Virus record (IMG/VR): IMGVR_UViG_3300046740_000391
Coordinates: 1-64,000 of that record
Reading direction: 5' to 3' (one strand)
DNA length: 64,000 bases
DNA from: a virus
Positions 1 through 64,000 of the stretch are shown here, piece by piece. Numbering within the stretch: position 1 is the first letter of the stretch; each line of letters opens with the position of its first letter. Under the pieces are notes generated by a model. The model did not search any database. It was not told the origin of the DNA and worked only from the letters and a program-made list of their open reading frames with translations. Both the position numbers and the translations under genes were made by a program.

Positions 1-2
1 AC

Positions 3-644
3 TCCATGTTCTTCCGCTGGGCGGTGGGGCGAGTGGGGATTGTGGTGTACCCGAGCAGCTCTGCGGTCTACCCGGCCGCGCTCCAGGATGGCTGGGGCAC
101 GATGCTGTCAGAGGACATGGTTCATCCGGGCAACGCCCAATGGGGTGCGCCCGACGAGATGTACGGCTTCACCAAGTTCGCCGGTGAGATGTTGGCCTGG
201 AAGGCGGCCATCTACGGAGTGAACACGCTGTGCATCCGCCCGTTCAGCGGGTATGGCGAGGGCCAGTCGATGGAGTATCCGGTCCCGTCGATCCTGGCCC
301 GGGCCAAGGCTCGCGAGCACCCGCTCACCGTCTGGGGCACCGGGCTCCAGCAACGGGACTTCATCCACGTCAGCGACATCGTTGGCGCCACCGTGTCACG
401 ACTCGATGCCGGTGTGCATGGATATCAGTCCATGAACATCAGCTCCGGGATCGGCACGACATTCAACAGCATCGCCACCCGTGCCATGGCGCTGGTCGGC
501 TACTCAGGGGCCATCCGGAACGACACCGGTAAGCCATCGGGCGTCAGCACACGACGAGGGGATCCGTCACGGATGCTGCGGTACTACAGCCCTGACGTTT
601 CGCTCAACGATGGGCTCGCCCGGGTGCTGAAGAGCTTGCCCTGA
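3..644 (+). CDS. NAD-dependent sugar epimerase/dehydratase (5' partial)
   Basis: Extended short-chain dehydrogenase-type nucleotide-sugar epimerase or dehydratase. The frame is open to the left edge, so the Rossmann NAD-binding N-terminus with its GxxGxxG loop lies outside. Visible are the catalytic S/T region (YPSSSAVY), the YxxxK pair in YGFTK, the IRPFSGYGEGQ segment and the RDFIHVSDIV stretch typical of GDP-mannose or UDP-glucose epimerases. It would act on a nucleotide sugar in the host cytoplasm. It overlaps the following glycosyltransferase by one base (TGATG), which suggests a coupled sugar pathway. The exact substrate cannot be told. Confidence 0.85.
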   Translation, partial: SMFFRWAVGRVGIVVYPSSSAVYPAALQDGWGTMLSEDMVHPGNAQWGAPDEMYGFTKFAGEMLAWKAAIYGVNTLCIRPFSGYGEGQSMEYPVPSILARAKAREHPLTVWGTGLQQRDFIHVSDIVGATVSRLDAGVHGYQSMNISSGIGTTFNSIATRAMALVGYSGAIRNDTGKPSGVSTRRGDPSRMLRYYSPDVSLNDGLARVLKSLP

Positions 645-1486
645 TGCCTCAGATCGTTCGCCTGGAGCGCGCACCAGGCAGTGACCTCACCGCATACAGC
701 GCCCGTCGGGACGGGGCGGTTGCGGGAACCATCGCCATCCCCACCCGTGACCATGTGGGGACTGGCCTCTTCATCAGCATGATGATGGCGGACTGGTCCT
801 TTTTGGAGCCCGGCCAATCAATCAGCTGGCAGGTGGTCGAGGGCAGCATCTTGCCCTCCCAGCGGAACGAGCTGGTCCAACGGATGCAGGGTGACTGGAT
901 CCTGTTCGTTGACGCCGACATGAGCTTCTCCCCCGACGCGATCGGGCGGCTGGTGAAAGTCCGCGAGGAGCACGATCTCGATATCGTGGGCGGCTTGTGC
1001 TTCCAGCGCAAGGACCCACATCAGCCGACGCTCTATATGCGTGAGAAGCCCACGGAGGGCGGTTACACGTTCCTGGAGCAGTGGGACACCGATCTGGTTG
1101 AGGTGGACGGGACCGGGTTCGCGTTCATCCTGATCCATCGGCGGGTGTTCGAGAGGATGGTCCGGGTATACGAGGAACGACCTGGTTTCCATTGGCCGCC
1201 GATCGAGCAGCGAGAGTCGATGCCACCGCCCAACTTCTTCCGCTGGATGGATGGGGTGGGCGAGGATCTGCGGTTCTGCCAGGACGCAAAGGCGATTGGG
1301 TGTCGCATCTACGTGGACACCCGGATCGAGATTGATCACGTCAGCGAGACCACCATCAACCATCGCTCGTTCCTGCAGGAGCTGGCGACCCGGGATCCAG
1401 AGGTCGAACAAGCACGTCGGGAACTCAACGACCAGCTGGGCCTGCCAACCATGACTGCAGCTGAGGCGAGGGACCGACTGAGATGA
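644..1486 (+). CDS. GT2-like glycosyltransferase
   Basis: 280 residues with a GT-A fold signature: N-terminal IAIPTRD strand, SQRNELVQ helix and the metal-binding DxD motif in FVDADMSF at about residue 90, followed by LDIVGGLCFQRK and an acidic GEDLRFCQDAK segment near residue 205 that fits the catalytic base region. It probably moves a sugar from a nucleotide sugar to a phage or host acceptor. It sits directly after the epimerase (one-base overlap) and before a gene it overlaps by four bases (ATGA). Acceptor unknown; capsid, tail fibre, DNA or host wall glycan are all possible. Confidence 0.82.
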   Translation: MPQIVRLERAPGSDLTAYSARRDGAVAGTIAIPTRDHVGTGLFISMMMADWSFLEPGQSISWQVVEGSILPSQRNELVQRMQGDWILFVDADMSFSPDAIGRLVKVREEHDLDIVGGLCFQRKDPHQPTLYMREKPTEGGYTFLEQWDTDLVEVDGTGFAFILIHRRVFERMVRVYEERPGFHWPPIEQRESMPPPNFFRWMDGVGEDLRFCQDAKAIGCRIYVDTRIEIDHVSETTINHRSFLQELATRDPEVEQARRELNDQLGLPTMTAAEARDRLR

Positions 1487-1872
1487 CCGATTGGTCCGAC
1501 GACAACCCCTACTTTCTGGCCATCTCCGATAACGAGGGCGGGCTCGTGATCGACCTCGGCGAGTCCGGTTGGATGACCAGGTTCGCTGATTGGATGGACC
1601 GGGCGGGAGCGTATTCCTTGGTCCGCAAGTCCGATATGGCGACCGTGTTGATCGTCAATATCGATCCAGGTGACACCCCGTATTACGCGGCCCGCCATGT
1701 GGGGGTCACGGGATCAGCTGGGAGTAACGAGATCATCGCCTACGGCATCGGCAAGACCGCCATCGACGGCACGATGACCAAACTCTGGATCTTGCCCACG
1801 GGAGTGGTTTGCGGAGGTGACGACGTAGATACCCTCGGTGTTCGTCTCATCAAAGTTATGGGTCCCAGGTGA
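1483..1872 (+). CDS. Hypothetical protein, 129 aa
   Basis: Not recognised. It starts at an ATG within ATGA, overlapping the GT2 stop, and ends under the GTGA start of the next gene, so it is translationally coupled in the same operon. The N-terminal half is acidic (WSDDNPYF..), followed by beta-rich stretches such as VLIVNIDPGD. No signal peptide, membrane helix or metal motif is visible. Position between a glycosyltransferase and a structural gene suggests a virion-decoration or virion-associated role, but this is only context. Confidence 0.7.
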   Translation: MTDWSDDNPYFLAISDNEGGLVIDLGESGWMTRFADWMDRAGAYSLVRKSDMATVLIVNIDPGDTPYYAARHVGVTGSAGSNEIIAYGIGKTAIDGTMTKLWILPTGVVCGGDDVDTLGVRLIKVMGPR

Positions 1873-2750
1873 CGCGCAAGCGTCCCAAGTATCGAAAGCA
1901 GTGGAGTTTCCCAGTGGAAAATCGTGGTAAGCCCCCCCAGATCGAAGTCATCACGATGGATGACTACGCCAGCGTCCAGATCGACCGTGGCCGCAAGGTT
2001 CACGAGTTCGTGCGCCTCGGGCCGAACCAGGTCCATGCCATCATCCAGCACCCCGACGGCTCCATCGAGGACCTCGGGACCAGCGAGAACTTGCTGACAA
2101 ACATCGGTCGCGACATGCTCGCGGAGCTGATGGGCGGCAGGATCCCGTCCGGCGGCGTTGGCTCGCCCGCGACCGCGACCTCGGCCACCAGCCTCACGGC
2201 AACCGGCACCCCGTGGACCGCGAGCAACCTCGCGACCCCGCAGCTGGGCATCGTGGGCACGCGCATCTACGCGTCGGTGACCGGCATCACGACCCCGCCG
2301 GTGTACGGCAACGTGATCAGCAACACCACCTCGGTGGCGACCATCGATCAGTGGTGGACCGCTGCTGACGGCACGGGCACGACCCCGGCGTCGACCAACG
2401 CCTTCATCCTTGGTGCGGGCGGCGGCCCGGCCTACCGGTTCATGGGTCTCACGACCGACTCCGGTGCTGCATCCGCAGCGGACACGGCGCTGGCCTCGGA
2501 GATCACGACCAACGGCGGCAACCGCCAGCTGGGCACCTACGCTCACACGTACGGCGCCTCGACCTACACGGTCACCAAGGCGTTCGCGATCACCGGCACC
2601 TTGACGGCGATCCACAAGGGCGGCCTGTTCTCCCACAACTCGCAGACCGGTGTCGGTCCTGTGGTGTTCGAGACGGTACTCAACCAGGACGCGACGGTCG
2701 GCAATGGTGACACGCTCACCGTCACCTGGACCGTGACCCTCTCCGGCTAG
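1869..2750 (+). CDS. Putative virion/tail structural protein, 293 aa
   Basis: Starts with GTG in GTGA overlapping the previous stop. The first about 70 residues are charged (Lys/Arg rich, then VHEFVRLGPNQVHAIIQHPDGS). The rest, from about residue 90, is low-complexity Thr/Ala/Ser/Gly beta sequence (SATSLTATGTPW.., TYTVTKAFAITGTLTAIHKGG.., NGDTLTVTWTVTLSG) ending in a TVTWTVTL strand, the composition of exposed phage decoration or fibre proteins. A strong terminator follows directly. Function is inferred from composition and neighbours only. Confidence 0.7.
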   Translation: MTRKRPKYRKQWSFPVENRGKPPQIEVITMDDYASVQIDRGRKVHEFVRLGPNQVHAIIQHPDGSIEDLGTSENLLTNIGRDMLAELMGGRIPSGGVGSPATATSATSLTATGTPWTASNLATPQLGIVGTRIYASVTGITTPPVYGNVISNTTSVATIDQWWTAADGTGTTPASTNAFILGAGGGPAYRFMGLTTDSGAASAADTALASEITTNGGNRQLGTYAHTYGASTYTVTKAFAITGTLTAIHKGGLFSHNSQTGVGPVVFETVLNQDATVGNGDTLTVTWTVTLSG

Positions 2751-2757
2751 TTCTTGT

Positions 2758-2787
2758 GGGGGGCTGGGCTCTCGGGCCCAGCCCCCC
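2758..2787 (+). terminator. GC-rich hairpin terminator
   Basis: A perfect 12-base-pair stem (GGGGGGCTGGGC with GCCCAGCCCCCC) with a 6-base loop sits 8 bases after the stop of the 293-aa gene. Only two T residues follow, so it may act as an intrinsic terminator with a weak U-tract or as an RNA-stabilising hairpin. Confidence 0.75.
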
Positions 2788-2806
2788 TTCAACTCGGAGG
2801 TAGCCG

Positions 2807-3568
2807 ATGGCATACGCGCTCGTTGGAACCATCGGCACCGCCGTTCAGACCACTGCCGGGTCGGCGCTCAACACCGTCGCTTTCGGGGCCAGCGAAAGCC
2901 GAACCGCTGGCAACCTGCTGATTTTCTGGGTGACCGTGACCGCTTCGGCCACGCTGCCAGGCACTCCATCTGGCTGGAGCATCGGGGCGCAGGTGGCCGG
3001 GACCTCGTGCTCGGCCACCGTCTACTACAAGCTCGCGGCCGGGTCGGACGCAGCGCCGACGATCAGCGCCATCACCTCGGCCCTGATCGCGGGCCAGCTG
3101 GCTGAATACAGTGGCAACCGACAGGTGACGCCACTTGACCAATCGGGTACTGCGACCGCTACGACGAGCCCGGTGACGGCCACGTTTGGTGGTGCCGACT
3201 CCGCCAGTGGTGTCCTGTGGGTGGCGGCCGGGGCGGATCGCCGCAGCGTCGCGCGTGCTCCGAACGACACGTGGACCGGCAACCATGTCACGGCGACGGC
3301 GGCCGGTAACAACAACGCCGTGTCGTCACAGGATCACTACTCGTTCGCGTATGCGAACACCACGAGCGCGTCGGGGGCCGATACGTCGATTATGACGTTG
3401 TCGGTCACGACCTCGATCACCGGCCTCGCGGTGGCATCAGCGTCGTTTCAGTTGCCGCGCAGCATCAGCGCCACGGCCTCGGACACGCTCACCTTGACGG
3501 ACTCCCCGATTGGGGGACCACCGCTCCCATTCCGATCATCTCAGGGCCTCTCGTTGTTGGCCCAGTAG
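2807..3568 (+). CDS. Putative tail/decoration protein, 253 aa
   Basis: ATG preceded by GGAGG. Ser/Thr/Ala/Gly-rich beta sandwich-like protein. From residue 1 it resembles exposed phage proteins that begin with a secretion-independent jelly-roll (ALNTVAFGASESRTAGNLLIFW). The C-terminus contains SISATASDTLTLTDSP, a sequence like the repeat unit of the large fibre at 4294-8664, so the two are probably part of the same assembly. No enzyme motif is visible. Confidence 0.72.
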   Translation: MAYALVGTIGTAVQTTAGSALNTVAFGASESRTAGNLLIFWVTVTASATLPGTPSGWSIGAQVAGTSCSATVYYKLAAGSDAAPTISAITSALIAGQLAEYSGNRQVTPLDQSGTATATTSPVTATFGGADSASGVLWVAAGADRRSVARAPNDTWTGNHVTATAAGNNNAVSSQDHYSFAYANTTSASGADTSIMTLSVTTSITGLAVASASFQLPRSISATASDTLTLTDSPIGGPPLPFRSSQGLSLLAQ

Positions 3569-3580
3569 CAAGGAGGCGCG

Positions 3581-4075
3581 ATGAGTTCCCTGTACACCGT
3601 GACGATGGCAAACGCGACCGTGATCGCGAGCGGCGAAATCGTCACGATCCGCGCGGCCACCGCCTATTCCTCGCGTGCTTCCGTGCTGCGCATCTACCGC
3701 ATGTCGTGCAGTCAGTCCGGCACTGCGACCAGCCAGCAGTTGGCGGTGCGCTGGGGCCTGAAGGCATCGGCGTTCGGCACGTTCACCTCAGCGACTCCGG
3801 CTCCGATCGAGATTGGTGCCGTGGCCTCGGCCATCACGGGCTCGACCTCGAACGCCGCATCGTCTGCCGGTACGAACGCGTCATCCAACGGCGGCGGCAC
3901 GCTGACCGTGCTGGGTCAGGATGGGTTCAACAACCTCAACGGCTGGCTGTGGGTCGGGACCCCTGAGGAGCGCATCCTCGTCGGTCCCGACCTCACGTTC
4001 TGTCTCCAGCTCCAGGGCACGCCGACCACGCTGACCAACTGGAACGCAGTCGTGACGTTCGAGGAGGTCACCTGA
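3581..4075 (+). CDS. Hypothetical structural protein, 164 aa
   Basis: Preceded by AGGAGG. Beta-rich, Thr/Ser/Ala-rich protein (MSSLYTVTMANATVIASGEIVTIR..) with a C-terminal WNAVVTFEEV strand, the style of small phage decoration or tail-fibre-associated proteins. It overlaps the next gene by one base (TGATG). No catalytic motif seen; role as virion protein is inferred from composition and neighbourhood. Confidence 0.72.
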   Translation: MSSLYTVTMANATVIASGEIVTIRAATAYSSRASVLRIYRMSCSQSGTATSQQLAVRWGLKASAFGTFTSATPAPIEIGAVASAITGSTSNAASSAGTNASSNGGGTLTVLGQDGFNNLNGWLWVGTPEERILVGPDLTFCLQLQGTPTTLTNWNAVVTFEEVT

Positions 4076-4290
4076 TGCCGGGTTTCCTCGCGCGGGATAA
4101 GTCGAAGATCTCAGACGGCGAAACGGCCACGCTGGATCTTGCCTACGACACGGACATCGTGACCGCGACCGGCGTCGTCCGGGCGTTCAAGGACGAGAAC
4201 GGAGAGACGCGTTGGGAGATCAGCACTGACGATCCGCAGCACCCGGCGATCGGGTTCCTGCCGCAGAACGTTTTGACCAAGACGGGCTAG
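4075..4290 (+). CDS. Small hypothetical protein, 71 aa
   Basis: Small, acidic, beta-rich protein, translationally coupled to its upstream neighbour by TGATG. It has alternating hydrophobic strands (ETATLDLAYDTDIVTATGVV, RWEISTDD) but no recognisable family. Its place between fibre-type genes suggests a chaperone or minor virion part for the large fibre that follows 3 bases later; this is inference. Confidence 0.65.
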   Translation: MPGFLARDKSKISDGETATLDLAYDTDIVTATGVVRAFKDENGETRWEISTDDPQHPAIGFLPQNVLTKTG

Positions 4291-4293
4291 GTC

Positions 4294-7200
4294 GTGGCTG
4301 GCCGGGGCCTGTATCGACATCCGCCACAGTCACCCCAGGTTCAGGCCTATCCCCGGCTCATTCCTCCGACGCCGCTGACGCCCTTCTTCACGTGCGGCTT
4401 TGAAGACGCGTCCATCGGCACCCACTGGAGCCCGACGAACGGGACGGTGGCCCTCGACTCGACGATCGCGGGGCGGACCGGCGTAAATGCTGGTCGTCTG
4501 GATGTCACGAACGCCGTCCTCACCAACATCCAGCACGCCCTCGGCTCGCACTCGGCCTACGCGGGCACGTTCCGCTTCCGCCTTTCGAACGTCAGTCTGT
4601 CGGACACGACCTCGCTGTTCCGACTTTCAGGGTCCGCCTACGACCTCCGTTTCGACCTGTTCGGCGACAACACGATCGACATGGTCGCGGGCGGCGCGGG
4701 CGGGCACTCGCTCGGGGCCATCAGCGCGAATACGTGGTACACGGTCCAGTTCTGGATCGACGGCACGGCCCACACCGGAGGCTGGAGCCTCGACGGCGTC
4801 ACGCAGGGTGCGCCGCCAGTCAGCGTCAGCAGCTCCACGTTCAGCACCCTCGTCCTGGGCCACACCTCGGCGGTGTCGGTCGGTGCATACAGCCTCTACT
4901 TCGACGACATCCTCGTCACCCTCAACACCGGCGACTACCCGTTCGCCCAGGGCTACGACGGCCCCTCGGACACATGGGTTCTGGGTGCCTACCGGACCGC
5001 CGACGACACGCTGACCATTACGACCGCCCCGGTTGGTGCCAGGAGCCTCGTTCGCACTGCCTCCGACACTGTCACGCTCGCCTACGCACCTACCGTTCTA
5101 GCCGACTCTCCGTCCGCCTATTACCGGATGGGCGACGCGAGCGGCCCGACGGTCACGGCCACCGTCGGCAACAACCTGACGGCCACCGGGTCTCCGACCT
5201 TCGGAGCCCCGGGCCTGCTGACGGGCGACGCCAACAAGGCCATGACGTTCGTCGCGGCGTCCACGCAGGAGGTGACTGGCAGCGACTCCGGGTTGCCTAC
5301 GGGGAACAATCCGTGGACGGTTGAGACGTGGATCAAGACCAGCTCGGCGACTGAGCAAGGGCTGGTCATCTGGGGCGTTCAAGACGGTGGCGGTCACGAA
5401 GGTGGTGGCCTTGGCCTCTATCTCGGCGCGATCGTACTCAACAACTCGACCAACTTCAACTTCTTCGGCAGCACCCACACGATCGACGACAACGTCCGCC
5501 ATCACGTCGTCCTGACATGGGACGGCACGACGATGCTGGCCTACAAGGACGGGGCGCAGATCGGTAGCGGTTATGCCCCCGGCGCGCTGAACGTCACCCT
5601 CAATGGGACGCTGTGGCTCGCCTTTAGAAACTCCCTCTACCTCGACGGCACGATGGACGAGGTCGCGATCTACCCGTCGTGCCTGACGCCGACGCGGATC
5701 GCCCAGCACTACACCATGGGCAGCAACGGTGTTGCTGACACCCAGAACCTCGTCCGCACCGCCTCCGATGCCGTCGCCGTTCACACTGGGCGTCTAGGGG
5801 CCCCGCCGACCGCTGTTCTCGACTGCGGCGGCGAGGCGGCGAGCGAGCCCGGTACGCCGTCGCACTGGTCGTCCACATCGGGCACGGTCACGAAGGACAC
5901 GACCCACGTTCGGTCGGGCACCAGTGCGCTCAAGATGCTGGCGGTGGGTGACTCCAAAGTCACCCACACACTATCGGCTGGCCAGCGTCATCTCGTCGGC
6001 AGGTTCTCGGTCTGGCTGCCATCGACTCCAGCAGGCAACGCCACCATCGTTCAGTGGAACGATGGCGTCGCCACGCGCTTCCTCTACCGCGACCCGGACA
6101 CCTTCCTCTACATGGACTTCGGACAGTCCACGCTGCCCTTCCCGCTCGACCAGTGGGTCACCATCGACTTCCACCTCGACACGACGGCGAACCCGCACGT
6201 CTGGGACTGGAAGATCAACGGCGTCGCGCAGACGCAGAAGACCCGTGCCGCCGCCGCATCCGACATCGTCAGCGTCGCGTTCCAAGCAGAGAACACCGGG
6301 CTCGATACCTGGTTCGACGACATCGCGCTCAGCTACACCGCCGGGGACTATCCGATCCCTAATGGTGAGGCTCTCGGGACTGCGCCTGAGTCATGGCTGA
6401 CCTACGAGCAGACCCAGACCACCAAGAACCTCGTCAGGACTGCCTCCGACACGCTGACGGTCGCCACTTCGGTCGCGCGGACCGGCACGTTCCTGCGGAC
6501 CACGGGAACGTACCGACCCACCGTCCTGGCCGACAGCCCGGTCGCCTACTGGCAGTTGGGCGAGGCGAGCGGTAACCCGCAGGACTCGTCGGGCAACGGC
6601 CATAACGTCACAGTCGTCGGCGGCACGCCGACCTACGGGCAGACGGGACCGATCGTCGGTACGACCGCGATCGCGTTCAACGGCACGACCGACTACTTCA
6701 CGGCTCCGAACGATCCGGGCTTCGACGTCGGCGATGTGTTCACGGAGGAGGCGTGGATCATCCCCGGGGCGACCGGCGCGAGTCGCGGCGTTATCGGCAT
6801 GGGCGGCGCTCAGTATCTGCGCGTTCTGAACACGGGCGAACTGACACTCTCGGCCGAGAACTCGGGGATCATCGTCAGATCGACGGTCAACCCGACGGCG
6901 TCAGCCTGGAACCACGTCGTCGCCACAAAGAACGGCGCGACGGTCAAGCTCTACATCAACGGCGCGGACGTGACCGGCACCGTCACGAACCAGACATTCG
7001 CGCCCTTCGCTGGCATCCTCCACATCGGTCAGGGGAACAGCGGGACCGAGTTCTTCAACGGTTCCATCGGACAGGTCGCCGTCTACAACTACGCCCTGAC
7101 GGCTGCGCAAGTGCGCGCTCACTACACCGCTGGCGGCGACGCACTGGCGGCCAGCGACGCGGCTGTTGGGGTCGTAACAGCGTCCGGCGCCAGTCGCACA

Positions 7201-8664
7201 GCGGCTGACGCGGTTACCACATCGGATGCCGTCACCCGGACCGGGACGTTCAATCGGACGGCGTCCGACACCCTGACGACGGCTACCTCTGTCGGTCGGA
7301 CTGGCACGTTCAATCGAACGGCCAGCGATGCCGTTACCACGTCGGACGCGGTCACCAGGACCCAGACCCTCAACCGGACGGCGTCGGACACCCTGACGAT
7401 CGCCACCTCCGTTGCCCGGACTGGATCGTTCCATCCGACAGCGGCCGATGCCCTGACCACCAGCGACGCGGTTGCACGAACGGGCTCGTTCAATCGCACT
7501 GCTTCCGACACGCTCACGATCGCCACCTCGGCGACCGCACTCGGCCCTCGCACTGCCTCGGACGCGGTCACGACGTCGGATGCGGTTAGTCGGACCGGTA
7601 CGTTCACAAGGACCGAGTCCGACACCCTGACGGTCGCCACTTCGGTGGCCAGGACCGGCACGTTCACCAGAACCGCCAGTGACACGGTCACGATCGCCAC
7701 TTCGGTGGCCAGGACCGGCACGTTTATCAGGACCGCCAGTGATGCGGTTACGACGTCGGATGCGATCGTTGGAGTCAAGTCCCTCAATCGCACGGCGTCG
7801 GATGCTGTCGCAACGTCCGATTCCGTCGCGCGAACGGGTACGTTCAATCGCACTGCCTCCGACACGCTCACGGTCGCCACGAGCGATACGGCGATCAAGG
7901 GCCGATCGGTCACTGTCAGCGACACGCTCACCACAGCTGACTCGGTTGCACGAACGGGCTCGTTCAACCGCACAGCGTCCGATGCGGTCACCACATCCGA
8001 CTCGGCCACTGAGTCCACCAGCCGTTCGCGGACTGCATCAGACGCTGTCGTTACAAGTAGTGCGGTCGCGCGGACGGGCAGCTTCCAACGCACAGAAACG
8101 GACGCTGTCAGCACAGCCGACGCCGTTACTCGCACGGGGTCGTTCCATCGAACGGCTGCGGATAGTGTTTCCACTGCCGACGCGATTGTCGCCGTGGTGG
8201 CGAACTACTCATTTACCGCACAGGCCATTGTCAAGCGCACAGTAACCGCTACACTGTCCGCTGACGCCGTCCTGTTGCAGGCGCCGACCGCCAGCTTCAC
8301 AGCTGACGCCGTACAACTGAAGACCGCTCTCACTTCATTCACCGCCGACGCGGTGTTTGGAACAACCCGAACGGCCGGGGTGACGATTGATGCGGTCCTT
8401 CTTTCCCCTCAGACGGGTTCGTTTACCGCCGATGCGCTCATCCTCGGCGGGTCGGGCAGCTTCACAGCTGACGCGTTCATCAACCTCAATATTTCGAGAA
8501 GCTTCGTTGCCGCGGCCTTCATTCTCGCCGCGCCCACCCAGTTCGAGCCGATCGATGGACTCAACACGGCGGACATGATCGCGGGTCCGTTGGTGGCGGA
8601 TCTGATCTCGGGTCCCCTCACCGCCGACGTGATCGTTGGTCCGCTGGCGGCCGACCGGCCATGA
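4294..8664 (+). CDS. Giant adhesion fibre: jelly-rolls, two LamG domains and tandem repeats
   Basis: 1456 residues, GTG start 3 bases after the previous stop. Seen in order: a jelly-roll-like domain (about 28-215), a LamG/concanavalin-like domain (about 267-478, beginning ADSPSAYYRMGD), a second copy of the first jelly-roll type (about 507-695), a second LamG (about 742-948, ADSPVAYWQLGE..DSSGNGHN), 17 tandem units of about 19 residues built on RTASD(A/T)(V/L)T (about 965-1300), six or more FTADAV-type units (1304-1412), and a short tail of DMIAGPLVADLISGPL-like repeats. LamG domains bind sugars, so it is probably a host-surface or environmental glycan adhesin on the virion. Ser/Thr-rich repeats next to glycosyltransferase genes could be glycosylation targets. 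Confidence 0.8.
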   Translation: MAGRGLYRHPPQSPQVQAYPRLIPPTPLTPFFTCGFEDASIGTHWSPTNGTVALDSTIAGRTGVNAGRLDVTNAVLTNIQHALGSHSAYAGTFRFRLSNVSLSDTTSLFRLSGSAYDLRFDLFGDNTIDMVAGGAGGHSLGAISANTWYTVQFWIDGTAHTGGWSLDGVTQGAPPVSVSSSTFSTLVLGHTSAVSVGAYSLYFDDILVTLNTGDYPFAQGYDGPSDTWVLGAYRTADDTLTITTAPVGARSLVRTASDTVTLAYAPTVLADSPSAYYRMGDASGPTVTATVGNNLTATGSPTFGAPGLLTGDANKAMTFVAASTQEVTGSDSGLPTGNNPWTVETWIKTSSATEQGLVIWGVQDGGGHEGGGLGLYLGAIVLNNSTNFNFFGSTHTIDDNVRHHVVLTWDGTTMLAYKDGAQIGSGYAPGALNVTLNGTLWLAFRNSLYLDGTMDEVAIYPSCLTPTRIAQHYTMGSNGVADTQNLVRTASDAVAVHTGRLGAPPTAVLDCGGEAASEPGTPSHWSSTSGTVTKDTTHVRSGTSALKMLAVGDSKVTHTLSAGQRHLVGRFSVWLPSTPAGNATIVQWNDGVATRFLYRDPDTFLYMDFGQSTLPFPLDQWVTIDFHLDTTANPHVWDWKINGVAQTQKTRAAAASDIVSVAFQAENTGLDTWFDDIALSYTAGDYPIPNGEALGTAPESWLTYEQTQTTKNLVRTASDTLTVATSVARTGTFLRTTGTYRPTVLADSPVAYWQLGEASGNPQDSSGNGHNVTVVGGTPTYGQTGPIVGTTAIAFNGTTDYFTAPNDPGFDVGDVFTEEAWIIPGATGASRGVIGMGGAQYLRVLNTGELTLSAENSGIIVRSTVNPTASAWNHVVATKNGATVKLYINGADVTGTVTNQTFAPFAGILHIGQGNSGTEFFNGSIGQVAVYNYALTAAQVRAHYTAGGDALAASDAAVGVVTASGASRTAADAVTTSDAVTRTGTFNRTASDTLTTATSVGRTGTFNRTASDAVTTSDAVTRTQTLNRTASDTLTIATSVARTGSFHPTAADALTTSDAVARTGSFNRTASDTLTIATSATALGPRTASDAVTTSDAVSRTGTFTRTESDTLTVATSVARTGTFTRTASDTVTIATSVARTGTFIRTASDAVTTSDAIVGVKSLNRTASDAVATSDSVARTGTFNRTASDTLTVATSDTAIKGRSVTVSDTLTTADSVARTGSFNRTASDAVTTSDSATESTSRSRTASDAVVTSSAVARTGSFQRTETDAVSTADAVTRTGSFHRTAADSVSTADAIVAVVANYSFTAQAIVKRTVTATLSADAVLLQAPTASFTADAVQLKTALTSFTADAVFGTTRTAGVTIDAVLLSPQTGSFTADALILGGSGSFTADAFINLNISRSFVAAAFILAAPTQFEPIDGLNTADMIAGPLVADLISGPLTADVIVGPLAADRP
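7195..8190 (+). repeat. 17 tandem coding repeats of about 57 bases (RTASD units)
   Basis: Successive units encode NRTASDTLTxATSVARTGTF-like sequence. Most are exactly 57 bases apart; several lack or gain residues. Codon use differs between units in many places, so the array is mostly old and kept by selection on the protein. Two adjacent units around 7634 and 7691 share about 30 identical bases in a row, which points to recent duplication. Isolated units also occur earlier in the same gene (about 5050, 5750, 6430). Confidence 0.85.
8204..8530 (+). repeat. FTADAV peptide repeats in the large fibre
   Basis: Repeated segments of about 13-20 residues ending in (S/T)F(T)ADA(V/L/F): for example LSADAVLLQ, SFTADAVQLK, SFTADAVFG, SFTADALIL and SFTADAFIN. 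The same peptide recurs in proteins encoded at 24563, 31461 and 31880. Confidence 0.85.
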
Positions 8665-8698
8665 GACTGAACGTTCTTGAGCAGATTGAGGTCGACCT

Positions 8699-9010
8699 GT
8701 GACCCTAGTTTTAGTTCAGGGCGATACGGCTCCGGCGATCAACACCACGATCGTCAAGCAGTTGGATCAGTCCGTCGTTGATCTCACAGGCTCTGCCGTG
8801 CGCTTCCAGATGCGAAAGCCCGACGACAGGCGGTTCACCGTCAACGCAATGGCCACGATCGTCAACCCAGCAGCCGGAACGGTGACCTACTCCTGGGCGA
8901 CGAACGATCTCTCGGTGCCCGGTGAATACGTTGTGCAGTGGGAGGTCACCTACCCCGACACCCGGATCCAGACGACGTCACAGGAAACAGTGACCGTCCG
9001 ACGGCAGTAG
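8699..9010 (+). CDS. BppU/Ig-like baseplate-type protein, 103 aa
   Basis: GTG start. The sequence pattern LVQGDTAPAINTTI..DLTGSAVRFQMRKPD..AGTVTYSWATNDLSVPGEYVVQWEVTYPDTR matches the common phage domain found in the N-terminus of baseplate upper proteins (BppU/DUF2479-like), a small beta-sandwich. It is complete at 103 residues and ends just before the beta-helix gene, so it may connect receptor-binding proteins to the tail. A 13-codon frame (8661-8702) lies in the gap upstream and could merely couple translation. Confidence 0.7.
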   Translation: MTLVLVQGDTAPAINTTIVKQLDQSVVDLTGSAVRFQMRKPDDRRFTVNAMATIVNPAAGTVTYSWATNDLSVPGEYVVQWEVTYPDTRIQTTSQETVTVRRQ

Positions 9011-9018
9011 GAGGGATC

Positions 9019-10095
9019 ATGGCGACGACACAGACCGATCCCAATAGTGGGACTCACCACAGGCACGGCCTGACGGCGACAGACACACAGATCAAGGGGC
9101 TCGCCTCCACAACCTCGCTCGCCACCGAGGTCTCGGCTCGTGCTCTTGCCGACGGGAAGCTTCAGGCGGCGATCGATGCCCTCACCGCTCGGGTCGCAAT
9201 TCTTGAGGGTGACGCGGTTCCGCCACCGGTCATCGTCCCGCCCGACCCAGGGATCCCCGGTCCCATCCCGGTGGGCACGACACCGCCCAAGGCGATGCGA
9301 GACATCATCGCGACGGGCGGAGACGCGACAGCAGCAACGATCAGTTGGCTCCGCAGCGCGCCGACCCTGGACCTCGACGGGCTCAAGCCGAAGGTCAAGC
9401 AGCTCGACATGCTGGGCTGGAAGGACGCGTCCCTGACCTCGGCAGCTCCTGGCGCACAGATCATTCAGACGACGGCAAGCCTGCCCACGGGCCCCGGTCT
9501 CGCCGCCAACCTGTGGTGGCTCCACGGCGGCTGCGCCAACCTCTCCTTCAGCAAGATCGGCTTCGTGGGCGCGAGCGACGGCAAGCCCGTCACCCACGAG
9601 TACAACCACTGCTTCGCTGCCGCGGTCCATGGCCTGACGATCACCGACTGCACCATCGACCACTTCGGCGGCGACGGCATCTACTGCGATGGCGACACTC
9701 AGTGGACGACGGACGCGAAGATCCTCCGCAACGTCATCACCTATTGCGGGCGCATGGGCCTCGGTGTCGCGAACGGACTCGAACGGGCAGTCGTCAGCGG
9801 CAACACGTTCGATGTGTTCGGCTGGTACGCGACGATGGATATCGAGCCCAACTGCGCGCCGGTCGGCGGCAAGGCTCCCCTCTTCGCCAACATTGAGTTC
9901 TCGGGCAACAAGATCGGGCGCGGCAATGCCTCCAAGTGGACCTGGGTGGACACGAAGGCGAGTTGCAACGCCGGTGCCTATGGCGCGGTCCTGTCCAACG
10001 TCGTGGTCAAGGACAACGTGACCATGTACGCGGACACGCCGTGGAACGTGGTCAACAGCTACGGCTCGGTCGTGTCGTTCAGCAACAACCATTGA
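9019..10095 (+). CDS. Right-handed beta-helix tail protein
   Basis: 358 residues. I chose ATG 9019 because GGAGGGATC lies directly upstream; the longer frame to 8938 runs into the previous gene. Residues 1-25 include HHRHGLTATD, then a short coiled coil (about 38-70), a Pro-rich linker (PPPVIVPPDPG), then parallel beta-helix turns (HGLTITDCTIDHFGGDGIY.., ILRNVITYCGRMGLG.., VVSGNTFD.., NIEFSGNKI, VLSNVVVKDN). Such proteins are often receptor-binding or polysaccharide-degrading. It is a paralogue of the C-terminal half of the protein at 28833-31451: both have GGDG(I/L)Y, CGR, ERxVV and EPN in the same order. Confidence 0.8.
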   Translation: MATTQTDPNSGTHHRHGLTATDTQIKGLASTTSLATEVSARALADGKLQAAIDALTARVAILEGDAVPPPVIVPPDPGIPGPIPVGTTPPKAMRDIIATGGDATAATISWLRSAPTLDLDGLKPKVKQLDMLGWKDASLTSAAPGAQIIQTTASLPTGPGLAANLWWLHGGCANLSFSKIGFVGASDGKPVTHEYNHCFAAAVHGLTITDCTIDHFGGDGIYCDGDTQWTTDAKILRNVITYCGRMGLGVANGLERAVVSGNTFDVFGWYATMDIEPNCAPVGGKAPLFANIEFSGNKIGRGNASKWTWVDTKASCNAGAYGAVLSNVVVKDNVTMYADTPWNVVNSYGSVVSFSNNH

Positions 10096-10116
10096 CCCAA
10101 CCCTCGGAGGGATCGA

Positions 10117-11361
10117 GTGGCGAAGGTTCTTTGGCTCGGCGACGCCGGTTGTCATACCGGTTTCGCTCGGGTCACTCATTCGATTGGCGAGCGTCTCGTC
10201 CGTGATTACGGTCACGAGATCCACGTTCTCGCCTACAACTTTCGCGGTGACGCATGGCCGTCGCTGCTCTATCCGGACCAGCAGTCCTCGCTGAGGCTGT
10301 ATCGGCCCAATGCGATCAACGCGACCGACGTGTGGGGAAAGAGCCGCCACATCGAGATGCTCGCGAAGATCGAACCGGACGTTGTGGTCATGCTCCACGA
10401 CGCCCAGTTGCTGTTGAACTTGTTGTTCGAGAACCAGTTCGACAAGGACAACATCTTCATCAAGTACCGGCCGATCATCACCTACATCCCGATCGACAGC
10501 TACAACCGGCCTCCGGGCTGGAGCACGCTGCTGACGAAGACCACCAACGCCGTGGCCATGAGCAAGTTCGGTCAGGAGTCGATGCCTGGCTCACAGCTTG
10601 TCTACCACGGCGTGGACACCGATCGCTTCTATCGAGTCAGCAAGGACCGGCCGATCACCACCAGCTCGGGCATCGTCTGCACGTCCAAGACGGACTGCAA
10701 ACGGGCGTTCGGCTGGGACCCTGACGACTTCTGGATCCTGCGCGTGGACAAGAACTCGGGGCGCAAGGATTTTGGCGCAACGATCCGCGCGGTCTGGCCC
10801 GTGATGAAGCGGCACAAGAACGTGCACATGCATCTGCACACGACGTCAGGCCGGAGCCAAGAGGACGCACTGCTAATCACGGACATGCTCACTCGTGAGC
10901 CTGACGTACACGATCGGTTCAGTCTCCCCGGGCTGCACAACAGCTTCGAGGGCTGGCCCGAGGAGGATCTGGTCGCGCTGTACAACGCAGCCGACCTGTT
11001 CGTTTCCACCTCGCGCGGCGAGGGCTATGGGTTGACGCTGGCCGAGGCCGCAGCGTGCGGTCTCCCCATCGTGGCCCAGAACGTGTCGGCCATCCCCGAG
11101 GTTGTGGGACCCGGCGGGATCTTGGTCGAGCCGCAACGCTTGATCACCACCCCGAACGGCTCGGATCTCTGGCTCGCCGACGTCGATGCCTTCACCGACG
11201 CCATCGAGAGGATCTACGGCTCCAGGGGCGCTCAGCGCGACCTGGGCGAGGCAGCTCGGGCCCACGTTGCTCAGTTCAGCTGGGACGACGCGACCACGTC
11301 GTTCAACACCTACATCAACTCTCTCGCGACCTGGGAAGAACCCGCGGTCGCAGCCGTATAG
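10117..11361 (+). CDS. GT4-family glycosyltransferase
   Basis: 414 residues, GTG start preceded by GGAGGGATC. GT-B fold retaining glycosyltransferase: N-terminal KVLWLGDAGCHTGFARVTHSI (sugar acceptor Rossmann start), HGVDTDRF linker near residue 165, LRVDKNSGRKD at the nucleotide-sugar domain, and the EX7E signature in EGYGLTLAEAAACGLPIVA (about residue 305). Third sugar enzyme in the region after the epimerase and GT2. It lies directly upstream of the head genes, which supports glycosylation of virion proteins, but a host glycan or nucleotide acceptor cannot be excluded. Confidence 0.87.
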   Translation: MAKVLWLGDAGCHTGFARVTHSIGERLVRDYGHEIHVLAYNFRGDAWPSLLYPDQQSSLRLYRPNAINATDVWGKSRHIEMLAKIEPDVVVMLHDAQLLLNLLFENQFDKDNIFIKYRPIITYIPIDSYNRPPGWSTLLTKTTNAVAMSKFGQESMPGSQLVYHGVDTDRFYRVSKDRPITTSSGIVCTSKTDCKRAFGWDPDDFWILRVDKNSGRKDFGATIRAVWPVMKRHKNVHMHLHTTSGRSQEDALLITDMLTREPDVHDRFSLPGLHNSFEGWPEEDLVALYNAADLFVSTSRGEGYGLTLAEAAACGLPIVAQNVSAIPEVVGPGGILVEPQRLITTPNGSDLWLADVDAFTDAIERIYGSRGAQRDLGEAARAHVAQFSWDDATTSFNTYINSLATWEEPAVAAV

Positions 11362-11405
11362 GGCGCTGGAGGCGAAGGCCGACCCAGCTACCCCGAGGAG
11401 ACCAC

Positions 11406-12719
11406 ATGGACCTCATCCAGACATCAGTTGATGACGTGCTGGGCGGCAGCACCTTCCAGATCTTCTCGGGGATCTTGAAGTCCAGCCGCAGCTCGGACGG
11501 CAAGATGAGGCTCCACGGTGTCGCGTCATCGACGACCAAGGACCTCCACGGCGACACGATGGAGCAGTCCGCGCTCGAAGACATGGAGCGCGCCGCCAAC
11601 AACAACCTCACCATCTTCCTCAACCACAGCTACGAGGTCCCCGAGGACGTCGCTGGCTCAGTCGAGAGCGCCCGTCTCACCACCCGTGGTGCAGATCATG
11701 TGGGCAATCCGAACTACGACCTCGACTTCGACATCCTCATCAATGACGCCAACCCGCGTGCGGTGAAGGCGTTCGAGGCCATCGAGAAGGGCACGAAGCT
11801 CGGTCTCTCGATCGGTGCACTCATCCCCGACGGCGGAGCGATCCGCGAGAAGAAGTCGGGCAGCTACCTCATTCAGCACGTCGAGTTGCTGGAGACCAGC
11901 CTGGTCGGCATCCCGGCCAACCCGCGCAGCTGGGTGGAGTACGCAGCCAAGAGCCTCCGGGCCACCGAGAAGGACGCCACCACGGTGCCGATCGGTCAGC
12001 CCACGCTCACGCTGGACGGTCCCAACTACACGATCCATGGCACGCTCGACACCAACACCTTCACTCCCTCGACCACAGCGAGCACCACGACCACCTGGGT
12101 CGACCAGTGGCCGGACGGTCGCCCCGATCATCCGATCGACGACGTGGTCGCTGGGGTCGACGCTGATGTCACCAAGATGCCGGACGCATGTCCGACCTGC
12201 GGCAAGGGCCGTGACGGTGGCGGGGACTGCTCGGACGGTTACCACTCCAACTGGAGCAAGGACGCCGAGCCCGACGTGACCGATGCCCAGGTCACCATCA
12301 TTCAGATCGATACGGGGGACGGGGACTCAGCGAGTGATCCCGCTCCTGTCGATAAGCCGCAGGAAGGTCAGTCGACCGATCCCGACGGCGATTACGTCGC
12401 CTCCGGTGGCGATGCTGTGACGGCTTCGGCCGATCCCACGAGCCAGATCCTTGACCTCCTGCGTTCGACCACTGGCGAGTTGGTCGACGCTCGGGCCAAG
12501 GTCGCTGAGCTTGGGGTCCAGCTTTCCGCCCTCCAGAGCGAACGTGACACCGCTCTCAGTGAGCGCGACGCCGTGCTCAAGGGGACGAAGGAGATCCTCG
12601 ACCAAGTCGCCAATTCACCCCTCGTTCGGCGAGCGGTAGTTGAAGGCGCCCAACACGAACTGCACACGCGGTTCTCGGGCTACCTGAGCGACGACCTCAT
12701 CAAAATGTTGGAGAGATAG
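11406..12719 (+). CDS. HK97-type prohead protease fused to scaffold-like tail
   Basis: 437 residues; ATG 11406 is chosen because GAGGAG precedes it and homology begins there. The protease domain (about 15-200) has the herpesvirus-like serine protease features: His74 in FLNHSYE, Ser135 in LGLSIGAL and the ETSLVGIPANPRSW segment that marks phage U35/S78 proteases. Residues about 215-330 are acidic and low-complexity with a CPTCGKG Cys pair. Residues about 345-405 are a predicted coiled coil (LVDARAKVAELGVQLSALQ), as in scaffold domains fused to protease. It processes the capsid shell during head assembly and lies 3 bases before the capsid gene. Confidence 0.9.
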   Translation: MDLIQTSVDDVLGGSTFQIFSGILKSSRSSDGKMRLHGVASSTTKDLHGDTMEQSALEDMERAANNNLTIFLNHSYEVPEDVAGSVESARLTTRGADHVGNPNYDLDFDILINDANPRAVKAFEAIEKGTKLGLSIGALIPDGGAIREKKSGSYLIQHVELLETSLVGIPANPRSWVEYAAKSLRATEKDATTVPIGQPTLTLDGPNYTIHGTLDTNTFTPSTTASTTTTWVDQWPDGRPDHPIDDVVAGVDADVTKMPDACPTCGKGRDGGGDCSDGYHSNWSKDAEPDVTDAQVTIIQIDTGDGDSASDPAPVDKPQEGQSTDPDGDYVASGGDAVTASADPTSQILDLLRSTTGELVDARAKVAELGVQLSALQSERDTALSERDAVLKGTKEILDQVANSPLVRRAVVEGAQHELHTRFSGYLSDDLIKMLER

Positions 12720-12722
12720 GCA

Positions 12723-14048
12723 ATGACCGAGCCGATGGATATGACCAGCGTCCAAGAGACGCTGGAGGAGATCCGGAAGTCGCTCGCGGCCCTCAACGCC
12801 ACCCCGTCATCCGCGCCGGTCGCTCCGGTGACCCGCGGCATCGACGACACGGCGACCCCGGCCCCGGGCAGCAACCGGCAGTTCCTGTCGCGTGGCGACA
12901 TTGGCGCGCTGCGCCAGAACGTCCGCTACAAGGCCAACGGCGAGCTTCGCACGATCCCCGAGATCCACGCGATGCTGGCCTCGCAGTCCGAAGAGCGCAA
13001 TACCGGTGTGCCGGTCGACCAGTGGCTCAACGCGGGCGGCTATGCCACCCAGCAGGCCGCGATGTCGAACCAGCTCATCCAGAAGGCTGTCGACAGCTCG
13101 GGCGTGTCCGCGCTGATCCGGCAGGACCTGGAGCCGATGCTCTACGAGCTGTACGTTCGTGAGTTCCCGGCCTTCGAGCGCTTCGCGCGCGAACCAGCCA
13201 ATGGTCTCGTGCACGCGTTCAACCAGATCACCAGCTTCGGTTCGGCCAAGTTCATGGCCGAGCTGGGTACCGTGACTGACGACCAGTCGACCTACGTCCG
13301 CCAGACGACCAACGTGGCCGTGCTTGCGACCCGGCGTGGCGTCTCGCTGAAGTCCCAGTTCGCGGTCCTGGCCGGTGGCGCCGGGTACAACCCGGAGTCT
13401 CTGGAGCTTCAGGGCGGCCTCCGTGCCATGGCCCACGAGCTGCAGAAGGCCATCTTCCAGGGCAACTCGGCCAACTCTGGCGGCACCGCGTCGAGCGACT
13501 TCGGTCTCTACGACGCCAACGCTTTCCAGGGTCTCCGTTGGACGCTCACCACGAGCCGCGTGCAGAACGCCGACCCGACCGCCGGTACCCCCGACGACAT
13601 GCGGACGGCAATCGATCGCGCCTCCGAGCAGATCATGGAGCAGGGCGGCCGCGCCAACATCATCTGGTGCCACCCGCACGAGAAGGTCAGCTTCGACCTG
13701 CAGCAGGACAAGAACGTCCGGTACATGAACTCGTTCGTCGACGTCGCTCCTGGCGTCGTGACGAACGCGGTCAACACCGTGTTCGGCCCCCTGCCGCTCG
13801 CGATCGTGCCGGGCGACTCGATCGGCACCTACAACGCGGCGAACTACTCCAGCAACCTCGTTCGGGACATGTATGTCCTCGACGAGTCGGCCATCTCGCT
13901 TCCGTACCTCGGTTCGGAAGGCCCGACGGTCCTGGAGATCCCCGTGGGTATCTCGGGTCAGCTGACCCGGCTGTACATCGTGTTCGGGATGTGGGGCCTC
14001 GCCGTCAAGGCGATCCCGTTCTCGAACAAGGTGCGCATCAAGCAGTAA
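12723..14048 (+). CDS. Major capsid protein, HK97 fold
   Basis: 441 residues, directly after the protease gene. The first about 100 residues are helical and charged and probably form the delta/scaffold part cut off by the protease. The remaining sequence has typical HK97-capsid traits: LGTVTDDQSTYVR, ELQKAIFQGNSA (E-loop and spine helix region), IIWCHPHEKVSFDL and the C-terminal TRLYIVFGMWGLAVKAIPFSNKVRI strand. It forms the icosahedral shell. A terminator follows immediately. Confidence 0.88.
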   Translation: MTEPMDMTSVQETLEEIRKSLAALNATPSSAPVAPVTRGIDDTATPAPGSNRQFLSRGDIGALRQNVRYKANGELRTIPEIHAMLASQSEERNTGVPVDQWLNAGGYATQQAAMSNQLIQKAVDSSGVSALIRQDLEPMLYELYVREFPAFERFAREPANGLVHAFNQITSFGSAKFMAELGTVTDDQSTYVRQTTNVAVLATRRGVSLKSQFAVLAGGAGYNPESLELQGGLRAMAHELQKAIFQGNSANSGGTASSDFGLYDANAFQGLRWTLTTSRVQNADPTAGTPDDMRTAIDRASEQIMEQGGRANIIWCHPHEKVSFDLQQDKNVRYMNSFVDVAPGVVTNAVNTVFGPLPLAIVPGDSIGTYNAANYSSNLVRDMYVLDESAISLPYLGSEGPTVLEIPVGISGQLTRLYIVFGMWGLAVKAIPFSNKVRIKQ

Positions 14049-14055
14049 CCACCTC

Positions 14056-14096
14056 AGGAGGGCCTGCGGTGGCACCCGTGGGCCCTCCTCTTTTCC
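14056..14096 (+). terminator. Terminator after capsid gene
   Basis: Nine-base-pair stem AGGAGGGCC/GGCCCTCCT with a 16-base loop, followed by CTTTTCC. It lies 7 bases after the capsid stop and 14 bases before the next start, so it could reduce read-through and set the high ratio of capsid to neck proteins. Confidence 0.7.
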
Positions 14097-14109
14097 GCGG
14101 AAGGCTGCG

Positions 14110-15006
14110 ATGTACCTGACGCCCGAACGTTTTCGTACGATGGGCTTCGGGATCGACCTGTCGGATCCCGAGAGTCCCAACGACATCGAGATCCGCTCCG
14201 TGATCCAGCGCGCCACAGCGGCTGTCAATACGTACTGCTGTGTGCCCATGGTTCCGCAGCAGTTCGACTTCCGCGGCGGCACGATCGTTGGCGAGGCCCA
14301 TGAGTGGTCCGTCAGCGCGTATGACCTGCCGCGACCGTACCGCTACTGGCCGATCTGCCAGCCGGTCAAGACGGTGGACCAGTTCAGGATCTATGCGACC
14401 CCGAACATCTACACCGAGATCGCGACCGCGGACATGTTCATCAACAACAACCAGAGCTACATCGAGGTCAGCTCCCTGGTGCTCACCCAGTACGGCATCT
14501 TCGGTGCTGGGGTGGTCCAGACCCTGATCGGGATGTACAACCCGGTGGCCAAGGCCAACTACACCTACGGCTGGGAGTTCCCGGTCACGGGCGAGATCCT
14601 TGAGCCGACGGACGCTTGGACCTATCGAGCGCAGAACCAATTCTGGATCGGCGTTCCGGAAGTCCGCCTCAACGGCATCGTTCAGACAGTGGGCTTCACC
14701 GTGGACTCCACTGAGGGGACGGTGATTTTCGCCACGCCGCTCGCTCCGAGCGACCTCGTCACGTGCAGCTATACCTATCCCCTGCCGCCCGCTGTTGCGC
14801 AGGCCACGGGGATGATCGCTGCGGACATCCTGGGCGAACGCCTCTTGGCCGCCAAGGAGATGATCGGCGTGGCGGAAATCACCGCAGGCGAGATCACGAT
14901 CAGGCGACAGCGCCTGGGCGGATCCTCGACCACCGCTTCGATCCCGGCCATCTCGACGTCGAGTCAGCTGCTGCTCTCGCCGTTCATCTTCCAGACAGGA
15001 CGGTGA
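14110..15006 (+). CDS. Head-tail adaptor/connector protein
   Basis: 298 residues. The N-terminus (YLTPERFRTMGFGIDL..IRSVIQRATAAVNTYCCVP) looks like the helical gp6/gp15-like adaptor class that joins the portal to the neck. The middle is beta-rich, longer than the usual 100-150 residue adaptor, and the C-terminus returns to helices (AQATGMIAADILGERLLAAK). It follows the capsid gene and precedes the stopper and tail-completion genes in the normal siphovirus order, which supports the call. Confidence 0.78.
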   Translation: MYLTPERFRTMGFGIDLSDPESPNDIEIRSVIQRATAAVNTYCCVPMVPQQFDFRGGTIVGEAHEWSVSAYDLPRPYRYWPICQPVKTVDQFRIYATPNIYTEIATADMFINNNQSYIEVSSLVLTQYGIFGAGVVQTLIGMYNPVAKANYTYGWEFPVTGEILEPTDAWTYRAQNQFWIGVPEVRLNGIVQTVGFTVDSTEGTVIFATPLAPSDLVTCSYTYPLPPAVAQATGMIAADILGERLLAAKEMIGVAEITAGEITIRRQRLGGSSTTASIPAISTSSQLLLSPFIFQTGR

Positions 15007-15386
15007 GCCTGCTGGGGCCGTTGGCAATGACGGCCATTCAGAGGATCGGCATCTCCGGGATGATCGACACGGTTCAGATCTTCCGGTTCGTCGAGGACAT
15101 CGGACTCGACGACTCGGGTGAACCGTACGGCTCCACGGCCAGCTACCCGACCACACCCACGTCGACCGTCAAGGGATGGCTCGTGGGCACATGGGCCCGC
15201 GATCGAAGTCCGGACGTTGGTGACCTCAACGCCATCACCGTCTATCGACTCCGGGTCCCGGTTGGAACGGACATCGAGTCTGCCGACCAGGTGGTCATCA
15301 AGGGCAACACCTACCTGGTCATCGACGCGGGCACGGATCAGACCTGGCCCGAGTGGATCACCTGCATCGTTCGGCGGGCCAAGTGA
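15003..15386 (+). CDS. Head closure/stopper protein (gp16-like)
   Basis: 127 residues from GTG 15003, which overlaps the previous stop as GTGA and has AGGA upstream; ATG 15027 is a weaker alternative. Small beta-barrel type sequence (DTVQIFRFVEDIGLD.., STVKGWLVGTWARDRSPD.., YRLRVPVGTDIESADQVVIKGNTYLVIDAG) typical of SPP1 gp16-like head closure proteins. Position between adaptor and HK97-gp10-like protein agrees. Confidence 0.75.
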   Translation: MSLLGPLAMTAIQRIGISGMIDTVQIFRFVEDIGLDDSGEPYGSTASYPTTPTSTVKGWLVGTWARDRSPDVGDLNAITVYRLRVPVGTDIESADQVVIKGNTYLVIDAGTDQTWPEWITCIVRRAK

Positions 15387-16210
15387 AGTCGGTCAGGACG
15401 GTCAACGTCGGCATCATCTACGACCAGCTGATCAGGGCCCTCACGGCCGGTGTCAATGAGGTCGCCGAGGTAGCCGAGGAACAGGCGATCAAGGACGCTC
15501 CGATTCGCAAAGTCTTCCGGTATGGCCGCACACCGCGCAGTGGTCTGCGGATCCAGGGTCGCCAGGAAACCAGAACCCTGAGCGCGTCAGAGGGAAATGC
15601 CGAGGCCAGCATTCGACGCAAGCTGGGCCTTCCGAGCGCATTCCCGACCAAGAGCGTGAACGGCATCGATACGGGCGAGCGCGTCCGTGGCAGTTCGCCT
15701 GATCTCAGGACAGCGTTGTTTCCTGGCAACTATCGCTCTCGCGATCGGGCAAACGACTATCGCTCGATGAGCCGCCGGACAGCGGGGTTCACACAGGGCG
15801 GGATGCACCTGGTCGACATTCACCAGACATACGTCAAGGCCGCTTCCGGGAAGCTGGAGCCCGTTTCCACGCCCGTTCCGAACGCGCGAAATGAGTCGGA
15901 TCTCTCGGCTCGTGGCCTGTATGAACTCAAGCGTCGCAAGGGCGGCGCGGCCTTCAGTGGCAAGGGCGACGACAAGACCCTTGGTGGCGGTCTCCGCAAA
16001 TCGATCACGCTGCTTCGCGCAGAACCGGGGGGCAGGCGTATCAAGGCGATCATCAGCGCCGGTGACGAGGAAGTCGATTACGCGAAATACGTGGAGTTCG
16101 GGACCCGTCGTTCCCGTGCTCAGCCGTTTCTGAGGCCCGCTCTCGCGACTGCGAGGGAGAACCTCATGCCGACCCTGTTGCTTCACCTGAACAACCTCGG
16201 CCGGAGGTAG
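15383..16210 (+). CDS. HK97 gp10-like tail completion protein
   Basis: 275 residues from GTG 15383, overlapping the stopper gene as GTGA. The C-terminal motif DYAKYVEFGTRRSRAQPFLRPAL is the hallmark of HK97 gp10-family neck proteins. The family is usually 110-150 residues; here an insert of about 120 residues (about 50-190) with many Arg/Ser residues separates the N-terminal helix from the core, which is odd. It joins the tail to the filled head. Confidence 0.85.
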   Translation: MKSVRTVNVGIIYDQLIRALTAGVNEVAEVAEEQAIKDAPIRKVFRYGRTPRSGLRIQGRQETRTLSASEGNAEASIRRKLGLPSAFPTKSVNGIDTGERVRGSSPDLRTALFPGNYRSRDRANDYRSMSRRTAGFTQGGMHLVDIHQTYVKAASGKLEPVSTPVPNARNESDLSARGLYELKRRKGGAAFSGKGDDKTLGGGLRKSITLLRAEPGGRRIKAIISAGDEEVDYAKYVEFGTRRSRAQPFLRPALATARENLMPTLLLHLNNLGRR

Positions 16211-16214
16211 CCGT

Positions 16215-16670
16215 ATGCCGACTGGGACATTCTCAGTTGGGGCATATGTCGTCGTCGGCATTACCTCAACAGCAGCGATCCGACGGTCGCTCGTTCAATA
16301 CCTTCGACTCAGCGCAGCTCTGAAGGCAGCGCTGACAGGGGGCATCCATGAGGGGTTCGCCCCCACCCAAGCTAACTACCCGTTCCTGACCTATGACCTT
16401 ATCTACTCGCCGATCCGTCGGCAGTGGGGAAGTCAGCAGTATCTGAGCGGGTTTGACATCCGGGTTTTCTCGGATGACAGCGTCGTTGCCAGTAACATCG
16501 ACGCGCTCTTGCTCACCGTGTTGGACGACGCTCCACTGGTTGTAGCTGGGCAATCCACCCTGCTCTGCCAACGCATTGCTGACCTCGCAGGTCCAGATGT
16601 GGATGGCGAAGGGAGAAAGGTCTATGTGGTCGGTGGCACTTATGAAGTGTGGACCGATCAGCCCGACTAA
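16215..16670 (+). CDS. Tail terminator protein
   Basis: 151 residues, ATG preceded by GGAGGTAG. Pattern of the phage lambda gpU/SPP1 gp17 tail terminator class: helix RRSLVQYLRLSAALKAAL, then HEGFAPTQANYPFLTYDLI, FDIRVFSDD, ALLLTVLDDAPL. It caps the tail tube at its head-proximal end. The order immediately before the tail tube gene supports this. Confidence 0.82.
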   Translation: MPTGTFSVGAYVVVGITSTAAIRRSLVQYLRLSAALKAALTGGIHEGFAPTQANYPFLTYDLIYSPIRRQWGSQQYLSGFDIRVFSDDSVVASNIDALLLTVLDDAPLVVAGQSTLLCQRIADLAGPDVDGEGRKVYVVGGTYEVWTDQPD

Positions 16671-16688
16671 TCCGGAGGGTCTTTCTAA

Positions 16689-17120
16689 ATGTCGAATGCA
16701 GGCACCAAGCTTCACGGCAAGAACGGTGCCATCTATCTCTACGCGAAGAAGGGCGGGGCGGGCACCCTCAAGGTTGCCGCGAAGGCCGAATGGACCCTGA
16801 ACCTCGGTCGTGACTACGTCGATGCCACCACCTTCGGTGACACCAACAAGACGTACCTCACGGGCCTCAAGGACATCCAGGGCACCTACGCCGGTCTGCT
16901 CGACGTGTCGGGCGACGAGCTGGTGAACACCGCCAGCTCGGATGCGATCGCGATCTACCTGTACGCGGACGACCGCACCTCGCAGGAGATCCTGATCGCC
17001 TACGGCACCGGGTTCATCGATGCGTCGATCAACGCGTCGAACACGGACGCAATCCGCACCACCGGAAACTTCCGAGCGGCTGCTTCGTGGACCGTCTTCT
17101 CGAACGGCTCGCTGCCGTGA
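16689..17120 (+). CDS. Major tail (tube) protein
   Basis: 143 residues, strong ribosome site GGAGGGT. Tube-fold beta protein with KNGAIYLYAKK, EWTLNLGRDYVDATTFGDTNKTYLTGLKDIQGTYAG and a C-terminal AAASWTVFSNG strand, as in many actinophage-type tube proteins. The WTLN-RDYVDATTFGDTNKTYL segment recurs at residues 12-40 of the protein at 60864-61733, so the phage carries two members of this fold. Followed by two hairpins that could terminate transcription. Confidence 0.87.
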   Translation: MSNAGTKLHGKNGAIYLYAKKGGAGTLKVAAKAEWTLNLGRDYVDATTFGDTNKTYLTGLKDIQGTYAGLLDVSGDELVNTASSDAIAIYLYADDRTSQEILIAYGTGFIDASINASNTDAIRTTGNFRAAASWTVFSNGSLP

Positions 17121-17128
17121 TCTAGGAG

Positions 17129-17191
17129 CCCAGGATCGAGTGCTCCTGGGGTTCATTGGGATGGCGCACTGATCCCTCCTTGCGCCATCCC
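17129..17191 (+). terminator. Tandem hairpins after the tail tube gene
   Basis: First a 7-base-pair stem (CCCAGGA/TCCTGGG, 17129-17150), then a perfect 11-base-pair stem GGGATGGCGCA/TGCGCCATCCC at 17158-17191 with a 12-base loop. There is no T-run. They fill the gap between the tube gene and the 111-aa gene and probably terminate or protect the abundant tail transcript. Confidence 0.65.
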
Positions 17192-17223
17192 ACCTACCTC
17201 GCCTCCGTCTCGGAGAAGGTTTT

Positions 17224-17559
17224 GTGGGCATCTTTCAACGCTGGGAAGGGCGCTACGGCGACGTAGACGCACCTTCAATTGGGCTGAAGATTGGGCTGAT
17301 CGAGTATTGGTCCCTGTCGCGGCGCGAAGACACCCCCTCGGGAGTCGAGGAATGGGATCTTCGCGCCGTCTTTTCTTACGTGAACCAGTTCGCATTCGAG
17401 CGCCCTGGGATCAACCGTGTCGTGACCATCTGGTTGGGAAACCCCCGCCACGGTGGCAAACAGTTCAGGCTCGAAGAAACCGGCGGGAGAACGGACCTCG
17501 ACGGTAGGAGCCTTCTGATAGAAAGAGTGAAATTGTGCCTGCCCGAAAAACCGCGCTGA
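17224..17559 (+). CDS. Hypothetical protein between tail tube and chaperone, 111 aa
   Basis: GTG start with GGAGAAGG upstream. Not recognised. Compact mixed protein with several aromatic residues (IGLIEYWSLSRREDTP.., VVTIWLGNPRHGGKQFRLEE). It overlaps the chaperone gene by 25 bases. Genes in this slot between tube and chaperone genes are usually minor tail parts, but no specific family is visible. Confidence 0.65.
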   Translation: MGIFQRWEGRYGDVDAPSIGLKIGLIEYWSLSRREDTPSGVEEWDLRAVFSYVNQFAFERPGINRVVTIWLGNPRHGGKQFRLEETGGRTDLDGRSLLIERVKLCLPEKPR

Positions 17560-17897
17560 ACGAAGAGTTCTACGAGGAAACCGTCACGCTTCGCGGCACC
17601 ACCTACCGCTTCAGGGAGCTGACCGGTGCCCAGTACGAGGACTTCGTCAAGATCTGCGAGGGCCCGGATGGGACCTCAGACCTGGGTGCCGTGCTGAAGC
17701 TGATGATCCCAGCGTCGATGCTGGAGCCCAAGCTGACGGCGGACCAGATCATGGCCAAGCCACTGCCCATCTACAACGCCCTCGCCGGGGTCGTGAACCG
17801 GATGCACTTTCGCACCGAGCCGGTCGAAGGGGAGCCGGAGGCTACTGAGGGCGGTGAGACGAAACCGGGAAACGACTCCGAGCCGCAGACCTCCTAG
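17535..17897 (+). CDS. Tail assembly chaperone, short form
   Basis: 120 residues, GTG start. Counterpart of lambda gpG: EEFYEETVTLRGTTYRFRELTGAQYEDFVKI.., then LKLMIPASMLEPKLT, and an acidic low-complexity C-terminus (EGEPEATEGGETKPGNDSEPQTS). It binds the tape measure during tail assembly. It sits just before the tape measure gene and contains a slippery site near its 3' end that gives the longer form. Confidence 0.85.
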   Translation: MPARKTALNEEFYEETVTLRGTTYRFRELTGAQYEDFVKICEGPDGTSDLGAVLKLMIPASMLEPKLTADQIMAKPLPIYNALAGVVNRMHFRTEPVEGEPEATEGGETKPGNDSEPQTS

Positions 17898-18127
17898 CTC
17901 TTGAGATCTGTCGGCTCCTCCCGGCGTTCAAACCCCACGAACTGACCGCGCTGCCCAAGCATTATTGGAACGCGCTGGTTGACTACTACTACTTCGTCAA
18001 CACCCCCCGTGAGAGTGAAGACGACTCCGATGGCGCCGTCATCGACTTCGACAAGATGTCGGTCGGTCGACGGGCAACCATGAAGGAGAAATGGGGTCAG
18101 GAAGCTTTCAAGGGCGACCCGACCTGA
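17535..18127 (+). CDS. Tail assembly chaperone, -1 frameshift long form (GT type)
   Basis: Reading the short form to codon AAC at 17871-17873 and slipping back one base at 17873 gives a 197-residue fusion. The added 84 residues have good protein character (ICRLLPAFKPHELTALPKHY.., YYYFVNTPRESEDD.., MKEKWGQEAFKGD) and stop at 18125-18127, 9 bases before the tape measure start. The -1 frame is open only from 17858, and has no start codon of its own near the join, so frameshifting is the natural way to make it. This arrangement is conserved in siphovirus tails. Confidence 0.85.
17867..17873 (+). promoter_or_regulatory. Programmed -1 frameshift slippery site
   Basis: Heptamer G GGA AAC in the zero frame (GGA and AAC are codons). 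It fits X XXY YYZ with both tRNAs able to re-pair at GGG and AAA. It lies inside the only window (17858-17897) in which a -1 shift can join the two chaperone frames. Confidence 0.88.
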
Positions 18128-18136
18128 GGACACCCG

Positions 18137-21100
18137 ATGGCGCAGGAAATCGGCGCAATCGAGATCGGCGTTGGCGTCAATGTCAGCAAGCTCACAGCTG
18201 AGCTGCAGGCTGTTCAGAAGTCCGTCGACAACGCCAAGTTCAAAGAACGTGAGATCACCGTCCGCGTCAAGTTGCAGTCGCCAACTGACGCCGCTATTAA
18301 GCGTGTCCAGGAACGGGTTGTCGCGGCTCTGAACAAGGCGGGCAAGGGGGGTGAGGTCACGCTCACCCCCACGCTCGTCGTGTCCGACATCACGGCCGAC
18401 AAGTTCATCTCGAACCTCCAGCACAAGATCGGCGAGAAGGAAGTCGCCGTTCCGATCGTTGCCGAGATCAACGAGACCGCGATCCGGACCCAGATCCGAG
18501 AAGCCATCGGAACGGTCGACATCGGGCTCACCTGGCACTGGGAGGGCGACGCGCCCCCAGGTGGTGCTGGTCCCGGTGGGCATGGCAGTGGGCCTGGTCC
18601 CACCGGTGGCAACAAGGGTGGCGGTGGTGGTGGTGGGACCGGTGGCGGCAGCGCTCCCCACACGGGCGGAGGCGGCGCTGGTGCGGGTTCCAAGGCTGGT
18701 GCCAAGAGCGCATTCGCGGCATCGACCAGGATCTGGACCGAGGCCGAGAAGAAGGCGTGGCGCGAGGAATATTCCTGGGACGACTACCAGTCAGCCGAGG
18801 CTGCAGGCCTCACGCCTCCGTACACGATCGATGAGTTCAAGGACATCGTCGCCAAGCGCGGCTCAAAGATCCACCAGGCCGCGAGCCAGGGCAGCTCCGC
18901 GCCGCCGCCCGTTAGGCAGACGGCGCCGCGTGGTGCGAAGGGCAGGTTCGTCAAGGCGCCGCCTGTTCAGCAGGCGCCAGCAACCGGCGCTCCGGCTGAG
19001 GCCACCGCCGCCGGATCATTCGCAGGATCTGCCAAGGTTGAGACAGCGGCCACCGGCGGTGTGTTCGGCGCGGCGCGGAAGCTGCCGCTGGCGGACTCGC
19101 AGCGGCCCACACACGCTCCGGTCACTCGGCCGACCTCGGACCCCACGATCGAGCGTGCGGCCTATCGGCTGTTGAACAGCGTGCCCGGCGGTCTGGAGGA
19201 CCTGCTCAAGCTGGGCGGCGTCATCAAGAGCGGCGGCCTCAGCTTCAAGAAGCGGTCGGTCCTGGGCAAGGCGCCCCAGGAGCAGCAGGACCAGATCGTC
19301 AAGCTGTTCCAGCAGTATCAGGCGCGAGAGGGAACGGCTGAGGACACCCCTGATATCGGGCCTCGCCGCACTTCTACGGAGCCTCCGCGCAAGCTCGCGG
19401 ATACGCCGCTGGGGATCTCCAAGGAAGAGCACGACCTCAACAACTTCCTCAAGGCGTTGATGTCGCACAACGTCGCCAGTCGGAAGTCCCAGCGCTATCG
19501 CGAGTCCGGATCGGTCAAGGCCTTCAAGGCTGAGGTCGCCCGCCTGGGCGGCGGCGATTCGGGCTTCCTGGAGAAGGTGCTGGGCCCGGCCACCGGGCTG
19601 AAGCCGAACATCGGGACAAACCCGCACGGCATCCCCACGTTGCTGCCGTCTGGGTATCACCAGGAACACGCAGGCGACCCGGCTTACGGGTTGTATCCGT
19701 CGCTGCGCGATGCCATGACCTATATGGAGGACGGGCAAACCGACGTCGCCCGTACCATCGCGCGCCACCACCTGGCCTCAGCCGCTACGACCGATCCGAA
19801 GCTCTTTGCCCGGCTGCTGTCGATCAAGAGGATGCGCGAGACGGACGTCAAGACCGGCGAAGACATCGCGCCGGATCCTCAAAGCGAGGCGTACGCCTCC
19901 GCGATGCAGGCGATCTTCGGCGAAGCCAACATCGCCGAGGCGCCTCGGCGCGAGCAGCGGGAAAAGATCGAGCGCACGGAGGCCGTCCAGCAGCGCAGCA
20001 CGCGGCTGGAACCTATCGAACATGCGGCCCGCGAGGCCGAGATCAAGGCCAAGGAGAGGAGCGGCGGTCGGACTGGGTCCTCGCGCGGCGATCTCACTGA
20101 GGATCTGGACAAGGAAGGCCAGCGGAGGCTCCGCGCCGAGGAGAAGCGGCTCACACACAGAGTTTCACGGCGCGAACATCTGCAGGGCCTGGTCGGGAGG
20201 ATCGCCAAGAAGCAGGCGCACCCGTTCGGCGAGATCAGCATCATCCCCGCCCAGCGAGACAAGTTCGGGCAACTGCCCCCGTTTTCCAAGCGTGCCGAGG
20301 GGGGACCTCTTCCCTGGGATAAGCACCGACAGATCGAACAACAGATCATCGACTTCGAGAAGTACCGAAAATACAACGACAGTAAGTACGGAAAAGGATT
20401 TACCGATGAGGCAATCCAGAAGCGTCGGGCCCAGCAGGAGCTGCTGAAGAGGGGACGCGCCGAAGGCGGCGAGCTGCGCCACACCGGCCTCCTGGGTCGG
20501 GCGGGCAACTCCGTCACCATGGTCGGTGAGCGTGGGCCGGAGCTGCTGGTGCAGGGACAGAACGGCGATGGTGAGGTCGTCCCGACCCACAAGATGAGTT
20601 CGTTCTGGAACCGAATGAAGCACGCCGCGGGCGGCATTGCCTTCCACGGCCCGGGTGGCCGCTATCAGGCTCAGGGCAGTGCTGCTGGGGCAGCTGTTCA
20701 GGCTGGGCTCGCGTCATCTCTGGCTGGGGCGATCCAGCGCGTCTTCGTGGTCAACTGGCCGCATGGCGGCGGCTTCGGGGCAGGCCAGGGGGCAGCCCAG
20801 GGGGCACCCGCGAGCGCAACAGCGGGCCAGGCGTTCACCGCCGCCCAGGCGGCTTCGCTGGGCCAATCGGCGCGCGCTGGTCTCAATCAGGCCGCAGCTT
20901 CGAAGAAGACCAAGCCCGAGGCGGATGTTCCGCTGACCCCGCTTCAGGCTGCGCAGCAGGCCGCCCGAACCCAGGATCTGGTCACAGCCGAACGCCTGAA
21001 GCAGAAGGGTCTCGCGGCTCAGATCCAGGCGTCCATCAAGGAAGCTCCGACCCGCGGTACGCCAACCAGCGTCGGCGAGATCTCGGCCGTCAGTCTCGGT

Positions 21101-23740
21101 GGCCTGCGAAACGTGATCGGTCGTCGGCGGCTCGCCGATGAGGCGACCCAGCGCTCGTCAGCAGCCCTGAACTTGTACTCCAAGGCCCAGGAGAAGCTGG
21201 GCATCCTGGTCGAGAAGAGCACCAAGGCTCAGGATCCCAAGAAGATCGCCGAGTTCACCCAGCGGATCACCGAGCAGCACGAGGCTGTCGACTTTCTGGA
21301 AAAGCGGTACGAGAAGCTCTCGGGTGAGGCAGCCGAACTCGGTAAGAATGTCATCAGCGGTGCCGACAAGCTGAAGATCTTCGGTGCGAACACACTCGGT
21401 GTGATCACCGGTACGGTCCTATATTCCGCCGCCCTGGGGGCTGCTCAGGCTGGTATCACCGCCATGGGCGCAGCTCTCGGCCCCGTTGTCGAGCGGCTGG
21501 GTGGGTTCCAGAACGTTTCGGCCAAGATCACCGACAGCCTGGCTGATCAGACCCGGGCATCGGGGGGCAATACCAAGGCCACGATCGCGGCAGCCGAAGC
21601 TCAGACCGGTCTCTCTGCGGCCACGGCTGCTCAGATCTCTCCGGCATTGGAGCTGCGAGCCTCGACTGAGGCGGGTAACAAAGCACTCGCCGAGCAGATC
21701 GATCTGATCCATACGGCTCAGGCTGTTCAGAGCCAGAACAAGGGGTTGCCTGGCGGTACGGACAAGGGTCTCTTTGCCACCACTGGTGGTCAATTCGGGA
21801 CCGATTTTGGTGGTGTGGCGTCCACCTCCGAGCTGATCACCAACGAATTGAACACGCTGCCCAATGCGGCGGAGCGAGCAGCTCCGCCTCCGGAACGGGC
21901 CGCCGGATCCGTCACTCTCGGAGGCAAGAGCGGAGTCACGATTCCGAACGCCGGGGCTGTTGGCCATAACCCGGCGCTCGACGACTTCAACAAGGCCCTG
22001 AATAACGGAACCGATCTTCTCGAAGCCTTCAATGCGGACGCGCAGAAGGGCGGCGAGTCCGTTCTGAAGCTGTCCGAGGTCTCTCAGGACCAGGCGAATG
22101 CGTCGGCGGCTATCGCTGCGCAGTCACCGGCGCTTCAGGGATTCGCCAAGACGCTGCGTGAGCGTTCGCTCGCTGTCACGGGTGCGGCGAAGCCAGAGGA
22201 TTTCGCTCGGTTCCTGCAGTCGGTCAACCTGGGTTCCCAGACCCCCTCCGCGCAACTTCTCATCAATCAGGCGAGTTCACGGCAAATCCCGAATGCCGTT
22301 GCCGGGATCAACGCTGAAGAGCAGCAGATCACCCTTCCGACTCAGAGCGCACAGCGGGCGCTGGACTTCCTGTCCAACCGTCCGCTGCCGTTCGGTGCTG
22401 GCATCGTGCCGGTGGGCAAGGGCGTCGAGGGTGAGCCTGCGATCGGGCCCGGTGGACCGAGTTCGATCGGCAAGTTCAAGGGTGTCGATCCGGCTGCTGC
22501 CCAGTCGTTCAACCAGTACAAGGACGTCGCCACCAGCGCCCTGAACGCGGTTATCGCGAAGGCCAAGGAGGGCGAGCAGGCACTTACCGAACTCGGCGTT
22601 CCTCCCGAGCTTGTAACCGAGATGACCAAACTCGGGAAGGAGGCCGCCGGGATCCAGCTGGGGGTGGCTGATCGCCAGGCCAAGCTGGAGGCGTCAGAGT
22701 ACAGCCACGAGCTGTTCATCCTCAATCGGAACCTGGCCGATGCTGAGGCCCTGACCGGCAAGCGTGTCGGTCGGGAGGGCGAGCTGGGTCGCCTGCAGCG
22801 CGAGAACTTCGACCTGGGCAAGAAGCAGCAGGCGCTGCAGTTCGAGTCCCAGGCGCTGTCGCTCGCGTTGAGCCAGAAGCAGATCAACTTCCAGCGGGCG
22901 CTGGCTGGCTTCCAGGCGCCGGGCGAGACCGGCCAGGAGCGAGCCGCGAGGATTGCGGAAGCCAAGGTCGAGGCTGACTACGCCCAGAAGCAGCTGAACA
23001 TCCAGAAGCAGCTGTTCGCGTTGGGCAAGACCGGCTTCAAGGTCAGCGTGCGCCTGTTCGACGTCGAGGCTCAACGCCAGGTTCAGGATCTGAAGTTTGC
23101 GCTCGCGGACCTGGGCGCTCAGCACAAGCTCTCGCTCGACATGAAGTCAGCCGACCAGGCGTTGGCGGCCATCCGCGCTCGCGAGGGCCAGGTGGCCACC
23201 GGCATCAGCAACGCGATCGACAAGTCGAACAAGTTCGCCTCGGCCCGGATCGCCCAGGCGGTCGACATCGCCAATCAGACCGGTGAGGCGTTCAGCACGA
23301 TCCTGACGCAGACCGGCGTGACCTGGACCAAGTTCATCAAGCAGGGCACCACCGCGGCCAATGCCGTCATCAATGCCCTCACACCGCGTCCACAGGGTGA
23401 GCACAGCGCAGGCACAACGCAGTCCGGCAGCCAAAGCAGCGGTATCACCCACAACGGTGCGAACGCGCCGGGCTACTTCGGCACTGTCAGCTCCGCCACG
23501 TCGATGATCGTTGGCGAGGCTGGTACCGAGACCATCGCGGTTCTGCGCAACCCGCGCATCCACTCCCTCCAGAGCCCGACCGGCGGGGGTGGCGGGGGTG
23601 GCGCCACGATCGTGATCGACGTCCACGACAACAACATCTCGGGCGACAAGGACGAGGAGCGCATCGTCGCTCGCATCAGTCGGGCCGTGGAGCAGTCCAT
23701 GAACCGCAAGGGCGCACTGCTCAGTCTGCGGACGGTATAG
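18137..23740 (+). CDS. Tape measure protein
   Basis: 1867 residues, the second of the tail assembly pair and the longest gene, which sets tail length. N-terminal about 130 residues are helix-strand (IEIGVGVNVSKLTAELQAVQ), then a Gly-rich linker (about 135-195), long Ala/Lys/Gln-rich helical stretches, and a hydrophobic segment at about 1084-1120 (GVITGTVLYSAALGAAQAGITAM) as in membrane-penetrating tape measures. The C-terminus has the MIVGEAGTETIAVLRNP block and a GGGGGGGATIVIDVH segment. A similar SVTMVGERGPELLV block occurs earlier at about 795. No lytic domain is obvious. Confidence 0.92.
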   Translation: MAQEIGAIEIGVGVNVSKLTAELQAVQKSVDNAKFKEREITVRVKLQSPTDAAIKRVQERVVAALNKAGKGGEVTLTPTLVVSDITADKFISNLQHKIGEKEVAVPIVAEINETAIRTQIREAIGTVDIGLTWHWEGDAPPGGAGPGGHGSGPGPTGGNKGGGGGGGTGGGSAPHTGGGGAGAGSKAGAKSAFAASTRIWTEAEKKAWREEYSWDDYQSAEAAGLTPPYTIDEFKDIVAKRGSKIHQAASQGSSAPPPVRQTAPRGAKGRFVKAPPVQQAPATGAPAEATAAGSFAGSAKVETAATGGVFGAARKLPLADSQRPTHAPVTRPTSDPTIERAAYRLLNSVPGGLEDLLKLGGVIKSGGLSFKKRSVLGKAPQEQQDQIVKLFQQYQAREGTAEDTPDIGPRRTSTEPPRKLADTPLGISKEEHDLNNFLKALMSHNVASRKSQRYRESGSVKAFKAEVARLGGGDSGFLEKVLGPATGLKPNIGTNPHGIPTLLPSGYHQEHAGDPAYGLYPSLRDAMTYMEDGQTDVARTIARHHLASAATTDPKLFARLLSIKRMRETDVKTGEDIAPDPQSEAYASAMQAIFGEANIAEAPRREQREKIERTEAVQQRSTRLEPIEHAAREAEIKAKERSGGRTGSSRGDLTEDLDKEGQRRLRAEEKRLTHRVSRREHLQGLVGRIAKKQAHPFGEISIIPAQRDKFGQLPPFSKRAEGGPLPWDKHRQIEQQIIDFEKYRKYNDSKYGKGFTDEAIQKRRAQQELLKRGRAEGGELRHTGLLGRAGNSVTMVGERGPELLVQGQNGDGEVVPTHKMSSFWNRMKHAAGGIAFHGPGGRYQAQGSAAGAAVQAGLASSLAGAIQRVFVVNWPHGGGFGAGQGAAQGAPASATAGQAFTAAQAASLGQSARAGLNQAAASKKTKPEADVPLTPLQAAQQAARTQDLVTAERLKQKGLAAQIQASIKEAPTRGTPTSVGEISAVSLGGLRNVIGRRRLADEATQRSSAALNLYSKAQEKLGILVEKSTKAQDPKKIAEFTQRITEQHEAVDFLEKRYEKLSGEAAELGKNVISGADKLKIFGANTLGVITGTVLYSAALGAAQAGITAMGAALGPVVERLGGFQNVSAKITDSLADQTRASGGNTKATIAAAEAQTGLSAATAAQISPALELRASTEAGNKALAEQIDLIHTAQAVQSQNKGLPGGTDKGLFATTGGQFGTDFGGVASTSELITNELNTLPNAAERAAPPPERAAGSVTLGGKSGVTIPNAGAVGHNPALDDFNKALNNGTDLLEAFNADAQKGGESVLKLSEVSQDQANASAAIAAQSPALQGFAKTLRERSLAVTGAAKPEDFARFLQSVNLGSQTPSAQLLINQASSRQIPNAVAGINAEEQQITLPTQSAQRALDFLSNRPLPFGAGIVPVGKGVEGEPAIGPGGPSSIGKFKGVDPAAAQSFNQYKDVATSALNAVIAKAKEGEQALTELGVPPELVTEMTKLGKEAAGIQLGVADRQAKLEASEYSHELFILNRNLADAEALTGKRVGREGELGRLQRENFDLGKKQQALQFESQALSLALSQKQINFQRALAGFQAPGETGQERAARIAEAKVEADYAQKQLNIQKQLFALGKTGFKVSVRLFDVEAQRQVQDLKFALADLGAQHKLSLDMKSADQALAAIRAREGQVATGISNAIDKSNKFASARIAQAVDIANQTGEAFSTILTQTGVTWTKFIKQGTTAANAVINALTPRPQGEHSAGTTQSGSQSSGITHNGANAPGYFGTVSSATSMIVGEAGTETIAVLRNPRIHSLQSPTGGGGGGGATIVIDVHDNNISGDKDEERIVARISRAVEQSMNRKGALLSLRTV

Positions 23741-23748
23741 GAGAGAAC

Positions 23749-24549
23749 ATGGCCTCGGTGACCCATGCGTTCACCAATCCGAAGAGCGACGGCGGGGACG
23801 CCACGATCGTGCGCCCCTCCGATTGGAATGCGGCCCACGTTGTCACCGGGCTGGGCAACTTCACTTCGACCATGTCTCGGTTCGAGGACGAGTGCTTCTT
23901 CGGCGCGACCGCCGATAAGCACGCAGGTCAGGTCACCCAGAACGCCTCGGGTACGAGTGCGGTTACGAGTTCCGGTGGCGGGACTTCGGTCGGCAACCAT
24001 CCGGGCGTCATTCAGTTGAGTAGTGGGACCACGACCACTGGGCGCTGCGCCCTGTTCGGCGGTGAGTTCTACATCGCTGGCGGCGTGGTCACCTTTGAGA
24101 CGGTCGTCGCGCTTCAGCAACTCTCCGACGGAACGAACACGTTCACTGCTCGCGCCGGTCTCATGGACACAGCGAACGGTGATGCGGGCGATGGCGTGTA
24201 CGTTCGGTATACCCACTCCGTCAACAGCGGCAAGTGGCAGGGTGTCACTCGGGCCTCATCCGTGGAGACGGCGATCGATCTTGGAGCGACGGCGACGTCC
24301 ATCTCTGGATCGAGTTACTCCGCCGCCTTCATCCGCCTCGGCTTCGTGATCAACGCGGCGGCGACCTCGGTTCAGTTCTACGTCAACGGCAGCACTGCCG
24401 GGTCTCCGGTGACGACGCACATCCCGAGCAGCGCGCCGTTCCTCTCGATCAACGCGGCGGGTATTGGGAGTAGCGCGGGGACCTCGCCGCTTCGCAACAT
24501 GCTGCTGGACTACTACTCGCTTCAGTTCGACTTCACGTCGTCCCGCTAG
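23749..24549 (+). CDS. Tail-tip associated beta-sandwich protein, 266 aa
   Basis: N-terminus KSDGGDATIVRPSDWNAAHVV is the short motif that begins many phage tail-fibre/tip proteins. The remainder reads as a jelly-roll (FETVVALQQLSDGTNTFTARAGLMD.., FIRLGFVINAAATSVQFYVNGS, LLDYYSLQFDF) like carbohydrate-binding domains. Located between tape measure and hub gene. Probable structural or glycan-binding role, inferred from fold type. Confidence 0.72.
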   Translation: MASVTHAFTNPKSDGGDATIVRPSDWNAAHVVTGLGNFTSTMSRFEDECFFGATADKHAGQVTQNASGTSAVTSSGGGTSVGNHPGVIQLSSGTTTTGRCALFGGEFYIAGGVVTFETVVALQQLSDGTNTFTARAGLMDTANGDAGDGVYVRYTHSVNSGKWQGVTRASSVETAIDLGATATSISGSSYSAAFIRLGFVINAAATSVQFYVNGSTAGSPVTTHIPSSAPFLSINAAGIGSSAGTSPLRNMLLDYYSLQFDFTSSR

Positions 24550-24562
24550 GGGCTGATCGGCC

Positions 24563-27500
24563 ATGACGACGGCCTTCCAGGGCGACGCTTTTCAGGCCAA
24601 CGCCTTCCAGATCGATGCCAACACCGTCAGCGGCTCGTTCACCGCCGACGCCATCTTGCGAGTCCCCGGATCGGGCTCATTCACCGTCAACGCGGTCATC
24701 GCTGGCCCCCCCACCACCCTCTGGTTCCGGCAGGGCCTCACGACGGCTCCTGACCGCTACTGCTCGAATACCAACCGGGCCAACCTCGTCGGGACCAACG
24801 TCTCATGGTTCCCACGCAGTCTGCGGACGACTCGCATCGGTACCGGCGCCGCGACGTCGGCGAGTTCCAGCACGGTGAATGGGCCGACGGCTGGGGTCTT
24901 GGTCGTCGATGGATCATCGGGCAACTCCCTCGAATGGGTCAGCCCGCCCTTGGCGGCCGACGTGACCATTTCGGGGACGATCACCTTCAACCTCTGGGCG
25001 CGCGAGTCCAACGCCAGTGCCAACGTCGCCATCAACGCCCAGATCGAGCGCCTTGATAGCGTAGGCGCCGTTCAGGACTTGGTCGTCAAGACGGCCCAGA
25101 CCGCCGAACTTGTCACGACCAGCCCGCCGACCACGCCTGACAACTTCACCGCCACTCCGACTTCGACCAACTTCAACAAGGGCGACCGGATCAGGATATT
25201 GGTGTTCGGGGGTGACTCCACCTCGAACATGGCGAGCGGTTTCACGTTCAACTTCTTCTTCGACCGTTCGGTGGTTGGGACTAACGGAGAGTCGTTCGTC
25301 ACTTTCACTGAGACGATCACTTTCCAGACGACGGACCCCGCCACGACCACCGTCTACTTGACCGACACGGCATCGACCGTGTCCACGGCATCGGTCGATC
25401 GAGAGGCATGGACGGCGCGTGGGGCTGGCGTCCAGACGGATGTCACCAACACGGCAGCGGGGTGGGTAAGTCCCATTCAGGTTACTGATACTGCCGGTGG
25501 CACGGTGGTTGACTGGTTCACGAAGCCGTTGACCGCGTTCACTCTGTCCAGCGCCGTGCTGCTCAATATCCGGGGCACCATCAACAGCCCCAGCAACGCC
25601 TCGTGGCGGTTTGAGATCGCTCGGGTCGCGAACGACGGCTCCTCGCCTACCGTCTGGGGAGCCAACAGCATCATCAATAGTCCGATCGGGTCGGAGGCCG
25701 CCCAGCAGTTCTATATCTCGGGCGACGATCTCGCGATCACCGCCGGGCAGCGGCTTCGGCTGCGGGCCTACATCGCGCCCAACCAAGACGTGATGGTCAC
25801 CGGCAAAATCCTGACGTTGTTCTACGCGGGCACCTCGGGTGGCGCCTCCGGCGACACCTACTTGATCTTCGGTGAGACGCTGACGGAGAACGCCAATACT
25901 GTCAGTGGCTCATTCACCGCCGACGCGATCCTGCGGGTCCCCGGCGCGGCCTCGTTCACCGCCGACGCGGTTATCGCCGCCGTCACCCCGCCGGTCGTTG
26001 GCACCACCGTCGTCATCCGTCTCGGCGGGGTCGATGTCACCAGCCACGTCATCTTCGCGGACGCGGAGTTCACGCAACAGGCCAATGGACAGCCCGGCTC
26101 GGCTCGGCTGCGCCTCCGTGACCTAGGCCACACGCTCAGCCCAACTGCAGGCCAGACGCTCACGGTGGATGTGAATGGGCTCCGGGTCTGGGGTGGTTGG
26201 GCGCTCCGCGTCTCGCCGGGCTATTTCTTCGCCGTCGACGACACATCGAACCCGGCGCAGACCGAGCGCGTTTGGATCCTGGAGGGCGTCGACTACAACA
26301 TCCTGTTCAGCAAGCGGTTCCTGATCAACCGGCTGAACCCGACCCAGATGCTGCCGATCTACCCGAAGGACACACCTGATTTCCAGGTCGTGCTCGATGT
26401 GGTCCAGCGGTTTCTCGAACTGAACAACGACGGGATCAGCACCAGCGGCGTGACCCACGTAGGCACGCCGAACCTCGATGGCGACTTCAGCGCCGGGAAC
26501 CCGGGTGACTCCTGGGGTACCTCGATGAACCTCATCGCAGGGCCGACGGCGGCGGTGTTCTACATCGACCCGAACAAGGTGTTGCAGTTCGTCGACGTTG
26601 AGACTGCCACGGCGCCGTTCGCACTCAGCGACCACCCGGACCACACGACGAGCTTCGGCTATCGCGACATGGAGATCACCAACGACGGGACGAAGCTCGT
26701 CAACGACATGATGGTCTGGGGCGCGGGGGCCCACTCGACGCCGGACACCAGGTTCGTGCGGGTGCAGGACGCAACCTCGATTGCCACGCATGGTCGCTGG
26801 CAGCAGGGTGAGTTCACCTCGGCGCTGTTTACCACCTCGGGCGTCACGCAGCGAGCTGAGAGCTTCGTTTACGGCACCCCGCAGAGCAAGCGTGGTGGCA
26901 AGGACGACGCGATCCAGATCAGCTGTGTCACCTATCACCCTGGCCTGACCGCGGGCCAGATCATCAACTTCTCGTCCACGGTCTTCGGCTATTCGGACAC
27001 GCTGCCGATCCGACGTCTGGGGATCCGTTTCCCGAACCCGACCAGCGTGGAGTTCCGAGTGTTCCTGTCCTACGACATCGACGCTCCGTGGAGCGACTAC
27101 GAGTTCTGGTTCCCCAGGATCAACTTCCAGCCCCCGACGGGCGGCGGCATCGGCGGCATCGTCTGGCCGCCGATTGTGCTACCGCCTGTGACGGATTGCT
27201 CCGACGACGTCTGCGGGATCACCGACACGTTCACCCGCACGGTCGCCGAGACCATCCATACGGGGTCGTCTGGCGCTACGGTGGCGGACATCGGGACGAG
27301 CGACGCTGGTCGGCACTGGGGTAATCCGACGGGGACATTGTTCGGTCTTGGCGCTCTCCTCGGTAACGGGAACATCGGCGTCAGCGTCAATGGCAGTTCG
27401 CTGCTGGTGCGGGGATGGGCTACCGCGCTCGGTGTGCCGCCGGGGTCGATGTCGATGGTGATCCCCGACACAGGATCGTTCACGCCCCTTGCCGTAGATC

Positions 27501-28831
27501 ACACGGCGACCAAGTCCGTCACGTTTTCGATGGACTCATTGCCCGGCCACGCTGGCAACAACACGGTCGCCGACATCTACTTCGACGTGGGCGGCGGGGT
27601 CCTCAACAACGATCCGTTCATCTGGATCAACGCGATGCCTACCTCGTATCCGATCGGGACGTTCTTCCAGTCCCAACTCTCCTTCGGACCGACGTCGGCC
27701 CCTATCGCACAGACGCTGATCCCGAACTCGTGGTGGCAGGCCGGGGTGACCTACACCTTCACCGTACGCGACAACGGGACGGACACGATCGCCACGATCT
27801 CCGATGGAACGACGACGTATACGTCAACGCACTCCGGGTTCACCAGCGACAACTTGCCTACGGCTGGCTTGGTGGTGAACTACGAGACCGGCCTCGGCGG
27901 AGTGTCTGCCGCCGAACAGGTCATCATGACGTTCGACAACTTCAATGTTCCCGAGATCACCCGCTGCTCGCAGAACGAGTTCGACAACTTCAACCGCATC
28001 GTCGCGAGCGGCTGGGGGACGGCGACGCCATCGGGAGCTGTCTGGACGCTGTCGTCGCTGAACGTCAGTACCTCCGTGGGCGGGGCCTACGGCGTGGTGA
28101 CGATGACCGGGGCAATCGGCGGCGACTTCGCCCGGTTCGAGACCACGGTTCCGACCGGGATGACCGGCTCATTCGAGGAGGTTGTCGGCTTCTTCGTGAG
28201 CCGGGTGTCTTCGGCAGCCGACTCCGATCAGAGTCTCATCCTGAACCTCGGCTACGACCAGGAAGTGATCCTCCGGATCGGCAACTCGACCGGCGGCTTC
28301 GTCCCGGGCGGCATCGTCGTCGGCTCGACGTACGCGGCCAAGACCGACTGGACGACGGACCCGTACTTCCTGCGCATGTCGTGGAACGCCGACACGGGCG
28401 AGATCAAGGCTCGCGTGTGGTTGCAATCCGATCCCGAACCGACCTCGTGGCTCGTTACGGCCATTACGTCACCGGGGTCGCTGGCGAGCGTCAAGGTTGA
28501 GGCAGACCCGCTCGCCGTTTCGGACTCGATCTTCTTGGACTCCATCGACTTCGACTACGACGGCAAGCCCTGCTATCCAGCTGGTCCGCCTCCTGAGCCT
28601 GGTCCTGCTGTGGGCGGCGTCATTTGTCAGCAGTTTGTTGGCGGGGTTCATCAATACACCGTCAGCCAGGCGTACACACCGGGCACGACGAAGGTCTACG
28701 TCGACGGGACCTTCCAGGGGCTGAACGTCGAATACAGCGAGACCGACCCGACGAACGGGATCATCTACTTCGGAGTGGCCCCGGCGCCGCCTGCGACGGT
28801 GACGGTCTGCTTCACGGCCACGGTGGGGTGA
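24563..28831 (+). CDS. Minor tail/baseplate hub protein 1, multidomain
   Basis: 1422 residues. Order: AFQGDAFQANAFQIDA repeats then FTADAI/FTVNAV units (about 8-48), a beta domain pair (about 50-435), a second FTADAI/FTADAV pair (about 448-473), a hub-like domain (about 478-860) with VILEGVDYNILFSKRFLINR-type sequence (written WILEGVDYNILF), two jelly-roll modules (about 895-1135 and 1135-1335, the latter with DNFNR and DPEPTSW), and a C-terminal domain with EYSETDPTNGIIYFGVAP. The hub domain matches that of the next gene (GVDYNILF(S/D)KR), so the two are tandem paralogues. It probably forms part of the tail tip. Confidence 0.78.
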   Translation: MTTAFQGDAFQANAFQIDANTVSGSFTADAILRVPGSGSFTVNAVIAGPPTTLWFRQGLTTAPDRYCSNTNRANLVGTNVSWFPRSLRTTRIGTGAATSASSSTVNGPTAGVLVVDGSSGNSLEWVSPPLAADVTISGTITFNLWARESNASANVAINAQIERLDSVGAVQDLVVKTAQTAELVTTSPPTTPDNFTATPTSTNFNKGDRIRILVFGGDSTSNMASGFTFNFFFDRSVVGTNGESFVTFTETITFQTTDPATTTVYLTDTASTVSTASVDREAWTARGAGVQTDVTNTAAGWVSPIQVTDTAGGTVVDWFTKPLTAFTLSSAVLLNIRGTINSPSNASWRFEIARVANDGSSPTVWGANSIINSPIGSEAAQQFYISGDDLAITAGQRLRLRAYIAPNQDVMVTGKILTLFYAGTSGGASGDTYLIFGETLTENANTVSGSFTADAILRVPGAASFTADAVIAAVTPPVVGTTVVIRLGGVDVTSHVIFADAEFTQQANGQPGSARLRLRDLGHTLSPTAGQTLTVDVNGLRVWGGWALRVSPGYFFAVDDTSNPAQTERVWILEGVDYNILFSKRFLINRLNPTQMLPIYPKDTPDFQVVLDVVQRFLELNNDGISTSGVTHVGTPNLDGDFSAGNPGDSWGTSMNLIAGPTAAVFYIDPNKVLQFVDVETATAPFALSDHPDHTTSFGYRDMEITNDGTKLVNDMMVWGAGAHSTPDTRFVRVQDATSIATHGRWQQGEFTSALFTTSGVTQRAESFVYGTPQSKRGGKDDAIQISCVTYHPGLTAGQIINFSSTVFGYSDTLPIRRLGIRFPNPTSVEFRVFLSYDIDAPWSDYEFWFPRINFQPPTGGGIGGIVWPPIVLPPVTDCSDDVCGITDTFTRTVAETIHTGSSGATVADIGTSDAGRHWGNPTGTLFGLGALLGNGNIGVSVNGSSLLVRGWATALGVPPGSMSMVIPDTGSFTPLAVDHTATKSVTFSMDSLPGHAGNNTVADIYFDVGGGVLNNDPFIWINAMPTSYPIGTFFQSQLSFGPTSAPIAQTLIPNSWWQAGVTYTFTVRDNGTDTIATISDGTTTYTSTHSGFTSDNLPTAGLVVNYETGLGGVSAAEQVIMTFDNFNVPEITRCSQNEFDNFNRIVASGWGTATPSGAVWTLSSLNVSTSVGGAYGVVTMTGAIGGDFARFETTVPTGMTGSFEEVVGFFVSRVSSAADSDQSLILNLGYDQEVILRIGNSTGGFVPGGIVVGSTYAAKTDWTTDPYFLRMSWNADTGEIKARVWLQSDPEPTSWLVTAITSPGSLASVKVEADPLAVSDSIFLDSIDFDYDGKPCYPAGPPPEPGPAVGGVICQQFVGGVHQYTVSQAYTPGTTKVYVDGTFQGLNVEYSETDPTNGIIYFGVAPAPPATVTVCFTATVG

Positions 28832-28832
28832 T

Positions 28833-31451
28833 ATGGGATCCCAGATCATCATCAAGATCGATGGCACCGATATCACCCACCTCGTGTTGTTCGAGTCATG
28901 CTCGTTCGACTCGCAGATGGGCGCGTTGCCGGGAACGTTCGAGTTCACCGTCAAGGACCGCTTCCAGGCGGTCTCGTTCCACACGGGCTCGGAAATCACC
29001 CTTGATGTTGATGGCACCCGGCTCTACGGCGGGTTCGTGACCCAGGTTTCGGAGAAGTTCGCAATCCCGGCTGACCTCACCGCCGTCCCGGCCAGCGTCC
29101 AGACGCGACAGTGGGTGCTCCGCGGTGTCGACTACAACATCCTGTTCGACAAGCGGGTCATGCGGAACACCAGCGACTTCACCCACCACCTGGGAACCTA
29201 TCCGGCCGGGTCTCACATCGGGGATCTGGTCAAGGACCCGTTGTGTGCCCACTTCCTCGACATCCCCGCCGGGTTCGACACCACGAGCCTTGTGGACGCA
29301 GCGGTAATCGACACGCCGGGTACGGCCTCGGCGGCGTGGATGGAGCAGGGCACCTTGTGGCGTCAGCAGATGGAGTATTTCGCCCGCTGGGGTGTCGTGT
29401 ACTACATCAACGCCCAGAAGAAGCTCTACGTCAGGGAGGTGGAGGACAGCCTGGCGAGGTGGATGTTCTCCGACAAGCCCAACCGCCTGCCGATCCCGGT
29501 GGGATACGGCTACACGCCGCAGATCGGCTTCCGAGAGGGCGAGTTCACCGAAGACGGCACCCTGATCATCAACGACGCGTTCGTTTGGGGTGGCTCGGAG
29601 TGGTCGAACGGCATCGTATTCGCCCGTCGCGAGAACGCTGCGTCGATCGCCGCTGTTGGGCGCTGGGAGACGGCTGAGACCTACTTTGGTCAGCTCAAGA
29701 GCCAGGGTCAGGTCAACGCGCGGGCGAACGTGATCGTGGACGGCACGGTGTCGGGTACCAGCGGCTCGACCACACGCGGCTACGTCAACCCGCAGAAGAT
29801 GGCCAAGGTCACCTGGTTCTCTCATATCGTCCCCAGGGACCCGAACCTGAGCAACGCACGATCGCATCTGCGCCCGGGCGACATCACCACATTCGTCATG
29901 TACACCCTCGGGGCTGACACGGCCCACCCGCTGGTCATGGATCTGCCGCTGCGGTCGGTGACGATCACGTTCCCGAGTCTGGACACCGATGGGTCTGCCT
30001 GGGTCCAGTTCGAGGGCACGTTCGGTCTGCAGCTCTCTGATCCCTGGTGGCTGTGGAAGTACCTGCGGGACCGGAACCCCCAGATCCCGGCGGCGCCGAT
30101 TGCTGTCAGCACGACCCCGAGCGACCCGAACCCGTACGGCACCACCGGCCAATACAACCTGGTCCCAGCGCCCGATGGGTCGAACAAGGTCTTCTACCTG
30201 GAGAACGGACTTGCCTACCTCAACGGCTCGACCGAGATCTACGTCAACGGTCTCCGGTATTTTCAGCCGAGCAACTACACCGAGTCCGACCCAACCAACG
30301 GCCAGATCACGTTCGTCGTTGCCCCGGCGAACACCGACGTCCTCCGAGCCGTCGCCATCCTGGCTGGCAGTAGCGGCACGCCGCCGACCGGGAGTAGTGG
30401 CGGCAGCGATCCGGTCTCGGGCGGGCCGGGGGCATCTGTCCCGCCGCCGGTGACGCATGAGTACAGCGGAACCGGCTCAGGGTTGCAGGCGTTCCTCAAC
30501 GGTGTCCCAGATGGCGCCGTGGTTGGTCTGGTCGCGAACACCACATACAACCTGGGCACCAACGGGCAGATCGTGCTCGACACGCGCCGGATCAGCATGA
30601 ACATGCGCGAGGCCACGATCTTCCGTCCGAACCGTGGCAACACGCCGATTATTCAGCTTCAGGCTGGATGCCATGACTTTGCGTGGTACAACGGCACGAT
30701 CCTGGGCGTGAAGCCGAACGATCACAAATGGGACTCGACCTACGAGCACGAGCACGGCATCAGCCTGGGCGGCGTCTACAACTTCGAGTTCAGCAACATC
30801 AAGATCCGGAACGTCGGCGGTGACGGGCTGTACATGGGCGGCAGCACGTTCAGCAACAAGTGGACCTCTGACGGTCGATTCCATTCCGGCTCTGTGACCA
30901 ACTGCGGGCGAAATCTCTGGTCACTCACGGATGGTGTCGAACGAGTGGTTGTCGATTACAACAACATCACCGACTCCTGCTACTACGTGGTCGACTTCGA
31001 GCCCAACGGATACTTCATCGACGGGCGTCCAGCTGGCGCCAACAACTGCCGGTTCAGCGACAACGTTCTGACTGGACACGTATACGGTGATCACGTTTCT
31101 GACAACTCTCAGACGGCAGGATATGCATTCGCCTGCACCGGATCCTCGATCTCCGGACCGTACGGTGGCCCAATCCCGTTGAATGGATTTGTCTTCGCTC
31201 GCAACACGCTCACGACTGCCCCGATGAAGTGCGGCTCGTTCAACAACAACATCACCGTGTCGAACATCCAGATCATCAACAACACGTCGGGTGGCGGGTT
31301 TGTTGACGACGCGGATTTCGACAACTGCGTCTCACTTTCGGGCGTGACCAACGTCACCATCACGGGGAACACGCAGCCCATTCTCTCCGGTCACTTCATC
31401 AACCTGTCCGGTTGCTCTGGGACCCTCGTCACCTCGCCGAACACGAACTAG
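28833..31451 (+). CDS. Baseplate hub protein 2 with C-terminal beta-helix
   Basis: 872 residues starting 1 base after the previous stop. Residues 1-410 are a hub-type domain (IIKIDGTDITHLVLFESC.., WVLRGVDYNILFDKRVMRN.., SHIVPRDPNLSNARSHLRPGDITTF). Residues about 440-515 repeat the ESDPTNGQITFVVAP domain. After a Gly/Ser/Pro linker (515-545) comes a right-handed beta-helix (545-872) homologous to the 9019 gene product. It thus joins a tail-tip platform to a receptor-binding or depolymerase-like module in one chain. Catalytic residues of the helix could not be assigned. Confidence 0.8.
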   Translation: MGSQIIIKIDGTDITHLVLFESCSFDSQMGALPGTFEFTVKDRFQAVSFHTGSEITLDVDGTRLYGGFVTQVSEKFAIPADLTAVPASVQTRQWVLRGVDYNILFDKRVMRNTSDFTHHLGTYPAGSHIGDLVKDPLCAHFLDIPAGFDTTSLVDAAVIDTPGTASAAWMEQGTLWRQQMEYFARWGVVYYINAQKKLYVREVEDSLARWMFSDKPNRLPIPVGYGYTPQIGFREGEFTEDGTLIINDAFVWGGSEWSNGIVFARRENAASIAAVGRWETAETYFGQLKSQGQVNARANVIVDGTVSGTSGSTTRGYVNPQKMAKVTWFSHIVPRDPNLSNARSHLRPGDITTFVMYTLGADTAHPLVMDLPLRSVTITFPSLDTDGSAWVQFEGTFGLQLSDPWWLWKYLRDRNPQIPAAPIAVSTTPSDPNPYGTTGQYNLVPAPDGSNKVFYLENGLAYLNGSTEIYVNGLRYFQPSNYTESDPTNGQITFVVAPANTDVLRAVAILAGSSGTPPTGSSGGSDPVSGGPGASVPPPVTHEYSGTGSGLQAFLNGVPDGAVVGLVANTTYNLGTNGQIVLDTRRISMNMREATIFRPNRGNTPIIQLQAGCHDFAWYNGTILGVKPNDHKWDSTYEHEHGISLGGVYNFEFSNIKIRNVGGDGLYMGGSTFSNKWTSDGRFHSGSVTNCGRNLWSLTDGVERVVVDYNNITDSCYYVVDFEPNGYFIDGRPAGANNCRFSDNVLTGHVYGDHVSDNSQTAGYAFACTGSSISGPYGGPIPLNGFVFARNTLTTAPMKCGSFNNNITVSNIQIINNTSGGGFVDDADFDNCVSLSGVTNVTITGNTQPILSGHFINLSGCSGTLVTSPNTN

Positions 31452-31460
31452 GGGCGCGTC

Positions 31461-31883
31461 ATGCCCTCCAGCACCTTCGCCATAGATGCTGTTCTTGCCA
31501 GCAGGGGGTTCACCGCCGACGCGGTGATCCTGGGCAACCGGCTGCGTCACGACAGGACGCTGGATCACAACGGCGTCCAGCCCTCCAGTTCGGTGACGCT
31601 ATCGACGGCCATCGGACCGTATCCGGCCGGGACCACGGTTGAGGCGGTGCTGATTGACTTCGCTGCTCGACTGACCATTCTGGACTCGGCAAATCGATCG
31701 TTCGGTGTGTTCACGGCCAGCGCCCTGATTGCTGCCCACTTCTCGGCAGACGCCATCATCAAGGGTGTCCCGACCGGGTCGTTCACCGTCGACGCGATCC
31801 TGGGTCGTGCGTTCACTGCCAACGCGGTGATCAAAGACGGCGGCATCGCCAACAGCCTCACCGCGGATGCGTTCATCGTATGA
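31461..31883 (+). CDS. FTADAV-repeat protein, 140 aa
   Basis: Built almost only of FTADAVI-like units: FAIDAVLAS, FTADAVILG, FTASALIAA, FSADAIIKG, FTVDAILGR, FTANAVIKD and LTADAFIV, with one non-repeat insert (about 28-75). It follows the hub genes and overlaps the next gene by four bases (ATGA). Because the same peptide is appended to fibre and hub proteins, it may be a small matching linker or adaptor in the tail tip; this is inference. Confidence 0.75.
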   Translation: MPSSTFAIDAVLASRGFTADAVILGNRLRHDRTLDHNGVQPSSSVTLSTAIGPYPAGTTVEAVLIDFAARLTILDSANRSFGVFTASALIAAHFSADAIIKGVPTGSFTVDAILGRAFTANAVIKDGGIANSLTADAFIV

Positions 31884-32827
31884 GCCGACCCACGCACGAT
31901 CGGACCGATCTGCATTACGGAACTGAGGACGATCTCGTTCAGCTGCTGTCCGCTGCCGTCGGATCGATCTCAGCAGGCTCTAGCTTGCACTCGGCGCTGG
32001 AGTACATCCACAACGAGATCTTGTTCTTCGAGAACCCGCCGCCGCCAGGTCCCGCCAACCAGATCTTCTTCGACGACTTCAACCGAGTCGTGACCCGGGG
32101 CCTCGGTGGCCAGTGGTCACTGAACCCATACGATTTCCACGGAAGTTTCACTGAGGACATCAAGACGTCGGTCAATGGCTTCAACGTCGTTGTGCCCGCT
32201 GCGAACTTCTGGGAGGCGTGGACCGGGTTCCCTCTTCCGGCCACCGGTGAGCTGTACTTCGATTTCTACGTGCCGTCGTCATGGACGAATCCCAGCGGTC
32301 GACCAACGTATGGGATCGCGCTGGATAGGTCGGATTACGTCGGCTTCTATGCCATTGCGCGACCGGATGGCGTGAGTTTCTGGGTGTACCAGTTCGAGAG
32401 CGACACCCCATACGTTCTGACGCCCACCCCATCAACCTGGTATCGAGTCCATGGTCGGTGGGATGGCTCGTTCGTCAACCTGAATGTCTGGAGACGGATC
32501 GATCCAGAGCCAGCTGGCTGGCAATACACCGATACACAGCGGTTTCTGCCATACAACCCAGCCACTGACGATGCCCCGTTCCTGGATCTCTACTACTTCC
32601 CCGCCGTCGATATCGGTGGTGTGGACAACATCCGGATCATCACGACCGAGTCTCACTGGGTCGGTTTCGGGGGCTTCCAGGTCAACTCCGTCATCAAGAA
32701 GACCGCCTCCGGATCGCTGAGCGCGAACTCGATCCTCAGAGGCAACATCTCCGGCTCGAAGACCGCTGACGCGGTGATCAAGCGGAACACCACAGGTTCG
32801 TTTACCGCCGACGCGGTCATCGCATAG
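31880..32827 (+). CDS. Fibre protein: jelly-roll with C-terminal FTADAV repeats
   Basis: 315 residues. Helical N-terminus (HYGTEDDLVQLLSAAVGSI), then a jelly-roll of about 55-265 with FFDDFNRVVTRG.., TWYRVHGRWDGSFVNLNVWRRIDPEPAGW, the same module type as in protein 24563 (DNFNR and DPEPTSW). The C-terminus carries LSANSIL, KTADAVIK and FTADAVIA units. Probable tail fibre or adhesion protein; jelly-roll modules of this kind often bind sugars. Confidence 0.75.
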   Translation: MSRPTHDRTDLHYGTEDDLVQLLSAAVGSISAGSSLHSALEYIHNEILFFENPPPPGPANQIFFDDFNRVVTRGLGGQWSLNPYDFHGSFTEDIKTSVNGFNVVVPAANFWEAWTGFPLPATGELYFDFYVPSSWTNPSGRPTYGIALDRSDYVGFYAIARPDGVSFWVYQFESDTPYVLTPTPSTWYRVHGRWDGSFVNLNVWRRIDPEPAGWQYTDTQRFLPYNPATDDAPFLDLYYFPAVDIGGVDNIRIITTESHWVGFGGFQVNSVIKKTASGSLSANSILRGNISGSKTADAVIKRNTTGSFTADAVIA

Positions 32828-32839
32828 GAGGGTAGGGAA

Positions 32840-33661
32840 ATGACGTATCGACCGAAGTTCGTCAAGCAGTTCAATGATCCAACGACCACCCTCGATTGGT
32901 TCAACTGCACGATGGCGTCGGGGGCGATGGGGCTTGACTTCGACACCCTGGGTCACATCCGGGTGCTCGGTGGTCAGCTGCGGGCGGTGTCCGGAGACTA
33001 CAAGGGCGGCACGGGCCTCGGTGATCCGGGCCTGACGCGGGCCTGGGATCACTACCACCAGGTGCTCCATGTTGGGAGCGGTGGCCACTGGGACGACGTG
33101 ATGCACGCCCTCAAGGCACACCGCGGTGTGATCCTCCAGGGTCTGTATGGGGCGTTGCCCAAGGCGTACCACAGCCCCCTCAACAGCGGGACCTTCGAAG
33201 GCCCGCACGCGGTCTACCTGAACCCGGAGTTCAAGAGCACCGAGCTGCTGATGGGGGATCCCCTGAACGACAAGTTCATCTGGGTCCCCCAGATCGCCCT
33301 GGAGCGATACGCCAACGCCCTGGGCTCACGCGAATACGGTGCGTCGCATCCGCAGAAGGTCTTCTACGCGGCATCCGATGCACACGTCCCGGTTGTCCCG
33401 CCCGTCACCGACCCGGTGCCGTACAAGCACAAGGTCAAGGTCACCGCGTCACCGACGCTGAACGTCCGCAGTGGCCCGTCGGCTGGGACTCCGACGGTAT
33501 CGCCCGACCTGAAGAACGGGACGATCGTGACGACCACGCAGCTCCGCCGCAGCGGCGGCCGCTACGTGATCAACGGGACAGTTCGCACGGACTGGCTCGG
33601 GTTCATTCGTGACGGGAAGACCGTCTGGATCGCTCGTGGGTACACGGTCCTCGTGTCCTAG
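32840..33661 (+). CDS. Endolysin: C39-like cysteine peptidase with SH3 domain
   Basis: 273 residues, strong AGGAGGGT site. The N-terminal domain (about 1-165) has a papain/C39-like triad arrangement: Cys in WFNCTMASGAMGLDFDTLG, His in EGPHAVYLNPEF, and Asp/Asn in LMGDPLND. A Pro/Val linker (about 180-195) leads to a bacterial SH3 domain (TASPTLNVRSGPSAG..). This peptidase plus wall-binding layout fits a peptidoglycan endopeptidase or amidase. Holin-like genes follow. No second enzyme domain is present, unlike many actinophage LysA proteins. Confidence 0.77.
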   Translation: MTYRPKFVKQFNDPTTTLDWFNCTMASGAMGLDFDTLGHIRVLGGQLRAVSGDYKGGTGLGDPGLTRAWDHYHQVLHVGSGGHWDDVMHALKAHRGVILQGLYGALPKAYHSPLNSGTFEGPHAVYLNPEFKSTELLMGDPLNDKFIWVPQIALERYANALGSREYGASHPQKVFYAASDAHVPVVPPVTDPVPYKHKVKVTASPTLNVRSGPSAGTPTVSPDLKNGTIVTTTQLRRSGGRYVINGTVRTDWLGFIRDGKTVWIARGYTVLVS

Positions 33662-33680
33662 AGCACGCAGGGAGGTAGAA

Positions 33681-33950
33681 ATGATCCTGGGAAGGCCCGC
33701 AAACCTCATCCTCGGCGCGTTCACTGCTGTGTTCAATGTGATCGTTTTGGGTGCTGCGACCCAGGGCGTTCTGCTTGAGCCTGGTCTGGTGGCGGCGATC
33801 AACCTTGCCGCTGCTGCTGTGATCACAGCGATCGCTAACCAGCCACCCACCATTGCGGAGGGATCGAACTACACGGTCGTGACGTCGGACGCAACGCCCA
33901 ACGTCAAGAAGGTGGCGAACCGGACCCCGTCGCCCGCCCCGAAGCCGTGA
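33681..33950 (+). CDS. Holin-like membrane protein, 89 aa
   Basis: ATG 33681 chosen for its GGGAGG ribosome site; the longer frame would overlap the lysin gene. Two hydrophobic segments (NLILGAFTAVFNVIVLGAA and LVAAINLAAAAVITAIA) separated by a short loop and followed by a polar Lys/Pro-rich tail ending SPAPKP. Directly downstream of the endolysin and four bases overlapping the next gene, as expected for a class II-type holin. Confidence 0.72.
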   Translation: MILGRPANLILGAFTAVFNVIVLGAATQGVLLEPGLVAAINLAAAAVITAIANQPPTIAEGSNYTVVTSDATPNVKKVANRTPSPAPKP

Positions 33951-34135
33951 CATCTGGGGTGCGACCGAAGGCTCGGCGCACAGCTGAGACATTTGGTGGC
34001 CCACTGCGCTGTCCGAAGTGTCCCGAGAAGGACTACTACGGCTGGTTGTGGCTACCCAACCTGAAGTCGCACCCCTGTCCCAACTGCGGGACCAGACTAA
34101 TCTCTGTTCCAAAACGTAGAAAAGGAGCTGCTTGA
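33947..34135 (+). CDS. Zinc-ribbon small protein, 62 aa
   Basis: GTG start in GTGA, overlapping the holin-like gene. Lys/Arg-rich with two Cys pairs, CPKC and CPNC, about 24 residues apart (RCPKCPEKD.. HPCPNCGTRLI), the spacing of a zinc ribbon. Its role is unknown; position inside the lysis block suggests it is simply co-transcribed. Confidence 0.7.
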   Translation: MTSGVRPKARRTAETFGGPLRCPKCPEKDYYGWLWLPNLKSHPCPNCGTRLISVPKRRKGAA

Positions 34136-34156
34136 GGGAGGCAGGGGGAGCGCGAT

Positions 34157-34378
34157 GTGCCTCGGCAGACTGCAGACCTGATCGCTCTGATCCTGGCCGT
34201 CGTTGTGGCAATTGTTGTGATCGCGACGTCGTTCGCCACGTTGTTCGTGGTGATCACGCAGCCCACCCAGGATGTGACCCGCGCTGCGAACGCGGTTGGC
34301 CGCATCATCAGCGTGATCATCGCGGTGCTCGTCGGATATATGGCAGGGCGACATGAAGGGGGACACGGTGGTGAGTGA
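34157..34378 (+). CDS. Second holin-like membrane protein, 73 aa
   Basis: GTG start after GGGAGGCAGGGGG. Two transmembrane helices (LIALILAVVVAIVVIATSF and IISVIIAVLVGYMAG) with a polar loop and a His/Gly-rich end. Size, topology and place in the lysis cassette fit a second holin or antiholin. Confidence 0.7.
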   Translation: MPRQTADLIALILAVVVAIVVIATSFATLFVVITQPTQDVTRAANAVGRIISVIIAVLVGYMAGRHEGGHGGE

Positions 34379-34820
34379 TCACATTCTTGCCGAGAAACTG
34401 GGTGCCTTCATCAAGCTGGAGGCCGAGCGATGGCGGGCCCACAAGCACGCGCACGAATCGCTTGCCCAGTCGCTCGCCGAATACAAGTCCGCCGCGAACG
34501 AATGGCGGAGCACACTCAATGACATCCGCTTGGCCGGTGTCACCCGTCCCGAGTACATCGCCGAGCACAAGGCACTGGAGGCTCGTGTCACGGCCCTGAT
34601 GGACCGCATGGAGGCCAACGATCAGGCGGGTGAGGCCAAGGGTGAGGCGGTACATCGGGCACTGGAGCAGCGCATCAACACAACTGACAATGCGTTGAGC
34701 ACCGCAGCCACCGAGCGACAGGCGACGTATCGCCTGTTCGGACAGGCGCGCAACCTCATCCTCGTCATCTTCACCGTGATGGCCGGGATTATCGGTTTGC
34801 TGGTGTATTTGCGGGCCTAG
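34368..34820 (+). CDS. Coiled-coil protein with C-terminal membrane anchor
   Basis: 150 residues from GTG 34368, picked because GAAGGGGG ends 5 bases before it; ATG 34353 and GTG 34371 are other possible starts. A long amphipathic coiled coil (about 1-120; EHKALEARVTALMDRMEANDQ) ends in one membrane helix (NLILVIFTVMAGIIGLLVYL). This N-out coiled coil plus anchor resembles spanin-like or phage lysis accessory proteins of Gram-positive hosts. Last gene of the rightward block; it ends one base from the convergent leftward gene. Confidence 0.7.
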   Translation: MVSDHILAEKLGAFIKLEAERWRAHKHAHESLAQSLAEYKSAANEWRSTLNDIRLAGVTRPEYIAEHKALEARVTALMDRMEANDQAGEAKGEAVHRALEQRINTTDNALSTAATERQATYRLFGQARNLILVIFTVMAGIIGLLVYLRA

Positions 34821-35432
34821 CTACCAGGTGATGGTCACATGGGACTGGTTGGGTATCGAAGTCCACGTCGAGTGATACACGTCGATCACATGGTCGCCGC
34901 CACACGCGCACCAATCGATCAGGCGGACCCGGACCCCGTTGACGAACACGTACCGGCCCCGCCAGTGGCCCAGGGCCCGCCTGAGCTCCGGGCCCGCCGC
35001 CGCGTACTTCCCGCCCGCCGGGTAGCCGCTCGCGCACCGGCTCGGGTACGCTGGCCAGCAGTACCAGGTCGCAACACCGGTTACCCGTCCGTCACCGGAG
35101 CGACCGCGAGGAGGGATCAACCGTGGAGAGTGCTGTGTCTCAGTACGTGGTCTTGGTTGGGCTATTCGGGGTGGGCGTTGGGTTGGCGCTCGGCGCGGTG
35201 GCAGTGGCCATGGCTGATCGATGGCGATCAGGGGGCGAGCTGTTGGTGTCGCAGGATCAGCCGACCGAACTTCCACAGACTGATCCATACGTGACAGAAC
35301 AGCAGTAAAATCGGCCGCTGGGATGGCTCGGTAGGTCGTCGGGGGGTCGGCTTTCGAGACCCCAACCAGCAACCAGAGCGCTCCTATCGCCAGCAGAAAT
35401 GCCCGGCGGTAGGGGCGTTTTTTGGTCCCCAT
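34821..35432 (-). CDS. Secreted RlpA/expansin-like double-psi barrel protein
   Basis: 203 residues. Clear signal peptide: KKRPYRR then hydrophobic AFLLAIGALWLLVGV and cleavage-like SKADPP. A Pro-rich linker (about 70-112) leads to a C-terminal double-psi beta-barrel of the RlpA/expansin type (VTGVATWYCWP.., GPELRRALGHWRGRYVFVNGVRVRLIDWCACGGDHVIDVYHSTW) with several Cys that may pair after export. Such domains bind or cut peptidoglycan. It is expressed from its own strand, opposite the lysis cassette. A promoter with its start point at the ATG lies just upstream, which suggests a leaderless mRNA. Confidence 0.77.
   Translation of the reverse strand: MGTKKRPYRRAFLLAIGALWLLVGVSKADPPTTYRAIPAADFTAVLSRMDQSVEVRSADPATPTARPLIAIDQPWPLPPRRAPTQRPPRIAQPRPRTETQHSPRLIPPRGRSGDGRVTGVATWYCWPAYPSRCASGYPAGGKYAAAGPELRRALGHWRGRYVFVNGVRVRLIDWCACGGDHVIDVYHSTWTSIPNQSHVTITW
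35123..35308 (+). CDS. Small membrane protein nested antisense in the RlpA-like gene
   Basis: 61 residues, GTG start with a strong AGGAGGGATC site 5-8 bases upstream. One membrane helix (YVVLVGLFGVGVGLALGAVAVAMA) then a polar tail. It lies wholly inside the leftward RlpA-like gene, opposite the Pro-rich linker region, and would be read with the lysis genes. The ribosome site and helix favour a real gene, but the overlap means one of the two could be chance. Confidence 0.45.
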   Translation: MESAVSQYVVLVGLFGVGVGLALGAVAVAMADRWRSGGELLVSQDQPTELPQTDPYVTEQQ

Positions 35433-35438
35433 GGACCA

Positions 35439-35468
35439 ACCCTAGCCGCTAGTCCACCCATATGTCAA
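35439..35468 (-). promoter_or_regulatory. Sigma70-type promoter for the RlpA-like gene
   Basis: On the minus strand: -35 TTGACA (35468-35463), 18-base spacer, -10 TAGGGT (35444-35439). The expected start point, about 7 bases on, is the ATG at 35432, so the mRNA may be leaderless. The -35 box contains the TGA stop of the upstream gene. The spacer holds ATATGGGTGGA, an 11-base word also present near 43862 and 47470. Confidence 0.65.
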
Positions 35469-35905
35469 ATGCTGAACCAGTGAGCCGCCTTGTCTACGCC
35501 GCCGATCAGGAGCATCAGCGCGGCGTCGGTGTCGTATCGCTCGGGCTTGTTATTCCTGATCGCGCGCATGTTCAGCCAGTCGATGGTCTCGGGGAAAGGA
35601 ATACCGAGGATCGCGGTGCGGTACACAACTTCGTACTCACGCGGTGCGAACTTTCGGAGTTTACGGAATGCGCGGGTGGCTTTGACTCTGGGTTCGCGGT
35701 GTTCCGCCCACCGCCGGTCGTTGGTCTGATTGGAGGCCCCGTCGAGCCAGCGGGCGAAATCCTGATGCCATTGCGGGGCTCCGCCGCCATCAGTATCCCT
35801 GGAGTGGATCCTCAGTGGGACCTCTTCGTTCCAGTAGCCCGCTAGCTCGCGCATGGTCTTGAACGTCTCCGTCAAGACCTCCGAGGGGATGGAAACGGTC
35901 GCCAC
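35465..35905 (-). CDS. Hypothetical protein, 146 aa
   Basis: Not recognised. Basic central region (AEHREPRVKATRAFRKLRKF) followed by helices EYEVVYRTAILGIPFPETIDWLN that have the look of a DNA-binding or sigma-like helix-turn-helix, but no specific family is identifiable. It is the last gene of the leftward run before the promoter at 35439. RNA would come from the early operon upstream. Confidence 0.65.
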   Translation of the reverse strand: MATVSIPSEVLTETFKTMRELAGYWNEEVPLRIHSRDTDGGGAPQWHQDFARWLDGASNQTNDRRWAEHREPRVKATRAFRKLRKFAPREYEVVYRTAILGIPFPETIDWLNMRAIRNNKPERYDTDAALMLLIGGVDKAAHWFSI

Positions 35906-35944
35906 TCAGACCTCCCATCCCGCGGGCGGCCTGAGTATGCCAGA

Positions 35945-36076
35945 TCAGAACTTTGCGTATAGCAGCGCGGCGCAGATCAAGATGGCAGCCCAGCACGCGA
36001 GGTCTCGTCCTCGGCCTTGGACTTCGCCGACGATGGCAACCACGAGACCGGCGATCACGAGAGCCTGGTAGATCAT
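35945..36076 (-). CDS. Small membrane protein, 43 aa
   Basis: Encoded by 44 codons including stop, with start overlapping the upstream stop as ATGA and a GGAGG site 7 bases before it. Two hydrophobic stretches (MIYQALVIAGLVVAIVGEV and CWAAILICAALLYAKF) separated by GQGRGRDL-like charged residues (VQGRGRD). A small two-helix membrane protein of unknown role. Confidence 0.65.
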   Translation of the reverse strand: MIYQALVIAGLVVAIVGEVQGRGRDLACWAAILICAALLYAKF

Positions 36077-36588
36077 TCGTCATCCTCCCACTCACCGATA
36101 CGTTCGAACTCGCCGTATCGGCGAACTTGCCAGGCGTACACCCTCCGCCTTCTGGCCAGTGCGGCGTCGACAACATGTCCGGTGCCGCCCGGCATCGACT
36201 CGTCCTCGAAGAAGGCCTCCACCTGATCAGCGGCGCTGATCAGTTCGTAGTCGCGGTCGTACGTCGCGCCACGGCTGCCCGGCTCAGGCTGGAACCATTC
36301 AACTGTCAACCCACGCCGTTTGGCCAGTTCGGCGGCGGTCATGTCTATCGCAGATGTGTTTCGTTTGTCCATCGGTTGGCGCAACAGAATGATGACGTCC
36401 GCTGGCAGTTCAGTAAGCCGACGATCGAATGCCTGACCGAACGCGAGCGGGCTCAGTGAGTGTGAGGCGACGACAGCAACCCGTCGGGGTCCGAGATCTC
36501 CGACTCCGACGGCTGTTCGGCCACCTCTTCGATAGTCACCACCACCATGGGTGGCTGTTTCGAGTTCACGGTCTTCGAAGTTACGCAT
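36073..36588 (-). CDS. SLOG-type nucleotide-binding protein
   Basis: The core (about 37-170) has the Rossmann-like SLOG/YspA pattern: RRVAVVASHSLSPLAFGQAFD, ADVIILLRQPMDKRNTSAIDMTAAELAKRRGL, then GGTGHVVDAALARRRRVYAW. Such proteins bind nucleotide-derived ligands and are often phage or defence linked. No usual start codon lies nearer than ATG 36588, which makes it overlap the RusA gene by 136 bases; the first about 35 residues look non-homologous. Either a true overlapping start or a non-standard start is used. Confidence 0.68.
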   Translation of the reverse strand: MRNFEDRELETATHGGGDYRRGGRTAVGVGDLGPRRVAVVASHSLSPLAFGQAFDRRLTELPADVIILLRQPMDKRNTSAIDMTAAELAKRRGLTVEWFQPEPGSRGATYDRDYELISAADQVEAFFEDESMPGGTGHVVDAALARRRRVYAWQVRRYGEFERIGEWEDDE

Positions 36589-36959
36589 GGCAGGAACCAG
36601 AAATCATCAACGTTCAGCGCCATGGCAAGGGCATCGTTGAGCGCCTTCATGGCGTTGTCGCAGTCCATCCGGCGGGTCAGGTAGAAACGGTAGGTCAGAC
36701 GGATCCAGCCCCCATCGTGCTGCCAGCCGGATGGCTTCGCTGCCCTGGTGCGCCACACGGCCAGTTGTTGGTAGTCCGTCACGTTCTGTTTCTTCGCCAA
36801 GCCAATCCTGACCACCTGACGCCCCTCGGCTGAGAGGATCGGCTGGCCGAACGAGTCCCGCATCGGCTTTTTGATCGGTCGATAGCTGTGGTTCATCGAG
36901 GGCGGTTGGCCCTCGATGGTCACCGAGAAGCGCACGCGTGGCTTTTCCTGGCGGAACAA
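36453..36959 (-). CDS. rusA: RusA-like Holliday junction resolvase
   Basis: 168 residues. RusA family features: N-terminal VRFSVTIEGQPPSMNHSYRP (first strand and the NxxY region), KKQNVTDYQQLAVWRT, the acidic catalytic DCDNAMKALNDAL motif at about residue 105 (Asp/Asp pair), and a C-terminal strand PPMVVVTIEEV. It cuts Holliday junctions to resolve branched replication products before packaging. It lies among HNH nucleases and recombination genes. Confidence 0.85.
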   Translation of the reverse strand: MFRQEKPRVRFSVTIEGQPPSMNHSYRPIKKPMRDSFGQPILSAEGRQVVRIGLAKKQNVTDYQQLAVWRTRAAKPSGWQHDGGWIRLTYRFYLTRRMDCDNAMKALNDALAMALNVDDFWFLPCVTSKTVNSKQPPMVVVTIEEVAEQPSESEISDPDGLLSSPHTH

Positions 36960-37342
36960 CTACGAGAACAGAGACGGGCCCGTCCGGCTTGATACTCCGC
37001 CCACCGGGGCTTGAAGCGCTTACCGCAGATTTCACAGGCCACCTCCAGCGTTCGGCTCTGTTCGAGCTGCTCGGGGGTTTTTGTGTACTTTGAACGGTTG
37101 CACGTGAGGCACGATCTTACGATATTGAAGAACTGGTTCGGGCCTCCACGGTCGAATGGCACGACGTGATCGAAGGTGCCAACCTCCAAGGTGATACCGC
37201 AGTAGTGACAGGTCGAGCTGCTGCGCTCCACCATCCACAGGTCGTGGGCTCGGATCTTGCCGAAACTCCCAGCGCGCTCCGCCCGACGGTTCATTGAACT
37301 CGCCAATCGGACCAGCCGTCGCCATTCCGAGGTTTGGGTCAT
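36920..37342 (-). CDS. HNH endonuclease with extra zinc finger
   Basis: 140 residues from ATG 37342, which overlaps the previous stop by one base (TGATG). HNH motif: CHYCGITLEVGTFDHVVPFDRGGPN (first His in DHV), then FNIVRSCLTCNRSK completing the Cys4 frame. A second Cys pair unit (CEICGKRF and LCSRSC) at the C-terminus adds a second zinc site. Probably a DNA endonuclease linked to packaging or host DNA cutting. It lies back to back with another HNH gene. Confidence 0.83.
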   Translation of the reverse strand: MTQTSEWRRLVRLASSMNRRAERAGSFGKIRAHDLWMVERSSSTCHYCGITLEVGTFDHVVPFDRGGPNQFFNIVRSCLTCNRSKYTKTPEQLEQSRTLEVACEICGKRFKPRWAEYQAGRARLCSRSCSARKSHACASR

Positions 37343-37716
37343 CAGTTGCCCACCAGCCCTCGCTCCACGAGCGACCGTAGATACCAGCGGAGAAGCTGTC
37401 GATTGGCGGTGTTCCACTGGTGTCCGGCTCGGGCGCCGTCTTCGGTGTGGCCTTGGCAGAGCGAAACCAGATGTGCCGGGTCACTCGGTGCCCTCACGCC
37501 CATCCGCTGCTCGTCTTTGATGTGGTCCAAGGTCAAGCGACCCCAGCACGGACCCGATGTGATGGGGGACAGAAATGACGCGACGCATCCCGCCGTCGTC
37601 GACACCGCCCGCAGCTTCCCTCCCCGCAGCTCCCACTGATGCAGATCCCGACCGAGCACCAGTAGTCGCAGCTCCGGGGTGACCGGATCCTTGTGTCCGG
37701 GCGAGCGGTTTTTCAT
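37342..37716 (-). CDS. HNH endonuclease
   Basis: 124 residues. HNH core: VLGRD.., SGPCWGRLTLDHIKDEQRMG and LVSLCQGHTEDGARAGHQWNTANRQLLRWYL. The LDHI and CxGHTExG patterns are those of a common HNH family in phage genomes. It overlaps the downstream HNH gene by one base (TGATG) and the upstream gene by a long stretch. Confidence 0.8.
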   Translation of the reverse strand: MKNRSPGHKDPVTPELRLLVLGRDLHQWELRGGKLRAVSTTAGCVASFLSPITSGPCWGRLTLDHIKDEQRMGVRAPSDPAHLVSLCQGHTEDGARAGHQWNTANRQLLRWYLRSLVERGLVGN

Positions 37717-38041
37717 CTGCCCTCACGACCGCCATGGAATGGGCGGCTTTCCAGAAGTATCCCACGGGGTTCGTACGGGACATTTGCGCGGCCCGCTGAG
37801 CACAAACCAGGTATGCCATCGCGCAGTCGGATGGGTCGTAGGCACAGTGCTCGGAGCTGTACGGGTTGAGCGTTTTGCAGTGCCGCGTGCGCCAGATCTT
37901 GCGCAGGTCGCCGAACTTTGGCCGGAACCCGAACGATGCCCAGGTGGTCGCGATCCTGGGGTCGACCTGCTCACGGGCAAACTCCGTCGCAACGACGCAC
38001 GGGTGGGATTTGGGGGGAGTAGACTTCGCTGGTCCAGTCAT
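37481..38041 (-). CDS. Hypothetical protein of the replication region, 186 aa
   Basis: ATG 38041 chosen because GGGGAG precedes it. Residues about 1-110 look like genuine sequence (CVVATEFAREQVDPRIATTWASFGFRPKFGDLRK.., HCAYDPSDCAMAYLVCAQRAAQMSRTNPVGYFWKAAHSMAV), Cys-containing and helical. From about 115 to the end it is Gly/Ala/Arg-rich and runs antiphase to the HNH gene, overlapping it by 236 bases, so the true end may be earlier by a frame change or the overlap may be real. Function unknown. Confidence 0.5.
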   Translation of the reverse strand: MTGPAKSTPPKSHPCVVATEFAREQVDPRIATTWASFGFRPKFGDLRKIWRTRHCKTLNPYSSEHCAYDPSDCAMAYLVCAQRAAQMSRTNPVGYFWKAAHSMAVVRADEKPLARTQGSGHPGAATTGARSGSASVGAAGREAAGGVDDGGMRRVISVPHHIGSVLGSLDLGPHQRRAADGREGTE

Positions 38042-38480
38042 TTGGACTCCCCAAAGAGGTGCGGTCGGGGCCCCGTCAAGAACCCCGACCAAACCGATGA
38101 ACGAGCCGCTGACCCAGCTCGCTCAGACATAACTCTACCAGGATCCCGAGGACTTTTGTCCACAGGTGGTCCACAGCGGTGGAAAACAGCCGTAAATCCC
38201 AGGCTAGGCAACGAGCCGAACGGGTGATTCGAGGGTCGATCGAGCCGCACGAGAGGTGCGGGATCCCCTCGGAGAAACACCTACGAACCCCCGTCCTGTG
38301 CCCGGTAAGGGCAGCGGCAGCTGGTGTGGGGCGTCCACGACGGCAGACCCGACCCTGAGTACCAGCTGAACACGTGCTGAGCGACGCCGAATGTCCGATG
38401 GCACGCACCGTCCCCCGCAAGGGGGCGGTGTGCCTCGCTTCTACCTCGTCCTCTGGCATATGGGAGTTGAGGACGCTGGG
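38042..38480. other. Non-coding stretch in the early region
   Basis: About 440 bases with no convincing gene on either strand. Held features: TTGTCCACAGG (38157) and GGTCCACAGC (38168), which resemble DnaA boxes; a CCGCAC/GTGCGG hairpin at 38245-38261; and a strong hairpin at 38407-38429 with GCAA-type loop and a ccccc/ggggg stem. It could be a replication origin, a regulatory RNA or a leader for the 38041 gene. The evidence does not decide between them. Confidence 0.45.
38407..38429. other. Stable GCAA-loop hairpin
   Basis: Nine-base-pair stem ACCGTCCCC-type with one G-T pair and a CGCAA loop inside the non-coding stretch. It may be part of an RNA structure or act as a terminator, though no T-run follows in either direction. 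Confidence 0.5.
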
Positions 38481-38627
38481 TCAAGGTAGTAACCGGGCCA
38501 GCAGGAACGCGGTGTAGCCGAACCCGAAGATGGCCCACGGGGGACCACCGAGGAACCCGGTGATCAGGGAGATCGCCACGCCCATGATCAGGTTGGCGGC
38601 CAGGTCGACCTTTTCCTTGTGAGTCAC
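38481..38627 (-). CDS. Small membrane protein, 48 aa
   Basis: GTG 38627 overlaps the previous stop as GTGA, the common arrangement in this genome; ATG 38639 would add 4 residues. Two hydrophobic helices (AANLIMGVAISLITGFL and WAIFGFGYTAFLLARLL) after a short charged start THKEKVD. No known family; probably an early-region membrane protein. Confidence 0.6.
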   Translation of the reverse strand: MTHKEKVDLAANLIMGVAISLITGFLGGPPWAIFGFGYTAFLLARLLP

Positions 38628-38824
38628 CGCACCGACCATCCGCAGTGCGGACACCGGTACCCCTCGTCCCAATCGAATAATTCCGCGCGCATCGCTCCGA
38701 GCGTGGCGATCGTGTTGTCGATCCAGTCCTGGGCCTCTTTGTGGGTCTGGCACCGACGATGGACGTGGTCAGGACGCTGAGCTGCGTATCGCTCGTCGCT
38801 GACGTAGATCGTCACGATCGTCAT
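38624..38824 (-). CDS. Small Cys-pair protein, 66 aa
   Basis: ATG 38824 overlaps the upstream stop as ATGA. Sequence begins MTIVTIYVSDERYAAQRPDHVH and ends DEGYRCPHCGWSVR, one CxxC near the C-terminus with His residues earlier (HVHRRCQTHKE) that could complete a zinc site. A co-translated partner of the 188-aa zinc-ribbon gene upstream. Function unknown. Confidence 0.65.
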   Translation of the reverse strand: MTIVTIYVSDERYAAQRPDHVHRRCQTHKEAQDWIDNTIATLGAMRAELFDWDEGYRCPHCGWSVR

Positions 38825-39387
38825 TTCTGGTCCGCGGGCATGGTGATCGGGATCGGGCCCCTGTTGGGCACAATTCCCCAGCCGCCGCAGCCCTGGCACG
38901 GGCCCTTTTTGTTGTACGGGTCCTTGTGCAACGAGTGCTTGTTGGTGCCGAACCGCGCCTTGATCGTCCGCGATCGGCATCTCGGGCAGACTGCAACCGC
39001 CCCGAAGTCGATCTTGCTGGGCATCTCGGTGAACCGGTACTCCGATGCCTCTGGCGTCTCCGGCTCGTTCTTGATGATCTCGGGCTCCGCGGGCGTGTAG
39101 TCCCAGCTGCCGTCAGCTCCCTGCTTCACCGCATCGTGGAGCGATCCGCGTGACGGGCTGACCGTCTGCTCGATGACGAGCCTGTACTGCCAGATGTCGC
39201 GGTCAGGGTTCGGGTGCCGCCGCTGCTGGATCCGGTGACCTTCGCTGCGCAGCTCCCGCAGGCGCTTCAGGCCCTCGGAGCCGCCGACGCGCTCGTTGGC
39301 AAGATCGGGCCCGTCAACCCAGCTGTTCGCGTTCCGCCGCAGGACCCACAGCACCTGGTCCTTCCGGGTGAGGTTCTCCGTATTCAT
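38821..39387 (-). CDS. Winged-helix-like protein with zinc ribbon, 188 aa
   Basis: N-terminal helices (LTRKDQVLWVLRRNANSWVDGPDLANERVGGSEGLKRLRELRSEGHRI) look like a winged helix-turn-helix. The C-terminus (about 132-170) has CPRC and CQGC pairs with PYNKKGPCQGCGGWG, a zinc ribbon. Likely a DNA-binding regulator or replication accessory protein; not assignable to a named family. Confidence 0.7.
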   Translation of the reverse strand: MNTENLTRKDQVLWVLRRNANSWVDGPDLANERVGGSEGLKRLRELRSEGHRIQQRRHPNPDRDIWQYRLVIEQTVSPSRGSLHDAVKQGADGSWDYTPAEPEIIKNEPETPEASEYRFTEMPSKIDFGAVAVCPRCRSRTIKARFGTNKHSLHKDPYNKKGPCQGCGGWGIVPNRGPIPITMPADQK

Positions 39388-39616
39388 GCAGCACCCATCC
39401 CATCTCCTCTGCCGTGCGCATCAGTTCGGCCTTGATGTGATCGATCTGGGTGAGCTGCCGCTGGTAGTCGGTCAGCGGCAGGCCCTCCTGCTTGGCGAGA
39501 TACCGTCGGTGGATCAGCTCTCCGTGGGCCCTCCAGGCCCAGTCCCAAACGAGACGGGCCTGGGGTTCCCTGAGCCTGATCCGGCCCGACGGTTCAGCCG
39601 TACCCGTTGCCTTCAT
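39314..39616 (-). CDS. Hypothetical protein, 100 aa
   Basis: ATG 39616 used; it overlaps the ERF gene end by 23 bases and the next gene start by 74. Helical, charged middle (PQARLVWDWAWRAHGELIHRRYLAKQEGLPLTDYQRQLTQIDHIKAELMRTAEEMGW) suggests a coiled-coil or DNA-associated helper. The Pro/Gly-rich end lies over the next gene and is doubtful. Function unknown. Confidence 0.55.
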   Translation of the reverse strand: MKATGTAEPSGRIRLREPQARLVWDWAWRAHGELIHRRYLAKQEGLPLTDYQRQLTQIDHIKAELMRTAEEMGWVLHEYGEPHPEGPGAVGPAAEREQLG

Positions 39617-40511
39617 TGCGCATCTGTACGTCAACTTCGGCGTGACGGAGATCCAGGTACTGGATCAGTTTGCTGGCGTCGTCGGGCTCGATCTCACGCA
39701 GCGCGGCGAGGATGGTCTCGGACTGCTTCGTCTCGTCGTCGGGGAGCACGATCTCGATACCCAGCTCGGAGTTGATCATCTCGACCACCTCCGTTCGGCT
39801 CATGTCCAGCTCCTTGCTGGCCTCAGCGATCTTTCGCAGCTGTACCGGCGATGCCTTCGTGGAGTGCGCACCGCGCGTGACGTTGCCGCGGGTGCCGGTT
39901 GAGACGCGCGGAGCCTGGCGGGGGCCCGACGATGCGGTGCGCTCATCGACCCGGGTGTCCGACTCGGGATCGTCGCCGGTCTCGATCTTGAACAGCTTCA
40001 TCAGGGCGTACTTCTGGCTGCCGGTGATGGCCTTGTACACGCCCTTGTCGCCCTTGTCCGCGCCGTGGCCCGGCATCCGGAACGAGAACGACTCCTTCCC
40101 GTCGGACACGGTGTACTTGATGATGACCTCGGTGATCGGGTTCTCCGTGTCCTGGCGGTAGAGCTTCACCTTCACCACGTCGGGGATGATCGCGATGCCC
40201 GCAGCGGACAGGTATTGGCGAACCGCCCCGACGAGGTCGCCCTCTGTCACGTAGTGGTACTTGTGGAAGGCGTTGTAGCCCTTCTTGGGGATTGTCCCGA
40301 CGTGGCCGGTGATGCGGGCAATCTTCTGCTGGAGGGTGAGGCCCTCCCAATCCTCGTTGAAGATCTGCAGGCTGGCGGCGACGAGATCCGTCTCGTGGCT
40401 CATTCCCGCTGGTGCTTCGATGGTTTCGACCTCTTCCAGGTCAGCTCCGGGTGCTGGGCTCGGGTCTGGTCTGGTCGTCACTGGTGTCGAGGTCGTTCCG
40501 GCTCTGGTCAT
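39594..40511 (-). CDS. erf: ERF-family single-strand annealing protein
   Basis: 305 residues. ERF core: LTLQQKIARITGHVGTIPKKG, YNAFHKYHYVTEGDLVGAVRQYLSAAGIAIIPDV, and GVYKAITGSQKYALMKLFKIETGDDPE, the YKAxTxxxKYxLxxLFxIxTGDDPE signature of ERF. The C-terminal about 90 residues are acidic helices. It anneals homologous DNA ends in phage recombination. It is transcribed with a PD-(D/E)XK nuclease, separated by an inserted beta-helix gene. Confidence 0.88.
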   Translation of the reverse strand: MTRAGTTSTPVTTRPDPSPAPGADLEEVETIEAPAGMSHETDLVAASLQIFNEDWEGLTLQQKIARITGHVGTIPKKGYNAFHKYHYVTEGDLVGAVRQYLSAAGIAIIPDVVKVKLYRQDTENPITEVIIKYTVSDGKESFSFRMPGHGADKGDKGVYKAITGSQKYALMKLFKIETGDDPESDTRVDERTASSGPRQAPRVSTGTRGNVTRGAHSTKASPVQLRKIAEASKELDMSRTEVVEMINSELGIEIVLPDDETKQSETILAALREIEPDDASKLIQYLDLRHAEVDVQMRNEGNGYG

Positions 40512-40524
40512 TGAGGCTCCTTTG

Positions 40525-42558
40525 TCACGCCAACGAGCAGTTGACGAAGGTCACGCCCGGAGGGTTCGCGCCCATGGCGCTGTAGAACCCGCCCGAGTTG
40601 GTTGACACGATGTCCTTGAACACGATGTTGCTCGCGCCGACGGACTCGAAGCGGATGGCGAGACCGTTGGCGTTGGTGATCGTGGCGCCGTCAAACAGCC
40701 AGTCATGGACGGGCGGCACCCACAGGATGATCGCCTGCTGAACGGTCGGCTCTCCTCTTCCCCGGTTGCCGACGTACTTGAGGCGTCGGATGGTGACGTT
40801 GTAGGCGTTGACGAGGCCGTTGTCGGCGTGATCCATGTGGACGGCCGAGGCGAGGCCCATGGCCGCTGACGCATCCACGTCGAGGTCCTCGATCAGGATG
40901 TCGTGGCAGCCGCCGCGAGAATGGCTGAAGTAGGCGGCGTGCTCGGTGCTGTGGTCGATCGACGCTCGGAGGACAGACGACAGGACCTTCGGCTTGCGGA
41001 TGGTGATGTGGTGCACGCCCGGCTCGTCCCAGCCGCCGAAGTCGATCACGCCCGCCTGCGTCATCGTCGCGTTGGCGAACGTGATCCCGCCCTGGAAGTC
41101 GAGGTCGTGCGCGCCGCCGTGGATGCTGAGACCGACTCCGTTCAGCTGGCCGTTGCCGGTGTTCACCACGCCATCGGTGTGGATGACGCCCGGAACGGTG
41201 CGAGCGGCGAACCTGGAGTCGATGTTGATCCTGCCCGAGTACGTGCCCGGGGCAAGCGTGATGTCCGGCGCGTTGTTGGCGAGCGCGGTGTACAGGTCGG
41301 CGATCGTCGTGACCGTCACGGTCGTCGCGGGCGGTGCCTGCTTCGCGCCAGCATCAGTGCCATCGGATGCTGCGCCTCGTCCCGTCTGTCCGGCGGCGAG
41401 GAAGTAGTTGGTGTCGAACGTCTGGCTGAAGAAGTTGTGGTCGGCCGTCGTGCTCGCCGCGTTGTACGGGTCGTAGATCGAAACGGCGCCCGTGTTCGGC
41501 CCGCTGAATGCGTTGTCGCGGACGAGCGCGGTCGAGTGGTGCCGGAGGTCAACTGCCGAGCCGTTGCCCTTGAAGGTGTTGTGCAGCACCTGAATGGTGA
41601 TGACCGGCGTCGTCGCGCCATCCCACGTCTGGAGCGCGATGGCCCAGCCGTCGAAGATGCACCGCTGCACGACCACGTTGAGCGGGGCGGGCTGACTGTA
41701 GATGTCGATGCAGTTGGCGGTGTTGGGACCAACGAAGGTGCAGTTCTCGATCGTCACCCCGTCCGCGCCGTGGATGATGCCGATGCTGTGATCGACGAGC
41801 GGGCTCCCGGCGACGAGGCCCATCGCGCAGTTGCGGATGGTGACGTGCTTGGTGAGGTAGCCCGTCGTGTCGAAGCCACCGATGACGAAGTTGGCCGCAT
41901 CGGGTGCAGCTGCCGCGGGCACGTTGATGCCGTCGATGATGACGTAGTCCGTCCCGACCCTGTGTGTCGTGTCGTTCGGCCCGAGCGAGATGATCGGCCC
42001 CGTCGCGCCGGTGATGTTCACCGTCTCGCTCTGGTAGTTGCGGATCGTGATGGGCTTCGAGGCTGTTCCGATCAGGCTCGGCCAGGTGTCTCGGGCGTTG
42101 CGGAAGCCCGGGTTCCGGTCGTTGACGTAGGGGTAGTTGCCGCCCCGGACGTACAGGGTCGCCCCGGCCGCGGGCGCGCTCTCGACGAACTTCTGCATCG
42201 TGGCCCACGGCTTGCCGATCGTGCCATCACCCGTCGTGTCGCTGCCGTTGGTCGCCATGTAGTAATCGACTGTGGTCGGCGGCGGCGGGACTGGAACGGC
42301 CACGACAACGGTCGCGCTGGCGACGATGACCGTGGTGCCGTTGTAGCGCGCCGTCACGGTCTGGGTCTTCGGCGTCGCGGAGCAGATCATCCCCCAGTGG
42401 AATGTCCCGTCGTTCGCTGAGCGGGCCACGTTCGTCGTCCACCCCACGCCGTCGAGGGCGAGTTGGACCTTCTTACGTGGATCGAACCCACTGCCGTCGA
42501 TACGGATATTCGTCCCCGGCGCGGCCGGGTTGGGCGTGATGACGAGTTTCGCGGTCAT
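40525..42558 (-). CDS. Large beta-helix protein inside the recombination block
   Basis: 677 residues; ATG 42558 has GGGAGAACC just upstream, and the extra frame before it is not coding-like. Residues about 1-95 are an Ig-like domain (LVITPNPAAPGTNIRIDGSGFDPRKKVQLALDG). Then many parallel beta-helix turns (KHVTIRNCAMGLV.., VTIENCTFVGPNTANCIDIYS.., VVVQRCIFDGWAIAL.., HDILIEDLDVDASAAMGL..) run to the C-terminus. Such proteins are normally virion tail spikes or polysaccharide lyases. Here it sits between ERF and nuclease genes in the early operon, which is unusual. It could be a cell-surface acting or spike protein made early. Confidence 0.78.
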   Translation of the reverse strand: MTAKLVITPNPAAPGTNIRIDGSGFDPRKKVQLALDGVGWTTNVARSANDGTFHWGMICSATPKTQTVTARYNGTTVIVASATVVVAVPVPPPPTTVDYYMATNGSDTTGDGTIGKPWATMQKFVESAPAAGATLYVRGGNYPYVNDRNPGFRNARDTWPSLIGTASKPITIRNYQSETVNITGATGPIISLGPNDTTHRVGTDYVIIDGINVPAAAAPDAANFVIGGFDTTGYLTKHVTIRNCAMGLVAGSPLVDHSIGIIHGADGVTIENCTFVGPNTANCIDIYSQPAPLNVVVQRCIFDGWAIALQTWDGATTPVITIQVLHNTFKGNGSAVDLRHHSTALVRDNAFSGPNTGAVSIYDPYNAASTTADHNFFSQTFDTNYFLAAGQTGRGAASDGTDAGAKQAPPATTVTVTTIADLYTALANNAPDITLAPGTYSGRINIDSRFAARTVPGVIHTDGVVNTGNGQLNGVGLSIHGGAHDLDFQGGITFANATMTQAGVIDFGGWDEPGVHHITIRKPKVLSSVLRASIDHSTEHAAYFSHSRGGCHDILIEDLDVDASAAMGLASAVHMDHADNGLVNAYNVTIRRLKYVGNRGRGEPTVQQAIILWVPPVHDWLFDGATITNANGLAIRFESVGASNIVFKDIVSTNSGGFYSAMGANPPGVTFVNCSLA

Positions 42559-42568
42559 CGGTTCTCCC

Positions 42569-43339
42569 TCATGCGTTGTACGCGTCGCAGATGTCGCGGT
42601 AGCCGCACCACCCGCAGGCGTGCCCCTGGAGACCGGTCGGCAGGAACGTCCCCTCAGAGACGGCGTGCCGGACCAATTCAAGGATGGACGCAAAGTTGCT
42701 GATGGCGTTGTCGCTGACGGGACCGGACGATGCGACCGGCCAGTGGTACGGCTTCTGGGTCCGGACCATGTAATCCAGGACGACGTCGGCTTCCTTGCGC
42801 CCGGTCTCGTTCCGGTAGGCCATGGCGTAGCCGATCATGTTCAGCTTGTAGTCGCGCGAGCCCTCCGACGGTCGCTTGCGCGTGTACTTGTAGTCCCGGA
42901 CGCGCTCCTTGTCGTCGACCAGGTCAATCGAATACCCGTACGGGATGTCGTTGACCATCATCAGGCCCTCGTGCTCCACCCACAGCGGCTGGATCCCCGG
43001 GGCCACACTCTCGTGGTACACCGACAGCGTCTTGATGCCGGAGTCCTTGGCCTGACCGACCGTCTCCTCTTTGTCCGGTTCGGCCTCTGGCGCCTGGCTG
43101 TCGAACGAGGTGCTGAACACGTCGAGCACGTCGTTCAGAGGTAGGTCGGCCTTGCTCTCGATCTTCTGCGCGTAGTTCGTCTCCTCAGCACTGTGAGCGC
43201 TGATGCCGATGATCGAGCGGACCGACGGCGGTCGCTTGAACTCGTAGACGTACGCGTACTCCCACTGCTTCGCGCAGCGCAGGAACGTGTTGACGCTGCT
43301 CGCGCTGAACGGCTGCTCGCCGTCGACGTCGAAGCTCAC
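42569..43339 (-). CDS. PD-(D/E)XK exonuclease, Cas4/RecB-like
   Basis: 256 residues, GTG start in GTGA. Motifs in order: SASSVNTFLRCAKQWEYAYV (motif with Cys21-type first iron-sulfur ligand), H and acid region in ISAHSAEETNY, catalytic GYSIDLVDDKERVRDYKYT (D..DYK), and C-terminal CGWCGYRDIC cluster giving three more Cys. This is the RecB-nuclease/Cas4 frame with a likely 4Fe-4S cluster. It probably resects DNA ends for the ERF protein in the same operon. Confidence 0.85.
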   Translation of the reverse strand: MSFDVDGEQPFSASSVNTFLRCAKQWEYAYVYEFKRPPSVRSIIGISAHSAEETNYAQKIESKADLPLNDVLDVFSTSFDSQAPEAEPDKEETVGQAKDSGIKTLSVYHESVAPGIQPLWVEHEGLMMVNDIPYGYSIDLVDDKERVRDYKYTRKRPSEGSRDYKLNMIGYAMAYRNETGRKEADVVLDYMVRTQKPYHWPVASSGPVSDNAISNFASILELVRHAVSEGTFLPTGLQGHACGWCGYRDICDAYNA

Positions 43340-43545
43340 CGGTCGGTCGGGATTTGACGGACGATCTCTACCTCAGCAGCGACACCGGTGCGTTCGGTAT
43401 CGCGAGGCGTTTCCCACAGGGCCCGTTCGCCTTCGTAGCCACGAAACTTGCCCAGGCACTTGGCCTTGGTGCCGTCGTTGTATGTGATCTCGATCACGTA
43501 ATACCGATCGGGTTCGGGTTCTTCGACGGTCATCATCGGATCCAA
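43336..43545 (-). CDS. Small hypothetical protein, 69 aa
   Basis: Acidic N-terminus followed by beta-rich segments (RYYVIEITYNDGTKAKCLGKFRGYEGERALWETPRD). AGGAGGG site lies 11 bases before ATG 43545. It overlaps the nuclease gene as GTGA, so is coupled to it. A palindromic element at 43578-43598 lies just upstream. Function unknown. Confidence 0.65.
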   Translation of the reverse strand: MDPMMTVEEPEPDRYYVIEITYNDGTKAKCLGKFRGYEGERALWETPRDTERTGVAAEVEIVRQIPTDR

Positions 43546-43565
43546 CAGTGACCCTCCTGCGTGGT

Positions 43566-43841
43566 TTATGCCAACGACGAACGATGCGTGCGTCGCACTG
43601 AAACGGCATCGCGCCCGCGCGCGCGGCCGGTCCTGTGCGCGTCGTCAATCGCGCGAACCAGCCGCGCGTGCCGACGCGCGCCGATGTTGTACACGACCTT
43701 CGTGCTGAAGGTCGAGGTGGGGTTGTTAGCCACGAGCGTGAGCAGCGTGGCGGTGTTGCGTGCACAGCGAGCGTGCGCGCAATCCTCGCAGGTGGCGTCG
43801 AGCAGCAACCTGATCTCGTCGATCAGTTGTCGCTGGCTCAT
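43566..43841 (-). CDS. Small Cys-rich basic protein, 91 aa
   Basis: ATG 43841 has GCAGGAAG just before it; ATG 43862 would add 7 residues with no ribosome site, following the TCCACCCATAT word. Sequence has CEDCAHARC (Cys-His cluster) and a very basic C-terminus (RTGRARGRDAVSVRRTHRSS). Possibly a nucleic-acid binding zinc protein. No family recognised. Confidence 0.55.
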   Translation of the reverse strand: MSQRQLIDEIRLLLDATCEDCAHARCARNTATLLTLVANNPTSTFSTKVVYNIGARRHARLVRAIDDAHRTGRARGRDAVSVRRTHRSSLA

Positions 43842-43947
43842 GGCTTCCTGCGGGCGTCTCATATGGGTGGAGTTTACCACGAACGCATTGTTGATCTGGA
43901 GGGTGGATGATGCGACCATCTCAGTGACCGCCTATACAGGGGACTGC

Positions 43948-44331
43948 ATGGCTGACGATCGGGACATCAACATCCACGTGAGTGTCGATGACGACGACGA
44001 GGACGAACTTCGCCGCGTCCGTCGTCAGCTGCACGGCATCAGCGAATCTCTGGAGGAACTCATGGCAACAACCGACGCCCTCGTCGCCGCCGTCGCGACG
44101 CTCACGACCGAGGCCAACGATGCCGCGGCTCGTGATGCTGCCAACGCCCAGGCCGCAGCCGATGCCGCGACCGCTGCGGCTGCTGCAACGGCGACGCTGC
44201 AGGCGACCGTCGACGACCTCAACGCGCAGATCGCCCTGCTCACCGCCGACGCGGTGGACCCGGCGGTCATTACCCAGCTCGAAGCCGACGTGGCCGCGAT
44301 CAGCGGCGTGGTCAACAGCATCGCTGTCTAA
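43948..44331 (+). CDS. Rightward Ala-rich coiled-coil protein within the leftward region
   Basis: 127 residues from ATG 43948 (AGGGGA upstream). Begins MADDRDINIHVSVDDDDED, then a heptad-rich region LRRVRRQLHGISESLEELM and a long Ala/Asp coiled coil (AANAQAAADAATAAAAATAT, LQATVDDLNAQIALLTADAV). Read on the opposite strand to its neighbours and convergent with the 44332 gene (adjacent stops). The layout resembles short coiled-coil virion proteins such as decoration or collar parts, so it may be a late gene stranded in the early block. Confidence 0.66.
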   Translation: MADDRDINIHVSVDDDDEDELRRVRRQLHGISESLEELMATTDALVAAVATLTTEANDAAARDAANAQAAADAATAAAAATATLQATVDDLNAQIALLTADAVDPAVITQLEADVAAISGVVNSIAV

Positions 44332-44622
44332 TCAAACGCCCGGACGACCAGCGGTTGTGGGTTCCGCTGGTCGTTCCGTGGTTTCATCACCTTCGTGGAC
44401 CGGGCAGGTGCCACCTTGGTGGTTGGTTGGGTCGTCGCTGGTGCATATGCGTTTTCCTGTCGCGACCTCGGCCTCCTGTTCGGTCAGCCAGTTGTACGGG
44501 TGGGTGAGAGAGATGGCGTCTACGTCGTTCGCGTAGAGCGCACGAATGTGGGCCGGGTGATCGTACCCGCGCTCCAGCGCGCGGGTGATCGCCCATGCGG
44601 GGTAGTTGTCCGGGGTGCTCAT
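44332..44622 (-). CDS. Hypothetical protein, 96 aa
   Basis: ATG 44622 overlaps the previous stop as ATGA. N-terminal half folds plausibly (STPDNYPAWAITRALERGYDHPAHIRALYANDVDAISLTHPYNWLTEQEAEVATGKR), then CTSDDPTNHQGGTCPVHEGDE with a possible Cys/His metal site. Function unknown; early operon. Confidence 0.6.
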   Translation of the reverse strand: MSTPDNYPAWAITRALERGYDHPAHIRALYANDVDAISLTHPYNWLTEQEAEVATGKRICTSDDPTNHQGGTCPVHEGDETTERPAEPTTAGRPGV

Positions 44623-44996
44623 GAGCGGGAGTCCCGGAACAGGGCTTCGCAGGCGGGGCACCGATGATCGTGAGGGATAGTCCAGTCGTGCCCCTCCACG
44701 TCAGGGGCGCTGGACGGGGTGGCGAGGGCGGTACGGAGAGCGGCCTTCGCATCTCCCTCGGCATCCAGCGACCAGTCATCGCTCTGGTCGAGATCGAGCA
44801 GCGCCTGTGCCGCCGCTCGCAGCGCCTCGTCGCCGCTGGGGCGGGTGGCGTCGAGGGTGACACCCGCGTCGCGGAGGCGGGCGGCGAGCAGCGTGCATTG
44901 GTAGCCCGACTCAGATGGCGAGCCGGGTTCGTGTCCGTCGTCGCAGAGGTCCTTGTGCAGTAGCGCCGCCAGCGGGTCGCGGGGTGTGTCGGGCAT
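44619..44996 (-). CDS. Small zinc-ribbon-like protein, 125 aa
   Basis: Overlaps the regulator gene by one base (TGATG). Contains Cys at CDDG and YQC early, then helical Ala/Leu-rich middle (LRAAAQALLDLDQSDDWSLDAEGDAKAALRTALAT) and a C-terminal HDHRCPACEALF with CxxC and two His, a likely zinc knuckle. Not a recognised family. Confidence 0.62.
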   Translation of the reverse strand: MPDTPRDPLAALLHKDLCDDGHEPGSPSESGYQCTLLAARLRDAGVTLDATRPSGDEALRAAAQALLDLDQSDDWSLDAEGDAKAALRTALATPSSAPDVEGHDWTIPHDHRCPACEALFRDSRS

Positions 44997-45868
44997 CAGT
45001 GCGTCGCCCCGATCTGGATCTTCTCGCCGATCAGGCGCTGGTTCTGCTCCGACAGCCTGCGGTTGGCCGTCTTCAGGGCGTCGTAGCCCTCCAGCTTGGT
45101 GCGCTGTTCGGCGATCGTCTCGCCCTGATGTGCGATGCGGTTCTCCAGTGAGGTGATGTACGGCAGCGCCAGGGCAACCGTCTCCAGCACGGGATCCGGC
45201 TCGAACGAGACGGCGCCCAGCATCTGGCTGGTGTCGATCGTCATGCCGAGCTGCGTGGCGATTTCCTCCAGCTCCTTGATCTTGTCCTTGATCGCGCCGC
45301 TGCGGCCTGCGTACTGACGAGCAGCCTCGACGAGCGCCGCCGACTCGTCAGGGACGGCTGCTGTTCGGCGGGCCTCCTTGAGTCGAGTTGCGAGCGACGA
45401 GATCGGCTCGTCTCCGGCGATGGCACGGACTTCCTCCTTGTCGTTGGTGGCGAGGACGGCGGCGGTGCTCATCAGCAGCTCATGGTTGGCCTGCTTGGCG
45501 CTCTGGGGCTTGCCGCGTCGGACGTCGCCGGACTTCTTGCCGCCATGGGCGTAGTTCTCGTACGACCCCTTGCGCCGCTCGTCGGTCGAGAGGGCGAGCA
45601 CCTTCTGTGCCTCGTCCTTGCTCATCAGCAGCGTGTAGTAGAAGTGACGGCCCATGTCGGGCGTGTTGACCTGGCCGAACACCAGCCGCTTGGTGAAGAT
45701 GCCCAGGGACTCGAAGTGCCGCATCGCCTTGGAGATGCTGGCGAGGTTGATGGTGTCGGTGATGTCGGCCTGGTTGAGGCGACGCTCCTCGCCGACAGGC
45801 CAGTCGGCGTAGAGGATGTCGAGGAGCTTCTGCTCCTTCTCGAAGTAGCCTTCGATCAGACGAGGCAC
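44996..45868 (-). CDS. Winged-helix DNA-binding protein with coiled coil, 290 aa
   Basis: GTG start after AAGGAGGG. N-terminal (about 1-80) EKEQKLLDILYADWPVGEERRLNQADITDTINLASISKAMRHFESLGIFTKR reads as a winged helix-turn-helix; the rest is helical and coiled coil (ETIAEQRTKLEGYDALKTANRRLSEQ). A phage regulator or DNA-organising protein. Position in the middle of the early run fits transcription control. Confidence 0.7.
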   Translation of the reverse strand: MPRLIEGYFEKEQKLLDILYADWPVGEERRLNQADITDTINLASISKAMRHFESLGIFTKRLVFGQVNTPDMGRHFYYTLLMSKDEAQKVLALSTDERRKGSYENYAHGGKKSGDVRRGKPQSAKQANHELLMSTAAVLATNDKEEVRAIAGDEPISSLATRLKEARRTAAVPDESAALVEAARQYAGRSGAIKDKIKELEEIATQLGMTIDTSQMLGAVSFEPDPVLETVALALPYITSLENRIAHQGETIAEQRTKLEGYDALKTANRRLSEQNQRLIGEKIQIGATH

Positions 45869-45871
45869 TGG

Positions 45872-46276
45872 TTAGCCCTCCTTGGGGGTGCGACTTGCCC
45901 ACCGGCGCGCGGCGGGCGTGACAACTTGACCTTGGCTAATGAGCCAACGAGCACGAGCCCGATCCCCGTCGGCATAGCGACGGGGGATGCGGATGCGCAG
46001 GTCGGCGGCGAGCATTACTGCTCGGGCGTTGGTGGCGTACAAGCGCATGGCGGGGCTCATGTCGTTGTAGCCGTGGAGTTTGGTTGCTGCCACAAGCATC
46101 AGGAACTTGCGCAGCCCGGTCCGGGTGACCCGACGCTCGGGCCACCAATGCACCTGACGATCAGCGAACCCCCGAACATGATCGGGTTCAGGGGTTCCGA
46201 CCTCGCCGTACCAGTTGCCCTGGCACAGCTTGACGCCGAGTTGCTCGGCGAGACCTCGATAGGTCAGTCCGTCCAA
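45872..46276 (-). CDS. Hypothetical early protein, 134 aa
   Basis: TTG start at 46276 with GGTGGAG before it; no better start in frame. LTYRGLAEQLGVKLCQGNWYG could be a helix-turn-helix, followed by Arg/Trp-rich sequence (WWPERRVTRTGLRKFLMLVAATKLH). It overlaps the upstream gene by 13 bases. Likely DNA or RNA binding; not assigned. Confidence 0.6.
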   Translation of the reverse strand: MDGLTYRGLAEQLGVKLCQGNWYGEVGTPEPDHVRGFADRQVHWWPERRVTRTGLRKFLMLVAATKLHGYNDMSPAMRLYATNARAVMLAADLRIRIPRRYADGDRARARWLISQGQVVTPAARRWASRTPKEG

Positions 46277-46533
46277 GCCATCTCCACCGTGTAGGCGGTG
46301 AGTGGACGGTTGGGCCTTCCGTCAGTCCGGCGTGGCACCACCGTCGATTGACGCTGCCAGTATTCGAGGGCGGTCTTGACGTCGTCAAACGCCATCGCGT
46401 CCTCCTTGTCCCCCGATGTCAACAGCATCCCCCGACCGTCCAGACCATCGACGTCGCAACTCACGACGTACTGCTCATCGAAGGTCGAGGGAACACCATC
46501 GGCACGGCCGATGATCTTGAGGTGCACCTTCAT
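46264..46533 (-). CDS. Small hypothetical protein, 89 aa
   Basis: ATG overlaps the RadC-like gene stop as ATGA. Beta-rich (HLKIIGRADGVPSTFDEQYVVSCDVDG) then helical (DDVKTALEYWQRQ). No known domain. Coupled to the RadC-like protein upstream. Confidence 0.62.
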   Translation of the reverse strand: MKVHLKIIGRADGVPSTFDEQYVVSCDVDGLDGRGMLLTSGDKEDAMAFDDVKTALEYWQRQSTVVPRRTDGRPNRPLTAYTVEMAWTD

Positions 46534-47021
46534 GCCCGAACGATCTGGGCACGCTTGTGCCCAGCTCCTTGTGCCATTGCGGTGCTCTTGGCGGATGGGA
46601 TCAGCAGCCCGTGCTCAGCAAGGCTGAACAGGCCGCCCTTGGGCCCGGTGATCAGGTGATCCTCGAACATCAACCCAGCCGCATTGGCCGCGGTCATTAC
46701 GATCCGGGTCATCTCGACATCCATCGCCGTGGGCATGATGTCGCCCGACGGATGATTGTGCGCGACCATGAACCGATCGGTGCCAGCCAGCAGCACGGCT
46801 GCGAGCAGAGCGGGGATCGGGATGTCCAGTTCATGGTAGCCGCCGACCGCGATCTCGTTCACGGTTCGGACCTGTTCGATGCTGTCGAAGGTGATGACCC
46901 ACATCCGTTCCTGGGTGGAATCGGAGAGGCCCCACTGCTTCAGCAGGGTGGATAGCTCGGGAACGGACGGCTGCTCGCGTTCAACGACCAGCTCGGTTCG
47001 TACAAAGCGATCGACGTTCAT
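46530..47021 (-). CDS. RadC-like JAB-domain protein
   Basis: 163 residues, AAGGAG site. RadC-type JAMM motif HNHPSGDIMPTAMD (HxHx7TxxD, the zinc site) near residue 90, preceded by ERMWVITFDS and VGGYHELDIPIPALLAAVLLAG and followed by AANAAGLMFEDHLITG. RadC-family proteins occur in phages and mobile elements with recombination genes; biochemical role is unsettled. The usual N-terminal helix-hairpin-helix part of chromosomal RadC is missing, which is normal for short phage forms. Confidence 0.85.
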   Translation of the reverse strand: MNVDRFVRTELVVEREQPSVPELSTLLKQWGLSDSTQERMWVITFDSIEQVRTVNEIAVGGYHELDIPIPALLAAVLLAGTDRFMVAHNHPSGDIMPTAMDVEMTRIVMTAANAAGLMFEDHLITGPKGGLFSLAEHGLLIPSAKSTAMAQGAGHKRAQIVRA

Positions 47022-47083
47022 CGCAACTCCTTGGTGGGCGACCTCATCGGTTCGTCAGGCTGATGTTCAGTCGCATGTTGGGT

Positions 47084-47446
47084 TTAGAACGGCAGGTCAG
47101 ACAGGTCATCGTCCTTGACCGCCGATGGAGCAGCTTCCTCTCGCCGGTCGAGGAACTCGACGTTGCGAGCGTTCAGTTTCACTCCGTAGTGCTTGACGCT
47201 GTTCTTGTCGGTGTACGAGTCATCGAGCAGCGAGCCTGTGACCAAGACCTTGCTGCCCTTGCGGGTGTATTCAGCGACCACATCCGCCAGCTTCTCCCAT
47301 GCCTCGCACGAGAGGAACAGCGTGGTGCGGCTCTCGCCCCGGCCATCATTGATGGCGATGCGGAACGAGGTGATGGCCTTCCCGCTGGCCGTGTATCGCA
47401 TCTCCGGATCCTTGGTCAGGTTGCCGGTTGCGACGTACAGGTTCAT
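47084..47446 (-). CDS. ssb: Single-stranded DNA-binding protein
   Basis: 120 residues from ATG 47446 (the earlier frame part is non-coding). OB-fold SSB pattern: NLYVATGNLTKDPEMRYTASGKAITSFRIAIND, RTTLFLSCEAWEKLADVVAEYTRKGSKVLVTGSL and the acidic tail DDDLSDLPF, the C-terminal protein-binding tip of bacterial-type SSBs. It coats DNA during replication and recombination. Confidence 0.92.
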   Translation of the reverse strand: MNLYVATGNLTKDPEMRYTASGKAITSFRIAINDGRGESRTTLFLSCEAWEKLADVVAEYTRKGSKVLVTGSLLDDSYTDKNSVKHYGVKLNARNVEFLDRREEAAPSAVKDDDLSDLPF

Positions 47447-47453
47447 CTGGGCC

Positions 47454-47681
47454 TCACGTAGGTGATATGGGTGGAGGAATGGTACCACCGTCGGCTCGAC
47501 GAGCGATGCCGTCGATGGTGACCAGGACGCCGCCCCGGTGAGCGTCCTCGTCCGGGCAGAAGAAGTTGTGACTCAGGAGCCACATCTTCCCGCCGCAGAC
47601 GGGGCACTTGTCGGTCGAGTAACGAGTCGGCTCAGGATCGACGCCGCCCAACTCCGACCACTGCGCGACTCGAATCCGCAT
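47454..47681 (-). CDS. Small zinc-ribbon protein, 75 aa
   Basis: ATG 47681. Contains CPVCGGKMWLLSHNFFCPDE: Cys pair plus a later Cys and His residues (SHNFFC, DAHRG), a plausible zinc site. It lies just upstream of ssb, with the TCCACCCATAT word in the gap. Overlaps by 50 bases the small 48-aa gene in another frame. Function unknown. Confidence 0.62.
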   Translation of the reverse strand: MRIRVAQWSELGGVDPEPTRYSTDKCPVCGGKMWLLSHNFFCPDEDAHRGGVLVTIDGIARRADGGTIPPPISPT

Positions 47682-47778
47682 GGGTCCTCTTCTCGTGCTC
47701 GGCGATCGCTTTGGTGAGTTCCTCCCCCCGTAGCGTCCAGGGGAAGATGTAGCCGCAGGTGCGGCACTGGATGGTCAT
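47632..47778 (-). CDS. Tiny zinc-finger protein, 48 aa
   Basis: ATG 47778 overlaps the previous stop as ATGA. The sequence begins MTIQCRTCGYIFPWTLRGEE and continues as a helix LTKAIAEHEKRTHAD: CxxC then H(x3-4)H spacing (EHEKRTH), a C2H2 zinc-finger-like layout. It is too short for usual length cut-offs, but the finger geometry and coupled start support it. Confidence 0.6.
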   Translation of the reverse strand: MTIQCRTCGYIFPWTLRGEELTKAIAEHEKRTHADSSRAVVGVGRRRS

Positions 47779-48224
47779 TCACGATCTCCGATCGAGTTGT
47801 GGATGAGACTGAACACGAACTGGGTGTCTTGGTTGCTGGGTTCGAGGCCCAGGGCCTCAGCGAATGCGACCTCGTTGCCGTCGACTTCGTCGTACAGCGA
47901 CCAGAGCGCTTCCGGAATAGCTTCGTCGGGCAACATCAGCACCGACTCCAGCAACGACGATCGGCGCCGAGCCATGTCGAGCGCATCGGCCAGTGCCAGA
48001 TCCTCTTCGACCTGCAGCTGGTTGCGTTCGTACGTCAGGACCTCGATCTCAAAGTTGATGCGATCCATCGCCGCGAGGGCGACGTTGTCGGAGATGTTGG
48101 CGACGGCGAGACGATCACTCGCCTTGGTCAGGTGGGCGATCGTCTTGGCGATCCGCTCAAGTCGATCTACGCGAGCCAGGTCACCCCACTGCGTTCGGAC
48201 GTGCTCCGGAGAGCTTCCGGCCAT
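47775..48224 (-). CDS. Helical hypothetical protein, 149 aa
   Basis: ATG 48224 is preferred over the farther frame start, as it reduces the overlap with the upstream gene to 58 bases. Long helices (VDRLERIAKTIAHLTKASDRLAVANISDNV.., MDRINFEIEVLTYERNQLQVEEDLALADALDMARRR) with an acidic C-terminus. No recognised family. Probably an early coiled-coil protein. Confidence 0.62.
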   Translation of the reverse strand: MAGSSPEHVRTQWGDLARVDRLERIAKTIAHLTKASDRLAVANISDNVALAAMDRINFEIEVLTYERNQLQVEEDLALADALDMARRRSSLLESVLMLPDEAIPEALWSLYDEVDGNEVAFAEALGLEPSNQDTQFVFSLIHNSIGDRE

Positions 48225-48442
48225 CGCAGCAAAGACGCCCGGCGCTTGGGCGTGATCTCCCCCGGCTTCGCCGGGTCGAGTCTGAACCATTGGATTTCTC
48301 CCATGACGAGGGCTCGTGTGAGCACCTCAGTGAGTGCGTATGCACCGCTGTACGGCACCTTCGCAAAGACCGTGACCTGCTTGCCTACGGCAGAGCGGAA
48401 CATGATCCGGAAGATACGTACAGCGGGCCACTCGTTAGGCAT
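48167..48442 (-). CDS. Small hypothetical protein, 91 aa
   Basis: Mixed beta/alpha basic protein (PNEWPAVRIFRIMFRSAVGKQVTVFAKVPYSGAYALTEVLTRALVMGEIQWFR, GEITPKRRASLLRW). Start overlaps the previous gene by 8 bases. No family recognised. Confidence 0.65.
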   Translation of the reverse strand: MPNEWPAVRIFRIMFRSAVGKQVTVFAKVPYSGAYALTEVLTRALVMGEIQWFRLDPAKPGEITPKRRASLLRWPEALRSTSERSGVTWLA

Positions 48443-48659
48443 GGCTCTCCTCCGGTGGCGTCAGCAGCGCCCGCTGGCGGACGGCCTCGGTCATCGCAAG
48501 GTTGATCTTGGCTCGGCTGTGCTCCATCTCGGACGCGGTGTGGCCCAGGAAGATGTTGACGACAGCGTCACCGTCATCGCCACGAATGACGATGCCGGAC
48601 TGGGTGAGATTGGCCAGGATGTCGGACTCGTTGACCCAGATATCGATGGTTGCGTGCAT
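48435..48659 (-). CDS. Small hypothetical protein, 74 aa
   Basis: ATG 48659 with GAGG 8 bases upstream; a TTG one codon earlier is less likely. Sequence HATIDIWVNESDILANLTQSGIVIRGDDGDAVVNIFLGHTA then helix EMEHSRAKINLAMTEAVRQRAL. No known domain. Confidence 0.65.
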   Translation of the reverse strand: MHATIDIWVNESDILANLTQSGIVIRGDDGDAVVNIFLGHTASEMEHSRAKINLAMTEAVRQRALLTPPEESHA

Positions 48660-48680
48660 CAAGTGTACCTCATGTGATGA

Positions 48681-49253
48681 TCAGTTGCTGAAGTGGATTG
48701 GGCAGTACGATCCGGGCGAGTGGTAGATGTCCCCGGTCGACCGGTTGAGCATCCCGTTGCAGAGCTGTGATTCTGCTTCCTGCTCGGCCTCGATTTCGCT
48801 GGCGTTCTCACGAGCCTCGTCCTCATTGGCTCGCTGTTCGTTGATCCATTCGAGCTGGGCTTCGAGGATCGTCTTCCCGCTCCAGGGACTCCTCTCCTCG
48901 CTGGGATAGTCGATCAGGTTGATCACGGCCGCCATGACATCGACCATGAACATGTAGTCGTCGACCTGTTCGGTGGTCTCGCAGTCGAGTACCTCGGAGT
49001 AGTTCTCCTGGATGGGTGTGAGGTCGTTGTCGATGTCGAGCCGCTCGAACTTCCCGCCGATGGTGCCGATGCGGTCACCATCGTTGTCCACGATTTCGTA
49101 CGACTGACCGGGCTTGATCAGGCTCTCGACGCGGCGATTGACGCGGACGATGCGTTCTGCATGGGCCGTTGGGACGATGCTGATTGTCGAAGTTGTGCTG
49201 TTGTTGAAGTTCATGGCCGACAGGTCGACCGTGAAACCGTTGGTGGTGTCCAA
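48681..49253 (-). CDS. Acidic hypothetical protein, 190 aa, TTG start
   Basis: First gene after the terminator at 49305-49329. TTG 49253 has a strong GGAGG 9 bases upstream; ATG 49214 is the next choice. Beta-rich first half (GQSYEIVDNDGDRIGTIGGKFERLDIDND) and an acidic helical second half (ILEAQLEWINEQRANEDEARENASEIEAEQEAESQ), ending with CPIHFSN. CNG, C and H near the end might bind zinc. Function unknown. It starts a transcription unit behind the conserved 22-base element. Confidence 0.68.
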   Translation of the reverse strand: MDTTNGFTVDLSAMNFNNSTTSTISIVPTAHAERIVRVNRRVESLIKPGQSYEIVDNDGDRIGTIGGKFERLDIDNDLTPIQENYSEVLDCETTEQVDDYMFMVDVMAAVINLIDYPSEERSPWSGKTILEAQLEWINEQRANEDEARENASEIEAEQEAESQLCNGMLNRSTGDIYHSPGSYCPIHFSN

Positions 49254-49281
49254 CGAACGATGCCTCCATTTGTGTTGCGTT

Positions 49282-49304
49282 GTGCAACGCGATCAAGCGG
49301 CAAA
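49282..49304 (-). promoter_or_regulatory. Conserved TTGCCGCTT-N4-GCGTTGCAC element, copy 1
   Basis: On the minus strand TTGCCGCTT, GATC, GCGTTGCAC, starting at the base after the terminator stem and 28 bases before the TTG start of the 190-aa gene. On the plus strand it ends in a perfect palindrome GCGTTG-TG-CAACGC (49277-49290). Followed by GCATCGTTCG at the start codon. Likely a phage promoter or regulator site; see copies at 52293 and 55718. Confidence 0.6.
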
Positions 49305-49329
49305 CGCCGCGCGGTTTGGCCGCGCGGCG
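49305..49329 (-). terminator. Terminator after JAMM gene
   Basis: Perfect 10-base-pair stem CGCCGCGCGG/CCGCGCGGCG with a TTTGG loop, 17 bases after the 49347 stop. GC-only stem without T-run on the minus strand except TTTG; likely strong intrinsic termination or a transcript barrier. Confidence 0.7.
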
Positions 49330-49346
49330 CTCCCGCTCAGTCGGTG

Positions 49347-50312
49347 CTAGGCGTCCAGACCGTCGAAGTTGAAGTCCGCGAGATCAGCGAGGATCCCGGC
49401 CGACAACTCCGGCAGCGTGGTGTCCGCCGTGGTCGTGTCCGCCACGGGCGGCTGGAAGCCCAGCGCCTTCGGCTTCACCGCGGGGCGGTGAGCCTGCACG
49501 CTGCCGATGGTCACGGGGCCGTTGGCCGCGTAGTCGGCCTGGAGCTGCTCCATGAAGTTCGACGGCGCCTCCTGCTTGGCCACGTCCAGTGCCATCTGGA
49601 GAGGCATCAGCTTCTGCATCCCGAACATGAGCATCTCGAACGGGTCGTCGCTGTTGCCCCCGGCCACGAACTCTTCGAGCGCGGTGGCCAGGTTGTCCAT
49701 CGCCTCCACCAGCGGGTGGACGTAGCCGAGGACGCGGGCGTAGCTCTCGGCGTAGATCCGAGCGGTGACCGCGTCGTACTTGGGACTGACGCCGTTGACG
49801 TCGTCCGACTGCATCGCGATGATCCCAGCCTTCTGGGTCACGATGAACGACTGGAACTTGCGCGGCGCACCGAGGTGCGCTTCGTGCTGGAAGTCCGCCA
49901 TGTTGATCACGCGGACCTTGTGGTTGTCGTTGTCGCTGGGCTGGCCCATGCCCTCGGGATGGATGTGGAACCAGGTCCACCGCTCCATGCCCTCGATGCT
50001 GTGGGCCCAGGCCGCGATCTCCTTGGTCCACTCGGGGAACTCGACGGCGTCGCCCGAGCCGAAGATCTGGACCGGCTCGTCGTCGACGCTGACGCGGAGG
50101 ACCATGTAGCCCACCACGATGTCGTTGAGGTCGGTGCAGACCGCGATGTCTGCCTCGGCCCACTCGCCCTTCTCGCCCAGCGGCTCGATGGTGCGCTCGT
50201 AGAGCAGCTTGAGGAACTCGCGCATCGCGACGATGTGCACCTTGACCTCTTCGGCGGTCGGCTCCTCGTCGGGCTGGACTGCGGGAAGCTTGTATCCGAT
50301 CAACTCGCCCAT
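49347..50312 (-). CDS. JAMM/JAB-domain metallopeptidase-like protein
   Basis: 321 residues. A perfect JAMM zinc motif at about residue 117: HIHPEGMGQPSDND (HxHx7SxxD), within WTWFHIHP. Upstream strands MVLRVSVDDEPVQIFG and downstream LGAPRKFQSFIVTQKAGIIAMQ complete the JAB fold, and an acidic residue for catalysis is available in VEFPEWTKE. JAMM proteins cleave isopeptide bonds or amide links on ubiquitin-like or other proteins. The C-terminal about 140 residues are helical and Thr/Pro-rich. It ends the unit that begins with zinc proteins, next to a AAA+ ATPase unit. Confidence 0.78.
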   Translation of the reverse strand: MGELIGYKLPAVQPDEEPTAEEVKVHIVAMREFLKLLYERTIEPLGEKGEWAEADIAVCTDLNDIVVGYMVLRVSVDDEPVQIFGSGDAVEFPEWTKEIAAWAHSIEGMERWTWFHIHPEGMGQPSDNDNHKVRVINMADFQHEAHLGAPRKFQSFIVTQKAGIIAMQSDDVNGVSPKYDAVTARIYAESYARVLGYVHPLVEAMDNLATALEEFVAGGNSDDPFEMLMFGMQKLMPLQMALDVAKQEAPSNFMEQLQADYAANGPVTIGSVQAHRPAVKPKALGFQPPVADTTTADTTLPELSAGILADLADFNFDGLDA

Positions 50313-50335
50313 CAGTGGGTTTCCCTTTCTCCGCT

Positions 50336-50794
50336 TTACCAGCGGAACTCGACGTCGTCGATGCTGACGACGCCCGACTCCTTGTTGAACTCGGCTGTCG
50401 GCCCGATGGGCGCAGCCTCTTCGACCACCTTGGTCTTGGCCATCCCAACGGGACGGACCACGAACGTGCCTTCGACGACCACATCCATCAGGCAGTCAGG
50501 GCACAGATACTCCAGGTTGTACGGCATCTGCCCCGGGATGAGCGCGACACGATCGCGCCCTTCCTCGCAGTGGTAGCACTGCCAGGCGCCGCTGTCGTTG
50601 ACCGCGTCGAAGCCGGTGAACTTGTGGCCGTTGTAGTTGACGTCGAGTTCGCCGTTCTCGACTGCGCTGAACAGACAGTCGGGGCACAGATATTGCAGGC
50701 TCTGCGGCCAGCCGTTCTCACCCTGATAGATGCGAGCGACCGAGCCGTTGCTGCCGTTGCAGTAGTGGCAGATGAAGCCTCCTTGCTCGATCAC
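50336..50794 (-). CDS. Zinc protein with two repeated Cys4 units
   Basis: 152 residues from GTG 50794, which overlaps the previous stop as GTGA and has GGAGGTGA 7 bases upstream. Two paralogous zinc units: FICHYCNGSNG..LQYLCPDCLFSAVENGE (about 8-52) and WQCYHCEEGRDR..LEYLCPDCLMDVVVEG (about 70-110), each with two CxxC pairs. An acidic tail follows. Probably protein or nucleic-acid binding. Member of the unit with the cysteine-rich and JAMM genes. Confidence 0.75.
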   Translation of the reverse strand: MIEQGGFICHYCNGSNGSVARIYQGENGWPQSLQYLCPDCLFSAVENGELDVNYNGHKFTGFDAVNDSGAWQCYHCEEGRDRVALIPGQMPYNLEYLCPDCLMDVVVEGTFVVRPVGMAKTKVVEEAAPIGPTAEFNKESGVVSIDDVEFRW

Positions 50795-51354
50795 GACCAG
50801 CTCACCTCCATTCCTTCGATGTTGTAGCTGTTGCCGTCCTCGGAGAAGACGGTGTCTGGGATGTTCAGCTTCGTGCTGTCGAAGCACACACGGCACACGA
50901 CGCCTTCGCCGTTATCGCCGTCGCACTCCTCACACCTGCGGCAGGTACCGCACAACGAGCCAGAGATCCCGTCGCCGCAGTCGCTGCATCGAGTGTTGGC
51001 GTGATCCGAGCACCACTCCGCGGTGCTGTAGCACTCGTTGCACTCGTTGCTGTGAGACTCCTCGCACGCACCGCAGCTGCTGCAGTAAACGTCCTCGTCG
51101 TCGTCGCCACAGGACGAGCACCCGTGTGCTCGGTCGCAATCGGTGCAGCTTTGGCAGTACAGGTCGTGCCCTGTCTCACCGCAGCCATTGCATTGCTCAC
51201 CCGCGGAGCGGGAGTCGTAGACGCCATTACTGACGCGCTTGAACAAACAGGCCGAGCACATCCACTTGGGTTCGCCTTCGAAGGCGACCATCTGCTCGCC
51301 GGTCTTGTTGCAGTAGCCGCAGATGCCGCTACCGCTCAGTGATGTCATGACCAT
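50791..51354 (-). CDS. Cysteine-rich multi-zinc protein, 25 Cys in 187 residues
   Basis: ATG 51354 has GGAGAGGTG before it and overlaps the upstream stop by one base. Eleven CxxC-like clusters run in series: CGYC, CSAC, CNGC, CQSCTDC, CSSC, CSSCGAC, CNEC, CSDC, CGTCRRCEEC, CRVC, plus single WCSD. His residues are rare (HDLYC, AHGC, SHSNEC, SDHAN), so most sites would be Cys4. Gly/Asp/Glu-rich between. This looks like a chain of zinc ribbons or a metal-binding scaffold, similar in style to RING-like or DnaJ zinc repeats but not assignable. Adjacent to the JAMM gene. Confidence 0.78.
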   Translation of the reverse strand: MVMTSLSGSGICGYCNKTGEQMVAFEGEPKWMCSACLFKRVSNGVYDSRSAGEQCNGCGETGHDLYCQSCTDCDRAHGCSSCGDDDEDVYCSSCGACEESHSNECNECYSTAEWCSDHANTRCSDCGDGISGSLCGTCRRCEECDGDNGEGVVCRVCFDSTKLNIPDTVFSEDGNSYNIEGMEVSWS

Positions 51355-51593
51355 CAGTGCACCTCTCCGTTGTCGTACGGATCGGGGTACTGACCACGTC
51401 GGCCGGTCCACATCCGACGAGCGGACTGGATCTTGCGGACGCGATGTTGGTCGAGGGAGCGATCACGGACTCGCTTCCTGACGATTTTGACTGCCTGGTC
51501 ACGGTTGTCTGCAGGCAGATCGAACGTGAATGGGATCAGGCCCGGGCGCCCGTCCGTGACGAGCACCCGGACCCGGTAGAGCTGTTCGCTCAT
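51354..51593 (-). CDS. Small basic hypothetical protein, 79 aa
   Basis: Sequence SEQLYRVRVLVTDGRPGLIPFTFDLPADNRDQAVKIVRKRVRDRS with a beta-start and Lys/Arg-rich helix, then a polar end (PDPYDNGEVH). A small alpha/beta fold. It does not end in a di-Gly, so it is not an evident ubiquitin-like tag. Coupled to the cysteine-rich gene. Confidence 0.63.
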   Translation of the reverse strand: MSEQLYRVRVLVTDGRPGLIPFTFDLPADNRDQAVKIVRKRVRDRSLDQHRVRKIQSARRMWTGRRGQYPDPYDNGEVH

Positions 51594-51596
51594 GGC

Positions 51597-52133
51597 TCAG
51601 TCGTGGATGACCGTTGCCGGGAGGACCAGCGCGAGGTAGGACCCGTCGATGGGAACGATCCGAATGCCTTGGCTGACAATCGGCTCGCCGAACGGCTCTC
51701 CGACGCCAGCAACGGCGGGCTCGGACGCCGACTGCACGGCCGAGGCATACGCCTCGGCGTACAGCTCGCCCGTTTCGACCACCCCGGCGGCATAGCCACG
51801 CCGCCACGCATCGCCTTCCGGCGAAGCGTCGAACTCCTGCTCCAGCTCGACGAGGTCGGGCCGTCCGACGAGTTCGGCGATGTCCGAACCGCTGAAGCCG
51901 TTGGCTCGCAGCTGTCGGTACGCCTGGCGATCGTCGAGGATGATCACCGCCTCGTCGGCGGCCTCATCCAGCGTGGACGCAGCCACGGTGTAGGTGTCGC
52001 CGGTGACGCGCTCGGTGAACGTGATGACGACCTCTTCGCTGTGATCCGCTTCGAGATCTAGCTCGATGTCGTCGATGTCGGCTCGCTCGAAGAGGCTTTC
52101 GAGTCGAGACTTCTCAGCAATCTGTTCCACCAT
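51597..52133 (-). CDS. Acidic hypothetical protein, 178 aa
   Basis: ATG 52133 with AAGGAG ribosome site. Strongly acidic, with an alpha/beta pattern (EVVITFTERVTGDTYTVAASTLDEAADEAVIILDD, then helical AYRQLRANGFSGSDIAELVG which resembles a helix-turn-helix), and a C-terminal strand pair IRIVPIDGSYLALVLPATV. Function unknown. Confidence 0.67.
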   Translation of the reverse strand: MVEQIAEKSRLESLFERADIDDIELDLEADHSEEVVITFTERVTGDTYTVAASTLDEAADEAVIILDDRQAYRQLRANGFSGSDIAELVGRPDLVELEQEFDASPEGDAWRRGYAAGVVETGELYAEAYASAVQSASEPAVAGVGEPFGEPIVSQGIRIVPIDGSYLALVLPATVIHD

Positions 52134-52246
52134 CGGTGTGGCTCCTTATGGTTGTATTTGGACAACGGATTGAACGTGTGCCAACCGTCGATTGACACTG
52201 GGTGGACATACCCGCAGAACCAACAGAAGTGGGATCCACGGGCCAT
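52058..52246 (-). CDS. Small Cys/His protein at the start of a unit, 62 aa
   Basis: ATG 52246, 47 bases after the conserved element, is preferred to ATG 52288 which touches it. Contains SHFCWFCGYVHPVSIDGWHTFNPLSKYNHKEPHRWW: CxxC with several His, a potential zinc site, then a Ser-rich end over the next gene (76-base overlap). A weak but plausible gene. Confidence 0.42.
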   Translation of the reverse strand: MARGSHFCWFCGYVHPVSIDGWHTFNPLSKYNHKEPHRWWNRLLRSLDSKASSSEPTSTTSS

Positions 52247-52292
52247 CCACCAATGACGTTTCACGAACGAACGAATGCGTGTACGCATTTTT

Positions 52293-52314
52293 GTGCAACG
52301 CAACTAAGCGGCAA
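52293..52314 (-). promoter_or_regulatory. Conserved TTGCCGCTT-N4-GCGTTGCAC element, copy 2
   Basis: Minus strand reads TTGCCGCTT, AGTT, GCGTTGCAC, starting 2 bases after the terminator stem at 52317-52360. A GCATTCGTTCG box follows 14 bases on. Same order and spacing as copies 1 and 3. Confidence 0.6.
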
Positions 52315-52316
52315 TC

Positions 52317-52360
52317 GGGGCCGCGCGGTGGGCATGGGTAGCCCATGACCGCGCGGCCCC
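52317..52360 (-). terminator. Terminator after AAA+ ATPase gene
   Basis: Perfect 13-base-pair stem (GGGGCCGCGCGGT with ACCGCGCGGCCCC), enclosing an inner GGGC/GCCC stem. It starts 10 bases after the ATPase stop. One of five such leftward terminators between 49305 and 56800. Confidence 0.75.
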
Positions 52361-52370
52361 TGATGTGCGG

Positions 52371-53912
52371 CTAGGAGACGGTGGGAGCCGACTCGGGGTT
52401 GGCGCCATCGGAGACCGCGAAGAACGCCGGGGTGGTTCCCTCGGCCGAGTGGATGTCGACGATGTGGCGAGCCGGGAGCGGCAGGCTCACGGCCACGCCC
52501 TTCTCGATCGCCTCGCGGCCGACGGTCGCGATGATCTCCGCTGCCTTGACGGTCTCGGACCGCTTGTCCTCCTCGGCCGGAGTCAGCAGCCGAACGTGCT
52601 CGGCCATCTCCTCCGCTGCGAACACCAGCGCGGCATCGTCGACGAACAGCTCGTCGTCGTTGTCGTGCAAGCGGATCGCCGCCAGCTTGGACCGCTCGAC
52701 CACCTCCCGGATCACGGCCGGGATGGTGCCCGCGAGCAGCTTCTTGCTCTCGGTGAGCGGCTCGCTCGCCGGGATCAGGCCACGACCGTACTGCCGAGCG
52801 AGGCGCTCGGCCGCATCCGCATCCGGCGGACCGACGTGGATGATCGCGTCGAGGCGACCGGGCCGCAGCATCGCGGCGGTGATGTTCTCCAGCTCGTTGG
52901 TGGTCAGCACGATCATCATCGAGCTGCCCTTGGACTCGACGCCGTCGACCACGTTCAGCACCTGGTCGATGCCGACGCTGCGATCGTCGCCGCGCATGAT
53001 CCGGTCGATGTCCTCGCAGAACAGGACGACGCCAGCCTCACGGGTGCCGTACATCCTGATCAGCTTGGCCACCTCGGCCAGCTCGAAGATCTGCTCGACC
53101 TCGACGTAGGTCCAGCCGTTGGCGACGGCCGTCTCCGCTGTGGCGCGAGCGATCATGGTCTTGCCGGTGCCGAACGGACCGGCGAGCAGGATGCCGCGCT
53201 TGAGCGGAATCCCGTGCCGGACGACGCGAGCCGTCTGCTCGATCGGCGTGAAGATGTTGGTGCGGACCGAGGCGTCGGTCTTCTCGGGCAACACCAGCTC
53301 CGGCAGGATGCTGACCGAGAGGTCGATGAACTTGGGCTCCGGCATCTCCAGCCGGACGCCGCGATCGTCGAAGAGCCGGACGCGGAACGCCTTGCCCTTG
53401 TAGATGGACTTGGTGTGGACGCGCTGCTTGACGGCCTCGACAAGGCCGTTGACGGCCTTCTCGTACATCCGCTTGACCTTGCCGCTGATGACGAACCGGC
53501 TCACGCCGAGGTCGTCCTGCTCGATCCCGGACTGGAGGTAGCCCTCGATGTTGGGCAGCGCGAACCTGCCCCACGGAACCTGGACGGTCTCGTTGGGTCC
53601 GACCGGCACCGACAGCATCTGCGGCGGCGTGGCGCCGAAGAAGCCCGGCGTCGGGACGCCGTTGGCCCAGCCGAACTGCTCGGTGAGCACCTCGTACAAG
53701 GCGTACGCCGACTCGAACGGGAACGCGGCGTCGATCGGCGCGTGGATGCCGACCTCCTGGTTCTCGAACTCCATCCGGGCGTGGATGACCGCGTCGACAC
53801 GCGGGAGGTCCATGCCCTCGGGGATGATCAGCGCGTCGCCGTGACGCTTGACCTCCACGACGTCACGGATGGACTTGGACTTGTCGCCAGCGGCCTGATT
53901 CAGGGTTGCCAT
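52371..53912 (-). CDS. AAA+ ATPase of the FtsH/Cdc48/ARC class
   Basis: 513 residues. N-terminal about 1-230 unique domain, including FIDLSVSILPELVLPEKTD. AAA+ module: Walker A AGPFGTGKT at about 244-252, Walker B VVLFCEDIDRI at about 294-304, sensor-1 MMIVLTTNELENI and the arginine-finger/box VII LRPGRLD at about 335. C-terminal lid helices continue to 440. The sequence PLKRGILLAGPFGTGKT and LRPGRLD place it with Cdc48/FtsH/proteasomal ATPases, not with helicases or MoxR. It could unfold or remodel proteins. It occupies its own long unit near JAMM and zinc proteins. Confidence 0.85.
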   Translation of the reverse strand: MATLNQAAGDKSKSIRDVVEVKRHGDALIIPEGMDLPRVDAVIHARMEFENQEVGIHAPIDAAFPFESAYALYEVLTEQFGWANGVPTPGFFGATPPQMLSVPVGPNETVQVPWGRFALPNIEGYLQSGIEQDDLGVSRFVISGKVKRMYEKAVNGLVEAVKQRVHTKSIYKGKAFRVRLFDDRGVRLEMPEPKFIDLSVSILPELVLPEKTDASVRTNIFTPIEQTARVVRHGIPLKRGILLAGPFGTGKTMIARATAETAVANGWTYVEVEQIFELAEVAKLIRMYGTREAGVVLFCEDIDRIMRGDDRSVGIDQVLNVVDGVESKGSSMMIVLTTNELENITAAMLRPGRLDAIIHVGPPDADAAERLARQYGRGLIPASEPLTESKKLLAGTIPAVIREVVERSKLAAIRLHDNDDELFVDDAALVFAAEEMAEHVRLLTPAEEDKRSETVKAAEIIATVGREAIEKGVAVSLPLPARHIVDIHSAEGTTPAFFAVSDGANPESAPTVS

Positions 53913-53913
53913 G

Positions 53914-54423
53914 TCAGTTGGACTCCTTGTTGCGGGAGGTGAGGATCAGCATGGAGGTGAACACCAGAGCGGCGAACACCAAGAGCAGCGAGTTGCTCGA
54001 TGGACTCTCCTGTGCGGCTGGCTGAACGGTGTCAGTCGGCGGATTGGTGATGTGTTCGTGAGGCGGCGTGCTCGGCACGGAGTGTGTCGAGGGAACGCAG
54101 GTAACGCACGGTGTCGGCGTCGGCACGCCGTGGCTCGCGCCACAGTCGGGACACGGTGTCGGCGATGTCGACGGCACGGGCGATGTCGGTTGCGACGGCG
54201 TATCCGTGGGTGTGCTCGTGGGGATGTTGCTGGGCACGTCGCTGGGGCTTGTGGTGGACGTGGCCGTGGCTGTGGGTTCCTCGGAGGGAACCGAGTCGGT
54301 GTGTGTGGCGGTGGGCGTGGCGGAATCGCCCTCGGGATGGCTTGCCATCGTCGGCTGCACCGAAAGCAGCAGCAAGATCGTCAGCCCCAAGAGAGCCGTG
54401 ATCGTGGATTTCCATGTCCTCAT
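53914..54423 (-). CDS. Phage-encoded mucin-like surface protein with signal peptide and TM anchor
   Basis: 169 residues from ATG 54423 (GGAGG site). Signal peptide: RTWKSTITALLGLTILLLLSV then QPTMASH cleavage-like site. Then Thr/Ser/Pro-rich stalk (about 35-135; PTATATSTTSPSDVPSNIPT) with CPDC and CVTC pairs, and a C-terminal hydrophobic helix SLLLVFAALVFTSMLILT followed by RNKESN. Orientation: outside stalk, membrane anchor, short charged inner tail. A cell-surface protein put on the host, perhaps blocking superinfection or altering the cell wall. Lies directly upstream of the ATPase gene (one-base gap). Confidence 0.75.
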   Translation of the reverse strand: MRTWKSTITALLGLTILLLLSVQPTMASHPEGDSATPTATHTDSVPSEEPTATATSTTSPSDVPSNIPTSTPTDTPSQPTSPVPSTSPTPCPDCGASHGVPTPTPCVTCVPSTHSVPSTPPHEHITNPPTDTVQPAAQESPSSNSLLLVFAALVFTSMLILTSRNKESN

Positions 54424-54495
54424 TCCTGTGAGGCCTCCATAGCAGGTTGTTGCATGGCCAACGAGACTCGATGGCATCTCCTGTGGGATGGGTGA

Positions 54496-54774
54496 TCACG
54501 CCTCGGTGAAGTAGTAGTCGCCGAGCCTCGGAGCCTTGCCCTCGATGTCGAACGCGACAATGGCCTTGCGAACCGCCTCCGAGGACTCCAGCGTGAAGAT
54601 CTGCGCTCGCTCGTCGTCGTGGGTGTCGAAGATCAGCGCGTTGGCCACAATCAGCGACACGCTGGCGTGAAACCGTCGAGCCAGGGCCAGTGCGAACGGA
54701 CAACGGAACGGACTGAATGGGACGCCGTGGTCGATGTCCTCTTGGGTGAGGGTGACGCGGTATCGCTTGTTCAT
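54496..54774 (-). CDS. Hypothetical protein, 92 aa
   Basis: ATG 54774 overlaps the upstream stop as ATGA. Sequence NKRYRVTLTQEDIDHGVPFSPFRCPFALALARRF then SLIVANALIFDTHDDERAQIFTLESSEAVRKAIVAFDIEG looks like a compact alpha/beta fold. No known family. Confidence 0.65.
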   Translation of the reverse strand: MNKRYRVTLTQEDIDHGVPFSPFRCPFALALARRFHASVSLIVANALIFDTHDDERAQIFTLESSEAVRKAIVAFDIEGKAPRLGDYYFTEA

Positions 54775-54938
54775 GATCGATGCCACCGTGCTGCAGCGTG
54801 TCGAGCACGCATCCGATGTGCCTGGGTGAAGACGAGGCGATCGTCCTCGCGGCGATCGAGCCAATTGCGGAGTGGAACGGTTGCGACCACCGCCGCGATG
54901 AAGCCGACGATGGTGATGACGCCCAGCAGGTCAGCCAT
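54771..54938 (-). CDS. Small membrane protein, 55 aa
   Basis: ATG 54938. One membrane helix MADLLGVITIVGFIAAVVATV, then a very basic tail (RREDDRLVFTQAHRMRARHAAARWHRS). Typical of early phage membrane proteins that bind host factors, but unassigned. Overlaps both neighbours slightly (8 and 4 bases). Confidence 0.6.
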   Translation of the reverse strand: MADLLGVITIVGFIAAVVATVPLRNWLDRREDDRLVFTQAHRMRARHAAARWHRS

Positions 54939-55200
54939 CGGTCGGCTCACCAACCGATGCCTCAGCCGGGATGGCACGAGGCTGAGGGAATGTTCGCTTG
55001 ACGACGCCAAGCTCGACCAGCACGGCCAGGCCAACCAGCCGCTGGATCTGATCGGCCGTGAACTGCTGGCCGCGCCGCAGCATCTTGTTCCGAGCCGTCA
55101 GATCGTCCTCAGCGGCGACCCAGCGATCCGGTTCGTTCAGCGCCAACGCCTCTGCGTTCTTCGCTGTGATCCGGTACTTGGGAAACATCGACGGGAGCAT
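54931..55200 (-). CDS. Hypothetical protein, 89 aa
   Basis: Sequence SMFPKYRITAKNAEALALNEPDRWVAAEDDLTARNKMLRRGQQFTADQIQRLVGLAVLVELGVVKR, helical with Ala/Leu; resembles small helical DNA-binding or packaging helpers. It follows the 158-aa gene without gap. Function unknown. Confidence 0.63.
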   Translation of the reverse strand: MLPSMFPKYRITAKNAEALALNEPDRWVAAEDDLTARNKMLRRGQQFTADQIQRLVGLAVLVELGVVKRTFPQPRAIPAEASVGEPTDG

Positions 55201-55677
55201 TCAGTCGCTCTCCTTCCTGCGCCTGGCACGGCGCGGCTTGGGGACCTCGGCGTCCGAGATGGTGATGCTGGGACTGAGTGCGGCGACGAGCGCGCAGTCG
55301 TCGGCGTGCGTCTCTTCGCTGTCCACGAAGTGGTTGCAGAACGGGCACGACGGCCGACCGTTGTACATCGGCTGATAGCCGTTGCGCAGCAGGTCTTCCA
55401 ACTCCTCCCGCAGAACGTCGATGACGCTGAGCGTCTCGCGCTCGTAGGTGATGTTGGAGCGGTCAATCTCCAACTCGACGTTGTACGAGTTCAGCTCGTA
55501 CTGCAGATCGACGAGTTCCTGTCGCAGCAGCCACAGGTCCTCGGCTTCGATGCGGAACAGGATCCGCTCCAACCCAGGAACGGCCCTGCCGATCCCGCGC
55601 AACGTCTCTTCGACGGATCGTGCTGTGCCCAGCGTCATCGTGTCGTCGAGCACGATGGCGCCGCTGTAGATGACCAT
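55201..55677 (-). CDS. Coiled-coil protein with zinc site, 158 aa
   Basis: ATG 55677 with AAAGGAGGG site; the six residues of extra frame before it are unlikely. Long helical region (ERILFRIEAEDLWLLRQELVDLQYELNSYNVELEIDRSNITYERETLSVIDVLREELEDLLR), then RPSCPFCNHFVDSEETHADDC (Cys, Cys, His, His, Cys) giving a possible zinc site, then a basic end. First gene of the 55677-52371 unit, behind the third conserved element. Confidence 0.66.
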   Translation of the reverse strand: MVIYSGAIVLDDTMTLGTARSVEETLRGIGRAVPGLERILFRIEAEDLWLLRQELVDLQYELNSYNVELEIDRSNITYERETLSVIDVLREELEDLLRNGYQPMYNGRPSCPFCNHFVDSEETHADDCALVAALSPSITISDAEVPKPRRARRRKESD

Positions 55678-55717
55678 CAGTGGCCCTCCTTTCAAACGAT
55701 GCGTTTGTGGCGTTTAC

Positions 55718-55740
55718 GTGCGACGCACACAAGCGGCAAA
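55718..55740 (-). promoter_or_regulatory. Conserved TTGCCGCTT-N4-GCGTCGCAC element, copy 3
   Basis: Minus strand reads TTGCCGCTT, GTGT, GCGTCGCAC, starting at the base after the terminator stem at 55741-55787. A GCATCGTTTG box follows 15 bases on and the ATG 41 bases on. The plus strand GTGCGACGCAC word is seen again, in the other orientation, at 43588-43598. Confidence 0.6.
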
Positions 55741-55787
55741 CCGAGACCCGCGAAGAACCCATGGGGGGTCCTAGACGCGGGTCTCGG
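55741..55787 (-). terminator. Terminator after small membrane gene
   Basis: Perfect 12-base-pair stem CCGAGACCCGCG/CGCGGGTCTCGG with a 23-base loop, 8 bases after the 55796 stop on the minus strand. Confidence 0.7.
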
Positions 55788-55795
55788 TTGCGGGA

Positions 55796-55981
55796 TTAGT
55801 ACGTGGACAGTGCGATGATCGTGACCACCAGCGCGATCCACGCGAAGAACAAGCACAGCGCGGAGAAGAACACGCGCTGCACCCACACCAACCATCCCTC
55901 GGGGACGAACAGCGTGGCCAGGCTTGCGCCCAGCATCGTTGCGATGCTCATCGTGAGCATGAACATGAACGGGTTGTCCAT
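55796..55981 (-). CDS. Two-helix membrane protein, 61 aa
   Basis: ATG 55981 overlaps the previous stop as ATGA. Two membrane helices (MFMLTMSIATMLGASLATLFV and VFFSALCLFFAWIALVVTIIAL) with a Trp-containing link. Size and topology resemble superinfection-exclusion or holin-like membrane proteins. Early gene of unknown role. Confidence 0.66.
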   Translation of the reverse strand: MDNPFMFMLTMSIATMLGASLATLFVPEGWLVWVQRVFFSALCLFFAWIALVVTIIALSTY

Positions 55982-56250
55982 CACGCCGACCGCATGAAGC
56001 GATCGCCATAGCCGAACCCGAGGCGAGTCTCGATCGTGGCAATCGAGAGCCGATCGCCGATCTCGATCGCCTTGTCCAGCAGCTTGACCAGCCACATGAT
56101 CTCCGCGCTGAGCGGCGCTGTTGCAGCTGCCTGCTCAGCACGGGTGGGGTCCAGATGGGGTCGGAACACCGGGATGCCCTCAGGCGTGGTGGTCCACTGG
56201 CCGACACCGGCATCGCCCTGTGCCTCATCGGTGTATCCGTACATCGCCAT
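55981..56250 (-). CDS. Hypothetical protein, 89 aa
   Basis: ATG 56250 with an AGGAGG site 6 bases upstream. N-terminal YGYTDEAQGDAGVGQWTTTPEGIPVFRPHLDPTRAE, then helices IMWLVKLLDKAIEIGDRLSIATIETRLGFG. Not recognised. First gene of a short unit between terminators. Confidence 0.65.
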   Translation of the reverse strand: MAMYGYTDEAQGDAGVGQWTTTPEGIPVFRPHLDPTRAEQAAATAPLSAEIMWLVKLLDKAIEIGDRLSIATIETRLGFGYGDRFMRSA

Positions 56251-56326
56251 AGCGAACCTCCTGTATGGGTGACGTGTGTGAGCCGAGCAACGAACGTTGC
56301 TCATGCAACACACCCTCAACGCAAAC

Positions 56327-56376
56327 GAGCGCTGCTGGGTGAACACCAACGTGATGATGTCCACCCAGGAGCGCTC
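56327..56376 (-). terminator. Terminator after 70-aa gene
   Basis: Fifteen-base-pair inverted repeat with one mismatch (GAGCGCTGCTGGGTG against CACCCAGGAGCGCTC), 20-base loop, 39 bases after the 56416 stop on the minus strand. AACGAACGTT lies further on (56288), as a variant of the box near other unit starts. Confidence 0.65.
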
Positions 56377-56415
56377 GTAGCAGCTCCTGTATTCAGTTAG
56401 GACTGGCCGCTAGGA

Positions 56416-56628
56416 CTACCGCGAACGGCGGAACCGACGGGACCGCATCGGCCCATCGGAAGACTTCCGGTTCGGCGACGAGGTGCGGTACTCATCACCC
56501 GTGGACGCTTCTGCGGGCTCACTCACGATGCGACCCGCGCCGCTAGCGTCAGCGGTCAGGTCGACAGCGTGACGCTCCCGCATCAGTCGATCGATAGCGT
56601 GAACATCGTCGTAGAGACGAGACGACAT
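56416..56628 (-). CDS. Small basic hypothetical protein, 70 aa
   Basis: Begins SSRLYDDVHAIDRLMRERHAVDLTADASGAG and ends PMRSRRFRRSR with an Arg-rich tail. No clear ribosome site close to ATG 56628 (GAGG is 13 bases off). Probably a small early DNA- or RNA-binding protein. Lies between terminators 56767-56800 and 56327-56376, so is its own unit. Confidence 0.5.
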   Translation of the reverse strand: MSSRLYDDVHAIDRLMRERHAVDLTADASGAGRIVSEPAEASTGDEYRTSSPNRKSSDGPMRSRRFRRSR

Positions 56629-56766
56629 GGTGGAACGATGACCTCATGCACGATGGGGACGATGTGCGACGAGCGCAGCAACGCGACGGTGCGTGACCGT
56701 GGGGTCAAACACCGCCGCGTTGTAACGCACGATCGCACGAACGATCAGCGCGTTTGCCAGTACGGT

Positions 56767-56800
56767 GCGACCCCGGAACCCTTGCGGATTCCGGGGTCGC
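56767..56800 (-). terminator. Terminator after first leftward gene
   Basis: Twelve-base-pair stem GCGACCCCGGAA/TTCCGGGGTCGC with a 10-base loop, immediately after the stop of the 121-aa gene. The following region has a GCGTTGTAACGC palindrome and a CACGAACGAT box like those at other unit starts. Confidence 0.68.
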
Positions 56801-56805
56801 GCGGC

Positions 56806-57171
56806 CTAGCGGATCGTGCCGGTGCACCCCGCCTTGTCCAGCGTGGCGCAAGGCTCGCCGGACTTGCGGGGCGTCGCGAAACCGTGCGCGGCACCGTGCA
56901 CCGTTTCCCCGCCATGCGACCAATCGGCGTCGACCGTGCACGAGTAGCCGGGGACCGCGAAGATCGCAGCGGCCTTGCGCGTGTCCTGCATGGACAGCCC
57001 CTGTAGCACGGCGGGACGCCCGTCGACGGCAACACCGGCGACGCTCACGCGAGCCGATGCCGCGAACGGGGACGCAACCGGCGCAGCGGCCGGTGCACTG
57101 GTGGGAGTCTCGCCGGACTTGAGCGCGGCGACGACAGCGGCGACGATTGCCGCGAGATCCTGATCGGCCAT
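56806..57171 (-). CDS. First leftward early protein, 121 aa
   Basis: ATG 57171 with GGGAGGC site; about 160 bases of leader separate it from the divergent promoter. Begins ADQDLAAIVAAVVAALKSGETPTSAPAAAPVASPF (amphipathic helix plus Ala/Pro linker), then a beta/Cys-containing domain (VSVAGVAVDGRPAVLQGLSMQDTRKAAAIFAVPGYSCTVDADW.., ATLDKAGCTGTI). No family known. As first gene of the early run it may be made in large amounts early in infection. Confidence 0.65.
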   Translation of the reverse strand: MADQDLAAIVAAVVAALKSGETPTSAPAAAPVASPFAASARVSVAGVAVDGRPAVLQGLSMQDTRKAAAIFAVPGYSCTVDADWSHGGETVHGAAHGFATPRKSGEPCATLDKAGCTGTIR

Positions 57172-57317
57172 GGTAGGCCTCCCGTGGGAAAGGCCGCGTG
57201 CGCGCCTGTGTGGCGGGCATGGTTCGGCCTAGGGACACCTTCTCACCCCCCCCGGTCGGCGCGGCCAAACGCCCCTGAACGGCTTTCGAGTGGCGTGGGA
57301 AAAAACCGGGCGCACAC

Positions 57318-57346
57318 TTGACAACCTAGGTGCAAAGTAGTATGCT
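57318..57346 (+). promoter_or_regulatory. Rightward promoter
   Basis: Perfect -35 TTGACA (57318-57323), 17-base spacer, -10 TATGCT (57341-57346). It points to the rightward unit that begins at 57500. The -10 box lies inside the AGTAG-N4-CTACT palindrome and interlocks with the leftward promoter. Confidence 0.72.
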
Positions 57347-57349
57347 ACT
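57336..57349. promoter_or_regulatory. Palindromic operator site O1
   Basis: AGTAG-TATG-CTACT, centred on both -10 boxes. Twelve of its bases (GTAGTATGCTAC) reappear with one change in O2 at 57433-57444 (GTACTATGCTAC), about 96 bases downstream, the layout of a phage repressor-binding region. Candidate ligand: the ribbon-helix-helix protein at 58790 or a protein outside the window. Confidence 0.6.
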
Positions 57350-57365
57350 GACACTAAGCAGTCAA
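57337..57365 (-). promoter_or_regulatory. Leftward promoter overlapping the rightward one
   Basis: Minus strand: -35 TTGACT (57365-57360), 17-base spacer, -10 TACTAC (57342-57337). The two -10 boxes share bases 57341-57342, so RNA polymerase can probably occupy only one at a time. It would drive the 57171 gene. Confidence 0.6.
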
Positions 57366-57432
57366 GCTACTGCGAAATCGGCCCTGGACAAGCCGTTTGG
57401 CCCCAAATTGGACGAAATGGGCCATTTTCCTC

Positions 57433-57444
57433 GTACTATGCTAC
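57433..57444. promoter_or_regulatory. Palindromic operator site O2
   Basis: Centre of TCGTA-CTATGC-TACGA, 11 of 12 bases shared with O1. Lies in the leader of the rightward unit, 56 bases before ATG 57500. No convincing promoter of its own was found. Confidence 0.5.
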
Positions 57445-57499
57445 GAAATATTCGTGCTCATAAGGTGGAACGGGTGTCAGAAAACACGGGCCAGTACAA

Positions 57500-57706
57500 A
57501 TGACCAGCGCCACGGTCAAGGTCTGGTATTCGTTCGGGCAGGACGGGCGGCGTCGGAAGCTTGAGAGCCTGGCGCAGAGCACCGGGGTGAAGCTGTTGCT
57601 CACCAGCGTTAGCCGGGGTTGGTTCACCACCACCATCAAATACGAGGTGAGTGGCGATGCTGAGCAGATGGGTGCATTCCAGGCTCGATTGGCGGAGATC
57701 GTATGA
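57500..57706 (+). CDS. First rightward small protein, 68 aa
   Basis: Alpha/beta sequence (SATVKVWYSFGQDGRRRKLESLAQSTGVKLLLTSVSRGWFTTTIKYEVSGDAEQMGAFQARLAEIV) resembling a small ferredoxin-like domain. About 150 bases after the rightward promoter. Stop overlaps the next gene as ATGA. Function unknown; first gene of its unit, so perhaps regulatory. Confidence 0.67.
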   Translation: MTSATVKVWYSFGQDGRRRKLESLAQSTGVKLLLTSVSRGWFTTTIKYEVSGDAEQMGAFQARLAEIV

Positions 57707-57960
57707 ACATCCTCGCGAGGTTGCTGCGGACTGACAGCCTCTGGCAGATCCAGTCGCCGACCGGTAGCACAACAACGATCTGGAACAGCGGCAGCGAGCG
57801 TCTCGACCACCAACACGTCGTGGCGATCTATCCCGGGTCCCGGGTCAGCCGCGTGACTGGCTGGCGCTACTGGGCCGCGCAACTCACCCGTCCCCGACTC
57901 TCGTGGGTCGAGTTCCTGGTGATCGTCTGCCTCGTCCAGTTCATCTTCAGGATCCTGTGA
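57703..57960 (+). CDS. Small protein with C-terminal membrane helix, 85 aa
   Basis: Polar N-terminal two-thirds (LLRTDSLWQIQSPTGSTTTIWNSGSERLDHQHVVAIYPGSRVSRV) and a C-terminal helix WVEFLVIVCLVQFIFRIL. Tail-anchored topology. Coupled on both sides (ATGA and GTGA overlaps). No known family. Confidence 0.65.
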   Translation: MNILARLLRTDSLWQIQSPTGSTTTIWNSGSERLDHQHVVAIYPGSRVSRVTGWRYWAAQLTRPRLSWVEFLVIVCLVQFIFRIL

Positions 57961-58253
57961 GACCCCTGGCTGAGATCCGGAGCGATATCGCCTTCGAGAT
58001 GATGTCCACCGGGTCGAGTTCGCTGCTCGAAGAGTTCGAGGAAGCCGTCCGAGCTGACGAGGTTCTGGACAAGTGGGACAAGTGGGACAAGTGGGCGACC
58101 ACGGTCAGCCCAGCTGAGTACATCGGATTGCGCGAGGCGCTGAAGGAGGTGGTTCGAAGCTTGGTACCCAAGTACCACCCAGATCATCCAGAGGACCACG
58201 GGTTCTCATTCGAGACAGGCAGGATCCTGGCGGATCTGCTGAGAAGGGAATGA
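57957..58253 (+). CDS. Small acidic protein with DKWDKWDKW repeat, 98 aa
   Basis: GTG 57957 in GTGA. Contains a triple DKW in series (LDKWDKWDKWATT), then helices EYIGLREALKEVVRSLVP. The three DKW units are encoded by near-identical 9-base repeats (gacaagtgg), which suggests recent slippage or an exposed aromatic patch. Function unknown. Confidence 0.66.
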   Translation: MRPLAEIRSDIAFEMMSTGSSSLLEEFEEAVRADEVLDKWDKWDKWATTVSPAEYIGLREALKEVVRSLVPKYHPDHPEDHGFSFETGRILADLLRRE

Positions 58254-58564
58254 TGGAGGAACAACTGGCCGATTTGATCCATGAGGCCCGATGCGGGCCC
58301 GAAGAGTGGAAGAGCAGCGAGCACATCCCCTGGACCGATGATCACCGGGAATGGGATCTGGCGACAGCACGCGCACTGCTGATGCTGGGCGTTTGGCCAC
58401 CGAAGCTGGTGGAACAGGTGAAAGCCTCGATCGAGGCTCTGCCATTGCTGCCGGTGCAGCGGATCAATCCAGAGGCCGATGCGTACGTCATCTGGGGATC
58501 TGCCGCGGTGACAACCAAGGGGCGCGCGGTCGAGATCATCAACAGGAGCAAGGGGGATTCGTGA
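58250..58564 (+). CDS. Hypothetical protein, 104 aa
   Basis: Starts with ATGATG overlapping the previous stop. EEQLADLIHEARCGPEEWKSSEHIPWTDDHREWDLATARALLMLGVWPPKLVEQVKASIEALPLLPV is helical, then a beta part VIWGSAAVTTKGRAVEIINR. No known family. Coupled on both sides. Confidence 0.65.
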   Translation: MMEEQLADLIHEARCGPEEWKSSEHIPWTDDHREWDLATARALLMLGVWPPKLVEQVKASIEALPLLPVQRINPEADAYVIWGSAAVTTKGRAVEIINRSKGDS

Positions 58565-58800
58565 CAGACGAGTTTCAAGTTGTCAGCGACGAGCTTCGAT
58601 CGAAGCGGGTCGCGAACATCGGGATCAGTCCGGCGACCCAAGCGCTGATCGACGGCAAGACCATTCTGGTCCCGGGTGATTTCAAGTCCGGGCGCTATTT
58701 CAACACGCTGCGTCGAAACGGTATGCGGCTTCGGCAGCACAGGACCGAAGAGGGCATGGTGCTGTGGGCCGAGAAGATCGAGCCCGCCGATGCCGAATGA
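58561..58800 (+). CDS. Hypothetical protein, 79 aa
   Basis: GTG 58561 in GTGA. TDEFQVVSDELRSKRVANIGISPATQALIDGKTILVPGDFKSGRYFNTLRRNGMRLRQHRTEEGMVLWAEK: basic alpha/beta protein with an SxSxAxTxxG style, possibly nucleic-acid binding. Overlaps the ribbon-helix-helix gene by 11 bases. Confidence 0.65.
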   Translation: MTDEFQVVSDELRSKRVANIGISPATQALIDGKTILVPGDFKSGRYFNTLRRNGMRLRQHRTEEGMVLWAEKIEPADAE

Positions 58801-59002
58801 CAAGGTGCAGCGAAGCTTCTACCTCTCAGAGGACCAAGCCCGCTGGCTGAAGGTTCGCGCAGCTGAGACAAACAAAAGTGCCAGTTCATTGATCGCAGAG
58901 TTGATTGACTCAGCCCGCGGCGGCCAATCGACCACACCTGAGCAAGTCGAGTCTCAGATGAAGAACGTACACAACGTTCTGTCCAAGATCGCGAAGCAAT
59001 GA
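58790..59002 (+). CDS. Ribbon-helix-helix DNA-binding protein, 70 aa
   Basis: ATG 58790 lies inside the previous gene end. Arc/CopG-type fold: strand RSFYLSEDQ, helix ARWLKVRAAETN, turn and second helix KSASSLIAELIDSA, then a short C-terminal coil. Such proteins act as dimeric repressors at palindromes. It is the best candidate in this unit for binding the operators at 57336 or 61739. This link is inference. Confidence 0.75.
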   Translation: MPNDKVQRSFYLSEDQARWLKVRAAETNKSASSLIAELIDSARGGQSTTPEQVESQMKNVHNVLSKIAKQ

Positions 59003-59103
59003 AGCGACGCGAGTCTGAACTAGTTCTGGAAGTCCTGATTGTGATTTCCGGACTGATCATCATCATGCTGGCGATCACATCGCCTGGAGGCACACTGAAG
59101 TGA
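58999..59103 (+). CDS. Tiny membrane peptide, 34 aa
   Basis: ATG overlaps the previous stop as ATGA and its stop lies under the GTG start of the ParB-like gene. MKRRESELVLEVLIVISGLI start: basic head, then a single membrane helix (VLIVISGLIIIMLAITS). Too short for usual length cut-offs but neatly coupled. Confidence 0.6.
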   Translation: MKRRESELVLEVLIVISGLIIIMLAITSPGGTLK

Positions 59104-60056
59104 CCGAACAGAACTTGCAGCCCACCACGCACGCTGATGCGTCGGAGGATCTGCTCGTTGACCGCGCAATCAAGTTCGATACCAAGATCATCGCGTTCAA
59201 GGACATCGACCTCGAAGCGTCGGCACGCAATCAGGCGAGGTTCCTCGCCATCCACCCCGAGACGGTTGAGCTGTACACCGCCGCCATGAACGATGGGGCC
59301 GTGTTCCCCAGGATCGTGGTCTACGGATCCAAGCCGCCGTACTCCGCCCTCGATGGCAACCACCGCATTCGGTCGGCCATTGCCGTCGGTTTCACCGCTG
59401 CCGAGATGATCGTCGTCTCCAGCGCCACCCAAGCACAGCGCGAGCTGTTCACCTACGAGGCAAACGCGAAGCATGGACTGCCGACATCTCTCGAAGAGCG
59501 CATCGCCCAGGGCGTCTACTTGGTCGGTCTTGGCAACCAGGCCGTCGACGTGGCGTCTGCGCTCGGAGTTCCTGAGCGCAAACTGTGGGGCGCAGTGGCC
59601 GCAAAGCGTTCACGTCAGCGACTGGAACGACTCGGCGCGAAAATCAGCACGCGGTGGGGCGATGACACGTTCCGTCGTCTCGCGTCCATTCGCTCAGACA
59701 CGGTCGTCGTTCCGTTTGCCAAGCTGATCACGTCCGCTGGTCTCTCGAATACGGAGGTCAGCGCGCTGATCGTCCAGGTCAACGCCTTCACCACTGAGGG
59801 CTCCCAGTTGGCCTTCATCGAACAGCGGGCAGCTCAGCTCGCGCCCATCATCCGAAGCACCGCCGGTGGCGCGGTGAACCTCCCCAAGGAGGTCACCACG
59901 CTGCGCCTGGGTCTGCGGATGTTCAAGAACATGGAGCCAGACAGGCTGGCTGCCGCTGTGGCCACGATTGACCCCGGGCTGCGCGACTCGCTGGGTCGGG
60001 AGACTCTTGAGTCGGTCAGCGTTCTGATCAATCTGGCGGGTGTGTTCAAGAAGTGA
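59100..60056 (+). CDS. ParB-like domain protein 1, 318 aa
   Basis: GTG start in GTGA. ParB/sulfiredoxin-like N-terminal domain with IAFKDIDLEASARNQAR, FPRIVVYGSKPPYSALDGNHRIRSAIAVG (the DGxHRxxA nucleotide-binding box at about 85) and helix-turn-helix-like EERIAQGVYLVGLGNQAVDVASALGVPERKL. The C-terminal part is helical. Phage ParB-like proteins use CTP or act as nucleases or DNA-binding regulators. Position near the packaging genes is common. A second ParB-like protein lies at 63134. Confidence 0.82.
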   Translation: MTEQNLQPTTHADASEDLLVDRAIKFDTKIIAFKDIDLEASARNQARFLAIHPETVELYTAAMNDGAVFPRIVVYGSKPPYSALDGNHRIRSAIAVGFTAAEMIVVSSATQAQRELFTYEANAKHGLPTSLEERIAQGVYLVGLGNQAVDVASALGVPERKLWGAVAAKRSRQRLERLGAKISTRWGDDTFRRLASIRSDTVVVPFAKLITSAGLSNTEVSALIVQVNAFTTEGSQLAFIEQRAAQLAPIIRSTAGGAVNLPKEVTTLRLGLRMFKNMEPDRLAAAVATIDPGLRDSLGRETLESVSVLINLAGVFKK

Positions 60057-60376
60057 GCCCGGCCCGGGCTCGTCTGCAGACTTGGACCCGTGCTGCCGTC
60101 GACGTGATGGCTGACGGGCCCAGGCTCAGGACTGCCGTGGTGGCGGCGGCCGTGATGGCCGTCCCACCCGGGGTCGCTGTTCGGGCACACCGGCGTCGAG
60201 GAAAGCCATCGGAGCGGGTCTCGGTCGAACACGAGACCGCAGTTGGGGCGAGGTGGGTGGTGAGTCGGAACCTCTCGGCGATGATCCGATCCGGATCCAT
60301 CGTCCAGTACACCACCGACGACGGAGAGGTCTTTCTCGACCTTTCCGCCCGGTCCCGCCGCCTCTTGACCAAGTGA
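60053..60376 (+). CDS. Basic hypothetical protein, 107 aa
   Basis: GTG start in GTGA. Arg/Ala-rich with a hydrophobic stretch AAVVAAAVMAVPPGVAV-like (TAVVAAAVMAVPPGVAVRA) that may be a membrane segment, then a beta-rich end (MIRSGSIVQYTTDDGEVFLDLSARS). Not recognised. Confidence 0.6.
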   Translation: MSPARARLQTWTRAAVDVMADGPRLRTAVVAAAVMAVPPGVAVRAHRRRGKPSERVSVEHETAVGARWVVSRNLSAMIRSGSIVQYTTDDGEVFLDLSARSRRLLTK

Positions 60377-60384
60377 GCTATGCT

Positions 60385-60398
60385 GTGGATCAGGTGAT
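60385..60398 (+). repeat. GTGGATCAGGTGAT 14-mer, copy 1
   Basis: Fourteen-base word found again, exactly, at 61887-61900. Both copies lie 18 and 14 bases before a start codon (60417 and 61915) on the plus strand. In this copy the next AGGTG repeats serve as ribosome site. Confidence 0.6.
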
Positions 60399-60416
60399 GA
60401 CCATCGAGGTGTCAAC

Positions 60417-60611
60417 ATGATGCCGCCGCAGGGTGGGGCTCGCGTACCGAACCCCACTCTGGTGTTCCGGCGGGCTGATGGGACACACCTCGCGACCCGG
60501 ATCTGGTACCACGTTCCCCGCGTCGATGAGATCGTCGAGTTCGACGACGTCAGCTACACGGTGGACACGGTGACCTGGACCGACGACGAGGTGGTCATCA
60601 TCCTGATCTAA
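60417..60611 (+). CDS. Small beta-rich protein, 64 aa
   Basis: ATG after CGAGGTGTC. NPTLVFRRADGTHLATRIWYHVPRVDEIVEFDDVSYTVDTVTWTDDEVVIIL: five strand-like segments, a small beta-barrel (SH3- or OB-like). Stop-distal spacing to the next gene is 26 bases with AGGAGAGG. Function unknown. Confidence 0.66.
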   Translation: MMPPQGGARVPNPTLVFRRADGTHLATRIWYHVPRVDEIVEFDDVSYTVDTVTWTDDEVVIILI

Positions 60612-60637
60612 GTTGGGTGCCACCAACAGGAGAGGGA

Positions 60638-60871
60638 ATGAAGCACATTCTGCGCATCCTCGACAAGACCGGAGACACGGCTGTCGAGTGGGCACCGACC
60701 GATGCTGCGGAGACGGCAGAGGCGGAAGCCAAGTTCAACGAGCTGAAGGCGTCCTCGCAGTATCTGATGTTCGCGGTCCCCGCGAGCAAGCGCGAGAAGC
60801 CGACCCAGATCCGATCCTTCGAGCCCACCGCGACGGAGATCATCGCGGTCCCCCGCTTCCAGGGTGGCTGA
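60638..60871 (+). CDS. Hypothetical protein, 77 aa
   Basis: ATG 60638 has CAGGAGAGGG directly upstream. KHILRILDKTGDTAVEWAPTDAAETAEAEAKFNELKASSQYLMFAVPASKREKPTQIRSFEPTATEIIAVP is an alpha/beta small protein. It overlaps the tube-like gene by 8 bases. No known family, but coupling suggests a tail or regulatory accessory. Confidence 0.66.
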   Translation: MKHILRILDKTGDTAVEWAPTDAAETAEAEAKFNELKASSQYLMFAVPASKREKPTQIRSFEPTATEIIAVPRFQGG

Positions 60872-61733
60872 GAGCGCGCTCTATTTCAACGGGACCCGGG
60901 TCGCGACAGCGACCGAATGGTCGCTGACCGCGAACCGGGACTACGTTGATGCGACGGTTTTCGGCAATACCAACCGGACCTACCTCATTCCGATGCCGGG
61001 TTGGACGCTCACGTACACCGATGGGGATCAGGAAACCACGATGAACCTGCCGATCGGCACCACGGCCGAGACGACTCGCAACGAAGGGACTGGTGACATC
61101 ACGATCCGGTTCAACACCAGGGGCCTGTTCACCGGGGTCGTTACCACCAGCACCACCAACACGACCAACGGCGGCTTTGTCGTCCCGAATGCTGTCCAGG
61201 AGCGGATCGACACCTACGTCCGAGAAGCGGGCTTCCTCAACGCCCGCTGGTTCACGTACCCAGCCGACGACGAGTACCGCACCGATCCGCTCTTTGGGCG
61301 CCCGTCGAAGCTCACTGAGGCTGACAAGCGGGCCACCGAGCTGCTCAAGTCCAAGCTGAACAAGAAGCAGCTGGAGATGCTGGAGACGAGCCGCAAGTTC
61401 CAGGTCAAGGGCAAGAACCTGACCTACCAGATCCACATCAACGGATCCGTGGAGACAGTCACGCCGCACGGCTGGTTCTGCGTCCACCCCATCGGTCCTG
61501 TCCGCTGGGAGCTGCCCCGGGCCGACGAGGCCATGGCGTACAAGCTGCTGATCGAGTCGGACGAGAAGGAGTTCCTCCGGATTGCCAACTGGTCAGGCAG
61601 GGACGGAGACAACTGGATCGATCTCGGTCGCATGGACATCTCGGGTCATGCCAAGCAGACCCGGATGAGCGAGAGGATCTACGGCGCACGGCAGACCCCT
61701 CGCCAGCGGATTGCAGCGGCGATCGGCGTTTGA
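60864..61733 (+). CDS. Second tail-tube-like protein with extra C-terminal domain
   Basis: 289 residues, GTG start. Residues about 2-100 repeat the tail-tube pattern: ALYFNGTRVATATEWSLTANRDYVDATVFGNTNRTYL, near-identical in layout to residues 27-60 of the tube protein at 16689 (EWTLNLGRDYVDATTFGDTNKTYL). The rest (about 110-289) has a Lys-rich helix (LLKSKLNKKQLEMLETSRKFQVKGKN) and beta sequence LTYQIHINGSVETVTPHGWF, then AMAYKLLIESDEKEFLRIANW, a composition found in phage proteins of unknown role. It may be a minor tube, spacer or decoration variant, but is far from the tail genes. Confidence 0.75.
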   Translation: MAESALYFNGTRVATATEWSLTANRDYVDATVFGNTNRTYLIPMPGWTLTYTDGDQETTMNLPIGTTAETTRNEGTGDITIRFNTRGLFTGVVTTSTTNTTNGGFVVPNAVQERIDTYVREAGFLNARWFTYPADDEYRTDPLFGRPSKLTEADKRATELLKSKLNKKQLEMLETSRKFQVKGKNLTYQIHINGSVETVTPHGWFCVHPIGPVRWELPRADEAMAYKLLIESDEKEFLRIANWSGRDGDNWIDLGRMDISGHAKQTRMSERIYGARQTPRQRIAAAIGV

Positions 61734-61757
61734 CATAAGGCATCAGGTGTGTACCAT
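61730..61757 (+). promoter_or_regulatory. Sigma70-type promoter with palindromic operator
   Basis: TTGACA (61730-61735), 16-base spacer, -10 TACCAT (61752-61757). The -35 box includes the TGA stop of the tube-like gene. A perfect inverted repeat GGCATCAG-N11-CTGATGCC (61739-61765) covers the spacer and -10, a usual operator position. Confidence 0.65.
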
Positions 61758-61765
61758 CTGATGCC

Positions 61766-61830
61766 GAGGGACCCCAGCGGCTTTCCCCCAGGCCGTGGCT
61801 CCCCCGGGCCACGGGGTCCCTCTTCCTTTT
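61766..61830 (+). terminator. Terminator 5 bases after the -10 palindrome
   Basis: Outer 10-base-pair stem GAGGGACCCC/GGGGTCCCTC with an inner CCGTGGC-type hairpin, then TTCCTTTT. Together with the promoter it defines a transcript of about 60-70 bases and also ends upstream transcription. Confidence 0.7.
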
Positions 61831-61833
61831 GCC

Positions 61834-61876
61834 CACAAGGGGCCACCTCTCTTCCCGGAGAAGGTGGCCCCTTGTG
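61834..61876 (+). terminator. Second hairpin, perfect 15-base-pair stem
   Basis: CACAAGGGGCCACCT pairs with AGGTGGCCCCTTGTG over a 13-base loop, directly after the first terminator. No T-run follows. It may be a back-up terminator, an RNA-stability hairpin or a protein-binding site ahead of the 61915 unit. Confidence 0.6.
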
Positions 61877-61886
61877 GTACCTTGGA

Positions 61887-61900
61887 GTGGATCAGGTGAT
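61887..61900 (+). repeat. GTGGATCAGGTGAT 14-mer, copy 2
   Basis: Exact copy of the word at 60385-60398. Lies between the second hairpin and the AGGAGA ribosome site of the 38-aa gene at 61915. Confidence 0.6.
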
Positions 61901-61914
61901 CTCAGGAGATAGCG

Positions 61915-62031
61915 ATGGTTGAGAAGAGCAAAGAACCCCCCAAGCCGATCACCAAGTCGCCAGAACCGCCGCCCCTGCGGCCCGATCCTGAGTTCATTCG
62001 CGGCAAGATCGACCCGCCGACGAAGAAGTGA
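61915..62031 (+). CDS. Tiny Pro/Lys-rich protein, 38 aa
   Basis: ATG with CAGGAGATAG upstream. Sequence begins MVEKSKEPPKPITKSPEPPP and ends PDPEFIRGKIDPPTKK, a disordered Pro/Lys/Glu-rich peptide. Stop is inside the GTG start of the next gene (GTGA), so it is coupled. Probably real despite length. Confidence 0.6.
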   Translation: MVEKSKEPPKPITKSPEPPPLRPDPEFIRGKIDPPTKK

Positions 62032-62312
62032 TCACGTCGCTGCCGACACCGCTGGCGGCGTTTGTCGACTCGACCGTCTACGCCGGGCCCGTGCTGATCA
62101 TGGCCTGGGTTTACGACGAAGACACCCACGGGAACAAGGGTTGCTACGGGCTGTGTGTTGACGACGAGGGTCGGCTGATGCAGTTCGCACAGGTCTATCT
62201 GCGCGTGGACATTCGATATGACTGGAGCGGACACAAGTGGGTCGATGTGAATGGAGTGACCGACGATGACGAGGAAGAGCCTGCCCCTGATGGGGGTACG
62301 GCGGTTCCGTGA
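62028..62312 (+). CDS. Hypothetical protein, 94 aa
   Basis: GTG in GTGA. Mixed protein (AAFVDSTVYAGPVLIMAWVYDEDTHGNKGCYGLCVDDEGRLMQFAQVYLRVDIRYDWSGHKWVDVNGV) with Cys, His and acidic residues, then an acidic tail (TDDDEEEPAPDGG). No family recognised. Confidence 0.66.
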   Translation: MITSLPTPLAAFVDSTVYAGPVLIMAWVYDEDTHGNKGCYGLCVDDEGRLMQFAQVYLRVDIRYDWSGHKWVDVNGVTDDDEEEPAPDGGTAVP

Positions 62313-62460
62313 CCAATTCCCACAGCTCACGGAATCGGTGCGTGTGATCAGATCGACCAGGAAGGGCGATAAGCCGCAGGAGATCTTGGGTGTCTGGACA
62401 CCAGAACGACGAGCCGAAATTGGGCAGCCTGCTCATGGGCCGAGTAACGGTAGCGAGTGA
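62266..62460 (+). CDS. Phd/YefM antitoxin-like small protein, 64 aa
   Basis: ATG 62266 with GGAGTG site 8 bases upstream; ATG 62290 is an alternative. VRRFRDQFPQLTESVRVIRSTRKGDKPQEILGVW follows the Phd/YefM pattern of strand-helix-strand (VRxFRxxFPxLxExVRVI.. GxxxxILxVW). Such proteins are DNA-binding antitoxins or phage orphans. No toxin partner is clear. It overlaps both neighbours. Confidence 0.6.
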   Translation: MTRKSLPLMGVRRFRDQFPQLTESVRVIRSTRKGDKPQEILGVWTPERRAEIGQPAHGPSNGSE

Positions 62461-62617
62461 CGGAACCAAGTCGATCGTCCCGCTGACGCACAGCGAGGAG
62501 GTCTTCTCCTACCAGAAGAAGGTCTCCGTCCTGATTGCCGCAGCGCTGGCGTTCAAAGAGAACCCGATCCCTGAAACTCAGAATGCGCTTATGGGGGCGG
62601 CTCTAGCGCTCGAATAG
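62390..62617 (+). CDS. Hypothetical protein, 75 aa
   Basis: GTG 62390 with AGGAGATC before it; the first 20 residues overlap the previous gene. ATG 62435 would be a shorter start. Helical and Ala-rich (VFSYQKKVSVLIAAALAFKENPIPETQNALMGAALALE). No known family. It is directly followed by the promoter at 62623. Confidence 0.62.
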   Translation: MSGHQNDEPKLGSLLMGRVTVASDGTKSIVPLTHSEEVFSYQKKVSVLIAAALAFKENPIPETQNALMGAALALE

Positions 62618-62622
62618 GGGAC

Positions 62623-62650
62623 TTGTTCGCACACCTGTGCGTGATAGAGT
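62623..62650 (+). promoter_or_regulatory. Promoter with operator in its spacer
   Basis: TTGTTC (62623-62628), 16-base spacer, TAGAGT (62645-62650). The spacer holds a perfect palindrome CGCACA-CC-TGTGCG (62628-62641). Weak -35 but good position before a structured region without gene. Confidence 0.55.
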
Positions 62651-62656
62651 CCGAGC

Positions 62657-62755
62657 CACAACTTCATACGAACCACTGTGTCGTTACGTTCCCGCGGGAC
62701 GACGCAGTTCAACCCGAACGGACGGGTCGGCTGAGGCATAGCCGACCCGTCTTTT
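62657..62755 (+). ncRNA. Putative small RNA between promoter and terminator
   Basis: About 99 bases between the expected start and the T-run of a strong terminator, with no good reading frame. Folding seen by eye: a stem GTGTCGT/ACGACGC around 62680-62710 with CCCGCGGG in its loop, a single-stranded linker, then the terminator stem. Could be a trans-acting RNA, a decoy for the operator-binding protein, or an attenuator for the QueD-like gene 19 bases on. Confidence 0.5.
62721..62755 (+). terminator. Strong rho-independent terminator
   Basis: Perfect 12-base-pair stem GACGGGTCGGCT/AGCCGACCCGTC with a 7-base loop, followed by TTTT (62752-62755). The clearest intrinsic terminator in the window. 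Confidence 0.85.
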
Positions 62756-62774
62756 CTGTTCACCGGAGGGATCG

Positions 62775-63137
62775 GTGAAGCACACCACAACGGTGACCGT
62801 GCCGTTCGAGGCCGGACATCAAATCGACTATCTCGATGGTTGCAAGTGGACGGGCCATGGGCATCGTTGGACGGTCACGGTTACGGTTGGGGGCACCCTT
62901 GATGCCCAGAAGGTCTATGTGGTGGACCACCACCGTCTACTGGCAGCCGTCCGAGAAGTTGTCGACGAACTCCGAGATCACAACCTCAACGACATGCTCC
63001 CCGGAGTCCGGCCCACCCCCGAGGGTCTCGCCATCTACTTCCACGAGCGGCTCGCCCTGGGGGTCCCCCGGATCGTAGCCGTCGAAGTTGGCATGGGCGA
63101 CGAGATCAAGACGAGGGTCGAATGGGATCTGCGGTGA
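62775..63137 (+). CDS. QueD/6-pyruvoyl tetrahydropterin synthase-like enzyme
   Basis: 120 residues, GTG start after CCGGAGGGATCG. Zinc-binding histidines: His15 in VPFEAGHQID, His28 and His30 in GHGHRW. A nearby Cys23 (DGCKWTGHGH) is the likely catalytic Cys. Later VVDHHRLLAAVREVVDELRDHNLNDML..PTPEGLAIYFHERL matches the (V)xDxxxL..DHxxLN..PTxExLA order of the family. QueD makes carboxy-tetrahydropterin, the second step in 7-deazaguanine biosynthesis, used by many phages for DNA modification. Other pathway genes (queC, queE, folE, transglycosylase) were not found here and may lie outside. Confidence 0.8.
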   Translation: MKHTTTVTVPFEAGHQIDYLDGCKWTGHGHRWTVTVTVGGTLDAQKVYVVDHHRLLAAVREVVDELRDHNLNDMLPGVRPTPEGLAIYFHERLALGVPRIVAVEVGMGDEIKTRVEWDLR

Positions 63138-63775
63138 AGCCGGAGTTCCTGTGGGTCCGCACGGCAGATGTCGAGCCCAACAGCTGGAACCCCAACGAGA
63201 TGGACGACGACCAGTACCAGAAGGCCGTCACCTCCATCAGGGATTTCGGCTTCGTGGTCCCGATCGTGGTGCGTCCGTATCCGGGGGGTGAGGACAAGTA
63301 CCAGATCATCGACGGCGAGAACCGCTGGCGAGCGGCTATCGACGAAGGCCTGGACGAGGTCCCGGTCAGCCTGACGGCCTTCGACGACTCGGACAGCCAG
63401 CAGCTGACGATCATCCTCAACGAGGTCCACGGGCAGCCCAACCCGCAGAAGCTGGGCATGTTGCTGCGGCAGCTCTCGGCCATCGAGACCAAGGACACCT
63501 TGCTTTCGCGGCTTCCATTCTCCCGTGAAGCTCTGGACCGTTTGACGGGGTTGTCCACCCTGGATCTGGACCAGCTCACGCCGCTCCCCAGGCCGCAGGG
63601 TGGTGCGCGCCCTGCGGCCTGGGTTGAGCGAACCTACCGGATGCCCAAGGAGGCAGCCGAGGTTATTGACGGAGCGCTGGCCGCGTGGCGGGGGGAAGAG
63701 GGTGGGGAGACGCCGGACTGGAAGATCCTCGAATACATCTGTGCCGACTGGCTCGCGTCGAATCGATTGTCCTGA
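63134..63775 (+). CDS. ParB-like domain protein 2, 213 aa
   Basis: GTG 63134 in GTGA; ATG 63122 (GAGGG before it) is an alternative with 4 more residues. ParB N-terminal pattern: PEFLWVRTADVEPNSWNPN, FGFVVPIVVRPYPGGEDKYQIIDGENRWRAAIDEG (DGENRWRAA box at about 60), then SDSQQLTIILNEVHGQPNP. The C-terminal part has KEAAEVIDGALAAWR helix. Probably a DNA-binding or nuclease-like ParB of phage type. Next to the packaging genes. Confidence 0.85.
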   Translation: MKPEFLWVRTADVEPNSWNPNEMDDDQYQKAVTSIRDFGFVVPIVVRPYPGGEDKYQIIDGENRWRAAIDEGLDEVPVSLTAFDDSDSQQLTIILNEVHGQPNPQKLGMLLRQLSAIETKDTLLSRLPFSREALDRLTGLSTLDLDQLTPLPRPQGGARPAAWVERTYRMPKEAAEVIDGALAAWRGEEGGETPDWKILEYICADWLASNRLS

Positions 63776-63848
63776 GTGTGATCAGCCGGTGACGGTCGAT
63801 CCCAAGAAGAAAGCCATCTGCCCCCACTGCGGAGCACGCCTGATATGA
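63741..63848 (+). CDS. Zinc-ribbon peptide, 35 aa
   Basis: GTG 63741, inside the ParB-like gene in another frame, is the nearest start; none has a good ribosome site. The peptide IDCPECDQPVTVDPKKKAICPHCGARLI has a full Cys4 zinc-ribbon pattern and its stop overlaps the next ATG as ATGA. The ribbon part is convincing; the exact start is not. Confidence 0.55.
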   Translation: MPTGSRRIDCPECDQPVTVDPKKKAICPHCGARLI

Positions 63849-64000
63849 GCGCCCGGACCCATGACTACGACACGCTGAAGAAGGAGTTCTTCGCGGACCC
63901 GACGCTGTCGATCCGCGAGCTGTGCCGTCGCCATGGCATCAAGGGCTACAGCTCGGTCGCGCAGTACGCGCGCGAGAACGGCTGGTACGACGACAAGGAG
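63845..64000 (+). CDS. Probable terminase small subunit (3' partial)
   Basis: Open frame to the right edge, 52 codons seen. SARTHDYDTLKKEFFADPTLSIRELCRRHGIKGYSSVAQYARENGWYDDKE: a helix-turn-helix where LSIRELCRRHGI is the recognition-type helix pair and the WYDDKE end is a common terminase-small-subunit start of next region. Placed after ParB-like genes, the normal place for packaging genes. It could instead be a general DNA-binding protein. Confidence 0.6.
   Translation, partial: MSARTHDYDTLKKEFFADPTLSIRELCRRHGIKGYSSVAQYARENGWYDDKE

Follow-up and report, generated by a model that had tools for sequence, protein, structure and literature searches.

What is the short sequence that recurs between genes in the leftward early region of this uncultured phage, and could it act there as a transcription signal? 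The window analysed here covers bases 1-64,000 of the 68,639-base record IMGVR_UViG_3300046740_000391, a phage that we refer to as G000. Rightward structural genes fill approximately the first 35 kb, terminase and portal genes occupy the far end, and a leftward region running from about 57.2 to 35.5 kb carries SSB, Erf, exonuclease and RadC-type genes together with an AAA ATPase. Genes were called with a simple codon-usage caller, which was wrong in at least two places, and a Pfam search of this phage identified 24 families. Neither the isolate phages nor the GTDB genomes searched for prophages contained anything close to G000.

Anatomy of the cassettes

The recurring word, TTGCCGCTT-N4-GCGTYGCAC, is 22 bases long and occurs in three exact copies on the minus strand, as had been predicted; one additional minus-strand copy has three mismatches (Table 1). 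The exact copies are joined to a hairpin with 1, 2 and 0 bases in between for cassettes a, b and c, and a second box, GCAT(T)CGTT, follows 18, 14 and 15 bases downstream. Both spacings agree with the original prediction of 0-2 and 14-18 bases. In the fourth copy the second box follows after 0 bases. Such a box lies within 30 bases of 0.27% of random positions and 4.3% of gap positions. Up to three mismatches allowed, 0.19 matches to the word were expected in G000 (shuffle mean) and none of 100 shuffles reached four, which bears out the earlier claim that the copies are not accidental. Since the motif was defined after the G000 copies had been seen, the fair test lies in other genomes.

In a PWM scan, the cassettes ranked as the best three sites both in G000 and in its nearest relative, G001, with scores of 25-30 against noise that begins at about 12-15. 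Next in G000 were the fourth copy, with a score of 21, and at 55707 an inverted, overlapping partner with 19. With leave-one-out matrices, all six G000 and G001 cassettes remained in the top three sites of their own genome. The word is 82-86% identical between copies whereas the 25 bases on each side are only 24-48% identical, which indicates that the word itself is selected.

Table 1. Coordinates of cassette parts and associated features in the window.
Feature	Position	Strand	Sequence or remark
Cassette a, hairpin	49305-49329	-	stem 10, loop 5; after gene 49347-50312
Cassette a, element	49282-49303	-	TTGCCGCTTGATCGCGTTGCAC; right half runs into dyad GCGTTGCACAACGC
Cassette a, second box	49256-49263	-	GCATCGTT; between Shine-Dalgarno and TTG start of gene 48681-49253
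Cassette b, hairpin	52317-52360	-	after AAA ATPase gene 52371-53912
Cassette b, element	52293-52314	-	TTGCCGCTTAGTTGCGTTGCAC
Cassette b, second box	52270-52278	-	GCATTCGTT
Small CxxC-containing gene	52058-52288	-	directly follows cassette b; without Shine-Dalgarno
Cassette c, hairpin	55739-55789	-	after gene 55796-55981
Cassette c, element	55718-55739	-	TTGCCGCTTGTGTGCGTCGCAC; holds perfect dyad GTGCGTCGCAC
Cassette c, second box	55695-55702	-	GCATCGTT
Fourth element	43588-43609	-	ATGCCGTTTCAGTGCGACGCAC; PWM 21.2 against noise of about 12-15; overlaps 3' end of ORF 43566-43919
Fourth element, second box	43580-43587	-	
Unit d, hairpin	56325-56378	-	strongest fold, z -7.65
Unit d, degenerate element	56303-56324	-	TTGCGTTGAGGGTGTGTTGCAT, then GAGCAACGTTCGTTGCTC; by eye, under scan threshold
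Unit e, degenerate, hairpin	56679-56722	-	then TTGCTGCGCTCGTCGCAC, element-like but shortened; judged by eye
Unit f, hairpin	56767-56800	-	5 bases after first leftward gene 56806-57171; only box-2-like GATCGTTCGT follows
Sigma-70-type promoter, divergent control region	57318-57346	+	TTGACA-17-TATGCT
ParB/Spo0J/KorB-like DNA-binding protein	59100-60056	+	profile and fold search; candidate element binder

The weaker copies that had also been proposed fared unevenly. The fourth copy stands well above noise but lies in the 3' end of an ORF and not in a clean gap; its placement in a divergent gap was rejected when homology revealed a minus-strand ORF there. This ORF, 43566-43919 (-), is probably a small gene, in which the motif STKVVYNIG is conserved and which has a homologue in the G001 gap 24654-24993. 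Near 56288 and 56729, box- or element-like sequence is indeed present, but it is degenerate. The degenerate units (56303-56324 and 56664-56681) were judged by eye; an alignment of entire cassettes by MAFFT misplaced the degenerate ones and played no part in the counts. The long gap that holds them, 56251-56805, also contains a likely small gene at 56416-56628.

The hairpins, which vary in sequence between copies, had been described as strong terminators. They are strong, but their tails (TTTGCC, GATTGCC, TGCCGC, TTGCGT and ACCGTA) contain no U-tract and no run of more than three T residues, and an intrinsic-terminator scan called none of them. By the usual definition, a GC-rich hairpin followed by a U-tract, they are strong hairpins that lack the tract, so a terminator role is something we infer for them. 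An Rfam search gave no match for the cassettes, and single folds of the element itself revealed no structure shared between copies.

The second box holds no fixed place relative to the gene that follows. It lies before the Shine-Dalgarno, between the Shine-Dalgarno and the start codon, or near the start of a gene that has no Shine-Dalgarno. In the three exact copies its distance to the element is similar (14-18 bases) while its place relative to the start varies, which implies that its spacing is set by the element rather than the start codon.

Cassettes in related phages

The AAA protein is common to G000 and two uncultured relatives, G001 and G002, at 66-70% identity, and a search for further early-region relatives returned these two alone. 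G001 is a 72,154 bp IMG/VR contig that is mostly syntenic with G000, and G002 (74,082 bp) is more distant. The pattern defined on G000 gave three matches in G001 with up to three mismatches, against 0.17 expected and a maximum of one in 30 shuffles. All three adjoin a strong hairpin, compared with 2% of random positions, and all three lie on the strand of the neighbouring early genes; two are in called gaps and one is beneath a weakly scored ORF call. The second box takes the form CTCGTCGTC there. Enrichment of the motif in related phages was one of the tests named in the original prediction. G001, a genome that had no part in defining the cassette, replicates it and supports the core claim of a regulatory cassette that recurs between genes with its order and spacing fixed. 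That the arrangement is a coincidence or a functionless recent duplication of a spacer is therefore extremely unlikely. The number of strong copies in G000 is small, just three to four, but the independent replication in G001 and the low chance expectation contradict coincidence, and the divergence around the word speaks against recent duplication.

G002 has a single weaker copy in the same setting, which ranked 18 in the leave-one-out scan and is below detection by scan alone. A G002 hairpin at 12751-12782 was considered as a cassette and rejected as coding. Many G002 gaps, for example 29367-29461 and 30017-30382, contain long irregular GGC/GCC-rich runs of TGGCnnGGC-like repeats. A PWM scan found no cassette in G004 (59.9 kb), a relative by its terminase, and exact-pattern scans of IMG/VR returned only unrelated chance matches outside this lineage.

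The cassettes occupy different junctions in these phages. In G000, cassette b sits between the AAA gene and the small CxxC-containing gene, whereas in both G001 and G002 the CxxC homologue follows the AAA gene directly, with no cassette. Conversely, a G001 cassette at 33924 separates homologues of genes 51597-52133 and 51354-51593; in G000 these two genes lie 3 bases apart with no cassette between them. Cassettes therefore appear to have been gained, lost or moved.

A composite spacer and its alternatives

The reading that we favour, at about an even chance of being right, is that the cassette is a composite spacer. The hairpin would end or insulate the transcript of the preceding gene, and the fused 22-base element would act as a promoter-type signal for the following one, so that the cassettes would divide the early leftward region into individual transcription units. 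The fixed order of hairpin, element and gene, always on the coding strand, supports this reading. Immediately past GCAC the AT fraction increases from 0.20 to 0.54 (mean of seven copies), and a transcription start would be expected at or just beyond that point. The gene after cassette b has possible starts only 4 bases (ATG) or 28 bases (GTG) past the element, which, with the Shine-Dalgarno absent, fits a near-leaderless or short-leader transcript.

Recognition would have to bypass ordinary -35 and -10 boxes, and we assume that host RNA polymerase is either redirected by a phage protein or guided by a sigma factor of the host. None of the 13 cassette regions scanned contained a -35/-10 pair, in agreement with the earlier observation that no housekeeping -10 box is present; the pair is clear in both divergent control regions, which score 11. 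A reading in which TTGCCG serves as the -35, with its -10 about 17 bases further on, was rejected for want of a consistent hexamer, and a sigma-54 promoter was rejected by eye since the GG/GC spacing is absent. The GC-rich right half of the element and its lack of a -10-like box argue against a promoter, the missing U-tracts argue against the terminator part of the composite spacer, and the conserved second box is something that a simple promoter does not explain.

The family searches of G000 returned neither a phage sigma factor nor an RNA polymerase family, which also counts against the promoter. For RNA polymerase, the PF00940 search gave no match in G000, but it was a weak search in that the control genomes were silent too. 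The early region has no unassigned ORF large enough to encode such an enzyme, and no gene for a T7/N4-type polymerase was found.

Binding by a repressor is a serious rival to the composite spacer, if on balance a doubtful one, because dyads occur in some copies and a ParB/Spo0J/KorB-like protein is encoded at 59100-60056. A DNA-binding protein of the phage, perhaps this one, for which Noc, ParB and KorB are among the structural matches, would bind the dispersed elements and repress or silence the early units. KorB of plasmid RK2 acts in this manner at its operators. The palindrome predicted at the first copy is real: GCGTTGTGCAACGC at 49277-49290 is the best match to this dyad in the genome. 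Other dyads lie in or overlap the element, namely GTGCGNCGCAC at 43588 and 55718 and, in G001, two copies of GCGGCGCACAACGC, and those in or extending from the copies of cassettes a and c (GCGTTGCACAACGC and GTGCGTCGCAC) would suit an operator. However, the dyads are not alike between copies, the conserved word is asymmetric and found in a single orientation throughout, and both pattern and PWM scans found no match to it in the divergent control region 57172-57499. That region has its own palindromes, the repeated GTAGTATGCTAC and GTACTATGCTACG, which lie at the promoter and downstream of it and are possible operators. G000 has two ParB-like proteins, 59100-60056 and 63122-63775 (+), and the G001 homologue of the former is on the other arm (25410-26357, minus strand). 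The predicted structure of the 44996 product was of low confidence (pLDDT 59) and was set aside.

The original prediction had left promoter, operator and stoperator as options, and the last of these fits least. Stoperators of Cluster A mycobacteriophages are short asymmetric intergenic sites oriented with transcription, at which a bound repressor stops transcription of the prophage, and the element shares the asymmetry, the intergenic position and the single orientation. We nevertheless consider this very unlikely for G000, since the early control region, in which an operator counterpart would be expected, has no copy of the word, and the 24 Pfam families found include neither integrases nor repressors, though distant members could escape. 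Its strong copies, moreover, are always fused to a hairpin.

A role at the level of RNA is unlikely. In this reading the hairpin would serve in processing or stabilising the transcript, and the element would belong to a 5' leader controlling translation, in the manner proposed for start-associated sequences. Several copies do sit 2-28 bases upstream of a Shine-Dalgarno, and the folds are strong. Against this, the second box keeps a similar distance to the exact elements and varies in position relative to Shine-Dalgarno and start, and the lack of both a common element structure and an Rfam match offers no sign of a shared RNA fold.

Comparison with known intergenic signals

The 22-base signal is new, and comparable spacers that combine a terminator with a promoter are already known in other phages. 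The closest functional analogue appears to be the PeSL of T4-type phages, whose promoters are early and of the host type. PeSLs are described in PMC4503421 (citing Arbiol 2010 and Comeau 2014) as stem-loops linked to an early promoter, in intergenic spacers that can move. The cassettes likewise join a stem-loop to a conserved word in early-region spacers, with promoter activity of the word putative here, and their position varies among related genomes, namely G000, G001 and G002. The G000 cassettes differ in that their 22-base word is unrelated, a second box lies downstream of it, and a sigma-70 box is absent. Because the host-type promoter is missing, we do not class them as PeSLs.

Other phages provide partial parallels. 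Cluster K mycobacteriophages have a short motif and an inverted repeat before some early genes, in one orientation: the SAS, a 13-bp GGGATAGGAGCCC located 3-9 bases from the start codon, on the ribosome-binding site, and the ESAS, 17-bp inverted repeats with a putative SigA-type promoter (PMC3203893, PMC11373665). The combination of a conserved word with an inverted repeat, in one orientation upstream of a subset of early genes, resembles the G000 cassettes. However, the SAS 13-mer is absent from the G000 cassette gaps, and the G000 hairpins differ between copies and have no SigA site. Microbacterium cluster EC phages have an 18-bp asymmetric motif in short intergenic regions, similarly oriented, and cluster EI phages also have repeats (PMC7302621). 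These share with G000 an asymmetric, similarly oriented word in short gaps, but the sequence is unlike the G000 word, no fused hairpin is described, and EC/EI phages carry a sigma factor gene (PMC7302621). The Cluster O palindrome is another repeated intergenic signal (PMC4351075). Across these actinobacterial phages the sequences differ from that of G000, and none is described as similarly fused to a hairpin. In the haloarchaeal virus HGTV-1, a motif with an inverted repeat precedes most ORFs of one arm, and its authors compare it with PeSLs (PMC3950731); the pairing of motif and repeat is alike, but the HGTV-1 motif is of the archaeal TATA-box type.

A bolder proposal, and a doubtful one, is that this siphovirus-like lineage of uncultured soil or wetland phages uses a new type of compact, GC-rich 22-base promoter in movable, terminator-fused spacers, read by host RNA polymerase with a phage or host specificity factor. 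If confirmed, the T4-type organisation of terminator-promoter spacers would have a counterpart, built on a different word, in an unrelated uncultured lineage, which would suggest a general way for phages to insulate and shuffle early genes. The word would also provide a defined probe for a phage transcription factor.

Several other features of the genome were noted. The AAA ATPase 52371-53912 (-) belongs to a family that occurs in Schitoviridae (N4-like) phages, at about 44-48% identity, and the gene content of G000 is otherwise siphovirus-like. Two small overlapping ORFs at 17224-17897 (+) look like frameshifted tail-assembly chaperones; since they precede the 1867-aa ORF, that ORF more likely encodes a tape measure protein than a T7/N4-type RNA polymerase. 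Among the early genes, 40525-42558 (-) encodes a protein of 677 aa that has a beta-helix match in Pfam and a tail-protein match in PHROG. The product of 62775-63137 (+) is QueD/PTPS-like (6-carboxytetrahydropterin synthase family) and possibly belongs to a DNA modification pathway.
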